Below, piece after piece: positions 1 to 64,000 of a stretch of DNA of 64,000 nucleotides. The stretch is from the NCBI RefSeq assembly GCF_002775205.1, contig NC_036464.1:1736001-1800000 (forward strand), in the 5' to 3' direction. The notes under the pieces were generated by a model. The model saw only the letters and a program-made list of their open reading frames with translations. It was not told where the DNA came from and did not search any database. Positions within the stretch are counted from its first letter, which is position 1. Each line of letters opens with the position of its first letter. The DNA comes from Xiphophorus maculatus. Taxonomy: Eukaryota; Chordata; Actinopteri; Cyprinodontiformes; Poeciliidae. The translations under genes were made by a program, and so were the position numbers.

Positions 1-3000
1 AAGAAGCATTTTAATATGTGTAGAAGCTTAGATGGAAAGAGTGGCACCTCTTATAAAATAGAAGATTTAAACAGAGATGATGTCTCTAAACGATCACATC
101 TACCCACAATGACAGGCTAAAGTAGCTGCATTGTATTCTGAAAAAGTCTTCCATCTGAGAAAATGATCCTGTGAAAATGATGCAATTGCTGAACGCAATA
201 ACTGAGCAGGAACAGCATGCCATTAGGAGTATATTCGCTTTCCACAATATACTCTGTATGCTTTTGCCTGTTGCTAGTTATTGATGTCTCTGTCAAATAA
301 GTGATGCTTTACACATTTTAAAGCCTGAAAAAAAATGTCAGTCACTAAATTCATCTCATTTCTTCCTATCTTAAGACACATTTAAGCAAGTTGAAGACAT
401 CTGTTGTTCACCTTTCCTCAAAGTATGTGAGCCTAAGAACACGGGCTCTGCTTTAGTAGATGTCACATGGATTTAAGCATCATCCACTACAGGCAGCCAT
501 GACTAAAGTCTTCTCATTCAAAGGTCTGGATTTCACAGAATAGTCCATCAGGCAAAACAGCCTAGATTACCTAAAACTCAACTTATCCTGTTTTCATTTT
601 CATGTGGCTGAATCACACCCAGCATGTCAGATTAGTAAGAAGAACTAAAGTTTATTAACATGAAAAACTGAGGGACCAGTGCAGTAACTCTGGGAAAGTT
701 CTTGGTCATCTCTCAGGAAGGTGTGAATGTGAGCAAAATCATTTTTCTTCTATATAATTAATTATCCATGGTTCATTTAGCATGCAGTGGAGCAGATCTT
801 AACCGCCTTTCCAAGTATTCATGTCCTGACGTCTCAGACCTCAACAGTGTGTCTAAACACATGCAGTGCAAAGTAACATTTCAGATTTGACTTATCAATA
901 AATGCTTTTGTTTGCATCGTATGCTTTTCTTCGTTTTCAGGTTTTGTGCAAAAGTTCCAGCAACATTTTATTTTGTTTTCTAGAAATGTGGTGTCACTTT
1001 GTAGCTTTCTTTCTGTCCATTCACTGTTTCATCTGTAATCTGGTTCTGAATCAAAAGTAAAATAAAACCAACACTTTCAAGAACTACTGCCAACTGCAAA
1101 GTGGCTTTAAGACGAAACAACAGCTGTTAGCAGTGAGATCTGATCGATAGCACGAGTTAGCTGAGAGACGTAGCTATGGCAACCAGCCACCTGATTTTTA
1201 CTGTTATATCATGGCGGTTCTGACTGAACATTTACCAATCAAAAGAGTCTCTAGGATTTGAATTTCCCCAGGAACCCATTCAGTGAAAGTCTTTTCTTTA
1301 AACTCCTGAGATAAACTCCCAACACATTTGAGTTAATTAGTGTTTTGAACATCCTGATGTCCTTCCCCTCTTAGTTTGAAGTGATAGTTTTAGTGTAGAA
1401 CCACTGATAGTATCTGTTTTTGTCTTTTTGTTTTGTTTTGTTCAATTGAATAATTAGTAAATACATATAAGTTTGATTTTTTGGTGTAATAACGGAGTAG
1501 TAACAGAGATCGCTCAGTGGAAACATAAAAGAAATCATCCATTAGATTAATTTAGATTTTTATTGGTTTCTAACCTTAAACATTTTATCTGCACTGTAAA
1601 AAATGCCATCAGGTACTGTGAGGCAAAACCACAGCATAAAATGACAGAATAATCCAATTAAATATTTACTCTTATGGAAAATTTGTGGAATCTGTTGTGT
1701 TGTTCACAATCTGCTGCATATAATTTTCTTCTCAATATTTAAACACAAATGGTAGCATTTAATTCCTTACTTATGAAGTAGTTTGTGGAAAAGCTGAGTG
1801 AAGTTGATCATTCAACAATGTGTACAACCTCTTTTTGCTATAAAAACTCAGAGCATCTGACTCCCTCCTGACCTTCCAGTTTTTCCCATTGTCAGGGACA
1901 AATGTAGTCCTGCTCTTCTTCAGTTCACTCAGGGTTACAGAGTATTTTATTTTCTGTACTACGGCTCTCTTAGGTCTACCAAAGCATTCCAATCAAGTTG
2001 ATGTCTTGACCTTGCCCTGGACGGTTGTAACAGCTTGATTCTGTTCTTTTTCAGCTCTTCAGCTTTTTCTTCTGTTGCACAAGTCTTAGCTCTGTTTGAG
2101 AGCATTGTCCTTTTAAACGGCTGTATTTTGGCAGAGCTTCAGATAGACTGCCTCATGTTCCTCTATGGAAGACTTTAATTTAGAGAGAAATGTAAGTCTA
2201 CAAGTAGTAAATAATAAGCCCCCTGCCACCATGTTAGACAGTTGGTGTGAAGCTGTATGTGCTGGTGTTGCATTTAAAGCAGCAGTATGGACGTCACACG
2301 GGTTTCGATTAAGGTTGTCTGAGTCCCGGTTCGATTGGGGATAAAAGTTGAAACATTTGCTACATTTTCAGCTGCTGTGGTTTTCTTTCACTGCACCGAG
2401 TCAAAAGATCCAAACTAATTGAAGAACCTGTTCCCCTCCTCGCCTGTGGGGGCGCTCCACCAAGAACCATTGAAGGAAATTATACACAACCTCCTGAAGA
2501 AGTCACTGAGCTCAGCTTCCTTCTTCACAAAATGTAAGCAAAAACGGAGTAGCATCAAATTTAACGTTTGCAGAAACGTTAAATTTCTCCCTCTAGCATT
2601 TGTTTTGGTTCTGTTGACCCAGAATGCCCTACACTATAGTTTGCTTCCTGCCTTTGAAGCGGTCTCCGGTCCGTTTGCATTTGAACAGCACCAGAATTCA
2701 CATTAATCAAACCAAGACCGAGGTCTATTGAAAACCATATAGCCCAAAGTTTTGTATATTTTTCGTTGCATTTTCCATTTGGCTGCAAATAAATGCACAA
2801 AGCTCAACAAAGTATAATTCCCTTGAAAATGTAACCACTGTTCTAGTTTCCCCTATGAACAGAGCCCAGATTCTCTGACCTGCACTCTATCAAATACTTC
2901 ACAATGATAAAATAATGTTTTAATTGACAACAGTGTATGCTGTAAATAGAGTGCGTAACTGAGCACAAGAGCAAGACTAAGATCTAAATGCAGTGCAACT

Positions 3001-6000
3001 TTGACCTTATACTAAAATAAGGAAGGAAAAATGGTCAAGTTGAATATGTAGGCTACCAGTTCAATAAACCGGACTGGTCAGTAATAAACCAAGGGCGATG
3101 CACAGTAACAAAGCAGTTAACTTTCAAACCAGTAGAACAATAGACCAGAATGTATCCCAAACATTAATCAGGAATTAATCACAGTTAGTGCTACAACTCA
3201 ATATTACAACCCCAACAGATCAGTAGTAAGATTTTTAGCACACTTAGTGCAACTGTTCTGTCTCAGAACTGTTCAAAACAACCCTTTAAACAAGTTGTAT
3301 GAATTAAAAAAACAAGGCTGAAAGTATCAAACTGGCGGTATCATCCACACTATTCAGTTTCTTCAATTAGTAAAACAGTCCGTTAGCTTTTCAACGTCGC
3401 AGGCCTGAGGGGCTCGGTTAGCTTCCGTCCTCGGCCCAGAACAACCAGGAGGACTGGGTTACTCACCCCACCATGGATTACCAGTTTTAAACGAACGGCA
3501 ATAAAATGCTCCAGCTCCGGTCCAACAGTCCGGTCCGGCTCACGAGCGTGGTCCGGTTCTGCAGCTCCAAAAACCAGGCAAAACGTTCAGGAAAAGTTTG
3601 TAACTCCAACTGGTTAGCAAAAAAATAAATAATCCGCAGCGGCAAAGATCCAAGCTTAGAAACTGTTCTCTGTTTTAGTTACTTTCTTTTGCTCTGATTA
3701 AAGAAGGAGCAGGTTTCAACTTATTCAATAGGACTGAATAATTGAAATAGGCGGCTCATCATCGCCTCGCTCACATCTGAATGCAGGAAGAAAAACAGAA
3801 AGTGTTTGTGAAAAAGAGGAGGTGGAGATGGAAGACAAAAACACTGTTTCCTTCTGCCTCTAAAATAGGAAACCCATCTCATTTTCCTTAAGCTCCAGCT
3901 TGTTCTGCTTCTTTCTCTGCTGCTGGAGCTCAGAAATAAACAACAATTTAATCTTACCATCTACTGTAACATCTTCTTTCTACTAGCAACTTTCCACATT
4001 TGAGAGTCGGAATTATGCAAAGCATCAATGTGGCCCTTTCAACAAAACAAGAATGTCCTTCAGGTGTGTGCGCTCACATGTCCCCAAGGAGGTGCTGATC
4101 TGATTTGTGAAGGACAATTAAAGGAACAGTCTGTTTAAAATGTAAGAGCCATAGCTCTTCCTGTGATGGTTTGGAAGGTGGATGACCTTACAGTTTGCTG
4201 ACGACTGCATGGCACACGAAAAACAGGGACAGAAAATCTGAACATATGGTTCCAGGAAAACTTTGGAGACCTGTGGTGCACTGGAGGCTAATGAAGAGCA
4301 GATAATAATTTCTTCTCTCATTTCCTAATTGTAACACAGTTGGAGTGGTCACATGTACTGATTGCAGAACTTATTTTGAGTTCTTCACATCTACATCAGG
4401 CTGCAATCAGATGTTTCAAGTGTGCAATAGTGCAAAAAAAAAGAAATTTACCATGTTTACCATACCATCCCAAAAAGATGAAGATAGATAGGGTGCAATT
4501 TTCTTTCTGACAAAAAAAGATGAATATTGTGTTGTCATGCATCCATGTTTGTTCCCCCCACCCTCACTCTTAACAGGGTTTCTTATCTCAACAGTTGCTT
4601 TCTTTTTGACACTTTTCCATAAATACCAGATTTATGGAGTGCATGAGTATTAATTGTTACTTTTACAGTTATGAATCTCTGCAGATCCTCCATAGTTTAT
4701 GTTGTATCCACTCTGGGTCAGTGACCACAGCTCCCAGTGAATGACTAAAGAGATCCCATCTGTAGACACTTATATGTTCTTATTTTAAATATATAAATCA
4801 ACCAAATATACCTTAATATGCATTACAGCACATAGTAGAAACAGTCTTAGTGCTAACACAGAGGCTGACATCTACAGTCTTTCTTATCTCTGCTACAGCC
4901 AATCAGCACCAAGGAAAGTTAATGCTGCTCTTGGATTGGCTGCCAATAGTGTGTCAAGTAGAAATGCTCCTTTATATTTCTGCTTCCAAAGCTGCATTTT
5001 CTTTTGAATATTTTAGATATACTTTACAAAAAATGTTTGTGACTAATTTAATGTGCATAATTTGGATTTAAATTCCACAGAAAGGTTTGCAGTTACTGAA
5101 CCACAAACAGGTCAAAAGGTCCACGGTAGAAATGAAGAGTTTGTCTGATTCACAGTAGAAGCCTAAAGGTTCAAAGTAATGTAATTGAGGAAGATAATTG
5201 AACCTGATTATAAAATGTTGCAGATATGGTGAACATAAAGGTGAGGTTGAGGAAATTAAAGTTCAAAATGTAAGTTGTTTTTTTTTAAGTGTAAGGCTTT
5301 TTATTCAAGTTGTGTATTTTTCTGTGTGGTTTCCTGTAAATATCACATTCTGAAAGATGCAGAGATTTTGCTTTAGATTTGACTGGAGCTGTCAGGTCCG
5401 TCTTTCCTCATCCTCCCGTTTCTATGCAACACTAAACTCATCCCAAAGCAATTTCATCTCCCTGCTGAAGAGACACAGATTAAATTGATATTGATCTTTT
5501 CTGTTTAATGAGAAAACAAAAAGTATTTCTAAAAATGTTTCGAACTGAACTGAACTGCACAGGGATGAGATGGGATGTGATCCAAAACACTGGATTCTGT
5601 CTCAACATGTTCAGGAATCCAAGTCACCACAAGTTGATTGAGCTTGTAAAAAAAACCCAACAAAATCAAATGTGAAGGTTTCTGACTAAAATCAATGCTG
5701 CAGACTGTTAAACGTAATGACCCTGGTGAATAAAGAAGTAATCTGGCAGTGGCTCACTGATTCATTGTCATTATGAAGCCAAACATTTACAAAACTAAGA
5801 ATACCATTTGGAAATGCTCAAGAGCACACACCTAAAATATGTGTCATCTGAATAAAAAAATATAGTAATGTAAATCCTAAGCTGCACATATGTTCTAGTT
5901 TCCTGCCATTTGGAGGAACACAAATAATGTTTTCACTGAGGTGAAAAAAACAGTGAATTCACAGTAAGAATGTTTTTTTTATCATTCATGGTAGGAAATT

Positions 6001-7200
6001 ATTTTTTTGTGAAACAAGGCAACCCTATGTGGTAACATACAACTATTTAGTTTTACTGCAAATTAGAATTTAACTTTAACCAACATCTTTTGACTCAATT
6101 CAGTTCTAGTTAAAATTAGTCCTTATAATTCATTTACTTGACTTATTCTTTCTACATTTGAGGTATTTAAAATTAAATCTACAGCTGATGAAATATAAAT
6201 TCTCAGAGAAGTGTATTAATAAAACACCTATAGGGAAAAGATTTATGCTTGGATGGATCTGAATTAAGGTAACAACAAGAACATATGCATATTTACATTA
6301 TTCAAAATAACACACTGTGAGCCTGGCTCTGGTTCTGCTGGACGTTTCTTCCTGTTAAAACTTAGTTCCCTATCTGCTAACGGTTCATACATGCTCAACA
6401 TGAGGAATTGCTGCAAAGTCAATGGTCAATTATAATCTGATGGGCTTCTGTAGAAAAAAACTGACCAATTTCTGTAATAAACAGAACTGGATTGGATTGT
6501 TTGCTGACTGGGATCAAAGTGGGATCTGTTTAATTTACCATGAATCTGCCTGTAGGATTAAATTGACATATTTCTTTCAAATGACAAAATCATTTTTCTG
6601 TGAAAAGAATTCAAAATAAAGGCAATAAAATGTATCTATGTTCACCTAAACTAGGTGACACTGCCTGTCCCTGTACATTATAAAACAAAAGGCAGAAACT
6701 TCACCAAGAAAAAGTTATATTGTAAGATTTCATCTGTATAAACTATAAGAACAAAGCATATTTTGTTCTGAAGCAAATATCTTCATTCATAATCCTCTAG
6801 ACATAAACCAAATACCTGAAAATGATTCAGATTTTAATACACAGATGAGTGTTATAATCAAAGGAGTGATGTAATCCAAAGGCACAGAATATTTCAAACA
6901 GAGAACAAAATGTTTTGGATTTCAGAATATGAGAATCGATGCCAGAATACAGAACAGAAAAATGTAGTAAAACGCTTCAGTCAGCTCAGTTTTCTTATTG
7001 ACTGGACAGTGATGGATAGTGATTTGCAGGGAACTGAGAGACAATATGCAGAGAAAATCCAAGGATTAATAGATCTGACAAACAAAAGAGAGAAAAACAC
7101 AAAAACCAACTGACATATTGATGGCAGCAAAAATAAACAGAGAAAAAAATGACTTTTTGTGTACTGGAAGAATTTCTATATTTACTGAAGACACAGAGAA
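1..7200. other. AT-rich non-coding DNA, no gene recognised
   Basis: I see no convincing coding exon here; the short open frames lack recognisable domains or supported splice sites. A locally GC-rich patch around 3390-3560 contains several 'ccggtc' motifs and may be a decayed transposon end, but no terminal repeats were found. The rest is AT-rich intergenic or intronic sequence. Confidence 0.5.
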
Positions 7201-7227
7201 TATCCCATAGCAGGCTGGAGAGACTTT

Positions 7228-7521
7228 GTGTCAGAATTAGATCCAAAGTTAAGAGGAGGTCCAGGAAAAGACCGAGCTGTTAAACTGTCTGGTCTCACAT
7301 TGGGAGAGATTAACTCCGTCTCTCACCATGTCGGCCTCCACTGGGCCGTGATAGATCTGCCCACCTCTGTCTGTGAATACAAAGTGCTGCCTGGCTGGGA
7401 AGGTCTGGCTGCTCACTTACTTCCCCTGAGGAGGCTGCAGGAGGAGGAGGAAAGGACGAGGATGCTTAAGGATAAAAGAAAAAACTATCATCAACATCAA
7501 AATGATTTTCTTAAGCTGTAG
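7228..7521 (+). CDS. Possible coding exon or gene fragment of unknown identity
   Basis: This open frame of 97 codons stands out because bases 7250-7460 are clearly richer in G and C than the AT-rich surroundings. Its translation looks protein-like: an ordered stretch with 'GLHWAVIDLPTS' and 'YKVLPGWEGL', followed by a charged, probably helical 'LQEEEERTRMLKDKRK' tail and a stop. A possible acceptor, 'tttgtgtcag', lies just upstream at about 7226, so the first Met may not be a true start; the frame may instead be an internal or final exon. I do not recognise the family. No partner exon was found nearby on the same strand. It could be the last exon of a gene beginning upstream, a relic of one, or chance. 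Confidence 0.35.
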   Translation: MSELDPKLRGGPGKDRAVKLSGLTLGEINSVSHHVGLHWAVIDLPTSVCEYKVLPGWEGLAAHLLPLRRLQEEEERTRMLKDKRKNYHQHQNDFLKL

Positions 7522-7529
7522 TTTTTACT

Positions 7530-10500
7530 GTCATGGCAACATTTAACTCAGTGATCCTAGAATACTGATGACTTATCATACTTCATAAATGCAGATTCTA
7601 CGCAGTAAAATAGTTTTTTAAACAATTTCATAATTTTCTTTCTTTCTCTACAGAAACTATTAGTAATTTTTGGGAGTTATTTGAATATTAATATGTATTG
7701 TTTTCCTTCTTAGAAATAATTATGCATTTATATTCATAGAAGGATAAGTTGGATAAGTTGGCACCTCTTACTGTAAAATGTTAATTTAAACAACCACACT
7801 TGACTTCGTACTGATACATATTTCACATTTTAATGCCTCCTTCTGTTTAAAATGTTCACTCCTTGGTGTCAACATTTTGTATTCCAGACAGTGAGCAAAT
7901 CACAAAATAAAGTGGAAAGTAGTGAGTAAAAATGGAAACTTTTGAAGTGTGTGAGTCCAAGTCGAGTCTCTAGTCTGGAGTCTCAGTCCGACTCAAATCC
8001 CCAGATCTGATGCAGACACATGGAGGAGTACAGAGAGGAACACATAACTTCAAACCTTAAGCAAAACCAGGAAACAGAAGTAAAGGCATCACAGATGTTT
8101 ACATAAATGTCACAGATATTCGCTCCAGACACACTGACGTTGTGTCACCTGGCCTTCGTGTCAAAGTGTTAAAGCGCGGTGGCTGTGGTACGGTTGGCCC
8201 AAGGCTGCAATCAATATGGAAATGAGACAGCAATATGGGCCTGGGAGAGGCAGGCATGTATTATTAAGTTTATTGCTCTTTTCATTCACTTCAGGAAAGA
8301 CATTACGACACCCCAGTAAAAGTTTGCCCACTATTAATCTTTTTTATTAGCCTTTCTGTGTTGTAAGAAAACCACAGTGAAACCTTTGCTAAGGTTGGTG
8401 AAACTTTCCAGACAAACAGTTTAAATGGTCCCTGCACACAAGAAGAGAAAAAAAATACTGCAAGACTATAATCAAAATCCAGAATGTGTTGAAAAGACAA
8501 ATATATCTACAAGGCAAAAACCCTGAAGGAAGAGCCTAAAGCCCAGTACATCTGATTTATCCCTGTGTTCATTAAATTTCCATCCCTAAAGTGTAAACTC
8601 TCATAGACTCATGACTCAATAAATGAGTCAAATCATTACAGACAAATGTAAATCAAGGCATTTTAAACACTATAAGTTTGCATTTGCTTGAGGTAGAAAT
8701 ATATTATATGGTGCTCATGTGAAATATTAACAGGCAGGGGCTAATATGAGGTTTTAACAGTAAAATAATCTTTAGCAAAAGTACAACAGCACTGTGGTAG
8801 TTACAGAAACATTTAAAACAAAAAGGTAATTTAGCAGAATGCTTTTATATAAAGTTAAAAAATAACAATTAGGCTGCAGAACCAACACAGCCTGACAAAT
8901 AGCACCAGGGGAATAACAACACCCCACATCAGTAGAAGAAACAATGCAGGTTATTAGGTTTGTGAGAACAAGACGAGTTTTAGCATCATTTAAAAACAAA
9001 AAACTGAGACCAACAAATCACAAATAACATAGATATAGATTCAACCAGATCAGCCACAGTTTAATATTCTGGCATTAATGACAAACCGCCTTCATCTTCA
9101 CTGTGTTGCTCACAATTATTTTTGATGAGTAGACAAAGTTCTGCCTAGCAAACTATCTGAAGTGATTTATGCTTCACCAAAGCAGTTATAAGCATATGGA
9201 CTGAAAAAGTCAACACATCCTTATTAAAATGTATGGTTTCTGTGATGTGAAAGAATGAGACCAAGATGAATCACTTTGGATATTTTCCCAGCTTTTGTGT
9301 GATACATTTTCTGTAAATTTAACAGAAAAACAAATTGGAAAAACAAGCAAGAACAAGCTGGTTGCCTGAGTTTCCACACTCCTAAATTACATTCAGTCTT
9401 CCTGGGCTTACACAGGATCTGATTAACCTAAAGTTTAACTGTCTTGATAGCATTTCTTTGACATTTGCTAATTTGCCCTCATTGTTTCAGAGAAGCTACA
9501 AAGGATAAAAAATAATCTCATTTTAAAACATCCACAGAATGAAAGTGTCAGCAGAAACTGGAGAATGTAAAACAGCAGCAACATTCAAATCTGGATGTTT
9601 CTCAACTAAACTCCCTAAACTATCTTGCAGAACCGCAAGATTTCTCACTGCTTTTGTTATAATTGTCTCCTGCACTCTGGACTAAACAGCATGATTGAAA
9701 GATGGATATATTTTCCTAAGTGTGTTTGGCACAATAGCTGCTCTACTTTTGCAGTGTGAAAGGTGACAGTGGCAGCATCATGCTTCAGGGTTATTTCAGA
9801 TGGAACAATGTCAAGGTGGATGAAATGATGAGAATCTCTCAATGCCAGTGAGTTTTGATCCAAAACCCTCATTTTTGGCATCACTGCGAGTCCAATTATG
9901 TCAAAATCCACAAAGTTTAGAGGAAGTATATTTAGAGTAAAGTGTGGTAACGGTCTAGCTCAAGTTCAAGACTAAATATGAAAGAAAAAAATGTAGACAA
10001 GACACGTCTGTCAGTCGGAGGCTGCTATGCTATGGAAAAAGGCAGAATGTCAAACTGAATGAAAATGTGATCATGTCCACTTCCATTTCCCAAATTCTCC
10101 AGCAGTAGTAATATTAAAGTTATGCTCCTTGCTCCCAATATTTGTTTATTTCTTAATTTTAGAGATCAACACTCATCTTGTTGCATGTAATATTTTTAAA
10201 GAACATCCTGCTTCCAGCTCCCATCCTTTAGTCAGCAGTGTTGTCTCAGAGTCACTGAAGGTAACACTGGGGACTTTAAAGCGCATTTTAGTCCAAGCAG
10301 GATCATTTAAATTTTAAATATCCCAAAGGATTTACTTTTTGAGCGATAGTTATTTATGTTTCTGTAAGAAAAGCCGTGACAGAGACACTCATGAAATGTT
10401 TTCTACAACAAGCTGTGGGTGAGCTGGCAGGGTTTTATCTTTAGGTCAGCTTTCTGTCTTGTATCACAGCCATGTCAAACTCAAACTTATAACCTGTACT

Positions 10501-11590
10501 TGTTTACCACTTAAATGCCAAAGATCTTACAGTTAGAGTCTCATTTCCATCTGTGCTCCTGCAGTGGGAGGGAAGTGTTACAGCAGAAAGTAAGCTCTGC
10601 TGTCATGCTGCTGAAAATGCTACGTTTTGACATCCGGAGGGCTGGCTGGGTTAAAGATATGACATTTAAACACAACAACAAGGTTTTTTCTAGAGAGTGA
10701 TTAAACCTCAGACTGAATATCATGTCGGTTCGTCCCAGTTGTTCCAGCAGGTCACAGGTAATCCTGTTTAATTGATTTAGTTTGTGTCTGAAAACTGCAA
10801 AACAAACCCTGTGAAAAAAAATAAAACGTCTGATAGCATTTTAAAACTCAACCCTGAGCTGGCAGCTGGTTAGCAGCAGCTCAGGTTTACTTGGTAGATT
10901 TTTTATTTCACTTTGTCCCTTCAGGATATCAGGTAACATCAGCAGGTTTCTCTGTAATGTGAGTTCTTGATAATTATTGATGTTCTCAAATCCTAGTCAG
11001 GATTAATGAATCATCCTCACTCTGGACGTTTTCCTTCCATTCTCCCTATTTATACAAATCGGTTTTCTTTACGTCTAATTTAATACACAAATATTTAATA
11101 GCCTGGATTTTTTTAGATAGTGTAGATAAGGATATACTACATTCAAAAAAGAATTACTGATTTCTATGATCAAAGAGTAATTATGACAATCGGTTTGAAT
11201 CCATTATTGTTGGATCTTTGACTGAAGCAAATAGCAAATGCTTTTATTTTGAAGACCTGGAAGTGTTTTGAAGTTCTCCCAGGTAAAAGAGACTGAAAAA
11301 TATTTGTTTAATTTGCAGGAATGCATCTCAAATTTGAAGGGAATTGACTCAGAGGTCTGAGGCTCTTAGGGATCTGAGAGCCAACCCTTTCTGACTTCCT
11401 GGTTTTAGGTGTCATTAGATGAGAAAAGAGTTCATGAGTCCAAAGTTCCACAACCTGAATTTAATTTAATTCTTGAGTCTTTTATGGTTTATATAAAAAC
11501 CATAAACCATAAAGCTGATGTTTTCCTTTTTGGAACTTAATTATATACCTGACATGTGAATCAAGTCTTTGTCTCTGTGTCTCTGATTTC
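7530..11590. other. AT-rich non-coding DNA, nothing recognised
   Basis: Only short, unsupported open frames are present. No tRNA-like, transposase-like or coding-exon signature was seen. Confidence 0.5.
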
Positions 11591-11639
11591 TTGGATCTCC
11601 AGGCTTGTTTAAAGTGAGTTTGAGACGATACGACCTTGC

Positions 11640-11790
11640 AGAGCCAAAGTGGAACCAACTAACCCTGCCGTCATGTTTGGGACTTTGGGAGGAAGCCAGA
11701 GTACCCAGAGAAACACATGCATGCACAGGGAGAACATCTGAATTGCCTGCAGAAAGACTCCAGGCTGGTTTCTGCTCCACTGTGTAGCCT
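11640..11790 (+). repeat. Fish dispersed repeat fragment ('tttgggactttgggagga...' family)
   Basis: The segment holds the characteristic run 'gggactttgggaggaagcc', then 'agagtacccagagaaac', 'catgcatgcacagggagaac' and 'agaaagactccaggctgg'. This is a diverged copy of a very common teleost interspersed repeat. The terminal 'cactgtgtagcc' motif is also typical. The overlapping open frames on both strands are by-products of the repeat. Confidence 0.6.
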
Positions 11791-11809
11791 GATGATACAT
11801 TAGATCTAT

Positions 11810-12110
11810 AAATCCAATTTACTTTTAAATTTAGAGGTTTTGGTCTGATTTGATCTCTGCTACACATTCTCCACTATTTAGCTTTTGTTAATTTAGTATG
11901 TGCAGCACAATGACTATAATGTTGCAACAATTATATGTGTGTTGTGTATTTATATTTGTCAAAAAATTTAATTACCCAGGAATGTAAATAGATAAAAATG
12001 AGATACAGATCAGTTCATCAGAAGAAAAATATGTATCTAAAGTCAAGAAGCTTAATCTTATCAGGAGATGATTTACTGTGGCTAGAAGAAAAAACAGCTC
12101 TGGTGACCCA
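11810..12110. other. AT-rich spacer, nothing recognised
   Basis: No coding or repeat structure was noticed here. Confidence 0.4.
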
Positions 12111-12113
12111 CCT

Positions 12114-12237
12114 ATAAAGAAAACTCAAACATTTCCAGATAAAGAAAACTCAAACAGTTCCAGATAAAGAAAACTCAAACAGTTCCAGATAAAGAAAACT
12201 CAAACAGTTCCAGATAAAGAAAACTCAAACAGTTCCA
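12114..12237 (+). repeat. Five-copy 25-bp tandem repeat (minisatellite)
   Basis: About five head-to-tail copies of a 25-bp unit run through here, each beginning 'ataaagaaaactcaaac' and ending 'agttccag'. The first copy differs slightly ('atttccag') and the later copies are nearly identical, which suggests recent expansion. Confidence 0.85.
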
Positions 12238-12239
12238 GG

Positions 12240-14860
12240 GTTAAGCATGTCTGGTATCTGTGGATCACATGATGAATCCGCAGGAAGCAAAGCCTTCCTG
12301 GGAAAGGACAGACAGAAAGTTGCTGCTGAGGACTGTGAGCTCCTCTGCTTGGCAGCTCATTTAGATTTTGTGCCACTGAATCACTGAAGCACAACAATAT
12401 TGTGGCGGGTGCATTAATTAATCACTATGATTGTCACTGCAGCACCAGTTTGCTGTTGTATCAAATAACCTCCAAGTTCACGGTGTACGTTCCCATTCAG
12501 AGGAACTTAAGATATTTCACTGATATAACGGCACCTTTAAACAATCTGAATATTAACACAATGTTAATCTATTTCAGTAATTCCTTTAAAAAAATAAAAT
12601 GAAGGTTTTGTAGTTAGCCAATAAAAATTTTGACCTAGGGGGAAAAAAATGTGGCATAAGCTTAAAGAAACATTCATGCTCAATCACAGTCCTGTTTGGT
12701 TAATTAAAGTCATTCTGCAAAGAAGAGAAAGTTAAATATTCTCCATAGTGATGTACAACTACAAACCCAGTTATTAGGTTAAAGGGGAAAATGCTGTTTC
12801 CCAAAGTGCCAGATTGGTTTTATTGCTTTGTTGTTGTTTTTTGATTTTTTTGTTTTCAGTTTTTTGTGCTTCCTCAAGTTATATTTTGTGGTATTAAAAT
12901 CCATCTATCAACCTGAAAAATCTAAGACTGATGAAAATCAAAACAAAACAGAGGGAATCTGCAAGTGAGTGAACATTTTTTCACTCCACAATATAGTGTT
13001 TCTGTTAATCTGTGAAAATATACACAATTCCAGCTCAGTCAGGAATAAATTCTGTTTGGCTGAGCACAGCAATGTAAACGTGTCAGAATAAATGTGGAAA
13101 AACTCTGCATGTTGCTGTAAAAAGTTACAAAAGTTACAAACTTTCTTCTTTATTTTGAACAGTGAGCTTTAAGGAATTGAACAATCATTTTAACTTTAAA
13201 TCACTGCACAACCTGAAGATGAAACACATTTTTGAAACCTGCCTCCTCAGCAGTCTCCTCACGTTAATCAAGTTTGAGTTTAAACACAGTAATTTTTAGC
13301 TCTAACCATAAAACATGATCATCCTCATTAATTATAAAGAGGACCTATTTTCAGACTGACTCACTTTGAGCAGAAGCTTAAATCAAACCAGTTGAATTCC
13401 TATAAAAACTTGATAATGCATCTATTTTTAACGCAGTTCACTTCATATGTGAGGCAGATTCTATTGTGTGGTAACCAACAGGAATAACTTTTAAGAGATA
13501 ATATTGTAGATGTGATAAAGATCTAAAAAACAAAACATATGTACTAAATAATGAACAGAATAAATAAATCTGATTGTTTTTATTACAATTCAATTTGACG
13601 GACCAAGGATGTAAAAAACATTGAGTACATATCAACCTAACGTTCAGGTGAAGTGACAGATTTTTCTCTGTTTTGTATAATCTGGCAGTTAACTGAGTTA
13701 ATTGGTTTTGTTTTATAATTCCCAGATAAACCAGGCAGCAGCGTCACGTCTTCACCTCAGTGTGACTGTCAGATTTACACTCCGCCTGACTTCACATAGA
13801 TTCCTGTCAGCAGGTAAGTTCTCATGTTTCCCTTCAATGTTAGGTTTTATTTTAGGAACATATCCGTCTTCACTTTCTTTGATCACCACCATTTTAGAGA
13901 TTACGCTGAAAAAGACCAGATAAAAAGGCTGATCTAAGAGTAGATGCCATGAGGCTCTTCATCATCTTAGACTTTTAAAAATTTATTTGAACTCTTAATC
14001 TTTCAAAGAACAAAGTGATCTGGGAACAAGATTTAATTTATTGTGGATTTTCTGTAATCTAACAGACAAAAGTATTGAAAGAGGTTCAAAAATATACACA
14101 CACCTCTGACTAATATCTGGAGTAATGTTTGTTATCCAGATGCAGAGACACTACACTCTTTTCTGTCCTAACTGTAGTTGGATATTTCATCTTTGTTTTT
14201 GGCAAATTCTCTACTTTTTGTTTAAATGACTGGATTCTCCAGGACAAACCTGACTTTAAAACATTGTCTATTCATTTTCATTTGTGTTGGCATCAATTCA
14301 GATTTTCGTAGCACTGCATCTGTAGTTGTATTTCAACCTGCTTTGATAATTTTTACCATAATTGGATCAAAGAAAATAAATTCAGTTTTATGCATTTAGT
14401 TCATGTTTGTTTAAGTCACTAAAGTTGATTGTTGTGTTGGATTCATCCCCAAATTGATCAACTTAATACAGACTTGTGCATTTATGTTTATAACAAAATG
14501 TGTTTCATGAGATCTGGCTGTCAGAGTATCAGAGTCCTTGAAGCTGCAGGGCCAGAGCAGCATGAAGCCTGCAGTCTGCAGCGTATGAACAGAAACACTG
14601 GTCCTGCTGTGGTTAAGAACTGTAATTGGCTCTGGCTGTGTGCTGATTGGCTCTGATTGGCTCCCAGTGAAGAGTTGGTGTTCAGGACTCAGAGTTCAGT
14701 CATGCTCAGCGCTGCCTCCGGGTTTCACCACTTCACGGTGTTGGTCCATAAGGATGGATCGGTCAGAAATATTAGATGAAATGAAAATATTGAAAATATT
14801 CAATGTTCAATATTATTCAAATATTCATGTGGCATTAGGCTGCGCCATGTGGCTTCACAA
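12240..14860. other. AT-rich non-coding DNA, nothing recognised
   Basis: No gene or clear element was found. Around 14620-14660 'attggct' motifs recur, but no adjacent exon supports a promoter. Confidence 0.45.
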
Positions 14861-14871
14861 CAAAGAATATC

Positions 14872-14909
14872 AATAAATCAATCAATAAATCAATAAATAA
14901 ATAAATAAT
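14872..14909 (+). repeat. (AATA/AATC)n microsatellite
   Basis: This is a simple tetranucleotide tract of 'caat/aaat' units, ending in 'aaataaataaataatg'. Confidence 0.85.
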
Positions 14910-15329
14910 GCACAAAAGCTGGTTTGTGTTTTAGTATGGAATGCTTTGGGCTCTTCACACAGGAAGCCACTCATCAGGTTTCTGCATTTTGCCATTCAAA
15001 TCTTCATGGTAATGTTAATGTTGCAAGGTAACCTAGCAACAACTGTGTCTCTGCAGTTGTTTTAAGGGATGCTGTGGGAAGTAAGCGATGGAGGGAAGCA
15101 GGAGGAGGACGGTGAAAGAGTGCGGAGTGGGTTGGAGCCGAGGTCATTAGTGAGAAAACTACTAAGAAAGCCGAGCGGCCAGTGAGACGGCACAATCTGA
15201 CTAATTACTCCAAAGAGAGTTTCTCCTATCCCTGATAAAGTCGATGTAGTTGGCTTTACTCCAATGAGCCTCACCTTCACTTCTGGGTAATGGCGTCCAC
15301 TACATCCAATCATCATGGGTTTTATTTTA

Positions 15330-15420
15330 ATTGTTGAATTTCATAGCTCCATCTTTCATAGCAAATCTCAATCTCGTTGTAATCTGTTGATGACGATGAC
15401 AAATAAATCTTATCTTATCT
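15330..15420 (+). repeat. Probable 3' tail of a fish SINE/LINE
   Basis: The stretch 'caatctcgttgtaatctg', then 'gatgacaaataaa' and 'tcttatcttatct', has the arrangement of many fish non-LTR tails: a conserved 'ctcgttgtaa' core, a 'gacaaataaa' run and a short tandem 3' tail. The body of the element upstream (15040-15330) was not identified. Confidence 0.4.
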
Positions 15421-15439
15421 TTATTTGCCATGCTGCTAA

Positions 15440-17160
15440 AGTCATAGAGACCTAAATAGTCTTAAAACCGCATCTGTAAAACCAACTTTTGTTGGGCATC
15501 TATTTACTTAAATGAACTGAATGAACCACATTTCCCAGCATTCATTGTGCTACAGGGTATAATTTGCTCATTTCAGCCCAAAGTAAAACTCTGAGCTGGA
15601 AAGTCAGGAATCATCTGGAGCTCCACATGTAGCAGAAGAGCCGTCCAGCTGCTCCAGCTGCTGAAGCTCTTTCTTTGAACGAAACTTGGACATCATTTTA
15701 AATCTGAATAAACTTCATCAACTCTGTGAGTTGATGAGGTTTCTGTGTGTGTGAGAAGTGTTTGCTGACCAGCCATCCTAAATTCATTCCCTCATAAAAG
15801 TCTGGCTAATGATTCCAGGAAGGTTTTAATGGTGCCTCAGTTTAGCTAAAGAAAACCCAACTTTTAATACATTATTCATCATATTTTTTAACAATTGCAT
15901 AAGCTAAACATTTAGTTCCAACACTTTCATACCAGTAAGAAGTCCATGTCTTGTCATTCACAAGGTTAACTTAACAGTTGCCATCTTTTCTGTCCCTTCA
16001 GCTAACAGCAGTATCTCGTCTGCTGTTCCACTCAGGTCAGAATTTCAGAAAGACGTTTTTATAAACTCTGAGGTCAAATTCATCTCCCTTTATTCCTCTT
16101 ATCATTTAATTCCCCCGGCACATTTATCTGATTGATCGTAGCCTTCAGTCGCAGACGCTCATTTATAAGGAAAAACCTTCGACTTGTTTAAACCTCGGTA
16201 CCTCAGACGTAATGAATAAATCTTGTTGATGATATAAGCAAGGCTGTATCCAAGGTCGAAGAGAACAATAACCTGATTCTTTTTCTTTCAACTTCATCAA
16301 ATTGATTTTTCTTTTGGAAACACGTCAACTGACGGATTCCACTATTTATGTTATAGACAGTTTTTTGCTTAAAGGTTCCTTCTATTGTTTAGCAGCAGGA
16401 ATGCATTGCTGAGTAAAAGGCTGAGGGAGGCTGAAGAACATGTGAGCGATAATTAGAAAGTTAGTTCACTGTGAAACTGTGGCACTTTTTTGCTTTTATG
16501 TGAGTGTGGAGGTTCTAGTCAGTGTTGTGTGTCTGTAAACCCGAGGATACAGAGGAAAAAGAACATATTCACTCAAGAAGAATGTCAAGCAGCTTTTATC
16601 AGGCGTCGAGGTTGCAAATAGCAGAATGTTAATGAACTGGCTAATTTCAGCTCCAAGAGACCCAATTAAAAAGTCTCAAATAGGAGGGTAATATTTTCCC
16701 TCTGAATGGATCCAGCCATTTTTTTATGCAATCCTCTGTTCTGTTCTTTTTTGGTGATATTTCTGATGCCTGTTAATGAGGGAGTATGCAGTGATCACAA
16801 AGTAACAACTTCTGAAGAGATAGTCCGCTGCAACATTAGGCTCTTGTTTTCATGAAACAGTCTTAGCGCTGGTAGCCTGACATGGTGATTAATGTGCAAC
16901 TCCTTTCCCATTTCGCCACAGTTTAAAAGTCAGCGTTTGAATTTACAAAGAAAATCAACTTTGTAATGAGCAAAAGATTAAAAAAATCCTGAGCACTGAA
17001 GAATCACTACACCTATTCCACTCTTCAGAAACAGTTCTGGGTCATGCACCGAAGACGCACAGCTTTCAGTAAATTTAGGTTGTAGCTTTTTCTTTCAACT
17101 CATGTGATGCTGTAACACACAACAGATCACCAGCTAAAATGTTGAAATGTTATGGAAATA
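15440..17160. other. Non-coding DNA, nothing recognised
   Basis: No supported exon, RNA gene or transposon end was seen. Confidence 0.45.
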
Positions 17161-17169
17161 ATCGAGTTC

Positions 17170-17400
17170 CTCTGCCTCCCCTTTATAGGCCTGCTGTCAT
17201 TTGAACAACTCCACTGCTCAATCAGAAACAACCAATCAGAGCCTGAAGGACGCTCTGAGCGCTGTCAATCACCTTAGTGTACAAGCTGGACACAGCTTCA
17301 GCACTGCTCTCTGCTACACTACAGCTGGTTCACCACAACAAAGCCTGCTATGAATGCTAGGCTAGTTAGCATGGCCACTAATGGCTGTGGGTAAACACTT
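17170..17400 (+). repeat. Probable dispersed fish repeat ('accaatcagagcc...gctgtcaatca')
   Basis: The run 'accaatcagagcctgaagga', then 'gagcgctgtcaatcacc' and 'gctagttagcatggcc', resembles a repeat seen widely in teleost intergenic DNA. Terminal repeats were not found, so the boundaries are approximate. Confidence 0.35.
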
Positions 17401-17409
17401 TTCCTGGAA

Positions 17410-20320
17410 CCGTAAGTTGTTTCTCCTCCATTAGCATGTTTAGAAGCACATACACAAGATTAATTGACAGCGCTAAGTCAGTCCTTTGGCTCCAGATGTT
17501 TGCTTTTGATTGAGAGTGATATGTTGCTTCAGATAGCGCTCAGAAGTGGAGAAGCTTGTTCTTGTCAAAAATGATCTGTGTCATATTTTGCTGGCACAAC
17601 ATGGTGACAGTGTCAACAAAACTGTGAAAAACAAAGTTTTGAAAAAGTTACATACTGTAACATAGTTCTCAATTTTAATTTTCTAGATTTCTTACTGTAG
17701 GTTGCTACAATAAAACAATGATTTACGGTAAGACCAAAGTGCATATACTGTACTTTGTGAAGGACATTGTACTGTCCATCACGTTCCTCTCATTTTCTGG
17801 TTTTCTGGCTTCTGGTGTTAATAAAGTAGTTTGTTTTTTTTTCCGGTGAAACTGTTTCTGTTTTCATGTTTTAGGACAATAATTTGCTGACTCAAAGCCT
17901 CCCATCAGGGAACGAGTAATAAAATAATGAGGAATCAGACACCAGTAGTGAAATGTAGGAGGTTCTGGCACCAGAGAGCCTGCTGAATTTTTTAAAGACT
18001 TTATAGTTACGCTCTCCATCTCTGGACTCTGCAGTCGTATAATTCTATTCCCATCTCTCTTTGCTCATCATTAGTCGTTACTCTGCAGTGTATTATCACT
18101 GTGTTCATACCTGCTCATTTCTTTAGAGTCTCTACCACACATTGAGAACATTTAACCTTTAATCTATGCAGGTCTCCTGCTCCATCTGTTTCACTAAGTA
18201 AAAGTTCAGTTTGGATCAAGTTTTGTTGCAGGAGGTGAAGCGATGCAGTATGAACACACCAAGAAATATGCCGAATAGCGCCTCCTGCTGGATTAAGCAG
18301 GTACAACATGATCACAACTTGACAAGAGGTTCAGAGCTCAGTTTCTAATCACTTCAGACATCCACACACTCATGATGAGAAAATTAATTTGCTTAGCTTG
18401 AACTAAAAATAAAAAAAAAAACAATAGAATTGGTTCTTTATCTTTATAATTGTTTGTTTGTGATTCTCAGGATTCCAACATCTGGACATTAAAGTGTAAA
18501 AATAACACTTTAAAAATGTTTCACTTACACCTGAATCATTTAAAGAGTTGTAATTAAAATGACCCTTTAGCTATAATAAGTATAAGCAAGAAACATGAAC
18601 TGGACTTAAATGCGCCGAGATAAAATAAAATAATCTAGTTAAAACTTACAAGTAATCAAAGACAGTTAGAAAGTAATCATTTAATATTCATGTAAAGTTT
18701 TTATGATCTATCTTTTAGCTGTTTATTACTATTTAATTAGTAGCGAAAAAGTATCATAATAATGTTTCATGTGAAATTTACTATTACAGACCATATCTTT
18801 ATTGTGGCTGATTGTCTCTATGTGGCTCTGAAGGTTCAGGTCAGAGTTCATCTCTTCACCCAGGTTTCAGCTGATCACCTCCAGCTGCAGTAACTGGAGC
18901 TGTGAGTTGATTTGATCGTTCCTCATTATATCCAAAGATAATAACTTCAGTTTTGTTCCTGTTCAGCTGGAGAAAGTTATGGCACATCCACACATTTATG
19001 TTACTTAAACCAATTTCACATTTTGTTCTGCTGGAAATCTTTGTATTGTCTGTTTAGATGTGACTTGTTACTAATTTTCTTCCATGTTTTCTTTGTGGTT
19101 CCTGTTGATTGTATCCAAACGTTTAAACTATAAATCTCTGTTTCTAAAGCATCATGTTTCACTGTGTTGAAGTCTCAAGCTGTTGGCTACGCCTCAGGTG
19201 ACAGTAGCTCAGGAACAAGGTGTGAAACGAGTCCAGATTGACTCTACATTTGGTGTGAAATAGTCTGGACTTTGAGTAACTTCTATGACATGACATCTCC
19301 ACAGGCTGGGTAGGCTCAGTAATATAGCAGCCTCACAGTTTGATTGTCATTTCAACATTTCCTTCAGGACCTTTACATTTTAGATGTAAGAAATGCCAGT
19401 GTAATTAATCACCCACATGTTTTGTGGGGACCGTTCTGCAACATGTTGGTCCCACATGAATATACAGTTATTCGTTTAACAGTTGAATATACAGTTATAC
19501 ATCATAACTCTGGATAGATCATAAACGACATATGGACAGTGACAGCTGCTTCCCCTCTCAGTGTCACTGCTCTCAGTATAATCACAGGCTGCCATCAGCA
19601 GGATGTGTACTGGAGGTGCAGACATCCAACGCTCCGACACTCTGAGGCCAGCCTGTGCCGACCCCAGAGTTAGATTGAGCCTTCATCTATACCAGATGAA
19701 AAGCATGATAATGAGCATAATTTCCCCTCACAGTTCTGCTTCGCTCAGCTCGCTGCCAGCAGTTACCTACCAGAGGTCCTGCTGCCTTGTTTTTCTGCAC
19801 TGCCTGGGCCATTACACCGCTTCACTTTGTTGTGGCTCTCTCAGACTGAGCAAGCAGTGCAATTACTGCTGGAGACGGGTACAGACAAGCCCAGCTACTA
19901 CCGTGAATCACTCAAAGCCTGCATGCTCCGCCACCATCACCTTCATGTCCTCTGAAAGGCTGCAGTGAAACTACTGGCACTAATATAGTCACCATGCCAA
20001 GCCTGCAGGTAGTTTTATATCACACAGCAACCTTCTGGTCTTTAAGCTTAAAAATATACAAATGTATAAGGTGTCAGCAATTTAGTTTTGTGTTTTGAAA
20101 AATTTGGGCCCAACTCATCTGAGTCATGCATTATTTTGGCTTTGCAGAGGAACTTCATAGTTTGACAATGAGCTCTGGATTTATGAGTTCCAGACAAAGT
20201 CAATTTATTAAAGTGTATTTATATATAAATACAGTTTGCTGTATATATGTAAGACAAATGTTTAGACAGATCAGGGTTCTTACACAGCCTGTGTGTGTAC
20301 AGTTCTGTCTACAACTGGAC
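17410..20320. other. Non-coding DNA, no gene recognised
   Basis: A somewhat GC-richer patch at 19550-19970 contains a 121-codon open frame, but its translation shows no domain and no splice context, so I do not call it a gene. The remainder is AT-rich. Confidence 0.4.
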
Positions 20321-20329
20321 TCAGTTGTA

Positions 20330-20445
20330 CATCCGAGTGTTTTGACATCCAACAAAGAGCTTTACACTAACCAGTCACTCATCCATTCATCCACACACAT
20401 TCACACACTGATGACCACCACATGTCCAACACCTCAACTGGATTA
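20330..20445 (+). repeat. Truncated fish dispersed repeat ('ctttacactaaccagtcactc')
   Basis: The sequence 'gagctttacactaaccagtc', followed by 'catccattcatccacacac' and 'attcacacactgatgacca', matches the middle of the same repeat type seen more completely at 28586-28870. Both ends appear to be missing. Confidence 0.45.
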
Positions 20446-20489
20446 TTTTAGAAGTGAAGTCCTGTTATTGCTATGTGACTGAAATTTAA

Positions 20490-23400
20490 AACATCAATGA
20501 ATTTACTGATCTGTATTGAAGCAGTTGGAATCTATCCATCCATCCTCTTTGTTTGTTTGCTTTCCAATTTATAAGAGATAAAATGTCTAATTTTCTAACA
20601 TTGTTAGTGTGTTTGATGATTGTATACCTATTTTACATTTAGATATGTCCTTAATATTGAGATCTTTTAATATGTTTTCTGTGTAAATGCGCCCTCTAGT
20701 GAACATGCTTGGAAATTACATGAAAGTGACGAGATCAGAAAGAAAGAAAATGTGAAGTAGTTAGTTTGGTTCCATACAGTTTTTGACTGTTTTATGTGGA
20801 ATGTCAAGGAAGATTGAAAATGTGTTTAATATCTGCTCCAAGAGAAGAGCAACGTTCACTATCCATTACAAAAGTAAACTAAAAGAAACTGAAATTTTTA
20901 AAGAAAATAAGGCTTTAACTTCAGTGTATGAGACAGCGTTTACACATTTAAAGCCTGATAACTGTAGAAATAGCTGCTAAAATACTTTAAAGGTTGTAAG
21001 ACTACTGGTCTCCAAAAGTACAAAACTTTGAGATGAAAATATGTAGAAACTAGATGTAACAGGATCTTATCATACAAAACCTTACAACATTAAGATGTTA
21101 CTATGTTTCTCATTGAGGTGACTGCTGACATGTGAGCACCAGTGAGTTGTGGTCATCATGGCTTCACCTGATGAAGGTTTTAGAGAAAATGACTCACCAA
21201 CTCTTATCTCACTTTTTAACACATTTTGGGTTTCCACTAAGAACAATAAATACCACATGTAAGCACTGCAAGTTGTTTAGATGCTGACAGAAGCAGAAAG
21301 AATCGTTATGACAACCAATGACTGAACGCCTGGGAGTACGCTAAGCTACATCACATTTACAGAAAATACTAAATGTACTGCAGACCACACAAAAATCTAA
21401 AACATGGGGAGCATAAAGTTGATCTTTAAGGTTTTCTTGAAAGCATTAAATCTTGTCGTATCTCGTTCTAATCAACTCAGTATCATGTCTGATCTCCCTT
21501 TGTGTTTAGGTTTTGTTAGACCCTCAGTAAGCTCCCTTGTAAATGTATGTAGAAAACATTAAGAATGAAAGATGAGCGACCTTCCTGCCAGCGCTGCGGT
21601 GGGTTTTAACTCTACATGTAGTCTCTTTTTGTTGTGATGTGGAACATGTGGACTTCCAGATCTGCCTGAATCCTGCAGAAAGCTCAGGTGTGCAGAAGTT
21701 CACATGTGCTCCCCTCCTGTCCATCAGAAGCAATTAGGAAATAAAAAAGTGTTTATTTGCAAGTTATTTGTAATAAATAATGATACTATTCTTTCTCCAA
21801 ACATTTTATATAACTGTACATGTAGTTAAAGACCAACTCCTGAGATGCTCAGGTTGTATTTTTAGGGCCATTTTTCAACTGATTTCACTGCAGTTTTCAT
21901 TCCTTTCCAAGGGATTTTCTTTCAGGACTGAACTGTATCTAACTTCATCAACTGCTCAGACTTAATCGCATCATTAAGTCTGAGCCTTTTTTTTCTTGAT
22001 CTTCATGACACTATTTGTTCTCTCTATATCAAACCCATGGGGAAAAAATGAGAAAAATAAAATTAAGAACTGTAATTTTCTTCCACTTCATAGTTATGCA
22101 CAACCTTGTTTTGCACTATGAGATAAAACTCCAGATAAATACATTGAAGTGGTAACAGGATGAAAAGTTTAAGGGTTTGCATACTTTAGCAGTCTCCAGG
22201 CTGTATCTACGTTCAGATCACAGTTTGCTTCACTGATTGATAGTGTTTTTTTTTTTTTTTACCATAACATCAGTGTGATGCTACTGTACTGGTTCTTATA
22301 GAAAGCTCTTATTCTTATTCAGAAATCTTTCTCAATGAATCTCACAGCCATTAGGGCCATGTGATTGATGATTGCAGACGCGGTGGTTGGGGTTATTCTG
22401 GTGTGTGGCAGTCGCTCTGTCCTCCTTCTGTCTGTGTTTTCTCTTCTCTCCTGCTGCTGGATGGAGGACTTTGATTGCACCACCCTCTTCAGTGAGGCAT
22501 ATCTGACGTTTAAGGCGATGGATGTCAACAACTCTTCCAATAATCTCTTTGAAAATCCACTAGATGCCCATTAGATGTCCATTCACAACCTCATATGGCT
22601 CAGCTACTAAATCCATCTATTTCTCTCTAGGATATGAGTCTTTTGATCCAAAAAGATAACTTTAATGATTCAGTTCTTTCTAGTTAGATGATATAAAGAG
22701 TCATTTCAATGGGAAACTTTTGCTGCTGTTTTGTGGTTAAATTGTTATAAAAATTCTGACTGTGTTTTACTTCTAGATCAGTTTATTAGTTCAGATCTCT
22801 ATAAGAAACCATTTTCATCTCGTATCTATTTTCATCGATTTGAGAAAAAAAAAAAAAAAAAAAAAACTTTACTAGCAGGAAAATGATGTAGTTTGTTTTT
22901 TGTGCGTCTTTGTGGACCATGAGTCTGTTGAATAAAGTAATCATCCTTTAGTGGATAATTAGCCTCTTAATAAATGTTGAGAAATCAGTCAGTGACACAG
23001 TCATGGGCTAATTAAGGCTAAACAAAGAAATGAGCTCGTAGTCTCAGCTTTATTTTTTACATTTCAAGGAGGAAGCTGACGAATCACCATGTCAGTCGCT
23101 AGGAGGCTAAAGCTAATGTTCTCTGCTGTGTTCCTGCACAGTGATTGTTTCATAAAACTAAATAGACAGGTGTAAGATTTTGATTGTTGTAATGTATTAA
23201 TGTTTGGACTGTTGCATGTAATCGGGGCTCTTTCATTTAGCTGATGGTGCTTATTTATTGATTCTTTATTGATATACAAAAATACCCAAACTGGCTGGTA
23301 AATTCAGAGAGCTATTAGCAGACAGAAAATCAGCATGAACCTGGCTTTGAAATAAAGTTGATTACTTTAATAGTTTGTAAGACTGATTTTGTCAGACTTG

Positions 23401-26400
23401 TGTTCATTTGAATAACAACAAAAACTATCAAAATATTTTCCTCTCCCTTTATCACTCCTGCATTTGCTGTGTTTAGGTATGAAATGAGGACAGTTGTCTC
23501 CAAAAGCAGCTGCACGTTGCTCCCATCTGCTGGAGTTGATGGGATTGACAGCAACTGAATGTTTTCATGGAATCTGATTGGTGATCCATTCCAGAAATAA
23601 AGCAACAGCCTTATGTGCTTGTTTTAATTATTTCTGCATTCTGTCGTAGCTCTCCAGGTGTCCTAGAAAAAAAGATTAGTTTCCGTTTAAATATGTCTTT
23701 ATAAAGGAGCCAAAAGGCTGATGTACTGTATTTTAATAACTTTTAATTTACATAAAAGTCTTTGCGATTTTTGAGAAAAACATGAACTGTGTGATCTCAA
23801 ACAACAATGCTCCAACACACAAAATATTTATTGAGATTTTGAGATTGAATCTTCAAGTCAACCTGAAGGAAACTGGTTGTATCAGATTTTATTTAGTAAT
23901 AAGTTGAAATGCAGCGATTTCTGCATCTGTATCCAATGCGTCATTAAGCTTCCACAAGTTATGCACTTATTTATACTGGTGACTCAGTAAAATCCCAGAA
24001 AATGAATTAAAATGGTTGTAAAGTGACAAAATGTGGAAGAAATGTTGGGATGTTAATATTTTTAATAAAGTGCATTATTAGACACTCATAAAATTGGGTA
24101 TTTTCATGAAATATATCAATTATCAGCCTTAGGATGATGCAGAGATTTATGTCATGTCATCAAACCATCACACTTTCAGTGTTTTGTGTTTCATTAAGAC
24201 ATCAGTGGGATTACACTGATGGTTTCTTCTGTGTTACAGTAAAACTACAGATAGTGTCACTATGGTAACCAATGTGGATTTCATCAAGTTCATTCAAAGA
24301 CCCTTACAGCCCACCGTACAACAGCTGTGGTGTAGTTTATCCAGTTTATCTTCCTCATGAACTCTTCCTCTTATTCATCATGTCTAATCATTTTCACTGC
24401 TTTTTTATAATTATACAGCAAAACCTTTCTGTTAAAATGCAAGCATGTCTTAAACTGTACATTTTTCATAAAGATTATTTCTTGTGACCTTTCTTTACTA
24501 CTGATTATTTTTCAGACTGTGTATCTAAAGCTTTATGGTATATAAAAGAAAATGGGTGTTGCATTGTTGGCAAAACAAATTCAAAACTAGAAATTTATTG
24601 TGATTTTTTTAGGCAAACTAAAGATATGAACACAAGAGGGCGCTCTTGTTTCATCTAAGATCTGGACACTTACAGTACTTCAATATTTTGCAAATAGGTT
24701 TTGCTAAAGGTTTGCTTTTTTATCCAGTTTTTTTCATACCGACCCAGACAAGCTGAACTTTGATGTTTGTTTTCTCATCAAACTGTAGTTGAACTGAATT
24801 AGTCTCTGAAAGAGATTCTTTAACAATTATTCACTCCTTTCCAACAGCAGCTGGCTGCAGCTCACTGCCCAGGTCTAAATGTTTTCACTGCTCTGTATTA
24901 AAGGATAATTCAGGGATTTGATGCTGGTGACTAAATCACGTTTATTAGTTTGGCTGCAGATCTGTGTTGCTGCAGGTTGTAAGCTTTGTAAGTCTGTACG
25001 GTAAAAAACGTTATACTTCACTATAATTTCTACTTCAGTACATGCAAGAAGACGGGTCTGTTATTTGATTTACTGGCAGCAGAGGGTTTAGAAATATTTA
25101 ACTGAAAGTTTTGGGTTTTAACATTTTCCTCAATAGTTTCCAGAGCCATGTTTTAATTATGTTGTTCGTATGTTTAAAGGTATGTTCGGATTAACAATGT
25201 GGCTAAATAGAAATGATCTAACTGCTAATTTGTGTTACTTTATAAATCACTGAATCCCTTGTTGGTTGTAGCTAATGGAAGAGGAAACACAGAGCAGATT
25301 TTCAGAAACAAGTCCTGGTTTGTGCTGTAAACACAAGAAACCAGCAGAACGTTTACAAGAACATATTTGTACAATGAGCTGTAATCTGATGAACAGAAAC
25401 ACTGGAAAAGCTTTAAGCTTCTTCCTGTGAACATCGACTTAGAGCTCAAATCAGAATTTAGCTGAAAATGTTTATGATTTTAACAAACATTCACTAAAAC
25501 ATTTGTCACAGCCAGTCTGAGTCTGTTACGGCCCTCACTTGTAAAAGGATCAATCAGTCTGCTCAGACCACACTGGACAGGATCAATACATCACTATGAA
25601 GCTGCTCTCCAGCTCTGTATTGTTCGACCCGTCTCCATCAAACACGTTGACAGAGTTGCTCACTGAGAAAATTCTTGTTTTCCATCAAACTAACTGCTCT
25701 GCTTTATTCCAGCTAGAGCAACAGATCAATCCCTCTGGCTTGACTTTTTTTCCCACCATGCCTTGTTCCTGGAGGAGTGAAAGGTGAAGGTGGTTTACAG
25801 GCTGATGACCCCTCTCCATCACTCTGACATGACCAACAGAGGTGGAGTCACCTGAGGTAAAATGTTCATCAGAATACTAATGAACCTATGTATTCTACCC
25901 AGCTACCTCTCTCAGTCTAGAACAAGGCGTGTGCCCTCTGCTGGCGTGGCGATGCAAGTGCAACACCTTTGTCAGATAGTGGTTTATTCTTACGAAGCAT
26001 TGAGGTTAGAAATTCAAGCAGTAGATTATCATTTTGAGTTATAACACTAACAAAACTACCGTTGTGTATTTAAATAAAGGTGGGGTATTTTAATAGAGGA
26101 ATGTAATACATCTACATTTGCTACCCAGACATATTTAACAGGGAAAACTGATTAAAGAATTTAACCATCATACTACCATAAATATATAAATATATATGAT
26201 TTTATAATAAAAGAATTTAAAGCATCTATGAACTAGCTTTACATATTAAACAGGTACAATATTCTTAAGAAGGAATTTGGTGCATTTACACAAATGTATT
26301 TAAAATGGGTGGAATATTCTGACGGTTTTAATTTTCGTCATTCATATGATTTTACTTTTCAAAATTATAAGCATAATTCTTAAGCTCCCCTACAATCCTG

Positions 26401-26690
26401 TCACTTAAAGAAAGGTTTGTGATGATTGCATTAAATACTAACCACTGTGCCTCCAGATGGACATAGATGTGTCAACGCGATACGGTAGGATAATCTGACG
26501 AGGTAGCACAGATCGTCAGGTCACCGGATTAAAAGACTGAATCAATTCTACATCATTTTGTTTAGATACAAGCCACACCTCCTTCTTCTCTACTTCTTCT
26601 ATTTTTATGGCAGTTGGCGAACAACACAAAGTGCAACACTTTGACCAGATTGGAGTATCAGATGTTCTGTTACTATATTCTTCCCAAAAT
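20490..26690. other. AT-rich non-coding DNA with simple repeats
   Basis: This stretch holds a poly-T run near 22247-22260 and a poly-A run near 22845-22866. The frames at 22319-22574 are locally GC-richer, but no protein family was recognised. Short motifs such as 'tgcgccctctagtg' (20691) and 'gggcgctcttg' (24638) suggest small repeat relics. No gene is supported. Confidence 0.4.
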
Positions 26691-26699
26691 ACCTGATTG

Positions 26700-27126
26700 T
26701 CTTATAAAGAAAGAAAGAAAAAAACTAAAAATGTTCCCGATGGTGTTTGAAATAATTGCTGTATGTCTAACTCACTTTTATTCTTATTTAGAATTTCTCT
26801 TTTATGTTCACAGTTATTACATTCCAAAAAATATGTTTCCATTTGTCTACTATGATGACAACAACCTGTAGCATGTTTGTTGGTTATTTTCAGAGTGATA
26901 TTTATTACTGTCATCCTCCATATCTTTTTTCTATTCCATTTTCTAAATTCTCTAACTTTCTTTTGGATAATATAATAAAATCTAACATTTTCTCATCTCT
27001 CCATTGCTCTTGCCATTTCTTCTTAATGAATAATTTTATACTCTTAGCCTTATTTATACTTATTTTAACATTAAATTCAACAATATTATTTTTAGCAGGA
27101 GGCACTTTCAGGAAAACTGTTGCCAA
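26700..27126 (-). mobile_element. Degenerate I-clade-like LINE fragment (C-terminal end)
   Basis: On the minus strand two frames read as one decayed polyprotein end. The first (27126-26911) contains 'FIKKKWQEQWRDEK', and the second (26914-26702) contains 'NKHATGCCHHSRQMETYF' followed by 'LECNNCEHKRE'. This reproduces the post-RNase-H tail of I-clade non-LTR retrotransposons: a 'KWQ..W' motif, then H-A-T-G-x-C-x2-(C)-x3-E-T-x2-x-L-x2-C-x5-(E/K)-R. A frameshift between the two frames, the loss of one expected cysteine and the absence of an upstream reverse transcriptase mark it as a fossil. It lies about 0.5 kb 3' of receptor gene A. Confidence 0.6.
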
Positions 27127-27524
27127 TTAATCCCCTACAATTCAAATAAGAGCATGAAAATACAACATACTTACATCTTCAATAACTGTTGCACATTGTA
27201 CCAGCCATAAACCAGACAGTAACATTTATTGATGCTTTAATACACAGATACATATGTTTTTTTTACAGTAGTAAAAGCTCTCTGTACATTTTTGTAACAA
27301 AATAAACAACAGATTAAAAGCTTCATGACAGAAAATTTAGAAAAATAATAATTTATCATACTAAATAAAGTGGCATAAATTCAGATGCAGAAAATGCTGA
27401 TTTGAAAATCATAAACTTCCTGTCTGTTTTTAAGAGAGCACAACAATGAATATTTATACCTATTATAACAATGAAAGCGTTACATCTGCAGGAACGTTTA
27501 AAGCAATACTGAAGTACAGGTTTC

Positions 27525-27612
27525 CCAGTACTGTGATGGACTGCCGACTGTCCAGGGTGACCTGGAGGCGACCCCACGGAAAAGCATGTATGATGATGGA
27601 TGGATGGGTTGA
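27525..27612 (+). repeat. Dispersed repeat fragment ending in (GATG)n
   Basis: The phrase 'tgtgatggactgccgactgt' followed by 'ccagggtgacctggaggcg' and a 'gatgatggatggatggg' tail is typical of a very common teleost repeat. It sits just beyond the stop codon of gene A, within its likely 3'UTR or flank. Confidence 0.5.
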
Positions 27613-27640
27613 GCAATATACCGATTATTCCATGCAAAGC

Positions 27641-29639
27641 TTACACTGTGTTGGTGCATGGTGCAGACGTGTTTTCAACAGCTGTGCTGCTTAATTTCTG
27701 ATTGCCTAACATTTCACAATGGCAGCATGACTTCAGTAGTTTGTCCATCGCACTTTTTCTAATGCAAAAGTACATGGTTACATCTGCCAGAGGACTTAGA
27801 CAAAGACAAATGCAAGCCAAGCTGTCAAAAATCTGGTTAAATCTTAGTTCTTCCACTAATGACCAAATAATGTTAGGAAGAAACAGGAGAGTGTAAATAA
27901 GTAGCACCACAACCAGAAGTGTTACTATCCTTCGTTTTTCCTCAGCAGGGACACTGTAAGCTGCAGACAGAGCTTTGATGGTTTCAATGAGGAAGAAAAT
28001 CAAAATGGGGAATGGAAGGAGAAAGACGGCAGCAAAGATCATTTCTACAACCTGATGGTTTACATTAAAACAGTAAGGGAGAACACTGGCAAATGCCAAT
28101 GTCCATACCACGGCACAGACCATCAGAGACATCTTGATGTTCCTCCTGAATCTGTACCACAGCGGCTTGGCAATAACCAAATACCTGGAATGAAAGAAAC
28201 TCACTGATGATTGTACTCAGGACACAGAATTAAATGCAGAAGTTAATTCTCATGTGTATAAAGGTAACTACCTCTCCAGGGAGATGCAGACCATAAATCC
28301 AACACTGCCTGTTAGAGCAAGGAGGTAACTGTAGCTTATGATGTCATGTGACTCGCCTGCCTTCCAAGCTGCCAGGCAGCAGAGCTGAATAAGGTCAGAA
28401 ATGAGAAGGTTGATGATGTAGACCGGAACAGAGTGATCTTTTTGGATCTGCAGGGAAAGAAGCCATAAACATGTCCTGAAATAAAACTTGTTGCTTGTTC
28501 CATAGATACAAGAAAAATAGAACAAAAATGAGTAAAGGCCATATTTTGGATTTGTTTTGACAAAAACTAAGCTTTTCATGAGTATTAATGGTAAATGGCC
28601 TGTACTGGTATATCGCTTTGTCAAGACCAGAGAGGACTCTGAATCACTCCACACTACACTCACCCCTTCACTCATTCACACACACATTCAAACGCAGATG
28701 GAGGGAAGCTACTGGGCAGTAGCCACAGCTGCCCTGGAGCAAACTGACAGAGGCAGGCTGCCATAAACCGGCAACACCAGAGCCTCTGAACATCACCTGC
28801 AGGGAAACGTTTTGCCCAAGGAGACAACGACCAAGGTAGACAGAGGAGAACCAAACCCTACCACCATCGCTACTGTTAATCTGTACTATGAAAAAAAAAT
28901 ACATCTCATTTAGCAGCTGTTCCATGAATACATATTTAAATATATGCAGCAGTTCAAATATTCTGATCTTGTTTTTGCATGTCAGAAGCTATGAAAAAAG
29001 CTGCTGATGATGATGTTACATTACTCTGTGTACAGTGATGAAGATTCCCTAACCTCAGTATGCCGAATGCTTGGAGTGGCTAAGATGGGAGAGATGTTCA
29101 ACATATTTACTTTTATTCAATCTAACAGAAAAAATTCGTATTTCATAAAAAATACTGGTTTGAGCAATTAGAAGAACTGACTATGTGGTAAGCATTGCAC
29201 CTTTTGCCCAAGATGGTTTTAAGTATGAAAAACAAGTAAAAAATATAAAAAAGTGAATTACAGTGTAAGATTAAATCACGATTTATTCAGTTTTAATGCT
29301 GTAACACACCCTTGATCCAAACACACCAACATATTTCCTAGAAGTGACAGAATTTGGTTTTCAGCACAAAACATTTAGTTTATTTTTATTCAGACCCAAA
29401 GTGTCTTTAGTTACAGCAACACGTCAGGATAGACGGTGTGACAGCGTGAATGTCAGCGTACGTACCAGACAATAAACCGCACAGATCGCCACCAGCATCA
29501 GAGGAAGTCCTGTGCAAATAACTATTAATTCCACTAAATGTATGATTGACTCAACATTAAAGTCAGATTGGCTGCTGCTGTTGTTGGTGATGTTGAAGTC
29601 ATCAATGTTGTTGAAGGTGGTGTTGTCCTGCATTTCCAT
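27641..29639 (-). CDS. Class A GPCR, GPR4/OGR1-like (cluster gene A)
   Basis: This is a seven-transmembrane receptor that would act at the plasma membrane. CDS exons on the minus strand are 29639-29466 (58 codons, donor gtacgt, phase 0), 28447-28272 (acceptor ctgcag, donor gtagtt) and 28184-27641 (acceptor ttccag), giving 297 aa. The N-terminus has Asn-rich glycosylation motifs (NTT, NIT, NSS). TM1 spans about 31-57 and TM2 67-87 with the 'LLISDL' Asp76. TM3 ends in E-R-Y (116-118) and TM4 carries Trp144. ICL3 has 'EEKRR' (198-202), TM6 'FLP' and TM7 'SPLADVTMY' in place of NPxxY. A Cys cluster (270-273) after helix 8 may be palmitoylated. No Cys lies at the outer end of TM3, so the usual ECL2 disulphide is missing. 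The ligand is unknown; the GPR4-like label rests on resemblance. A fish repeat occupies intron 1. The frame is intact and looks functional. Confidence 0.88.
28586..28870 (+). repeat. Common fish dispersed repeat in intron 1 of gene A
   Basis: The copy starts 'ggtaaatggcctgtactgg', continues 'actcattcacacacacattc', 'gtagccacagctgccctgga', 'gacagaggcaggctgcc' and 'ttgcccaaggagacaacgac'. These are the ordered landmarks of one of the most abundant short interspersed repeats in teleosts. It is inserted between coding exons 1 and 2 of receptor gene A. The overlapping minus-strand frames are by-products of the repeat. Confidence 0.7.
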
Positions 29640-30767
29640 TGTTTTCTATAAAACATGGATGGTAGATCATGATGAAGTTAAATGTTAGTTGTTCATATTC
29701 AGAGCAGTAGTTTCTGGAAGAAGTCTCCCTGTCGTCCTAACAACATAACCAGATGTGCATGTAAAGTTAAATACTTTTACAAATACCTTCTTGTATTCAT
29801 AAAAAGATACTTTTTAATGACAAGAATCATAAAATATATCCTGTTTCTCTTTTAAAAGTTAGAATCCCATGCCATTGCAATGAATGAAGACATTTTCACA
29901 AAAATGACAGACTCCATTACTGTGTCTTTAGACTTTTAAAAAGATTCAAAATGCCCTTTCTTTAGGTAGTTATCCCTACTGATATCACAATGAATAGATT
30001 TTACCTCAAACAGTTGAAACTCTTTACTGTAAAGAGCTGAGGTCTGAGGATTTAGTCTTCTTCTCGTCCAGATCCACAAAGAAAGCTCAAAACCTGGGAG
30101 CTGATTATCTACATCCACTTTAAGGAAGTCAAAACAGAAGTCATTAGAACTAAACTGTTATAAGATGAAATCATCAGATATTATCTGTGCATGAGTCATT
30201 GTCACATAGACGCCTTGTATATTCGAAATCGGAACATTTCAGGAAATGAAAACAACGGCTTGTTTATTAATGCAAATATGCCCAGAACAGTCAAAGCAAC
30301 AAGCTGCTGGTTTACTATTTATTTCTGGTGTGTATTGATGGAGCCATGGACAGATGAACAGGGTGATCAGGAGAATAAATTATTGGAAGGAAACAAATAT
30401 AATGAAAGATGAAAACACTAAGATTTTATTATCGAGAAGAAAACGTCTTACTGGAAAAAACCCTAAAAACTTTCAATTCTTCTTTCAATAGTTACTCATC
30501 TAAGTGTGATTGTAGGTTTCTAAGAAATTAGATACGATAGATATTTACAGAAGTGTAAAAACATACACAGATTTGACAGACGCGTTACAAAAATAATTAT
30601 CATCTACTGGAAATCATTGAGATCATGTTTCAGTAAATTATACATCCACATCAAAACAAAATGTTCAAGTTTTTTCTGTTAATCTTAAACATTGAAATTT
30701 GAAAGATGCTTTTCTCAATCTTTAAATAGAAAATAGTTTTCCGGTTCTTTCTCAAGCATTTACTCAC

Positions 30768-30870
30768 CTCTGTTTTGTGACTAGTTATTGATGCACCATC
30801 ATAGTTGATGCAGCTTCCTCTTTCTCACAGACATTATCCAGTTATTTTTGTACAAACGTTCATGCCTCTT
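30768..30870 (-). promoter_or_regulatory. Candidate 5' non-coding exon and promoter of gene A
   Basis: On the minus strand a strong donor 'cagag|gtgagtaaat' lies at 30768/30767, preceded by a purine-rich stretch 'gtgagaaagaggaagctgc'. An acceptor 'tttatag' at 29648-29646 would join it to the exon carrying the start codon (29639). An 'acaaaaataac' sequence near 30845 may stand in for a TATA box. The placement mirrors the better-supported first exons of genes B, C and D; this one is weaker. Confidence 0.35.
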
Positions 30871-32376
30871 GAGCTTTGATTTGAACATTTAGATCAGTTT
30901 ATTTTATAGTACATTGTTTTATTGTTGTCTTTTGTCCTTTCCACATTTAGAATGTTTATTGATTATTATCTGTACAGCATTTTGTGGCAGCTACTTTTAA
31001 AGTGCTTTATAAATAAAGTACTAGTACTGGTAGAAGTATTGTCAATACTTACACTGTAGTATATTTATTTATTTAGATGTTGCACATTTCATATACTTCT
31101 AGTATAAGTTCATTACTGGCAGTAAATAACCTGCTTCTCATTTCTCTTGGTCACTTGTTAGGAATGATTACATCAGGACAAGTACATTTACGAGCAAATT
31201 TATTATCTGAACTGTATATTTTATTCTTGCAGCAGAACATACACATTGAAAATACAGCAAAAACACCTCAGAAAGAGACAGGCGTGCGATATGACGTCAC
31301 GTGAAGGTAGCATCTGACACAAACAACTGTAGTCCACCGGTGCTCTTAACAAGATGCATGCAAAAGTAGTATGTCTGGGATTACACATGGATTTACAGTT
31401 ACATTCAGGAATTAACCCAATGTCAGGAATAGCTGCGGAAAGAAGTCTATTTTGCCTAAGACCATATGGTTAGCAAGTGGAAGGACTCTCCATTGTGAAA
31501 TAGTTTATTTTATCTTTATTTTTATTTAAGTTTCTTACTAACCGAAGAGATTGTCCACTTTCACTTCACATTAGTGTTATTGATGCATGCAAGCAGTTTG
31601 TTTCTGCTATTTTAGATGTGAGGGAGACGCGTCACAAATCAATTTGGTCTTGTGAACAACGCTATTCTGTGTCCAAGATTTTTTACGCTGAATGCTTTTC
31701 TGGGAATAGCTGTACTTTGTCACTTCATTGGAGCCTGTGAAGAAAGAATATATTTGTCAAATGTGATGTTTAATTTACTTTTTTCGAACTGTTTTGTTAC
31801 ATTAGCAGTATTTTTGATCACTGTCACCTAAGTTTTAGAAACATCTGCTCTGCGCATAGGTTTCAACCAGTTAATTTAGCCACCAGTGAATCTATAACAC
31901 CGGCGTTCGGACTGAGCAGGAAGCAAGGAGCTGTCAAAATATGGATGTTAATTTTAAAGCATCAGAACAATTTTACAAAAAATCTGAAATGCCTCCTCTC
32001 CATATTGTGCTTTGAAAGCCAGCTCCAAGTGGTGAGTACATCCAGACCCAGGCTGATTTATCGAGAAGGACCTCTCTAGGTGTACTTGGATTTATCCTCC
32101 ATCCAACGCGGCTCTGTTTGCTTTGCATGTCGTATTTTTAACAATGCTAAAAGTCAATGACTGGAAACATGCAAGAAAAGAATTTAACAAGCAAGAAAAC
32201 TGTGTAAGTCACAGAAAAGTAATGCAACTGCTCAGTTTGTGCGCTCAATGCAAAGTTTAAAAATAGGGTGAGTGTTGTAAACCTTGCAAATGGAGAGATG
32301 ACTTGGGGGGCAGGACTGTCCATTGGCTCTCTCTCATGGCAGAGCAAAGTAGGAACAGCGTATGAATTTTAGAATA
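30870..32376. other. Intergenic DNA upstream of gene A
   Basis: This stretch is AT-rich and has no gene. A perfect CRE-like palindrome (TGACGTCA, 31292-31299) overlaps an E-box (CACGTG, 31298-31303); it is a possible enhancer site but no more than a motif match. Confidence 0.4.
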
Positions 32377-33625
32377 CACTGCCTGGCCAAAAAAAAGTCG
32401 CCACCTGGATTTAACTAAGCAAATAGGTTCAAGCCTCCTATTGGATAAGTACTGCATAGGCGATTATCTTTCAGCTGGCAACAAGTTATTTAACCCCAGC
32501 TGATGCAATGAGTAACTCCTCATTTCTTAAACAACCATGGCAAAAGACACATCCTGTGGTCGTGGAAAAGACGTTAGTCTGTTTAAGAAGGGTCAAATCA
32601 TTATCATGCATCAAGCAGAGAAAACATCTAAGGAAATTACAGAAACTACTAGGATTGGGTTAAGAACTGTCCACCAACTGGAAGGATGGTGGGGAACCAT
32701 CGTCTTCCAGGAAGAAATGTGGTCGGAAAAAAATCCTGAATGATCGTGATCGGCGATTACTCGTTTGGTCAAATCAAATCGAAGAAAAACAACAGCAGAA
32801 CTCAGGAGTATGTTTAATTGTGAACGCAAAAGCATTTCCACACGCACAATGCGAAGGGAACTCAAGGGGTTGGGATTGAACAGCTGTGTAGCTGTAAGAA
32901 AACCTCTAATCAGTAAAGCTAACCAGAAAAAAAGGCTTCAGTTTGCTAGGGAGCATAAAGATTGGACTCTGGAGGAATGGAAGAGGGTCATGTGGTCTGA
33001 TGAGTCCAGATTTACCCTGTTCCAGAGTGATGGGCGCATCAGGGTAAGAAGAGAGGCAGGTGAAGTGATGCACCCATCATGCCTAGTGCCTACTGTACCA
33101 GCCTGTGGGGGCAGTGCTATGATCTGGGGTTGCTGCAGTTGGTCAGGTCAAGGTTCAGCAACATTGTGTGCCCAAAGAATGAGGTCAGCTGACTACCTGA
33201 ATATGCTGAATGACCAGGTTATTCCATCAATGGATTTTGTCTTCCCAAATGGAACGGGCGTATTCCAAGATGACAATGCCAGGATTCATCGGGCTCACAT
33301 TGTGAAAGAGTAGTTCAGGGAGCATGAGACATCTTTTTCACACATGGATTGGCCACCACAGAGTCCAGACCTTAACCCCATTGAGAATCTTTGGGATGTG
33401 CTGGAGAAGGCTTTGCGCAGTGGTCAGACTCTCCCATCATCAATACAAGATCTTGGTGAAAGATTAATGCAACACTGGATGAAAATAAATCTTGTGACAC
33501 TGCAGAAGCTTATTGAAACAATGCCACAGCGAATGCGGGCTGTAATCAAAGCTAAAGGCGGTCCAACAAAATATTAGAGAGTGTGACCATTTTTTGGTGG
33601 CGACTTCTTTTTTGGCCAGGCAGTG
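32377..33625 (+). mobile_element. Tc1/mariner-family transposon, inactive
   Basis: The element has inverted ends of about 30 bp beginning 'cactgcctggccaaaaaa' and is flanked by TA dinucleotides at 32375-32376 and 33626-33627, the target duplication of this superfamily. It encodes a broken Tc1-like transposase on the plus strand. It lies in the A-B intergenic space, 0.7 kb from the 3' end of gene B, and outside the block duplicated with gene D. Confidence 0.93.
32537..33577 (+). pseudogene. Tc1-like DDE transposase pseudogene
   Basis: The reading frame begins at 32537 with a helix-turn-helix-like N-terminus. It is disrupted by frameshifts around 32680-32770, where the expected '[10 protein letters not shown]' can be read only in another frame. 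The catalytic part is recognisable: first Asp in '[10 protein letters not shown]', second in 'FQDDNARIH', and the final acidic residue in '[10 protein letters not shown]'. An in-frame TAG at 33311-33313 separates the second and third catalytic residues, after which the same frame runs to 33577. With these breaks no active enzyme can be made. The domain order and the roughly 340-codon span fit a full-length Tc1-type transposase. Confidence 0.9.
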
Positions 33626-33627
33626 TA

Positions 33628-34320
33628 TTTTAGGTGCTTCAAATAGTATTTCAGGTAAACTTTAGACTGCATATGGTTAAGATTATTGTTATTGGCAGGA
33701 GCAGCTTTTTCAAGTTTGGTTCACTCATTCATTTGAATTACTTTGAGTGAAATGTTCATGCATTCAAGTTAAAACTGTGAAGAACACTCACTGCTGTTTC
33801 CTTGTTTAATACTTGGAAGTATATAAACAACTTAAAAACTCCTCATTCTCTGTCACTCACTGTTGGATTCTACCATTTATTCCTGTTTTCTCTCATTATT
33901 TTCCGGTTGCTTCATGTTACCTCCTAACATAGGTATCATAAGTTGCTATAGAGTTACAGAGAAAAAATAACAATGTACAAAACTTGTATCAAAAGCATAA
34001 AAAAAAAGATTCAACACTCAAAGTAAATAATGACAAAAGAGATGTTCTGAAGACATAAGGTAAATAAAGGGATATCAAATGGAAACAAAGTCCTTAGTGA
34101 ATGAAGCAGATTGTCTTCATGAGGTTATTCATTACATTTTGCTTTTAGTAGATATTTAGCCAACAAAGGAGTTAATGAAACATTTTTGAATAACCAAGTA
34201 TTTAAAACTGTTTTCTGTTGTAATCCTCAAAAGCAGCAGATCGTAGTGGACACACTTCTGCACCAAACAGGCAGCATAACAAAAACAGACTTAATATTTG
34301 CAGCCATTCCGTTTCCATGG
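33628..34320. other. Spacer 3' of gene B, nothing recognised
   Basis: This is AT-rich flank between the Tc1 element and the duplication boundary. A minus-strand AATAAA (33876-33881 as tttatt) could serve as a distant polyadenylation signal for gene B. Confidence 0.35.
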
Positions 34321-34337
34321 TCTGTGCTGATCGTCTC

Positions 34338-35500
34338 CTAATTGCTAGATATTTTACAACAACTCAGGGAAGCCAGAAACGTATCCAGGATGCTTTTCCG
34401 AACGAACAAATACAAAGTTGTGTCAGCAAGAGGACTAAGAACACCAGCAGCATAACCCACAGAATAGGAAATACAGGACAATTCCCCTTCCAATGCTTTA
34501 ATGTCATACAGGAGCAAAAGGATGATGGGCAGATAAAGCAGAGTGTAAATAATCAGCACCACAACCTGAATGGCTGCGATTCGTCGTTTTTCATCTGCTG
34601 GGACACTGACCGCTCCAGAGAGAGCTTTGATAGTCCCAACCAGGAAGAAGATGAACAAGGGAAAAGGCAGGAGGAGAAAAGCTATGAAGAAGTGGGCAGC
34701 CATCTCATACTCCTTAAACACATAGGCAATTAATGGATAAAAAAGAGGAAGTAACCAGACCACAATGCAGACCACCACATATGTCTTGATGTTTCTCCTG
34801 AATCTGTACCACATTGGCTTGGCAACAACCAGATACCTGCAATAACAGATAGAGATGATTAGAAGGTTATTAAGGACAGAATAATGTGATTATGTCAGAC
34901 AGAAGAGGAGTAAACATGGAAACACACCTTTCACAGGAGATACACACCATGAATCCCACACTGACCATTATAAAAACATATACAATTCTCATGTATGTGA
35001 AATCATCTGGACTGAGTCTACATAAATCTACTGGAATTCTGGAGAAGAGCTGAATGAGATCAGAGATGAGGAGGTTGATGACATAGACTGGAGCCTCCTG
35101 ACCCTTTTTCACCTGAGAGACAGACAAGAGAAAAAATATTAATGACATAAAAATATTCTTGACATGTAGGATGTTGTCTGTTCCTCATATTTTAGTCATT
35201 TCTAAGTCAAGACAGACTTCAACCTGAGACAAGAGAGAACCACTGTTTAAGTGGGAGGCTGATAGTCAAATAGCTTATTCATTCTAAATTAATAGGTTAA
35301 AATTATGCTGTGCTCACCTGAAAAACAATTGCAATCATCACTATAAAAATTAGAGGAAGTCCAATGCCAATGCTGATCCAATTCATCCAGTTTAAGATTT
35401 TTACAGACAAAGGATCTAAAGTAATTGCACCCATTGTACAGTTGAGGCTCATGTTCCCGCGGTTTAAACATGATGCGTCGTTGAAGTTCAATTCTTCCAT
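34338..35500 (-). CDS. Class A GPCR, GPR4/OGR1-like (cluster gene B)
   Basis: This is a plasma-membrane receptor of 288 aa. CDS exons on the minus strand are 35500-35318 (61 codons, donor gtgagc), 35112-34928 (acceptor ctctcag, donor gtgtgt) and 34836-34338 (acceptor ttgcag). The N-terminus has two sequons (NMS, NCT). TM1 spans about 38-60 and TM2 contains 'NLLISDL' (Asp79). TM3 ends in E-R-Y (122-124) and TM4 has Trp150. TM5 has 'LLLPFPLF', ICL3 'DEKRR' (204-208), TM6 'YLP' (226) and TM7 'SPLADTTLY' (257-265). A CC pair (282-283) lies after helix 8. ECL1 has Cys92 but ECL2 has no Cys. Gene D is its near-identical duplicate, differing at 13 residues. The open antisense frame over exon 3 is a shadow. 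The frame is intact; ligand and coupling are unknown. Confidence 0.9.
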
Positions 35501-36441
35501 CTTTCGGTGTTGAACCAGGAATTTGATGACACTAGAAACTGTAAACAGAAATGATGATAAATGCGTAAATTATTTATAATTGTTGCTTTAGCATAAGCAG
35601 TAAATCCTAACATTTACCATCAAAACCTAACTAACATTAAAATATACTGGTAAAAGTGGACAAATTTCTCCATCATAATACAGAGTCCTTAAGGTTTATC
35701 ATCTATATATCTATAGTCACCTCTCCAATCTGAGAAAGCCTTTCTGCGTTTTACAGTTCTGCTACTCTGTATCGACTAATGTTCATGTTTCAATTCAGAT
35801 TCTCTTCTGAAGGTCGGAACCAGATATTTACATGCGCTGAATAAAAAGACATGAATTCTTTCTCATTGTGGGAAGTTAAATCAGACCAAACCTTTCTTGT
35901 TTTAGGTTAATTCGAATTACCAAAATTATTTATATTTGCCGAATGCCAGAAAACTGAGGAAGAACGTTTTTTAGAGATTTTTTAAAAATTATTCTTGAAT
36001 TCAAAAGTTTACATACATTTGGTCAGTATCAGGGATAATTGTCTTTTAAACTACGAGTTTGGTCAAACCTTTTGGATTTCCTTCCACAAACATCTCACAA
36101 GTTTTCTGAAGTTCTGGTCCGTTCCTCCTGACAGAACCGGTGGAACTGAGTCCATTTTGCAGGCCGCCTCACTCCCACACACATTTCCATAGAACTGAGA
36201 TTGAGACTTTGTAATGGCCACACTAAAACACTGACTTTGTTGTCCTTAACCCCCTTTTATTACCACTTTGGCTCAATGCTTAGGGTTGCTACATGCATGC
36301 TCAGAATGAGAGATTCCTGACACAATACAAACAATTGTTTACTGTCGCTGTGACCAGGAGGAGTGAATGCTGCAAGTCGATGACTTGGTGCAATCTGCTG
36401 GGCTTCCTTAGAGAGAAAACGTTTGAGAATAATGACTACAC

Positions 36442-36465
36442 CATTAGCATTAGCATTAGCATTAG
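36442..36465 (+). repeat. (CATTAG)4 microsatellite
   Basis: Four perfect 6-bp units lie in the upstream region of gene B. The same four units occur at 53158-53181 upstream of gene D, so the tract predates the duplication. Confidence 0.8.
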
Positions 36466-37098
36466 GTTAGACCAAATTGGGAGACATGAAGGCAGGACAA
36501 TATGGACAAACACTAAGCTTTGAGTATAGCTTGGTTCACTTTTCACCCTCACACACTTTACCTTCAATACAAAACAGGAAGTACATTTTAATGGTGCATC
36601 ATTTTTAAGTTATGTGGCGTTCTTCTATAACTTACATAAAAGTAACATCTAGCTGACCTTTGTCATAAAACTTTTGAGTGAGACCAAAATAATATCTAAT
36701 TATGGATAAAATTATCCATGTTTAAAATTAAAGTAGACAGTAATCAAATTAGATTTTCCTTCAGTACATTATGAAAATGACCAAAGACGTTGTTGTCAAA
36801 AGGACAGACCATACAAAACTAGAGATTGTGGGAGATAAAATGTTTCCAAAAGTTTTGTTCCCTCACAACAATCATTTAAACTAGTTCCAATCTCAAAGGG
36901 CAGCTAATCTGAGCAACAGAAAGTCTCTGATTCATTATACTTTAGTTTTCTCTGGGAGATGTTGATGTACCACATATATCCAAATAGAGAGTTCTTGCTG
37001 TTATTGAATATGTAATGATGATTAGATAAGTGTTAATTTCTTATTTTTAGTAATTTAAAAAATACTGCATGCATAGAATTAAATTTAATATTTCTTAC

Positions 37099-37183
37099 CT
37101 TAAAGATTAATCGTTAATCCTCAATGAATTCTGCAGAGCTGCATCAGACGTTGTGTTCTCTGCGTTCCCAAAGTCTATTTATA
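37099..37183 (-). promoter_or_regulatory. TATA promoter and 5' non-coding exon of gene B
   Basis: On the minus strand a TATA box (TATAAAT, 37183-37177) is followed about 30 bp later by a presumed start near 37150, and then by a short exon ending 'aatctttaag|gtaagaaat' with a consensus donor at 37099/37098. The acceptor 'cagtttctag' at 35532 would join it to the exon carrying the ATG. The exact duplicate at 53815-53899 belongs to gene D, and a diverged counterpart precedes gene C. The start site is inferred from spacing only. Confidence 0.6.
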
Positions 37184-37189
37184 GCAATA

Positions 37190-38840
37190 TTAGACATTCA
37201 AATGTTTGATAAACAGAGATATGATCTGGACACACCTGCTTAGGGTTTGTCCCAAACAGGCATTGATTCTTAGTTGGTTAATTCTCTTGATCCTCCTTCA
37301 TTAAATGTATTTTTTATTTGATGATAAAATCAAAATCTAACTATTATGTTAAAGGTACTCACCTTCCAAATGTCAGGGTTACTGTAGAATAAGGAACTAA
37401 TGATGTGTGATGTCTACACAATATAGTTTTGATAAATGCACACACATATAGAAGTTCAATGGGTTTGATGTGAACATATTTTGATCTCCAGTTACACATT
37501 AAAACAACCTTATTACACTCATCAATGGCTTGTAATAGAATTTTTAAAAATCAGCTGTCCTCTGAAGTTGATTGGTTAAACTGACATCTAGAAAAGTTCT
37601 ATAGGAATAAAACATTTAACTTCCATTGATTCTAAGATCTACTATAACCAAATGTGAAATGAGAATGATGTTTGTGACTTTTGCAAGGAATTGTGATCCC
37701 CATTTAATTTTGTCTGTCATTCTGAAATGTTCTTTTCTATATGAGAATTATAATCACAGCTAAACTTTGAAGGTTTGCAGTGTTATTCCCGTATATTGTA
37801 GAAGTCAGAAAATACTGAAATAAGTCTATCTATATCTTCCTTCTTTTCATTTTCATTTGCATGATTCATTTCATTACATTAGAACAATATACATATTTCG
37901 AGGAACACTGAACAAAGGGCTGCTTCAGGTAGAGTTGATGATATCAGAACTCCGTGTCATGAAGTTTGGTGGAGCCACAGGCATTGTGCTTTATATTAAA
38001 GTCTATCATGTAAATCTTATCAGTTAAAACAATGAACAGTCTGTGCATAAAGAGCAGGAAAAATTCCCCAAAGCCGATTATATCTGCTTCCACATTTCTT
38101 TAAGGACAGGACTTGTAAACAAATGCAAAAGAGTACATGCAACTTGACATCTAGAAATGTTCTGTAGGCTAAACATATACATTTATATGACATGAAAACT
38201 CAGAGCTTTAGTCATGATTGATGGCAACATCACTGACCAGAGTCCTGTTTAGAAACCAGGACAGCAAGAACTGAGCACAAAGCAGACACTCTGAGAAGAC
38301 TTACCTAGGTCTGTGGGACTTAGGTTTTGGTTTCAGAACCAAACCAGGTGGTATGTCAAAATCCAACCCTTACTATACAGTTCATTTAAATTCTTTATTT
38401 TGCCTTATATTATATTTTTATGTGAGTCTATTTCAAGTGTTTATGGGTCTAAAGCAACTCTACGCAGTTGTGTCTTCAGCCTTGATTTAAAGGAACTCAG
38501 TGTTTCAGCTGTTTTACAGTTTTATGGAAGTTTATTGTAGACTTGAGGTACATAGATGCTGCACATTTCCTAACCACTTCTCCTAACTATACAAAACATC
38601 ATATATCATCCCATATAAGGGATAACCTGTCATTTGCTCAAATGAACCACTTTAAACTTAAAAATGAACAGTGGACGTCAATATTGTAACATATGAATCT
38701 GACAGCAGAATTATTTAGCTTACTCTTTTTTGTTACACATCTTAATATTTACACAGGACAAACATGACTATATTAAATATTAGAACATTTTGCAGGCAGG
38801 TAAATATCTGGATAACATGTTGACTATAGTGTACTAATGA
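37190..38840. other. Upstream flank of gene B within the duplication
   Basis: This is AT-rich DNA shared with copy 2. Near 38430 copy 2 carries 1231 additional bases ('gagtctattt|caagtg' here is contiguous), so this locus is either the unoccupied site or a deleted form. No gene is recognised. Confidence 0.4.
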
Positions 38841-38917
38841 CTTAGTGCATGCTCACATATTTCATTCTCATACTTATGTTAGCAGTGAAATGAAGCTCAT
38901 CTGTTGGCAGGAGGGTC

Positions 38918-39139
38918 ATGGACAGAGCACAGCCACTTTGTCTCACTGTTGCTCAAGATGCAATCAGCATCAAACATCATCTGTGTATCATTCTAGACAT
39001 GGCTCTGTTTGGTGCAGTGCAGGATATTGGGACCCAGCAGTCTGCACAGGTAGCGGACATCAGAACCAGAGAAATGTTAACGCTCATGCAGGTAAAGCCA
39101 ACGGGTCGGACCTGGTCCAAAACACTCTTTACTGTCTGA
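38918..39139 (+). other. Duplicated 73-codon open frame of unknown nature
   Basis: A locally GC-richer segment holds an ATG-initiated frame of 73 codons, overlapping another of 100 codons in a second frame (38845-39147). Both survive in the duplicate at 57011-57232 and 56938-57240 with a few substitutions. The protein resembles nothing I know. It could be a relic exon, part of a non-coding transcript or chance; the duplication is too recent for survival of the frame to count as evidence of selection. Confidence 0.2.
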
Positions 39140-39493
39140 CAAGATAAGTTGTAACAAAGCTAATAAAATGTATCCTGTCATCAGCAGCTCCCTTGATAGA
39201 GACACTATGTATGTTTATAATCTAAATAAGTAAATTTTAACAATTGTGTGATTTAAACTTTGCATACATTTAATTAAATGTCAAACTAAATTTGTTTAAG
39301 TTGTGAACATTTTAAGTTTAGTGGCTGAATTGCCATTAAATTTAAAAATTTGTGAATAAAGTGTGATCCTTCATTTGGCAACACATTTAATATTCTATTG
39401 AATGTTTTTCTGTCAAACTCATAACAGCAGCAGTCTCAGAAACAGTGAAACAGTAACAATGCCCACATGGGCAATTATAGTTACTATCATAAT

Positions 39494-42400
39494 TGAACTT
39501 TACAGAGCCTCACTTTTTCTCCTGAAGACTTAATAAACTGTTATTGCTGTGTTCAACTGATTAAAAACTTTCACTGTAATGAGAAAATCCTTCTACGTGT
39601 TTTATGTACCGTCAGTTCAGAAACTGAAAGTAACTTTGTTGGAAAGGTCCAGTTTAGCCACATTATAGTGATAGAACTGAATGAGTTGGATTATCAGAAA
39701 ATGCTAACCTAAAAATCACTCAAATAAAGACACAGATAATTCAACAACTGCTTGTTCAGGACTTGGTTTTGATCAATGAGAAAGAGCAATTTGTTCTGAG
39801 AAAAATCTGAAAAGTTTAAGGATATTTTGTTTGTAATAGAGATAAATGCAAATTTTTTGCTAAATATCTTCCCTGTTTTGTTCATTTTTATATTTCCAGA
39901 TATAAATTTAAACAGTTTATCTTTGAAAGCTGTCAGGGCCCTTCTAGATCATTTCTCTCCTCTGGTGTTTGAAGGTTTGCTCTCTGCATTAACAGTCTGC
40001 AGAATTTACCACTGGACACAACATGAAGTTTGTCTCCACTGATAATCATTTGCACACTGTCATGCACACTGCTTTCCTATTTGAATACTAAACTCACTTT
40101 TATGCTTCTTCCTTCTCTGGAACTGTCTGTTTCCACTGAGTTTTGAGTAACAGCAATGAAAGCTGTGTACATATTAATATTCACAAAAATATGCAGAAGT
40201 CACCGTGGCAGTTTTTAAATGCATGATTTGGCATTATAACAGACCGTGCTGTGTTTCTACTGGCACCTCAATAAAACAGAAACTGCATAGATTTTTTTTT
40301 TTTCAATCAGTCCTCTGAGAATTCAGATTAAATTCTGTTCTTGACAGAAATGACTGCAATTGAGTGAACGGATGTATAACCTTCAAAAAAAGCATTAAAA
40401 AAAATACTTTTTTACAAACTTATGGACATAAAGCTACAAACAAGTCAATATTCTGATCTGTAACAATCTTCAGGTCGCAGGAGATTAAACTGAATAATCT
40501 TTTTATTTTACTGATTGTGTTCTTGAGATTATCCAGACTTCATTTTGTCTGTCACTCTGCTGCTGTCACTCCTGACTCTCCCCCATAAGGGATAGTGAAG
40601 GATATTTATCTTAAACCTTCCCTCACATACATTCTCACTGGTTGATGCATCACATCAGTTCACCCTGTACACAACATACCTAGTTCAGTAACAAGAGCCA
40701 AAGGTCATTGAGGGGGAAGCTGCCAACAACAGGCACGGCTGCTTTCGACCTGAGAGACTTCCTACCTTAAACCAAACCGAGGGCCAGGCAGTTGATTAAA
40801 TGAAGGAAATGAGAAACTATTTAAGTTTTCTTGTCACCAGCTCAAACTGATCCATCACAATTCCTGTTTTGGTAAAACTCATCTGATTTCTGGGCCCAGA
40901 TCTGATGAGTGTAACTGAGTGACATCAAATTGACCACAGGGCCAAATATGGGGAATCAGGGAAGTGTCAGTAGGTGTAGCTGCAGCCAAAGTTTTGACAG
41001 GTGATGATTGCATGAATTGTTTTATATAAATGTGGCAACCTGGGGTGGATTTTCTTTATTATGAAACCCAAATGTAAGATGTTAAAGTTTAAGATAAGGG
41101 AAACCGACAGCGCCACCTGGAATAACTCCAGGAAAATAGAATAATAATAATAATAAGGACACAGGTACGTTCTACAGGGAATGAGACAAGATTCAGACAG
41201 TTCTACAAAAAATTTATTAAACTTTAATAGGTTGTTTAAATTAAACACAACATGAAATTGAATGGTTAAAACAGTGAATGCCTTTTTAATGAAGTTAATT
41301 ATAAAATGTTTAAATTTCAGAGGAAACTGAGGCTTACCAGTGGGGGGAGAGTAGTGAGGAAAGGGGCAACATCCAGTGAAGAAAAGGGACGAAATCCTGG
41401 ACACTACAAAGACACGGCAAACACACACACACACAAAAAGGGGTGTTTCAACAAAACACACGAGACAAGACACCGCCACCAGGGGTCACCACCGCCACCA
41501 CAGAAGCCTCAGTCCCTAAAAGAAAGACAAAAAATGAAACAATGAGTAAAACAGTGATACAATAGCACTACAATATTGCTTTTTATCCCGGTCGTAGTGC
41601 CATCAATGCTCCCGGCAGCGGGGGAAAGTTCATACAAATCTTTTAAAACATTTCATCGTAGGCCAAACAGCAGCGAGTGTACATCCAAATATAATAGTTG
41701 TCAGGGACTCGGCAGGAGGCTAAAAAATGAAGTAGATTATTAATACCACTGCTGATAAAAACTATAATTTACGGTAGCTGCTTACCTGTAAATTACCACA
41801 CGGCCAGTTAAACAGATCCACAAGTTAACCTATGGAGCGCAGCTGTAACAAAACACTACATAAAGGCTTCGTTTACATGAGACGGATGTTACCTAGCCAT
41901 GCTAGCGCTTACCTTACCGGCAGCAAACAACCGAACAAATTGGTCCAGGAGTTGGAGGAGCAGCAAGGGAGACTAAACAGATCAGACCAGCTTGCATTAA
42001 TGGCTATGATAAAAGCTGACAAACAAAGAAACAGCCACGCTTACCCAGCACAGCTCAGCAAAGAAAGGAAGCAGAATGAGTTGACGTCATGATGCAAGTA
42101 GTCTTGTGGCAGGTAGAGACCTGCTTATATGCAGCAGCTGAAATTGGTCTTAAAGTGGCAGCGTACCATTTATGCTGCTACATAAATAAACTTTAATTGT
42201 CTTGTTTTACCAGGTCACAGTTCACCATGTCCTATAATCGTCTCCCTCTCAGAAGCTTTATGTCTCTGCTTCATGATCTCCAGGTGAGTATCCAGGGAGT
42301 TGAGGCAGCCTTGTGTTGGAGGGCAGACAGGTTTTGCAGCAGCAGAGGGAGTGGGACAGAGACAGCCATGAGGGATTGTCCAGGAACAACAGAGTTCATG

Positions 42401-42900
42401 AGGAAATGAGCATGAGACTCTGGTGACCAGATCTTAAAATCTGAGGTAGTAACCTGCATGAGAAAACAAGGGAGACGAGAAAAGCAGCAGTTCTAGGAGA
42501 CACAAGGAACTACTCAGAGCTTTACGCTGCAGGTTAACCCTCAGGTGTTGAAGGACTGGCGACCACGTCCTTAAATCCATCTCCTGATGACGGTGGATGA
42601 GCTGCAGGTTTGCTGGAACACATGCAGGGAGTCAGGAGTCAGACCTGCTGCTACCTGGCGCCCTCATGAGGAGAACCACACAAACTGCAACAAAGAGGTT
42701 CCCAAAACATACATGCTCACTTCCTTATTTTAACATTCAAAGGTTAACTTTTGCCAATTGTCTAAAGTGAAAACCTGAACCATTCTTTGAAGAATTTTAT
42801 TCATCTTTAGCTGCAAAATATATTATCAGAACACAGTTTGCTATTCAAAATAATCAGACATACTCAGCAAAATGTTGGTTGCAAAAATGCTTTTTCATCC
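39494..42900. other. Intergenic DNA between genes B and C
   Basis: No gene was recognised. An (AAT)n tract lies at about 41138-41158 and an (AC)n tract at about 41420-41434. A GC-richer region (41320-42680) has the look of a decayed transposon, but I found neither inverted ends nor a recognisable transposase. The 170-codon minus-strand frame at 40967-41479 includes low-complexity cysteine/phenylalanine-rich stretches and is not called. Confidence 0.4.
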
Positions 42901-42918
42901 ACTGCAACATTTTAACTA

Positions 42919-43997
42919 CTAAGCTGTCTCAATACACAGAGTTGACATTTTGTTAGTGTCCATTCTACTCATTTCCTGCTTGTTGGACATTTCACAGCAA
43001 CACAATGAAGCCAAAACTTTGTCAATGACACTTTCCCTAAGAAGCACGTACATCGCTGTGTCTGCAAGAGGACTAATATAAACACAAATGAAGGCCAGAC
43101 TGGTGAAACTAGGATGCTGTTGTTCATTTATATCTAAAAGAATATAAATGATGACCGGCAGGAACAGCAGGATATAACCATGTGCTGCAGACAGAGATTT
43201 TATGGTGCCAACTGTGAAGAAGATGAATGAGGGAAAAGGGAGGAGGAGGAAACTGGAAAAGATTATCTTTTTAATTCCAGAATCGACCTGAATATAAAAA
43301 GTGGTGAGAAAAACAAAAGGGAGGATCCAGACCACAGCACACACAGTGAAAGCTCCCCTGATGTCCCGCTGGAATGTGTACCACATAGGCTTGGCAATGA
43401 TCATGTATCTGTAATGAAAGAGTCACAAAGTATGAGGCGGTGTGAGACAGAAAAAGTGGGATTCATTTATGGAGACAGGTACCTTTCTAGTGACAGACAC
43501 ACCATGAAACCAACACTGGCCATTAGGCCTATCATGTAGGAGAAAAAGGGGACGTTATGTTCATGTGCCATCAGTGCAATGCTGCTGCAGAGCTGAATGA
43601 GATCAGAAATGAGAAGGTTGACGACGTAAACTGGAGCACAGTTGCCCTTTTTCACCTGCAGGACAGACAAACAACGCAAAACGTTACAAATTGATGTTCC
43701 TTGTTCTACAAATAGAACATGTTATTGATTTGCCAAACAAAATGACAAGAAACATGAAAACCTAACAAAAACACAATCATTTTAAATTAAATCATCTAAA
43801 TCAGAAAGTACTTTACTCACCAGTTTGAAAACTAAAAATATGGAGACTAGGTTCAAAGGAAGTCCAATGCAGATGATGACCAGATGCACTACATTGGTCA
43901 ATCCTCCCTTGAAGTAAATATAGTCCCTTAAGACGTGATAAGTATTCTCAATGTTATTGTAATCAATGCTGAAGTTGCTGTTATTGGTGTTTTCCAT
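42919..43997 (-). CDS. Class A GPCR, GPR4/OGR1-like, with TM6/ICL3 deletion (cluster gene C)
   Basis: CDS exons on the minus strand are 43997-43821 (59 codons, donor gtgagt), 43655-43483 (acceptor ctgcag, donor gtacct) and 43408-42919 (acceptor ttacag), giving 279 aa. The Met at 43997 is preferred over the upstream Met at 44030 because an acceptor ('aaatctcag', about 44014) falls between them. The receptor has an N-terminal sequon (NFS), 'NLLISDL' in TM2 (Asp77), E-R-Y (116-118), Trp144 in TM4, 'SPLADTAMY' in TM7 and a CCC cluster after helix 8. After 'SLSAA' (188-192) the sequence jumps to 'GYILLFLP'. Relative to genes A and B about 19 residues are missing, including the basic 'EKRR' of ICL3 and the cytoplasmic half of TM6. 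The reading frame stays open. G-protein coupling is probably impaired, so this may be a decoy receptor or a young pseudogene. Confidence 0.75.
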
Positions 43998-44559
43998 CAC
44001 GCCGTAGAAAAACTGAGATTTGAGACACAAGGAAATAAATGGTTTACATAGTTATTAGCAAAATCTTTCAGTAAAAAACTTTTAAACAGCTGCACATATC
44101 TTACAGAAAAGAGAACAAAATGAAGATTGATTGAATAAATGCCAGCTAGGATAGTTCTATACAGGAACTTAAATGTATATATTTTTACATATTTTCATTG
44201 ACCCTGTGTAGTATTATGGAATAATTGCATTCTGGAAAGAAGTTCATGCATAAATGATTTCTCTTCAACCCTACTGATAGGTATTTTCTCAACCTATAGA
44301 AAAGAACCACAGAAAACGTTACTGAGTTTTCAACCAAATTCTTGCAAGAATTGAGAGGCGGAGAGGATCAGCTCCTACAAGCTGAGCTCCCTGAGTTCTG
44401 CCATCCTGCTGCAGAACTTGTCTTTTTATTAGCAGAGAAGGGGAGTGATCTTAACAAAACGGGGGGAGAAACCCTGATAACAAGTCAGGATAAACAGAAC
44501 TAAACTCTACACACAGACAGTTTTACAACTAAGGAGTATCTCAGAAAGGCCCCCTAAAG

Positions 44560-45988
44560 CAGTGGTCCCCAACCCCCGGGCCGCGGACTGGTACCGGTCC
44601 GTGGACCAATTGGTGCCGGCTGTTCAAAAAATAATCAAATATTTCCATTTTATGTATTATTTGATTCTGGAGGATCTTTTACTTTGAAAATTCTTTAACC
44701 GGATTCTCTCGGTTCCGCCAACATTGAGCCACAAGCAGCAAAATGAGTCAGAAACGGATCAGATTCTTTGGAAAGTTTCTTTGTGAAGGGAAAAGGCCCA
44801 GAGAAGAGACAGGAGGATGGATTTATCCCGGTAGGTGATTCCCACAGTCCAAGCTCTGCATGATATGGTGACCGGATGTTAATGAGGCAATGAAGCTTCA
44901 AGCTGCTTCTCCACTAGAGACCAAGACCACTGAGCATCAGCAAAACTTCCGGTCTCATTGTCTCTCATCTCTCCCAGATGGACCGTCTGGTTGCAGAGAA
45001 ACAAGCTCAGGGCTCCATTAGTCGTTATCAAGTGTTAAAGTTTTCACGAAAGTAAAATGTTCGTTTTTGTGGCGCATCTGTATCTTATTTTGAAGGGATC
45101 TGTAAACGTTACCATAGCGACCAGAGTCAGAGAGCGTTAGGGCAGTGGAGAGACGAGATGAGAGGAGTAGAGCTTGTGAGTTTTAGGTCTGGTTCACACG
45201 GCAGGATTTATGGATTATCGGCCGATTTTCCAAACCTCAGTGACCACAGAGCCGATAAAAGTCCAACAGGTTCGGTTGGTTCGTGAGTCCAGCCACACGG
45301 CAGGAACAACACACCACAGAACCGGTTCCACTCAGAACATCCCGATTCCAGAAGAAAATCCAGTAAAACCCCAACAGACCAAACATGAATTTAGAATAAT
45401 GAAACAGGATGAGGATGTAGAAGCAGCAGTGATAGTTTCTGGCTCATTTTAAGCGATAAAAGACGAAACAAAAAGAAAAGATGTTTGATAAAAGATGGCG
45501 GAGCAGCCGCTCTATTTGCTGCTCTATGATTGGGAGGTGAGTTATGTTTGTTCGTAGTTAACATTTTTACTGAATAAACATAACTACATATAATAAACAT
45601 ATATAAAAATGGCCTTTACATATATTAATAAGCATTTCCACATATCACCTCCGATGTCCACCGGACTCTCAGTTGCCATGACAACTGTTTGGGATTCCCT
45701 CCGTGTTTACGTCACCGCGCTTTCTGATTGGCTACCTGTCACATTCAACAGGCTGCGATAATCTGGCCAAGACAATGTTGAATATACCCGATTTTAGATC
45801 GGGCATATTCAACACACCACCACGTAACACAGCACACACTGCAGGACGTTGTAAGACTGTCAAAGGGAAAAAAAAAGCCTTCAGCGGGAACACCAACATG
45901 CAGAAGCATTATCTGACGGTCCCCCCGGCCGCAGCAAAATTGCCAAGTCTTGACCGGTCCGCGGTCATAGAAAGGTTTTGGACCACTG
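44560..45988 (+). mobile_element. hAT (Charlie-like) DNA transposon, non-autonomous
   Basis: The left end 'cagtggtccccaaccccc' followed by 'ggtaccggtccgtgg' and the right end, read inversely, 'cagtggtccaaaacc' form terminal inverted repeats. The 8-bp flanks 'ccctaaag' (44552-44559) and 'gcctaaag' (45989-45996) are a target duplication with one mismatch, as expected for hAT. Inside, a plus-strand frame near 44742 reads 'MSQKRIRFFGKF' and 'REETGGWIYPG', a relic of the transposase N-terminus that stops early; the catalytic domain is missing. The element lies between the presumed 5'UTR exon and first coding exon of gene C. Confidence 0.82.
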
Positions 45989-45996
45989 GCCTAAAG

Positions 45997-47290
45997 GACT
46001 CTTGTGAAAACATGTGTGAGTTCAATGAAAGGTTTTACACACAGTTTATCAAGTTCCTTCTCTCTGGGGTGAGAACACTAAACCTTAAAACTAAAACAAC
46101 AACTATTAATATAATAGTAATGTAAGAAAGATAACTAAACATAATAATTCTAACACCTACCACACACTATGAAAGCATCTAATTATGCTGCTGCCTTCAC
46201 TTCTCCGATCCTCAGACGCTCCTCCTGCTTTTCCTCATTCACAGATAGATTTGGGTTGGTGTGTGGAGGATTCACCTCTTCAATCTTTATGACCAACGCT
46301 GGACAAGATTTCAGCATCATGGTAACATATACAGAGACAACTGTTCCAATTTCTGACACTTCCCTCTTGTAATCCACGCTGTCCTTCCTCTAAACTTCAT
46401 GCACAAAGCTCAGCTTTGATGCAGTTGCTCCTCAAACACTCATGAACTATAGACCAATGAGACTAAGGCTCTGGGATTAAATTGAGGTTTTCAGATGTGT
46501 GTTTGTGTTTCTCTTCAAAATAACAAATTATACACAGATGTGTCAGTTCAAAATTATTCTGCATTTATTTCTTTCATGTCGTTTCAAGCGGAGCCAATGT
46601 TTTTTCTAAAAAAGCTGTCTCTATTTAACCCTTCGATTATTTTTTATGTTTCTGTTTATGGAGCATATTGAAGAAGCCACAACTGCATGTTTTCAGTCAG
46701 CAAACAAATAAAAATTATCTAACAATATTTGAAAACACAGAGGGTTTATCTAAATCTAAATGAAGGACCTTTACCATGAAGGTAACTTCCAGAAGTATCT
46801 CCAACTGGTTGAAAAATTCTAACTAATATTTGGTTCTTTAGTGAAATTTGTTCTCAAATAGTTTTTAAAGAATCAAGAAACAAAAATAATTTCTTATTCC
46901 AGGAGACTGAAGGTTTGTCTAACTTTATTAACTCTGCAGAATCAGATATCATCTGTGATCTAAAGTTTACATATACTGTATGTTAAATTGCATAATGTGA
47001 TACTACATTTATGGACTGGTCGCCAGTCATTATCTAAATATTTCTTTTATATTCTTATATATTTCTAATGTTTAGGTACCGACATTACTTGGTGAAAAAT
47101 TATTACCATTATCATTACCAAAAACAAACATTGAAGAAACAGATCCCATACCCTGCAGGTGGACTCTGTAAAACATGAATGTCTTTGAAGCATAATTAGC
47201 TTTAGCAGCAGTCCTGACAATAAAAACTATTTTCTAAGAAAATATTTCCGTATTTGTTTAATGAAATCTATTCTAATATCAGAGGTAAAA
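45997..47290. other. Presumed 5'UTR intron of gene C, nothing else recognised
   Basis: This is AT-rich sequence without coding signal. If the gene C promoter call is right, it is intronic. Confidence 0.35.
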
Positions 47291-47298
47291 TAACTTAC

Positions 47299-47400
47299 TT
47301 TTGAGTTTCCTGTTCCTGCAGTCACAGAGGAGCTTCTGAATCCACTGACTAACTGGTCGACTGAACTGGAAGCTGTTTTCTGTCCCTTTCAGTTTTTATT
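47299..47400 (-). promoter_or_regulatory. Candidate promoter and 5' non-coding exon of gene C
   Basis: On the minus strand a TATA-like 'AATAAAA' (47400-47394) precedes 'ctgaaagggacagaaaacag' and then an exon ending 'aactcaaaa|gtaagttatt', with a consensus donor at 47299/47298. The order of TATA, 'ggga..cagaaaac' and donor parallels the gene B/D promoter ('ataaatag', 'gggaacgcagagaac', donor gtaaga), which suggests common descent. The acceptor at about 44014 would complete a 3.3-kb 5'UTR intron. Confidence 0.5.
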
Positions 47401-47409
47401 GTGCAGCAC

Positions 47410-48180
47410 TTAGATGGAGCTTATTGAATGAAACTGTTTTTTCTGTAGGTTTCTGATGCAAGTTAGTCATTAAGGCTCTGGTTTTGTTGCATCAATTAAC
47501 GAGGAAATCTAATGAATCATCAATGTCACTTAAAGCTAATTGTTTTTTCAGGCCATCATTATTTCATTTCATTTTTTTATCAAACATTAATTCTGTAATG
47601 TGAAGACCAGTGTTGACCATCTGGTTTTGATTTTGTTTGTTTGATATTTTTGATGAGCTGCTTTTGTTACAGTGATGAGACTAAAATAATAATTTCCAAG
47701 TGGACTTTTTTTTTTCTAAGGGAAACTCTGTCATGATCAAAGCTTCATTTTTGACCCACATGAAGGAAATCTTCTCAGGACCAGAAGAAAATTTCAATGA
47801 GTTTATTGAGGCGATGATTCTATGTATTTGCATGTTTTTGGTTTGCTGTAAGAAAGATCTGGCTGTAGTTCATGTTATTGTGCCAACACAGTTTTGTAAA
47901 TACAGTTTATGGAATCTGCAACTACAACTTTACACTTTAAATGTCCACGTTGTATGAATACAACATGACAACGCCCTCATCTGGTGGAACAGCATCAAAA
48001 CCAGATTAAGGCCAAGACTTGCATCTGAAAATAATGGAGCTGAAGAGTAAAAAACATCCAAAGGGGACAGATGTGAATTTGATTTAAAAACTAAATAAAT
48101 AAAAAACAACTAACATTTGTGGAAATTCTGAAAATACTCCAGAAAAAAAAGGTGGTATCCTAATATCGCTTTTATTTAGT
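47410..48180. other. Intergenic DNA, nothing recognised
   Basis: No exon or complete element was seen. Confidence 0.35.
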
Positions 48181-48195
48181 TGATTTCGCAGTAAA

Positions 48196-48297
48196 ATGGT
48201 CACAAGGTGCTGCGCAGTCGGCTGCACAAACAGACAAGGGTCAAAACCAAGCTTGTTTTTAAGGCAGCTCCAGTTTAAGGGGAAACGCTGTTTATGA
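48196..48297 (+). pseudogene. THAP-like zinc-finger fragment
   Basis: An ATG frame of 33 codons starts 'MVTRCCAVGCTNRQGSKP', which fits the start of a THAP domain (short hydrophobic start, C-x(2-4)-C, then basic/polar residues). It is followed by 'LQFKGKRCL' and a stop, with no continuation of the domain's Cys-His pair or downstream protein in frame. It is most likely a relic of a THAP-bearing DNA transposon or of a THAP gene. The match is short. Confidence 0.4.
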
Positions 48298-48299
48298 CA

Positions 48300-49330
48300 C
48301 AGTGACATAAATCATGTGGTGTGAATTCAGGCAAAGTCGGTAATTTGATCAACATGTCAGGAGGTTCGGGTCGGTTTCTAAGCTAGCTGTTTCAGCTTAG
48401 AAAATACCGCTTCTGTAAATACCGCCGTCTATGAGCCCCAACCAGCTGCGCTATGTTCACAGGCAAGTTAGCTTGACTTGAACAAACATGAATTAACTGA
48501 CAAAAACAACTTTAGCCACTCAATTCAATACTCCAGATTCCCACTTTCGATCTACATCACGGCGCTTCAAATGATTAAGTGATGCAGTTGCAAGGGGTCA
48601 ATACTAGGGTATCCCCTTTGTCATGAAGGCTGTTTTAACCTAAACAGTGTAATATTATCTGGAAGTCATCTGGCTAATGGCTCAAGGCTTCGTGCTGACG
48701 TCTAAGCATCAAATAAATGCAAATCAGTCTGATTAAAATAAGAATACTAGTGCGTGTGTGTTGATAGCTATAGGGAAAAAAAGATCCATCATAGCGTCCT
48801 CAGTAAAATGCTTAGCTCCCCTTTAGCACCTGCAGACAAAAATTTCTGGAGCCGCCACTGGTTCAAAGCCAAGATGGTGTCTCAGAGGTCTTGAAGGAAC
48901 TGCTAGATGGATTAATCGTTGGAGGGCGGACATGAAGCCGATGTGAAGAGAGAGGAGCAGAGCAGAGTGTTGCCAGAAATGGGATTTGGTTTATTGATGT
49001 TCTTGAAGGGGAGAAGACAGACACGACTCACAGAGCTTTTTCAGAAAGCCATGAGAACACCTTTAAAGGAAACCACAACAGAGAAGTAAAGGTCTTTTAA
49101 TGGAGCTCAAGGAGTCACATAGAGGGCAAACACAAATACTCATGGACCGAAGGACTGGCAACCAGCAGCTCATAAACTCTGGTAGAGGAGACTGATAGAT
49201 TGCAGGAGCCTGCGATCAGGCAGCAGGGGATCCGCAGCTCCTTGGCTCCCTCTGGTGGAGGACTGAAAACATGACAAAGTCCTACTGAAAGCCCGACACC
49301 CCAGCCTCTCAACAATAATGTCTTTTATAT
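48300..49330. other. Intergenic DNA with probable unresolved transposon debris
   Basis: Moderately GC-rich patches such as 'tctggagccgccactgg' (about 48846) look like transposon sequence, but I could not define ends or a coding region. Confidence 0.3.
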
Positions 49331-49339
49331 ATCAAATTG

Positions 49340-49425
49340 AAATCTCAAAGGCAGGAATCGAACTTGCAATCCACTATTGCAAGGGGAACTCCTACAGCCG
49401 ACACAACCGTCATTTGTGAGTCTTT
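49340..49425 (-). repeat. Possible tRNA-derived SINE head
   Basis: On the minus strand 'gtgtcggctgtaggagttcc' is followed about 30 bases later by 'agttcgattcctgcc', whose core (49364-49354) matches a pol III B box. The A-box-like part is weak and no cloverleaf can be drawn, so a SINE relic is more likely than a tRNA gene. Confidence 0.35.
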
Positions 49426-49429
49426 TATT

Positions 49430-51036
49430 AAATGTTGCATTTGGGATTATATGTAATTTTATGCGGACCATACATTTGTCATACAGTAAAATAGCTGCAT
49501 GTTAGGCCCTGCTGCTTGCAATGTATTGTAGAAGCCAGAGAGGTAGTAGGTTTTTTCATGATGTCATTGTGTTAAACATCAGGGTTTACAGTTAATGCTG
49601 ATGCTGTTATTTGTCGTGTAAACGCAGAGCGATGCTGCAGAATCACCAGTGAGACAGTTCTGCTTACTGTGTTTAACTCTTATTAAGGAAGAATAATTAT
49701 AAATTATCTTCGGACAAAACGTTTGGCTCTCTCTTCCTTAAACTTCCGGGTCCTCTCAGCGGGCGACGTGCAGCCACAAGGAAAACAACAACACTGCGCG
49801 TTGACGTCACAGAATCACAGAGTTTAATCCCATACAAAGCAACGTATGCATCAACAACAAAACTGCAGAGGAACAGAGATATGCATTCTTTACCTGAGAC
49901 AGACAAAGACAAACAAAAAACAAAACAAAGACGCGTCTTTGCAGAGAGCGATGCAAAAAAGCAAAATAGTGGCAGCTCTCTGAATTTTTACTCCTGTACA
50001 CGAAGTCTTATACTGAAGGTGTGTCTTCCCTTTTTTAATATATTCAGTTAAGGCGTCCCTCTAGTTGGCCACTTGGAAGCTACCTTGGACACTCAGAGAA
50101 ACTTAGAAACTCCCCCTAATTTTACGGCAAAGATCAAAGACCATTTGCTCTCTGGTAAAAACAAAAGAGCCAACAGCTGCATCCTAGCCTCCTGGGTTCT
50201 ATGGTCATTTGGGTACAGAGAAACCTGAGATAAGATTTCACAGATGCCTGTGAAATCCGAAGTCTCTCCCGTTATCTCCCCCAGGCTCCAGTGATTCTGC
50301 CCTGCAGGATATGCTAATTTTATGGCCTTCTGTGCTCTGGCAGCACAGCAGGAGTCCCCATTGAGAGATCTACATTTGGTTCCTGTTTGTCTGAATGCTT
50401 GGTCATCTGGTTTAATTTTGAATCCTTAACACAAATCTGTTCAAAATAAAGACATTTGTTCAAAATAAGAGTGTTCAATATACCTTTTACACATGCCGTA
50501 AGATTAACTGTATTAAGCACTAAAAATAATCATTTTTCCTCAACACTCTGCAACCCTGCAGTTGAGCTGTGGCTCTGGGGCTCCTGAACTCACCACAGTC
50601 TAAGTGTACTTGATAAAGGTGCTAACCAACACGCACTAGCTAATGGTGCTGAGAGCCCTGTAGACCTGGTCCTTTGAAGGATTTGAAGGACTGGTCCTGC
50701 TGAATTGAGACAGCAGGACCGTGATGAAGAAAGACAACACATTTCTGCACTGCAGGTTAACACCTTTCACAGTTTTAACTGAAGTTAGTGTGAAGAATTA
50801 ACCATTCTCCATGCTAAGTTATCGATGTATGAGGTTGAAGAAGAGTCAGTGAACTGAATTCATGAATTCAATTTATTGAAGTAAAACACAGCTGGTCCAT
50901 TCTGACATGCTACCTCTAAGAGCTAACAGACAAAATGGCATCCGAAAACAGTTGGTGATCCTCTTTGTTAGCCTCTATGTAAGCCAGGGTGACAAACTGC
51001 AGTCCTGAATGGCCGGTGACCTGCAACTTTTAGATG
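49430..51036. other. Intergenic DNA 3' of gene D
   Basis: A CpG-richer stretch (about 49720-49810) includes a CRE palindrome (TGACGTCA, about 49802). No gene is recognised. A minus-strand AATAAA (50873-50878, as tttatt) about 180 bp past the stop of gene D is a plausible polyadenylation signal. Confidence 0.35.
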
Positions 51037-51053
51037 TCAGTGCTGATCATCTC

Positions 51054-52216
51054 CTAATTGCTAGATATTTTACAACAACTCAGGGAAGCCAGAAACGTAT
51101 CCAGGATGCTTTTCCGAAAGAACACATACAAAGTTGTGTCAGCAAGAGGACTAAGAGCACCAGCAGCATAACCCACAGAATAGGGAATACAGGACAATTC
51201 CCCTTTAAATGCATTAATGTCATACAGGAGCAAAAGGATGATGGGCAGATAAAGCAGAGTGTAAATAATCAGCACCACAACCTGAATGGCTGCGAGTCGT
51301 CGTTTTTCATCTGCTGGGACACTGACCGCTCCAGAGAGAGCTTTGATAGTCCCAACCAGGAAGAAGATGAACAAGGGAAAAGGCAGGAGGAGAAAAGCTA
51401 TGAAGAAGTGGGCAGCCATCTCATACTCCTTAAACACATAGGCAATTAATGGATAAAAAAGAGGAAGTAACCAGACCACAATGCAGACCACCACATATGT
51501 CTTGATGTTTCTCCTGAATCTGTACCACATTGGCTTGGCAACAACCAGATACCTGCAATAACAGATAGAGATGATTAGAAGGTTATTAAGGACAGAATAA
51601 TGTGATTATGTCAGACAGAAGAGGAGTAAACATGGAAACACACCTTTCACAGGAGATACACACCATGAATCCCACACTGGCCTTTATACAAGCATATACA
51701 ATTTTCATGTATGTGAAATCATCTGGACTGAGTCTACATAAATCTACTGGAATTCTGGAGAAGAGCTGAATGAGATCAGAGATGAGGAGGTTGATGACAT
51801 AGACTGGAGCCTCCTGACCCTTTTTCACCTGAGAGACAGACAAGAGAAAAAATATTAATGACATAAAAATATTCTTGACATGTAGGATGTTGTCTGTTCC
51901 TCATATTTTAGTCATTTCTAAGTCAAGACAGACTTCAACCTGAGACAAGAGAGAACCACTGTTTAAGTGGGAGGCTGATAGTCAAATAGCTTATTCATTC
52001 TAAATTAATAGGTTAAAATTATGCTGTGCTCACCTGAAAAACAATTGCAATCATCACTATAAAAATTAGAGGAAGTCCAATGCCAATGCTGATCCAATTC
52101 ATCCAGTTTAAGATTTTTACAGACAAAGGATCTAAAGTAATTGCACCCATTGTACAGTTGAGGCTCATGTTCCCGCGGTTTAAACATGATGCGTCGTTGA
52201 AGTTCAATTCTTCCAT
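51054..52216 (-). CDS. Class A GPCR, GPR4/OGR1-like (cluster gene D, duplicate of B)
   Basis: CDS exons on the minus strand are 52216-52034, 51828-51644 and 51552-51054, at a constant offset of 16716 from gene B and with the same splice sites, giving 288 aa. Exon 1 is identical to that of B. The replacements relative to B are R103K, V107A, F108C, M110K, V111A, I209L, K236N, L238F, E239K, S246P, V255A, L266V and V268F; I found no silent change. M110K places a lysine in the outer half of TM3, and 236-246 covers ECL3 between the TM6 Pro226 and TM7. This suggests an altered binding pocket rather than decay. All core motifs (Asp79, E-R-Y, Trp150, DEKRR, 'SPLADTTLY') are kept. Upstream, the duplicated TATA promoter and non-coding exon lie at 53815-53899. 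Confidence 0.9.
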
Positions 52217-53814
52217 CTTTCGGTGTTGAACCAGGAATTTGATGACACTAGAAACTGTAAACAGAAATGATGATAAATGCGTAAATTATTTATAATTGTT
52301 GCTTTAGCATAAGCAGTAAATCCTAACATTTACCATCAAAACCTAACTAACATTAAAATATACTGGTAAAAGTGGACAAATTTCTCCATCATAATACAGA
52401 GTCCTTAAGGTTTATCATCTATATATCTATAGTCACCTCTCCAATCTGAGAAAGCCTTTCTGCGTTTTACAGTTCTGCTACTCTGTATCGACTAATGTTC
52501 ATGTTTCAATTCAGATTCTCTTCTGAAGGTCGGAACCAGATATTTACATGCGCTGAATAAAAAGACATGAATTCTTTCTCATTGTGGGAAGTTAAATCAG
52601 ACCAAACCTTTCTTGTTTTAGGTTAATTCGAATTACCAAAATTATTTATATTTGCCGAATGCCAGAAAACTGAGGAAGAACGTTTTTTAGAGATTTTTTA
52701 AAAATTATTCTTGAATTCAAAAGTTTACATACATTTGGTCAGTATCAGGGATAATTGTCTTTTAAACTACGAGTTTGGTCAAACCTTTTGGATTTCCTTC
52801 CACAAACATCTCACAAGTTTTCTGAAGTTCTGGTCCGTTCCTCCTGACAGAACCGGTGGAACTGAGTCCATTTTGCAGGCCGCCTCACTCCCACACACAT
52901 TTCCATAGAACTGAGATTGAGACTTTGTAATGGCCACACTAAAACACTGACTTTGTTGTCCTTAACCCCCTTTTATTACCACTTTGGCTCAATGCTTAGG
53001 GTTGCTACATGCATGCTCAGAATGAGAGATTCCTGACACAATACAAACAATTGTTTACTGTCGCTGTGACCAGGAGGAGTGAATGCTGCAAGTCGATGAC
53101 TTGGTGCAATCTGCTGGGCTTCCTTAGAGAGAAAACGTTTGAGAATAATGACTACACCATTAGCATTAGCATTAGCATTAGGTTAGACCAAATTGGGAGA
53201 CATGAAGGCAGGACAATATGGACAAACACTAAGCTTTGAGTATAGCTTGGTTCACTTTTCACCCTCACACACTTTACCTTCAATACAAAACAGGAAGTAC
53301 ATTTTAATGGTGCATCATTTTTAAGTTAAGTGGCGTTCTTCTATAACTTACATAAAAGTAACATCTAGCTGACCTTTGTCATAAAACTTTTGAGTGAGAC
53401 CAAAATAATATCTAATTATGGATAAAATTATCCATGTTTAAAATTAAAGTAGACAGTAATCAAATTAGATTTTCCTTCAGTACATTATGAAAATGACCAA
53501 AGATGTTGTTGTCAAAAGGACAGACCATACAAAACTAGAGATTGTGGGAGATAAAATGTTTCCAAAAGTTTTGTTCCCTCACAACAATCATGAAAACTAG
53601 TTCCAATCTCAAAGGGCAGCTAATCTGAGCAACAGAAAGTCTCTGATTCATTATACTTTAGTTTTCTCTGGGAGATGTTGATGTACCACATATATCCAAA
53701 TAGAGAGTTCTTGCTGTTATTGAATATGTAATGATGATTAGATAAGTGTTAATTTCTTATTTTTAGTAATTTAAAAAATACTGCATGCAAAGGGTTAAAT
53801 AAAATATTTCTTAC

Positions 53815-53899
53815 CTTAAAGATTAATCGTTAATCCTCAATGAATTCTGCAGAGCTGCATCAGACGTTGTGTTCTCTGCGTTCCCAAAGTCTATTTATA
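53815..53899 (-). promoter_or_regulatory. TATA promoter and 5' non-coding exon of gene D
   Basis: This is an exact duplicate of the gene B promoter: TATAAAT at 53899-53893, presumed start near 53866, and donor 'ctttaag|gtaagaaat' at 53815/53814. The partner acceptor is at about 52248. A few substitutions occur just past the donor ('gcaaagggtt' here against 'gcatagaatt' in B). Confidence 0.6.
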
Positions 53900-54145
53900 G
53901 CAATATTAGACATTCAAATGTTTGATAAACAGAGATATGATCTGGACACACCTGCTTAGGGTTTGTCCCAAACAGGCATTGATTCTTAGTTGGTTAATTC
54001 TCTTGATCCTCCTTCATTAAATGTATTTTTTATTTGATGATAAAATCAAAATCTAACTATTATGTTAAAGGTACTCACCTTCCAAATGTCAGGGTTACTG
54101 TAGAATAAGGAACTAATGATGTGTGATGTCTACACAATATAGTTT

Positions 54146-54290
54146 TGATAATAGAATAGAATATAGAATAGAATAGAATAGAATAGAAATGACTTCACAG
54201 TTACAGCATAGAGACAAGACACAATAACAACTACCACTGATTAGTAGCTGTAGATAAAATACTAAAAAAAAAATAGTAGCTTTGATGTGA
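54146..54290. repeat. (AGAAT)n tandem and inserted stretch specific to copy 2
   Basis: A run of 'agaatagaatagaatagaat' units followed by about 100 bases replaces a short segment of copy 1 ('aaatgcacacacatatagaag'). The pentamer tail is typical of the 3' end of a fish non-LTR element in reverse orientation. Confidence 0.6.
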
Positions 54291-55298
54291 ACATATTTTG
54301 ATCTCCAGTTACACATTAAAACAACCTTATTACACTCATCAATGGCTTGTAATAGAATTTTTAAAAATCAGCTGTCCTCTGAAGTTGATTGGTTAAACTG
54401 ACATCTAGAAAAGTTCTATAGGAATAAAACATTTAACTTCCATTGATTCTAAGATCTACTATAACCAAATGTGAAATGAGAATGATGTTTGTGACTTTTG
54501 CAAGGAATTGTGATCCCCATTTAATTTTGTCTGTCATTTTGAAATGTTCTTTTCTATATGAGAATTATAATCACAGCTAAACTTTGAAGGTTTGCAGTGT
54601 TATTCCCGTATATTGTAGAAGTCAGAAAATACTGAAATAAGTCTATCTATATCTTCCTTTTTTTCATTTTCATTTGCATGATTCATTTCATTACATTAGA
54701 ACAATATACATATTTCGAGGAACACTGAACAAAGGGCTGCTTCAGGTAGAGTTGATGATATCAGAACTCCGTGTCATGAAGTTTGGTGGAGCCACAGGCA
54801 TTGTGCTTTATATTAAAGTCTATCATGTAAATCTTATCATTTAAAAAATGAACAGTCTGTGCATAAAGAGCAGGAACAATTCCCCAAAGCCGATTATATC
54901 TGCTTCCACATTTCTTTAAGGACAGGACTTGTAAACAAATGCAAAAGAGTACATGCAACTTGACATCTAGAAATGTTCTGTAGGCTAAACATATACCTAA
55001 ACCAGAGAAACATAGATGCCATAAAACTGGAAGATTCTCTAATAAAAAAGACATGAAAAGTCAGAGCTTTAGTCATGATTGATGGCAACATCACTGACCA
55101 GAGTCCTGTTTAGAAACCAGGACAGCAAGAACTGAGCACAAAGCAGACACTCTGAGAAGACTTTTCTTAGGTCTGTGGGACTTAGGTTTTGGTTTCAGAA
55201 CCAAACCAGGTGGTATGTCAAAATCCAACCCTTACTATACAGTTCATTTAAATTCTTTATTTTGCCTTATATTATATTTTTATGTGAGTCTATTTGCT

Positions 55299-56526
55299 GT
55301 TTTTGTCTGTTAATTTGCTGCTGTTGTACAGAAATGTCCCCATTGTGGGATAACAAATGATATTTCTATTCTATTGTATCAATTAGTTAACTGTCAGTCA
55401 AGAAGACATCTCTGAGTAAAGAAATATTAAAAAACTCCCCACAATGGAAAGTAGATAACATGATCTACCATGGCAGCTCAAGGAAATCAGAAGACAAAGT
55501 GTCATTTCTTGCTAATGGAATTAGAAATCTGTCAGTGTATTCACATCAGGAGTCCTTTGCTCCACTTGTTTGGACCAGACCAAAAGTTGATTTAATCTGT
55601 TTCTCTTGGTGTCACTTGTTTTCACATTATTCTTTTTTTCAATAGGACTATAATTTCTAAACAATGTCTTACGGGTGACGATCATTTCTGCCATGGACCG
55701 AAATGACAGAACCCAGACCTGAAAAGACTAACTTTGGAAATCCTGCACCCTGTATTTCTATTGTGCACATTTGTGCTGCTATTATAATGACTGCAATACC
55801 ATTTTCAATGTCTAAGCAGTTCATTCAATGCAGAATTTGGAATGTGATATTTCTAATTTGTAACATTAGCAAAAGTTGCTGCAAAGTGAATGAGACGAGA
55901 TGAGCTGCATGCTCTGACCCACAACATCCTGGAAGAAGCATCGCTAATCAGAAAATGGCAGATCAGGTGCAATTATAGTACAATCAGAACATGCAGCAGC
56001 AGCGCTAGTAACACTGACCGTATTCAGGTGTCATGTTTAAATGCCTTCATGAGACCAGAGGAAAATGTTTAAAAGGTTTGTTATAAAATGAAATGAATTT
56101 GTGGATGTTTTTGATTTTCTGTTGGAAGGACTGAAGGGACCAGCAAAGCCATCTGAAGTCAAACTGTCAGGTTTATTAGATGGAAACATAGTACAATCTG
56201 CTTAAGGAAAAGTACATGCAGTGCTGTAGGAGTTACATAATGTTATAATTTCCATATCCATGCTGAGAAAAATTCCTCAATTAGGTTAAGGAACGAAGAG
56301 CAGAGTGAGAGGAACTCCATCAGCCTCTTGTTGTAGGTAACAAATCATTTCCTGATGATGATGTAGTGATGAAAACTGACACAAAGATTCTTCTGCCTCT
56401 TCCTCTGCTTTGCCCCCTAACTCCACCTCAGACTCACTCCTCTTCCTCTTCTTCTTTCTTTCTGTACATTTTGTCAAGTGCTGTGATTAAAATCATCTAT
56501 ACATATTAGACGTGTTGGTCAATGTT
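55299..56526. other. 1231-bp indel relative to copy 1
   Basis: This segment interrupts the duplication ('gagtctattt' before, 'caagtgtttatgg' after). The left part 'gtccccattgtgggataac', then 'atttctattctattg', looks like the tail of a fish retroelement. No clean target duplication flanks the segment, only a shared 'tt', so a deletion from copy 1 is at least as likely as an insertion here. No gene is recognised inside. Confidence 0.55.
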
Positions 56527-57010
56527 CAAGTGTTTATGGGTCTAAAGCAACTCTACGCAGTTGTGTCTTCAGCCTTGATTTAAAGGAACTCAGTGTTTCA
56601 GCTGTTTTACAGTTTTATGGAAGTTTATTGTAGACTTGAGGTACATAGATGCTGCACATTTCCTAACCACTTCTCCTAACTATACAAAACATCATATATC
56701 ATCCCATATAAGGGATAACCTGTCATTTGCTCAAATGAACCACTTTAAACTTAAAAATGAACAGTGGACGTCAATATTGTAACATATGAATCTGACAGCA
56801 GAATTATTTAGCTTACTCTTTTTTGTTACACATCTTAATATTTACACAGGACAAACATGACTATATTAAATATTAGAACATTTTGCAGGCAGGTAAATAT
56901 CTGGATAACATGTTGACTATAGTGTACTAATGACGTAGTGCATGCTCACATATTTCATTCTCATACTTATGTTAGCAGTGAAATGAAGCTCATCTGTTGG
57001 CAGGAGGGTC

Positions 57011-57232
57011 ATGGACAGAGCACAGCCACTTTGTCTCACTGTTGCTCAAGATGCAATCAGCATCAAACATCATCTGTGTATCATTCCAGACATGGCTCTG
57101 TTTGGTGCGGTGCAGGATATTGGGACCCAGCAGTCTGCACAGGTAGCGGACATCAGAACCAGAGAAATGTTAACGCTCATGCAGGTAAAGCAAACAGGTC
57201 GGACCTGGTCCAAAACACTCTTTACTGTCTGA
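57011..57232 (+). other. Duplicate of the 73-codon open frame at 38918-39139
   Basis: The frame is retained with a few substitutions, including I-to-P and P-to-Q. Identity is unknown; see the copy-1 entry. Confidence 0.2.
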
Positions 57233-57591
57233 CAAGATAAGTTGTAACAAAGCTAATAAAATGTATCCTGTCATCAGCAGCTCCCTTGATAGAGACACTA
57301 TGTATGTTTATAATCTAAATAAGTAAATTTTAACAATTGTGTGATTTAAACTTTGCATACATTTAATTAAATGTCAAACTAAATTTGTTTAAGTTGTGAA
57401 CATTTTAAGTTTAGTGGCTGAATTGCCATTAAATTTAAAAATTTGTGAATAAAGTGTGATCCTTCATTTGGCAACACATTTAATATTCTATTGAATGTTT
57501 TTCTGTCAAACTCATAACAGCAGCAGTCTCAGAAACAGTGAAACAGTAACAATGCCCACATGGGCAATTATAGTTACTATCATAATGTTAA

Positions 57592-57784
57592 AATGAAGCC
57601 TAGGCGCAAATTCAAACTGGAAGACTCTTTTATCCCCACCGGGACCCGTTAATTGAAGCGACCTGCCCACAATCGTCGACCTATCAACGCCGGACCAAGC
57701 CACGTCACGTCCAATCACCGACCAAGTCCCAGCTGATAAGGACCTTCATTCATGGCGTCCTTCGCTCTCCAGCCGAGCTCAACC
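57592..57784 (+). repeat. Terminal module A1
   Basis: A 193-bp unit beginning 'aatgaagcctaggcgcaaat' and ending 'gccgagctcaacc'. It is identical by eye to 62788-62980. Confidence 0.95.
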
Positions 57785-58785
57785 TGTTCAGCTGCACGCC
57801 TCAGCTCTCAGTCAGCTATCTCACCAGATCCTTTTCGTCGTTATTGCTCGTCCTTCCACCTCTAATGTCAGTCACAAAAGCTGCTTAGCCGCGGGCTCGG
57901 CTCCTTCTTTTCCTTCAGACGCTCCTCAGATGGAAGAAGAGTTCCTCCCGGTCCAGGCCTCATTCATTCCAGACAGCTTCTCCCGCCGCTCTCTCGCCGA
58001 TCTGGGATCTACCGGCCCTCGCTCCTATGCCACCCGCTTCACGATCCGTCTCTGGCAAGTGGACACATAATCCCACCGTCTACGTTGCATACGTCCCCTG
58101 GCAGCCTTTCTCCGCCCCGGCCGGGCCGCAACGTCTCACTGCTTCGATCTACGCTGCCGTTTCCTCCCAGCTCATCGTCCACCATCTTCCTTTCCACCGC
58201 CAGCGTTCATCGCACCGCCTTCCCACTGGTTCCCCGCTTTGGCTCAAATCCGCATGGCCGCTGTCAGCCCGCCCGTCAGCGCCTCCCATCGGACTTCCCA
58301 CGCCACGCCCGCCTCGGGCTTCGGGGGTAAGACGTAGCCTTCACGTGCCTCATTCACTCTTTACAACGCGACAAAACGTAGGAACTTTATTAGTTGATCC
58401 CCTTCCTGAACTCGCAGGCCCTACTCGCATGCGCCTTTCAGGCTGCGTTCCAAACTTCATCATTCTTACATCAGTTAGTTACATTTTGGGCTTCCGTACT
58501 TCCCATGCATGTGTTCTCGCTCTTTTTCGCAGTTAAAACTGCTTATCTGATGTTTTCATGTCGTGGCCTTTTTCTCCAAGCCGCCTTTAAACGCATCATG
58601 AGTGCTGAGACACTCGCGCTGGGTTACCCAGAGGGCAGCGAAGGAGAGCGCAGGCGCGTTAGAACCTCGGCAACAATCAGCAAACGCAAAGAACCGTGCA
58701 AATGTTTCCCCAAACCAACCGACTGAGGCGAATAGGGCCGTTTGATACAGGCAATCATAGCTAAAAGTTCACTCTCATAATACAG

Positions 58786-59042
58786 ATAGCTAAAAGGCGA
58801 CTCTAGCACTTCAGATGGCCAAAACGTGACTAGCAATTCAGTTAGCTAAAAGGTGACTCTAGTAATTCAGTTAGCTAAAAGGTGATTCTAGTAATTCAGT
58901 TAGCTAAAAGGTGATTCTAGTAATTCAGTTAGCTAAAAGGTGATTCTAGTAATTCAGTTAGCTAAAAGTCGTCTCTAGTAATACAGATAGCTGAAAGTCG
59001 TCTCTAGTAATACAGATGGCTAAGAGTTGACTCCAGTAATAC
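58786..59042 (+). repeat. 29-bp tandem repeat array
   Basis: About nine copies of a 29-bp unit ('ttagctaaaaggtgattc' plus 'tagtaattcag') lie inside the element. The central copies are near identical and the outer copies diverge ('gatagctgaaagtcgtctc'), the usual pattern for a tandem array. Confidence 0.9.
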
Positions 59043-59879
59043 CTTAAGCTCGTTGACAAGTAGCCTGCAGGCTACCGATGTTGTGGTACATGTTCAGCCT
59101 CGTAGATTCATTTCGCCCTACCCGTTAAATTTTATCCTGAGCCAGGGCGGTTCTCCGCTAATAAGCAAGCTGTCCCATTTTCTCATATTTCAAGCTCATG
59201 TCCCGTCCAGTGCTTTTACGCTTCATCCCTCATCTGAAATCTGCATACCATTTTTCTCAGATTATCCTGCCACTTCCTGGTTCACTCAGCTTGTCCTCTA
59301 GCTCACTCAGGTTCCAGGCTCAGATGCGTTCGTTCCATCTCGCTTCTGAACTAATCATCATAAAGCACCCTCCGGTTTCCCTTACGGATTCGTTAACATG
59401 GCCATCAGCACTTACAAGCCGCCCTGAAGCCACGGCTTTTTATAAAGGAACCAAACCCCCTCATCATCGCCTGGGTCCAAGTCAAGTAGTCGCACGGCAC
59501 TTTTCAACTAGCCAGCCAAATCAATCAATCAAATTCCTATCGTGTAGCATGTCGTAAATGGAGTAACATAACTGCGCTTTAAGAGCTCAGGAAACCGTCC
59601 GATTCACATTTACCTTGATTGGTTCCTTGTACTCTCAAGCTGCATCAGCCGTTGTTGTAAGAGCTCACGTTCAGCGTTATGAAGTTATCGTTAGAGGCCG
59701 TTCAGAGCTGTTTGTTCAAGAGACCGGGAGCGGGTCAACGAATAAAAGTAAGTTTTCTCCGCGTTCAAGCAGGATTCGTATATCCGAGCAACTTAAATTC
59801 AGGTATGACAATCTAAAGAGTTATCATCACGATAACGTTATTGCGGTTTATTTGTCGTCTCGCTGCCATCTGCTGGTAC

Positions 59880-59898
59880 AAAAAAAAAAAAAAAAAAA
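59880..59898 (+). repeat. Poly-A run
   Basis: About 19 consecutive A residues follow 'gctgccatctgctggtac', possibly the 3' tail of an inserted retroelement fragment. Confidence 0.6.
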
Positions 59899-60395
59899 TT
59901 AACTCCATAGCGAGTGAAAATAATAGCTTCATTTGTCTCATCTCCTGTATTTCTCGTAGACCACTCTCAGCTCTATTTAATAAATTTCGAACCAGAAATC
60001 TCTCCTCTCATCCCTTACCGGATGCTCGTGGCTGCTGTAGTATTTAAAGATCTCACTCAACAAAGCTTTTAGCAGCAAGGTGTCTTCAGCGCAAGTGCTT
60101 TTATATCATAACAGCTCAAGAACCAAAGTCATGCATAGGGAAGCAACAAACAAAATATGATATCAAGTCAAGTTCCGTCATTAACTTTGTAATTGAGCAT
60201 GTTTCCAATACATTCTAAACAGGCGGGTTTTAGTCGAGATTAATCAAAGTCGTGTTTCAGCTGTTTTAGGGTCTCCCGGGAGTTGCTCCAATCCGCGGGG
60301 TTTAGATGCTGAATGCTCCTTCTCTTTCTGGCCTGGTCCCGGGGTCGTAGAGCGGCTCAAACCGAAAGACCTCATGAGCCTGGGACGTTGATGCT

Positions 60396-60740
60396 TTACG
60401 GCAGATCCTCATTGTTTCGTGGTGCCAAGTCTTTCAGTGATTTGCAAACTAACAACGGTATTTCAAAGTCAATTCTTTGGGCAACAGGGAGCCAGTGTCG
60501 GGATCTTAAAACTGGCGTTTCGTGCTCCATCTTCCTGGTTTTTAGCGAGAACGCGATCAGTAGCATTTCTGACCAGCTGCAGCGTTCGATTGATTTGTCG
60601 GAAAGACCCGCAAAGTCGCGTGGCAGTAACCAATGTAACTGAAGATAAACACATGGATGATGATCTAGATCTGGCGAGTCGTTGTTCTTAATTCCAATAA
60701 GTGCGAAATTTTTTTTTTTACATAATTTATATATGGGCAT
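60396..60740 (-). mobile_element. Degenerate L2-like LINE fragment
   Basis: On the minus strand adjacent frames together read as the C-terminal end of an L2/CR1-group reverse transcriptase: 'NRTLQLVRNATDRVLAKNQE' in one frame, then 'PVLRSRHWLPVAQRIDFEI' and 'LLVCKSLKDLAP' in another. The signature (Q-L-V-x-N-A, then L-x-x-x-H-W-L-P-V-x-x-R-I-D-F) is well known from fish LINEs. At least one frameshift and stop codons show that it is dead. It is nested in the interior of the split-repeat element. Confidence 0.7.
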
Positions 60741-61732
60741 ATATATATAAAAATCCCCAGTTCATCTTCAGCATTCTTTTCACGTAATGAGTATCTCTCC
60801 TCCGTGTTCGCAGCTTCCCTCAGTGCCAGACGAGCACTGCACGATCCACTGGTGGTGGTTGGTCAACCTCAGGCAAAAGTGCACACTCTTATGCAGCAAT
60901 CGTGATGCATGTCCTTCCCCTCATCGTCCTTCACACTTTTATTTTCAGGTTCATTCTAGAATGATCTTGTCTTTCGCCCGTTTCCTCTAACGTCACCCTC
61001 CGAGTCTGATCCTAGCATCAGCATCCCACCTACAGTAGCAGGCAGTTATTTTCTCACTCTAGTCTATTCATTCTCCCATCCTCTTTTGCTATCTCACAGC
61101 TAGCTTCCTTCCACCAGCTTACATATCTTTTCATAGCATCCACTTTACCTTTGTTCACCTTCATCTACCATCTTCTCGTCTCTTACCTCTATCTCTGCAA
61201 TCATCTTCTAATTACTCCTCGAGACATAGCCCGTAAGCCCCTAGTTAGCCTAGCTCCTCCTGCCTCTAATTCTGAGCTTCGGCCCTGGCCTCAGCTCTTT
61301 TTGGGGGGATTTCATTCTCTATCAGTAATATCACTCCATAGTATCATTATTTCACCTCTACTGGCCTTCACCCACCAGCATTCCACCTTCTCTTGCCCCG
61401 CTGTGTCCCCGCTCACCCATAGTGATCACTCTTCTCCCAGCGGCACTCCTCCCTATGCCTCGAACCATTCCCAGCTGTCCTTCAGCCATCTGCCTCTCTC
61501 CTATAATGCCTCGCTGCGCTTCCAGCTTGCTTCTTTTTCTAACCAGCTGCCCCTCATCCCTTGTCCTGTTCCTTCCTCTGCTGGTCCCTTCCATGTCTTC
61601 GTTACCTCCTAAGCCCTGCCGCTACCAGCTGGCTTCTTTTTCTAGCCAGCTGCCCCGTATACTTTTCCCTGCTCCATCTCCTCTATTCAATGCGTCCCTT
61701 TATCTTAAGCCCTGCTCCCTCTATCCTACACC

Positions 61733-62145
61733 CCTCTTTAGTTAATGCTGGCGTTTTTCAACCAGCATCCCCTGTCTTATGCCCTGCTCCCCTCATCCTA
61801 CACCCCTCTTTAGTTAATGCTGGCGTTTTTCAACCAGCATCCCCTGTCTTATGCCCTGTTCCCCTCATCCTACACCCTCCTTTAGTTAATGCTGGCGTTT
61901 TTCAACCAGCATCCCCTGTCTTATGCCCTGCTCCCCTCATCCTACACCCTCCTTTAGTTAATGCTGGCGTTTTTCAACCAGCATCCCCTGTCTTATGCCC
62001 TGCTCCCCTCATCCTACACCCTCCTTTAGTTAATGCTGGCGTTTTTCAACCAGCATCCCCTGTCTTATGCCCTGCTCCCCTCATCCTACAACCCTCTTTA
62101 GTTAATGCTGGCGTTTTTTTAAACCAGCATCCCCTCTTCTAAGCC
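61733..62145 (+). repeat. Six-copy 72-bp tandem array, one hairpin per unit
   Basis: The landmark 'gttaatgctggcg' recurs at 61741, 61813, 61885, 61957, 62029 and 62101, exactly 72 bp apart. Each unit contains 'atgctgg', about ten bases, then 'ccagcat', a perfect 7-bp stem. Because 72 is divisible by 3, a 193-codon frame (61561-62142) stays open through the array, but its composition gives no sign of a real protein. Confidence 0.92.
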
Positions 62146-62618
62146 CTGCTTCTATCCCTTCATTCTCACCCCACGCATTCCCCGCCGGCTTTCCTATCAT
62201 CATGCCCTGCCGTGTCCTCTGCCAACTATCGCCAGCCCACGTCCATCCCACTAGTCCCGCAGCATTTCCAGCCGGCTCATCCTCCAGCATCCCTATGCCC
62301 TGCGTTCTGCTACTCCATGCCCCGTTGTGTCCTCAGCCGGCCGTCACCTCCCAACATCCCTTCCTCCCTTGTCCTGCCGTATCCCCAGCCGGCTCTCACA
62401 CCACGTCCCTATGCCCTGTGTTTTGTGTATTCTACCGCCTCTTGCCCTGCAGCATTCCCAGCTGGTCTTCACTTCCCGTCCTACTCTCCCTCTCCTTTAA
62501 CTGTCATGTCACGTCCTTTACGTTATTAACTCGGTAGCCAAAGTCAGCGCAACTTCTTTCCCCCTTTTTACTTTCTGCCTTATATTCACGGCCTCGGCCC
62601 CGGCCTCGGCCTCTTTTT

Positions 62619-62790
62619 GGGGGATGACGTTCCTAACAGCATCGGGGATGCTCATCTGAAGCCTATCGCTAACGCTGCGATAACCGTTATCCCCAGCCGG
62701 GGCCCGAGCGCCAAAGACTTTAAATTCTGTTTGTCAATAAACTCTTCTAATTGTCTTCTCATCTCCGTCTGAGTCTCTCCAGATTGAAAT
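62619..62790 (+). repeat. Terminal module B1
   Basis: A 172-bp unit beginning 'gggggatgacgttcctaac' and ending 'ctctccagattgaaat'. It is identical by eye to 63061-63232 and is preceded by a 'ggcctcggcctcttttt' tract. Confidence 0.95.
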
Positions 62791-62980
62791 GAAGCCTAGG
62801 CGCAAATTCAAACTGGAAGACTCTTTTATCCCCACCGGGACCCGTTAATTGAAGCGACCTGCCCACAATCGTCGACCTATCAACGCCGGACCAAGCCACG
62901 TCACGTCCAATCACCGACCAAGTCCCAGCTGATAAGGACCTTCATTCATGGCGTCCTTCGCTCTCCAGCCGAGCTCAACC
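62788..62980 (+). repeat. Terminal module A2
   Basis: The second copy of module A. It directly abuts B1 and shares the AAT at 62788-62790. Confidence 0.95.
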
Positions 62981-63060
62981 CACCACCACCCCTTCTCCTC
63001 CATTCGCCCGGTCCTGAGGCCCGCACCCTTCTTCAACCTCCACCACCAGTGCCGGGCCCC

Positions 63061-63232
63061 GGGGGATGACGTTCCTAACAGCATCGGGGATGCTCATCTG
63101 AAGCCTATCGCTAACGCTGCGATAACCGTTATCCCCAGCCGGGGCCCGAGCGCCAAAGACTTTAAATTCTGTTTGTCAATAAACTCTTCTAATTGTCTTC
63201 TCATCTCCGTCTGAGTCTCTCCAGATTGAAAT
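63061..63232 (+). repeat. Terminal module B2
   Basis: The second copy of module B and the right end of the element. It is separated from A2 by an 80-bp C-rich spacer (62981-63060) found nowhere else in the window. Confidence 0.95.
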
Positions 63233-63807
63233 AATAGTAGTACTTGAATATCTAAATTAATCAGTAGTATTTTAATGCAGGCTGATAAAAAGACCAAAAC
63301 AGACAAATAAGAAAACAGAATTGCAGACAAACCGTATTGGTTTCTGATCAGTGTGACGCTAACTGAGCGGATAAAGCTACAGGATGAACTGAGCCTGGCT
63401 GTTAGCCTGGTCTGCAGCAGGACAGCTGCACAGGATGAATCACCATGGTAACTTATTGTGAAACTTCTGCTTTGTGAGACAAAGTCCAGACTTAATTCAG
63501 CGAGGATGTCTGGAAAGTCCTGGCTTAATCTGCTATCATGGTTCTGTCAAACAGCCATCAGGACGTGAAAATAAATGGTTAAATGCATTTAATTATACCA
63601 GTAAATATTAGTTCAGATGCAATTACAATAATGTAGAAATTCTTATTCCTGAAAGTCATCATAAGTGTCAAACTTTCATTGGTAAATTGCCATAAAGTTA
63701 CAGGGAAATGATAGCAGAAGAAAAGTGATTTGACACTTTACTTCGAAATCAGCTGCAGCAAACTGATTATTGTTGATGCTCTTTTGCATCATAACGGATA
63801 TTAAAAC
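63233..63807. other. 3' flank of gene E
   Basis: AT-rich intergenic sequence between the split-repeat element and the stop codon of gene E. Nothing else is recognised. Confidence 0.4.
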
Positions 63808-64000
63808 CTAAACAGTCTCAGTATGTGTTGCAGACCTGCTTTCATAATCTGTGCTGCTCGTCTCCTGATGGTTAGATATTTTACAAGAACAGATTGAAGC
63901 CAGAAACTTATCCATGATGCTTTTCCGTATGAACAAATACAAAGTTGTGTCAGCAAGAGGACTAAGACAAATACAAACTATAGCCACTGTATAGAGAGTA
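63808..64000 (-). CDS. Class A GPCR, GPR4/OGR1-like, C-terminal part (cluster gene E, truncated by window end)
   Basis: The minus strand from the window edge reads 'TLYTVAIVCICLSPLADTTL', then 'YLFIRKSIMDKFLAS', a 'CSCKIS' cluster and a Ser/Thr-rich tail ending 'HTETV', with the stop at 63810-63808. This is TM7 with the 'SPLADTTLY' motif, helix 8 and the cytoplasmic tail of a further receptor, closest in this stretch to genes B and D. It continues past position 64000. Its tail is longer than that of B/D, which end at 'CCKISSN'. The homology with B/D extends for a few bases past their stop codons, so the shorter B/D tail probably arose by a premature stop. The visible frame is intact. Confidence 0.87.
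   Translation of the reverse strand, partial: TLYTVAIVCICLSPLADTTLYLFIRKSIMDKFLASICSCKISNHQETSSTDYESRSATHTETV

What the first reader, a model, noticed from the sequence alone, without database searches (positions are those of the whole stretch)
51054..52216. Duplicate receptors B and D differ by 13 replacements and no silent change
Reading genes B and D side by side I count 13 nucleotide differences in 867 coding bases. All change the protein, while the two coding introns and about 1 kb upstream appear identical. The changes cluster: five within 25 bp in TM3 (34964-34988 in B), three close together in ECL3 (34490-34497) plus S246P, and three in TM7. Neutral drift after duplication would put most changes in non-coding DNA. 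Either strong diversifying selection acted on the ligand pocket, or short gene-conversion tracts were pasted in from other members; D's 'ASVGF' in TM3 matches gene C.
Basis: partly seen in the sequence, partly recalled or inferred. Interest (0 to 1): 0.8.

Follow-up and report, generated by a model that had tools for sequence, protein, structure and literature searches.

The report
Young twin receptor genes diverging fast
Two nearly identical neighbouring fish receptor genes differ at 13 coding bases, every one of which changes the protein, and another young set of copies in the same gene array shows a similar pattern, as expected if natural selection is pushing the copies apart.

Summary
B and D (867 coding bases) differ at 13 bases: all 13 are replacements, with none in 296 bp of intron or 1,112 bp upstream. 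Further upstream the same duplicated unit differs at 21 of 2,845 noncoding bases, and those differences are clustered too.

For B/D alone, 13 of 13 replacements has P of about 0.02, and the density excess fades when changes within 10 bp or more are counted as single events. Stronger support comes from the genome around the window, a tandem array with at least 16 analysable members. In a second young set (H/J/L/N), replaced codons pile up in the outer halves of the receptor (44 of 176 outer against 16 of 262 inner, pairs H-J and L-N), far above the 3' noncoding rate. A third set (K/M/O) shows no replacement excess.

None of the other 14 aligned members, and no other place within 3 mismatches in the searchable genome, carries D's TM3 tract. 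A pasted-in donor is therefore not supported. Best reading: diversifying selection on mostly outer-half sites, with gene conversion homogenising the rest, as in red/green opsins.

The parts
51054..52216 (-). Receptor gene D, coding span: exons 52216-52034, 51828-51644, 51552-51054; 288 aa; the copy that appears transplanted
   Evidence: open frame, GT-AG introns; Pfam 7tm_1 E 1.5e-16; its 3' flank shows no likeness to gene E's flank
34338..35500 (-). Receptor gene B, coding span: exons 35500-35318, 35112-34928, 34836-34338; 288 aa
   Evidence: Pfam 7tm_1 E 2.5e-16
51036..57586 (.). Duplicated unit, D copy (about 1.2 kb and smaller insertions relative to B)
34320..39493 (.). Duplicated unit, B copy
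51680..51704 (-). TM3 cluster in D: five second-position replacements in 25 bp (B: 34964-34988)
   Evidence: scan test P 0.003 for 13 changes on 867 bases
51119..51213 (-). ECL3/TM7 differences in D: codons 236, 238, 239, 246, 255, 266, 268 (B: 34403-34497)
51296..51296 (-). Isolated I209L change, cytoplasmic start of TM6 (B: 34580); D is the odd one out among the 15 of 16 aligned members that have this codon
51705..53328 (.). 1,624 bp identical to B 34989-36612: exon 1, intron 1, part of exon 2 and 1.1 kb upstream; likely recent conversion tract
27641..28447 (-). Gene A, exons 2 and 3 of a diverged member
42919..43997 (-). Gene C, member lacking 19 codons at ICL3/TM6
63808..64000 (-). Gene E, 3' end; the gene continues beyond the window

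Best explanation
B and D are a young tandem pair in an expanding array of class A receptors, nearest among solved structures to GPR4/GPR68. Shown: within the coding exons and introns they differ only by replacements, the 5' half is identical over 1.6 kb, and a second young set in the array concentrates replacements in the outer halves. Indicated: D is the transplanted copy (its 3' flank has lost the likeness to gene E that B keeps). Inferred: gene conversion between B and D (or simple youth) keeps most of the unit alike, while selection favours copies with a changed outer half (TM3, ECL3, top of TM7), so that they sense different ligands.
For: 13 of 13 replacements, none in introns or 1.1 kb upstream. 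Replacements per replacement site 2.1% against 0.54% per noncoding base of the unit, P 3e-4 by sites. Outer-half replacements 10/221 sites against inner 3/298, P 0.019. Replicate pairs H-J and L-N: replaced codons 44/176 outer against 16/262 inner, P 3e-8, with silent-only codons 5/132 and 5/246. Outer replacements 57/417 against 3' noncoding 61/3,351, P 4e-25 (these tests treat sites as independent). Deficit of silent codons against neutral simulation over exons 2-3 in B-D, H-J, L-N: P 0.025, 0.024, 0.052, combined 0.002. Sliding divergence peaks of 23%, 23% and 19% at TM2-TM3, ECL2-TM5 and TM6 top-ECL3, with 0-11% in the other windows. Mosaic partitions in the quartet, runs 22 against 33.6, P 0.0002, point to exchange among members.
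Against: On B/D alone the case is weak: P about 0.02 for no silent change, found after the fact. Counting nearby changes as one event removes the density excess (P 0.0097, 0.064, 0.13, 0.21 for grouping distances 5, 10, 15, 25 bp). Clusters exist in noncoding DNA too (13 of 23 sites have a neighbour within 15 bp, expected 3.2), so clustering itself is not a mark of selection. In the outer halves alone the silent deficit is P 0.061, 0.038, 0.086 (combined 0.009). Three of the 13 changes lie on the cytoplasmic side. K/M/O, another young set, shows no such pattern. The outer/inner split was set after seeing the alignment, though by conserved landmarks. No ligand or expression data.
Confidence: 0.66

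Rival explanations
1. Short conversion tracts pasted diverged sequence from another array member into B or D, carrying several changes at once.
For: Clustered changes; members at about 80% identity exist (B-E 105/132 bases in the 3' end); mosaic partitions in H/J/L/N show exchange does occur in this array.
Against: None of the other 14 aligned members carries the haplotype: best match to D's five TM3 states is 3 of 5 (P), to B's 2 of 5. D's 33-bp tract has no other match within 3 mismatches in the searchable genome. K110, L209, P246, A255 and F268 of D occur in no other aligned member. Not searched genome-wide, because the calls did not complete: B's tract and D's ECL3-TM7 segment.
Confidence: 0.12
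2. Chance: neutral drift plus multinucleotide mutations in a young duplicate, with no selection.
For: P 0.011-0.044 for 13 of 13; event-corrected density P 0.06-0.21 for grouping distances of 10-25 bp; noncoding clusters.
Against: Identical introns and upstream DNA need a separate cause; the same outer-half, replacement-rich pattern recurs in H-J and L-N.
Confidence: 0.15
3. Assembly artefact: haplotype variants or errors placed as two loci.
For: No reads available here.
Against: The copies lie 16.7 kb apart with gene C between, have different flanks and carry their own indels, including about 1.2 kb in D. Among the 50 listed places only two match B's exon 3 above 90%. Random errors would not be expected to spare silent sites and introns (inference).
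Confidence: 0.07

Closest known systems
Primate red/green (L/M) opsin genes
   Same: Tandem class A receptor duplicates tens of kb apart; introns more alike than exons; peaks of divergence at functional sites maintained against gene conversion (PMC3924837, passages; PMC3213168, abstract).
   Different: Here the ligand is unknown, the pair is very young and fixation across species is untested.
GPR4/GPR68/GPR65 (proton-sensing) receptors
   Same: GPR4 and GPR68 are the best sequence matches among solved structures (E about 1e-15 by single sequence, 6e-19 by profile).
   Different: Low similarity. No Cys at 3.25, T in place of P at 7.50, a single His in the whole of B; a multi-member array with coding introns.
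Orphan GPR201 clade beside GPR4/68/65/132
   Same: Described as an orphan with local duplicates in gar and some fishes (PMC6504862, passages).
   Different: No sequence of it was available to compare; assignment is only a lead.

Membership tests
Class A (rhodopsin-like) GPCR | Pfam 7tm_1 above gathering score | tested here: met
   60.4 and 61.1 bits against a cut-off of 30.5
Class A (rhodopsin-like) GPCR | E/DRY at TM3 and NPxxY/DPxxY at TM7 (motifs recalled) | tested here: inconclusive
   ERY present; TM7 reads DTTLY, P7.50 replaced
Class A (rhodopsin-like) GPCR | C3.25-ECL2 disulfide (recalled) | tested here: not met
   Residue at 3.25 is Asp; no Cys between 146 and 244. Some class A receptors also lack it (recalled)
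Proton-sensing GPR4/68/65 family | Extracellular histidine set (recalled) | tested here: not met
   One His (171) in all of B
Proton-sensing GPR4/68/65 family | Tree placement inside the clade | not tested
   No vertebrate receptor set at hand beyond PDB chains
GPR201 orphan clade | Orthology to the Ensembl entries named in PMC6504862 | not testable with these tools
   Sequences not held
Duplicates diverging under pressure of gene conversion (opsin type) | Coding peaks of divergence flanked by near-identical introns | tested here: met
   B/D and H/J/L/N sliding windows
Duplicates diverging under pressure of gene conversion (opsin type) | Intron trees group by species, exon trees by gene | not testable with these tools
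   No second fish genome held

The most novel reading that the evidence does not exclude
The array is an undescribed repertoire of fish receptors whose outer halves are diversified like those of chemosensory or pathogen-sensing receptors, by selection plus segment exchange within a homogenised framework, with B/D caught at the first step before any silent change has accumulated.
Probability: 0.35. Interest if true: 0.65.

Novelty: new member of a known kind. Interest (0 to 1): 0.46.

Why it matters
If right, B and D give a ready-made minimal comparison: two receptors with identical introns, identical 1.1 kb of upstream DNA and 13 amino-acid changes, in an array where three young sets show different regimes (two replacement-rich, one conserved). 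This would allow the effect of each change on ligand choice to be measured and would help deorphanise a GPR4-like receptor group. It also shows that, in such arrays, replacement-only divergence should be judged against other young pairs and the whole duplicated unit, not the gene alone.

Tried and rejected
Gene C as donor of D's TM3 tract: rejected. Gene E as donor at the 3' end: at codons 246, 255, 266 and 268 E agrees with D once (246, first base), with B once (266) and with neither at 255 and 268. Tract search in the window: no place outside B/D matches either TM3 form within 8 mismatches of 37; for the TM7 pair the nearest is gene E (2 mismatches to B's form, 3 to D's); the 13-base queries are too short to tell anything. 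Scan of the joined array plus two outlying member loci for the 33-base TM3 tract: nearest outside B/D is 10 mismatches from D's form, none within 11 of B's.

Silent excess in outer halves: my first count (Nei-Gojobori paths, tested) gave 15/111 outer against 5/190 inner silent changes. Recounting only codons whose amino acid is unchanged gave 5/132 against 5/246, P 0.33. The first figure is a path-counting effect of codons with several changes, so the tests on outer silent sites are withdrawn. All six pairs still lean the same way (outer/inner silent codons: HJ 2/65 v 3/119; LN 3/67 v 2/127; HL 4/55 v 4/122; JN 7/50 v 0/120; HN 6/54 v 3/119; JL 3/54 v 1/121). Taken alone J-N is P 0.0001 and H-N P 0.03, but those two were picked after the fact and the pairs are not independent.

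Rows dropped: low-complexity stretches 37436-37463 and 38181-38188, and all indels, from the noncoding count (positions typed into); codon 123 (split by intron 2) and exon 1 from the array comparison; nine more distant exon-3 hits beyond 1,892,000; member I from the noncoding comparison. The 5' flank counts involving J are not used because J's 5' flank does not align there. Gene C's exon 2 was first cut one base short and redone. One viral-contig scan found no relative. Structure prediction was not used: its rule asks for proteins read letter for letter from the DNA and these are spliced.

Full report
Check of the observation. The window carries receptor genes on the minus strand. B and D sit in a duplicated unit (B 34320-39493, D 51036-57586). 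Spliced, each gives an 867-nt frame of 288 codons with GT-AG introns, and they differ at 13 bases, all of which change the amino acid. Both introns (296 bp) and 35501-36612 are identical. Two further differences lie in the 18 bp just after the stop codon (34323, 34333).

How unlikely is it. For random substitutions the replacement share is 0.71-0.79 across ts/tv weights 0.5-4, so 13 of 13 has P 0.011-0.044. Restricted to the diverged part (34338-34988), all 13 falling on replacement sites rather than silent or intron-2 sites has P 0.002. By sites, replacements (13 on about 620) exceed the unit's noncoding rate (23 on 4,271), P 3e-4. With neighbouring changes counted as one event the coding excess is P 0.0097, 0.064, 0.13 and 0.21 for grouping distances of 5, 10, 15 and 25 bp. 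Clustering is not peculiar to the exons: 10 of 13 coding and 13 of 23 noncoding differences have a neighbour within 15 bp, against 3.2 expected for the noncoding set. The identical run of 1,624 bp is improbable (expected 12 differences, P 6e-6; by events P 0.0085). A recent homogenising exchange between B and D over exon 1, intron 1, part of exon 2 and the upstream DNA is the simplest cause.

What it is. Both proteins match Pfam 7tm_1; the nearest solved structures are GPR4 and GPR68. Oddities of B: ERY at TM3, no Cys at 3.25 or in ECL2, DTTLY in place of DPxxY, one His only (motifs recalled). The genome is held (704.3 Mb, 101 contigs; the window is C22:1736001-1800000) and the family forms a tandem array from about 1,763,700 to 1,934,600 of that contig. 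Sixteen members (A-P) were aligned over exons 2 and 3; nine more distant exon-3 hits were left out.

Which copy moved. B's 3' flank still resembles gene E's (local score 53; 300 shuffles: mean 33, sd 5, maximum 52), D's does not (24 against 26), so D looks like the transplanted copy; this is a modest margin. Among sites that can be polarised, D appears derived at codons 110, 111, 209, 236 and 266 and B at 108 and 246; the other six are unclear (my reading; codon 236 lies beside an alignment gap). B and D share a TAG where E has CAG, which shortens their tail.

Donor test. At the five TM3 sites none of the other 14 aligned members matches more than 3 of D's states or 2 of B's. Gene C has ATG-GCC at codons 110-111, where B has ATG-GTC and D AAG-GCC. 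D's 33-bp tract has no second match within 3 mismatches in the searchable genome (the tool warns that simple repeats and very common words are skipped). So I find no existing source for that tract in this assembly. The matching searches with B's tract and with D's ECL3-TM7 segment did not complete.

Replication inside the array. Members H, J, L and N share units 95-97% alike. Splitting the receptor at conserved landmarks (outer: residues 80-112, 151-180, 226-257 in B numbering), the pairs H-J and L-N, which share no gene, replace 44 of 176 outer codons but 16 of 262 inner ones (P 3e-8), while silent-only codons are 5 of 132 and 5 of 246. Their 3' noncoding DNA differs at 61 of 3,351 bases, and outer replacements (57 on 417 sites) exceed it with P 4e-25. 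These P values treat sites as independent. Sliding 60-base windows, averaged over the six pairs, show three peaks (23%, 23%, 19%), which by exon position fall at TM2-TM3, ECL2-TM5 and TM6 top-ECL3; the other windows are at 0-11%. Neutral simulation over exons 2-3 expects more silent codons than seen in B-D, H-J and L-N (P 0.025, 0.024, 0.052; combined 0.002); for the outer halves alone P 0.061, 0.038, 0.086 (combined 0.009). Informative sites in the quartet support three conflicting groupings in clustered order (37, 18 and 6 of 61; 22 runs against 33.6, P 0.0002), the mark of exchange between members. K/M/O behave otherwise: coding 3/666 against noncoding 22/867 for K-O (P 0.0009), 5/666 against 21/867 for K-M (P 0.015), 2/666 against 3/871 for M-O (P 1). 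The array is therefore not uniformly diversifying.

Where the changes lie. By counting from R3.50, P6.50 and D7.49 the 13 sites are 3.30, 3.34, 3.35, 3.37, 3.38, 6.33, 6.60, 6.62, 6.63, 7.34, 7.43, 7.54 and 7.56. Ten are in the outer half as defined here (10/221 against 3/298 sites, P 0.019). From recalled anatomy several TM3 sites face neighbouring helices rather than the classical pocket, so 'ligand pocket' is too narrow; 'outer half and TM3 packing' is safer.

Interpretation. The pattern matches what has been described for the red and green opsins: introns held alike by conversion, and exon peaks of divergence kept by selection (PMC3924837, passages; gibbons, PMC3213168, abstract). For B/D the selection step is inferred; for H/J/L/N it is better supported. 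I searched the held library for reports of such an array and saw only the top of each listing (11 of 11; 8 of 829; 12 of 30,360; 12 of 29; 8 of 271). The nearest lead was the orphan GPR201 with local duplicates in gar (PMC6504862, passages). I saw no description of this array in those listings, which does not show that none exists.

Noticed in passing
window 42919-43997 (-): Gene C lacks 19 codons at ICL3/TM6 relative to A, B and D, in frame; it may be non-functional.
   Followed up: partly
window 34338 and 51054: B and D end at a TAG where E has CAG, giving a receptor tail about 20 residues shorter than in A, C and E.
   Followed up: partly
window 55296-56517 and 54150-54188: D's unit has about 1.2 kb absent from B, with no terminal inverted repeats reported, and an AATAG repeat.
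   Followed up: partly
window 57588-57784 and 62784-62980: 197 bp at 99.5% identity, directly beside the end of D's unit and again near gene E: another recent duplication.
   Followed up: no
window 58758-59040 and 61703-62150: Minisatellites of 29-bp and 72-bp units.
   Followed up: no
window 32750-33313 (+): Fragment of a Tc-type transposase (Pfam HTH_Tnp_Tc3_2, E 9e-18).
   Followed up: yes
L011, G000:C22:1827933-1828642: Gene I matches K/M/O closely but its C-terminal end departs abruptly from theirs.
   Followed up: no
G000:C22:1862715-1864251 and 1874056-1875592: Members M and O are 99.7% alike over 1.5 kb, by identity at least as close as B/D, but without the coding excess (2/666 coding against 3/871 noncoding).
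   Followed up: partly
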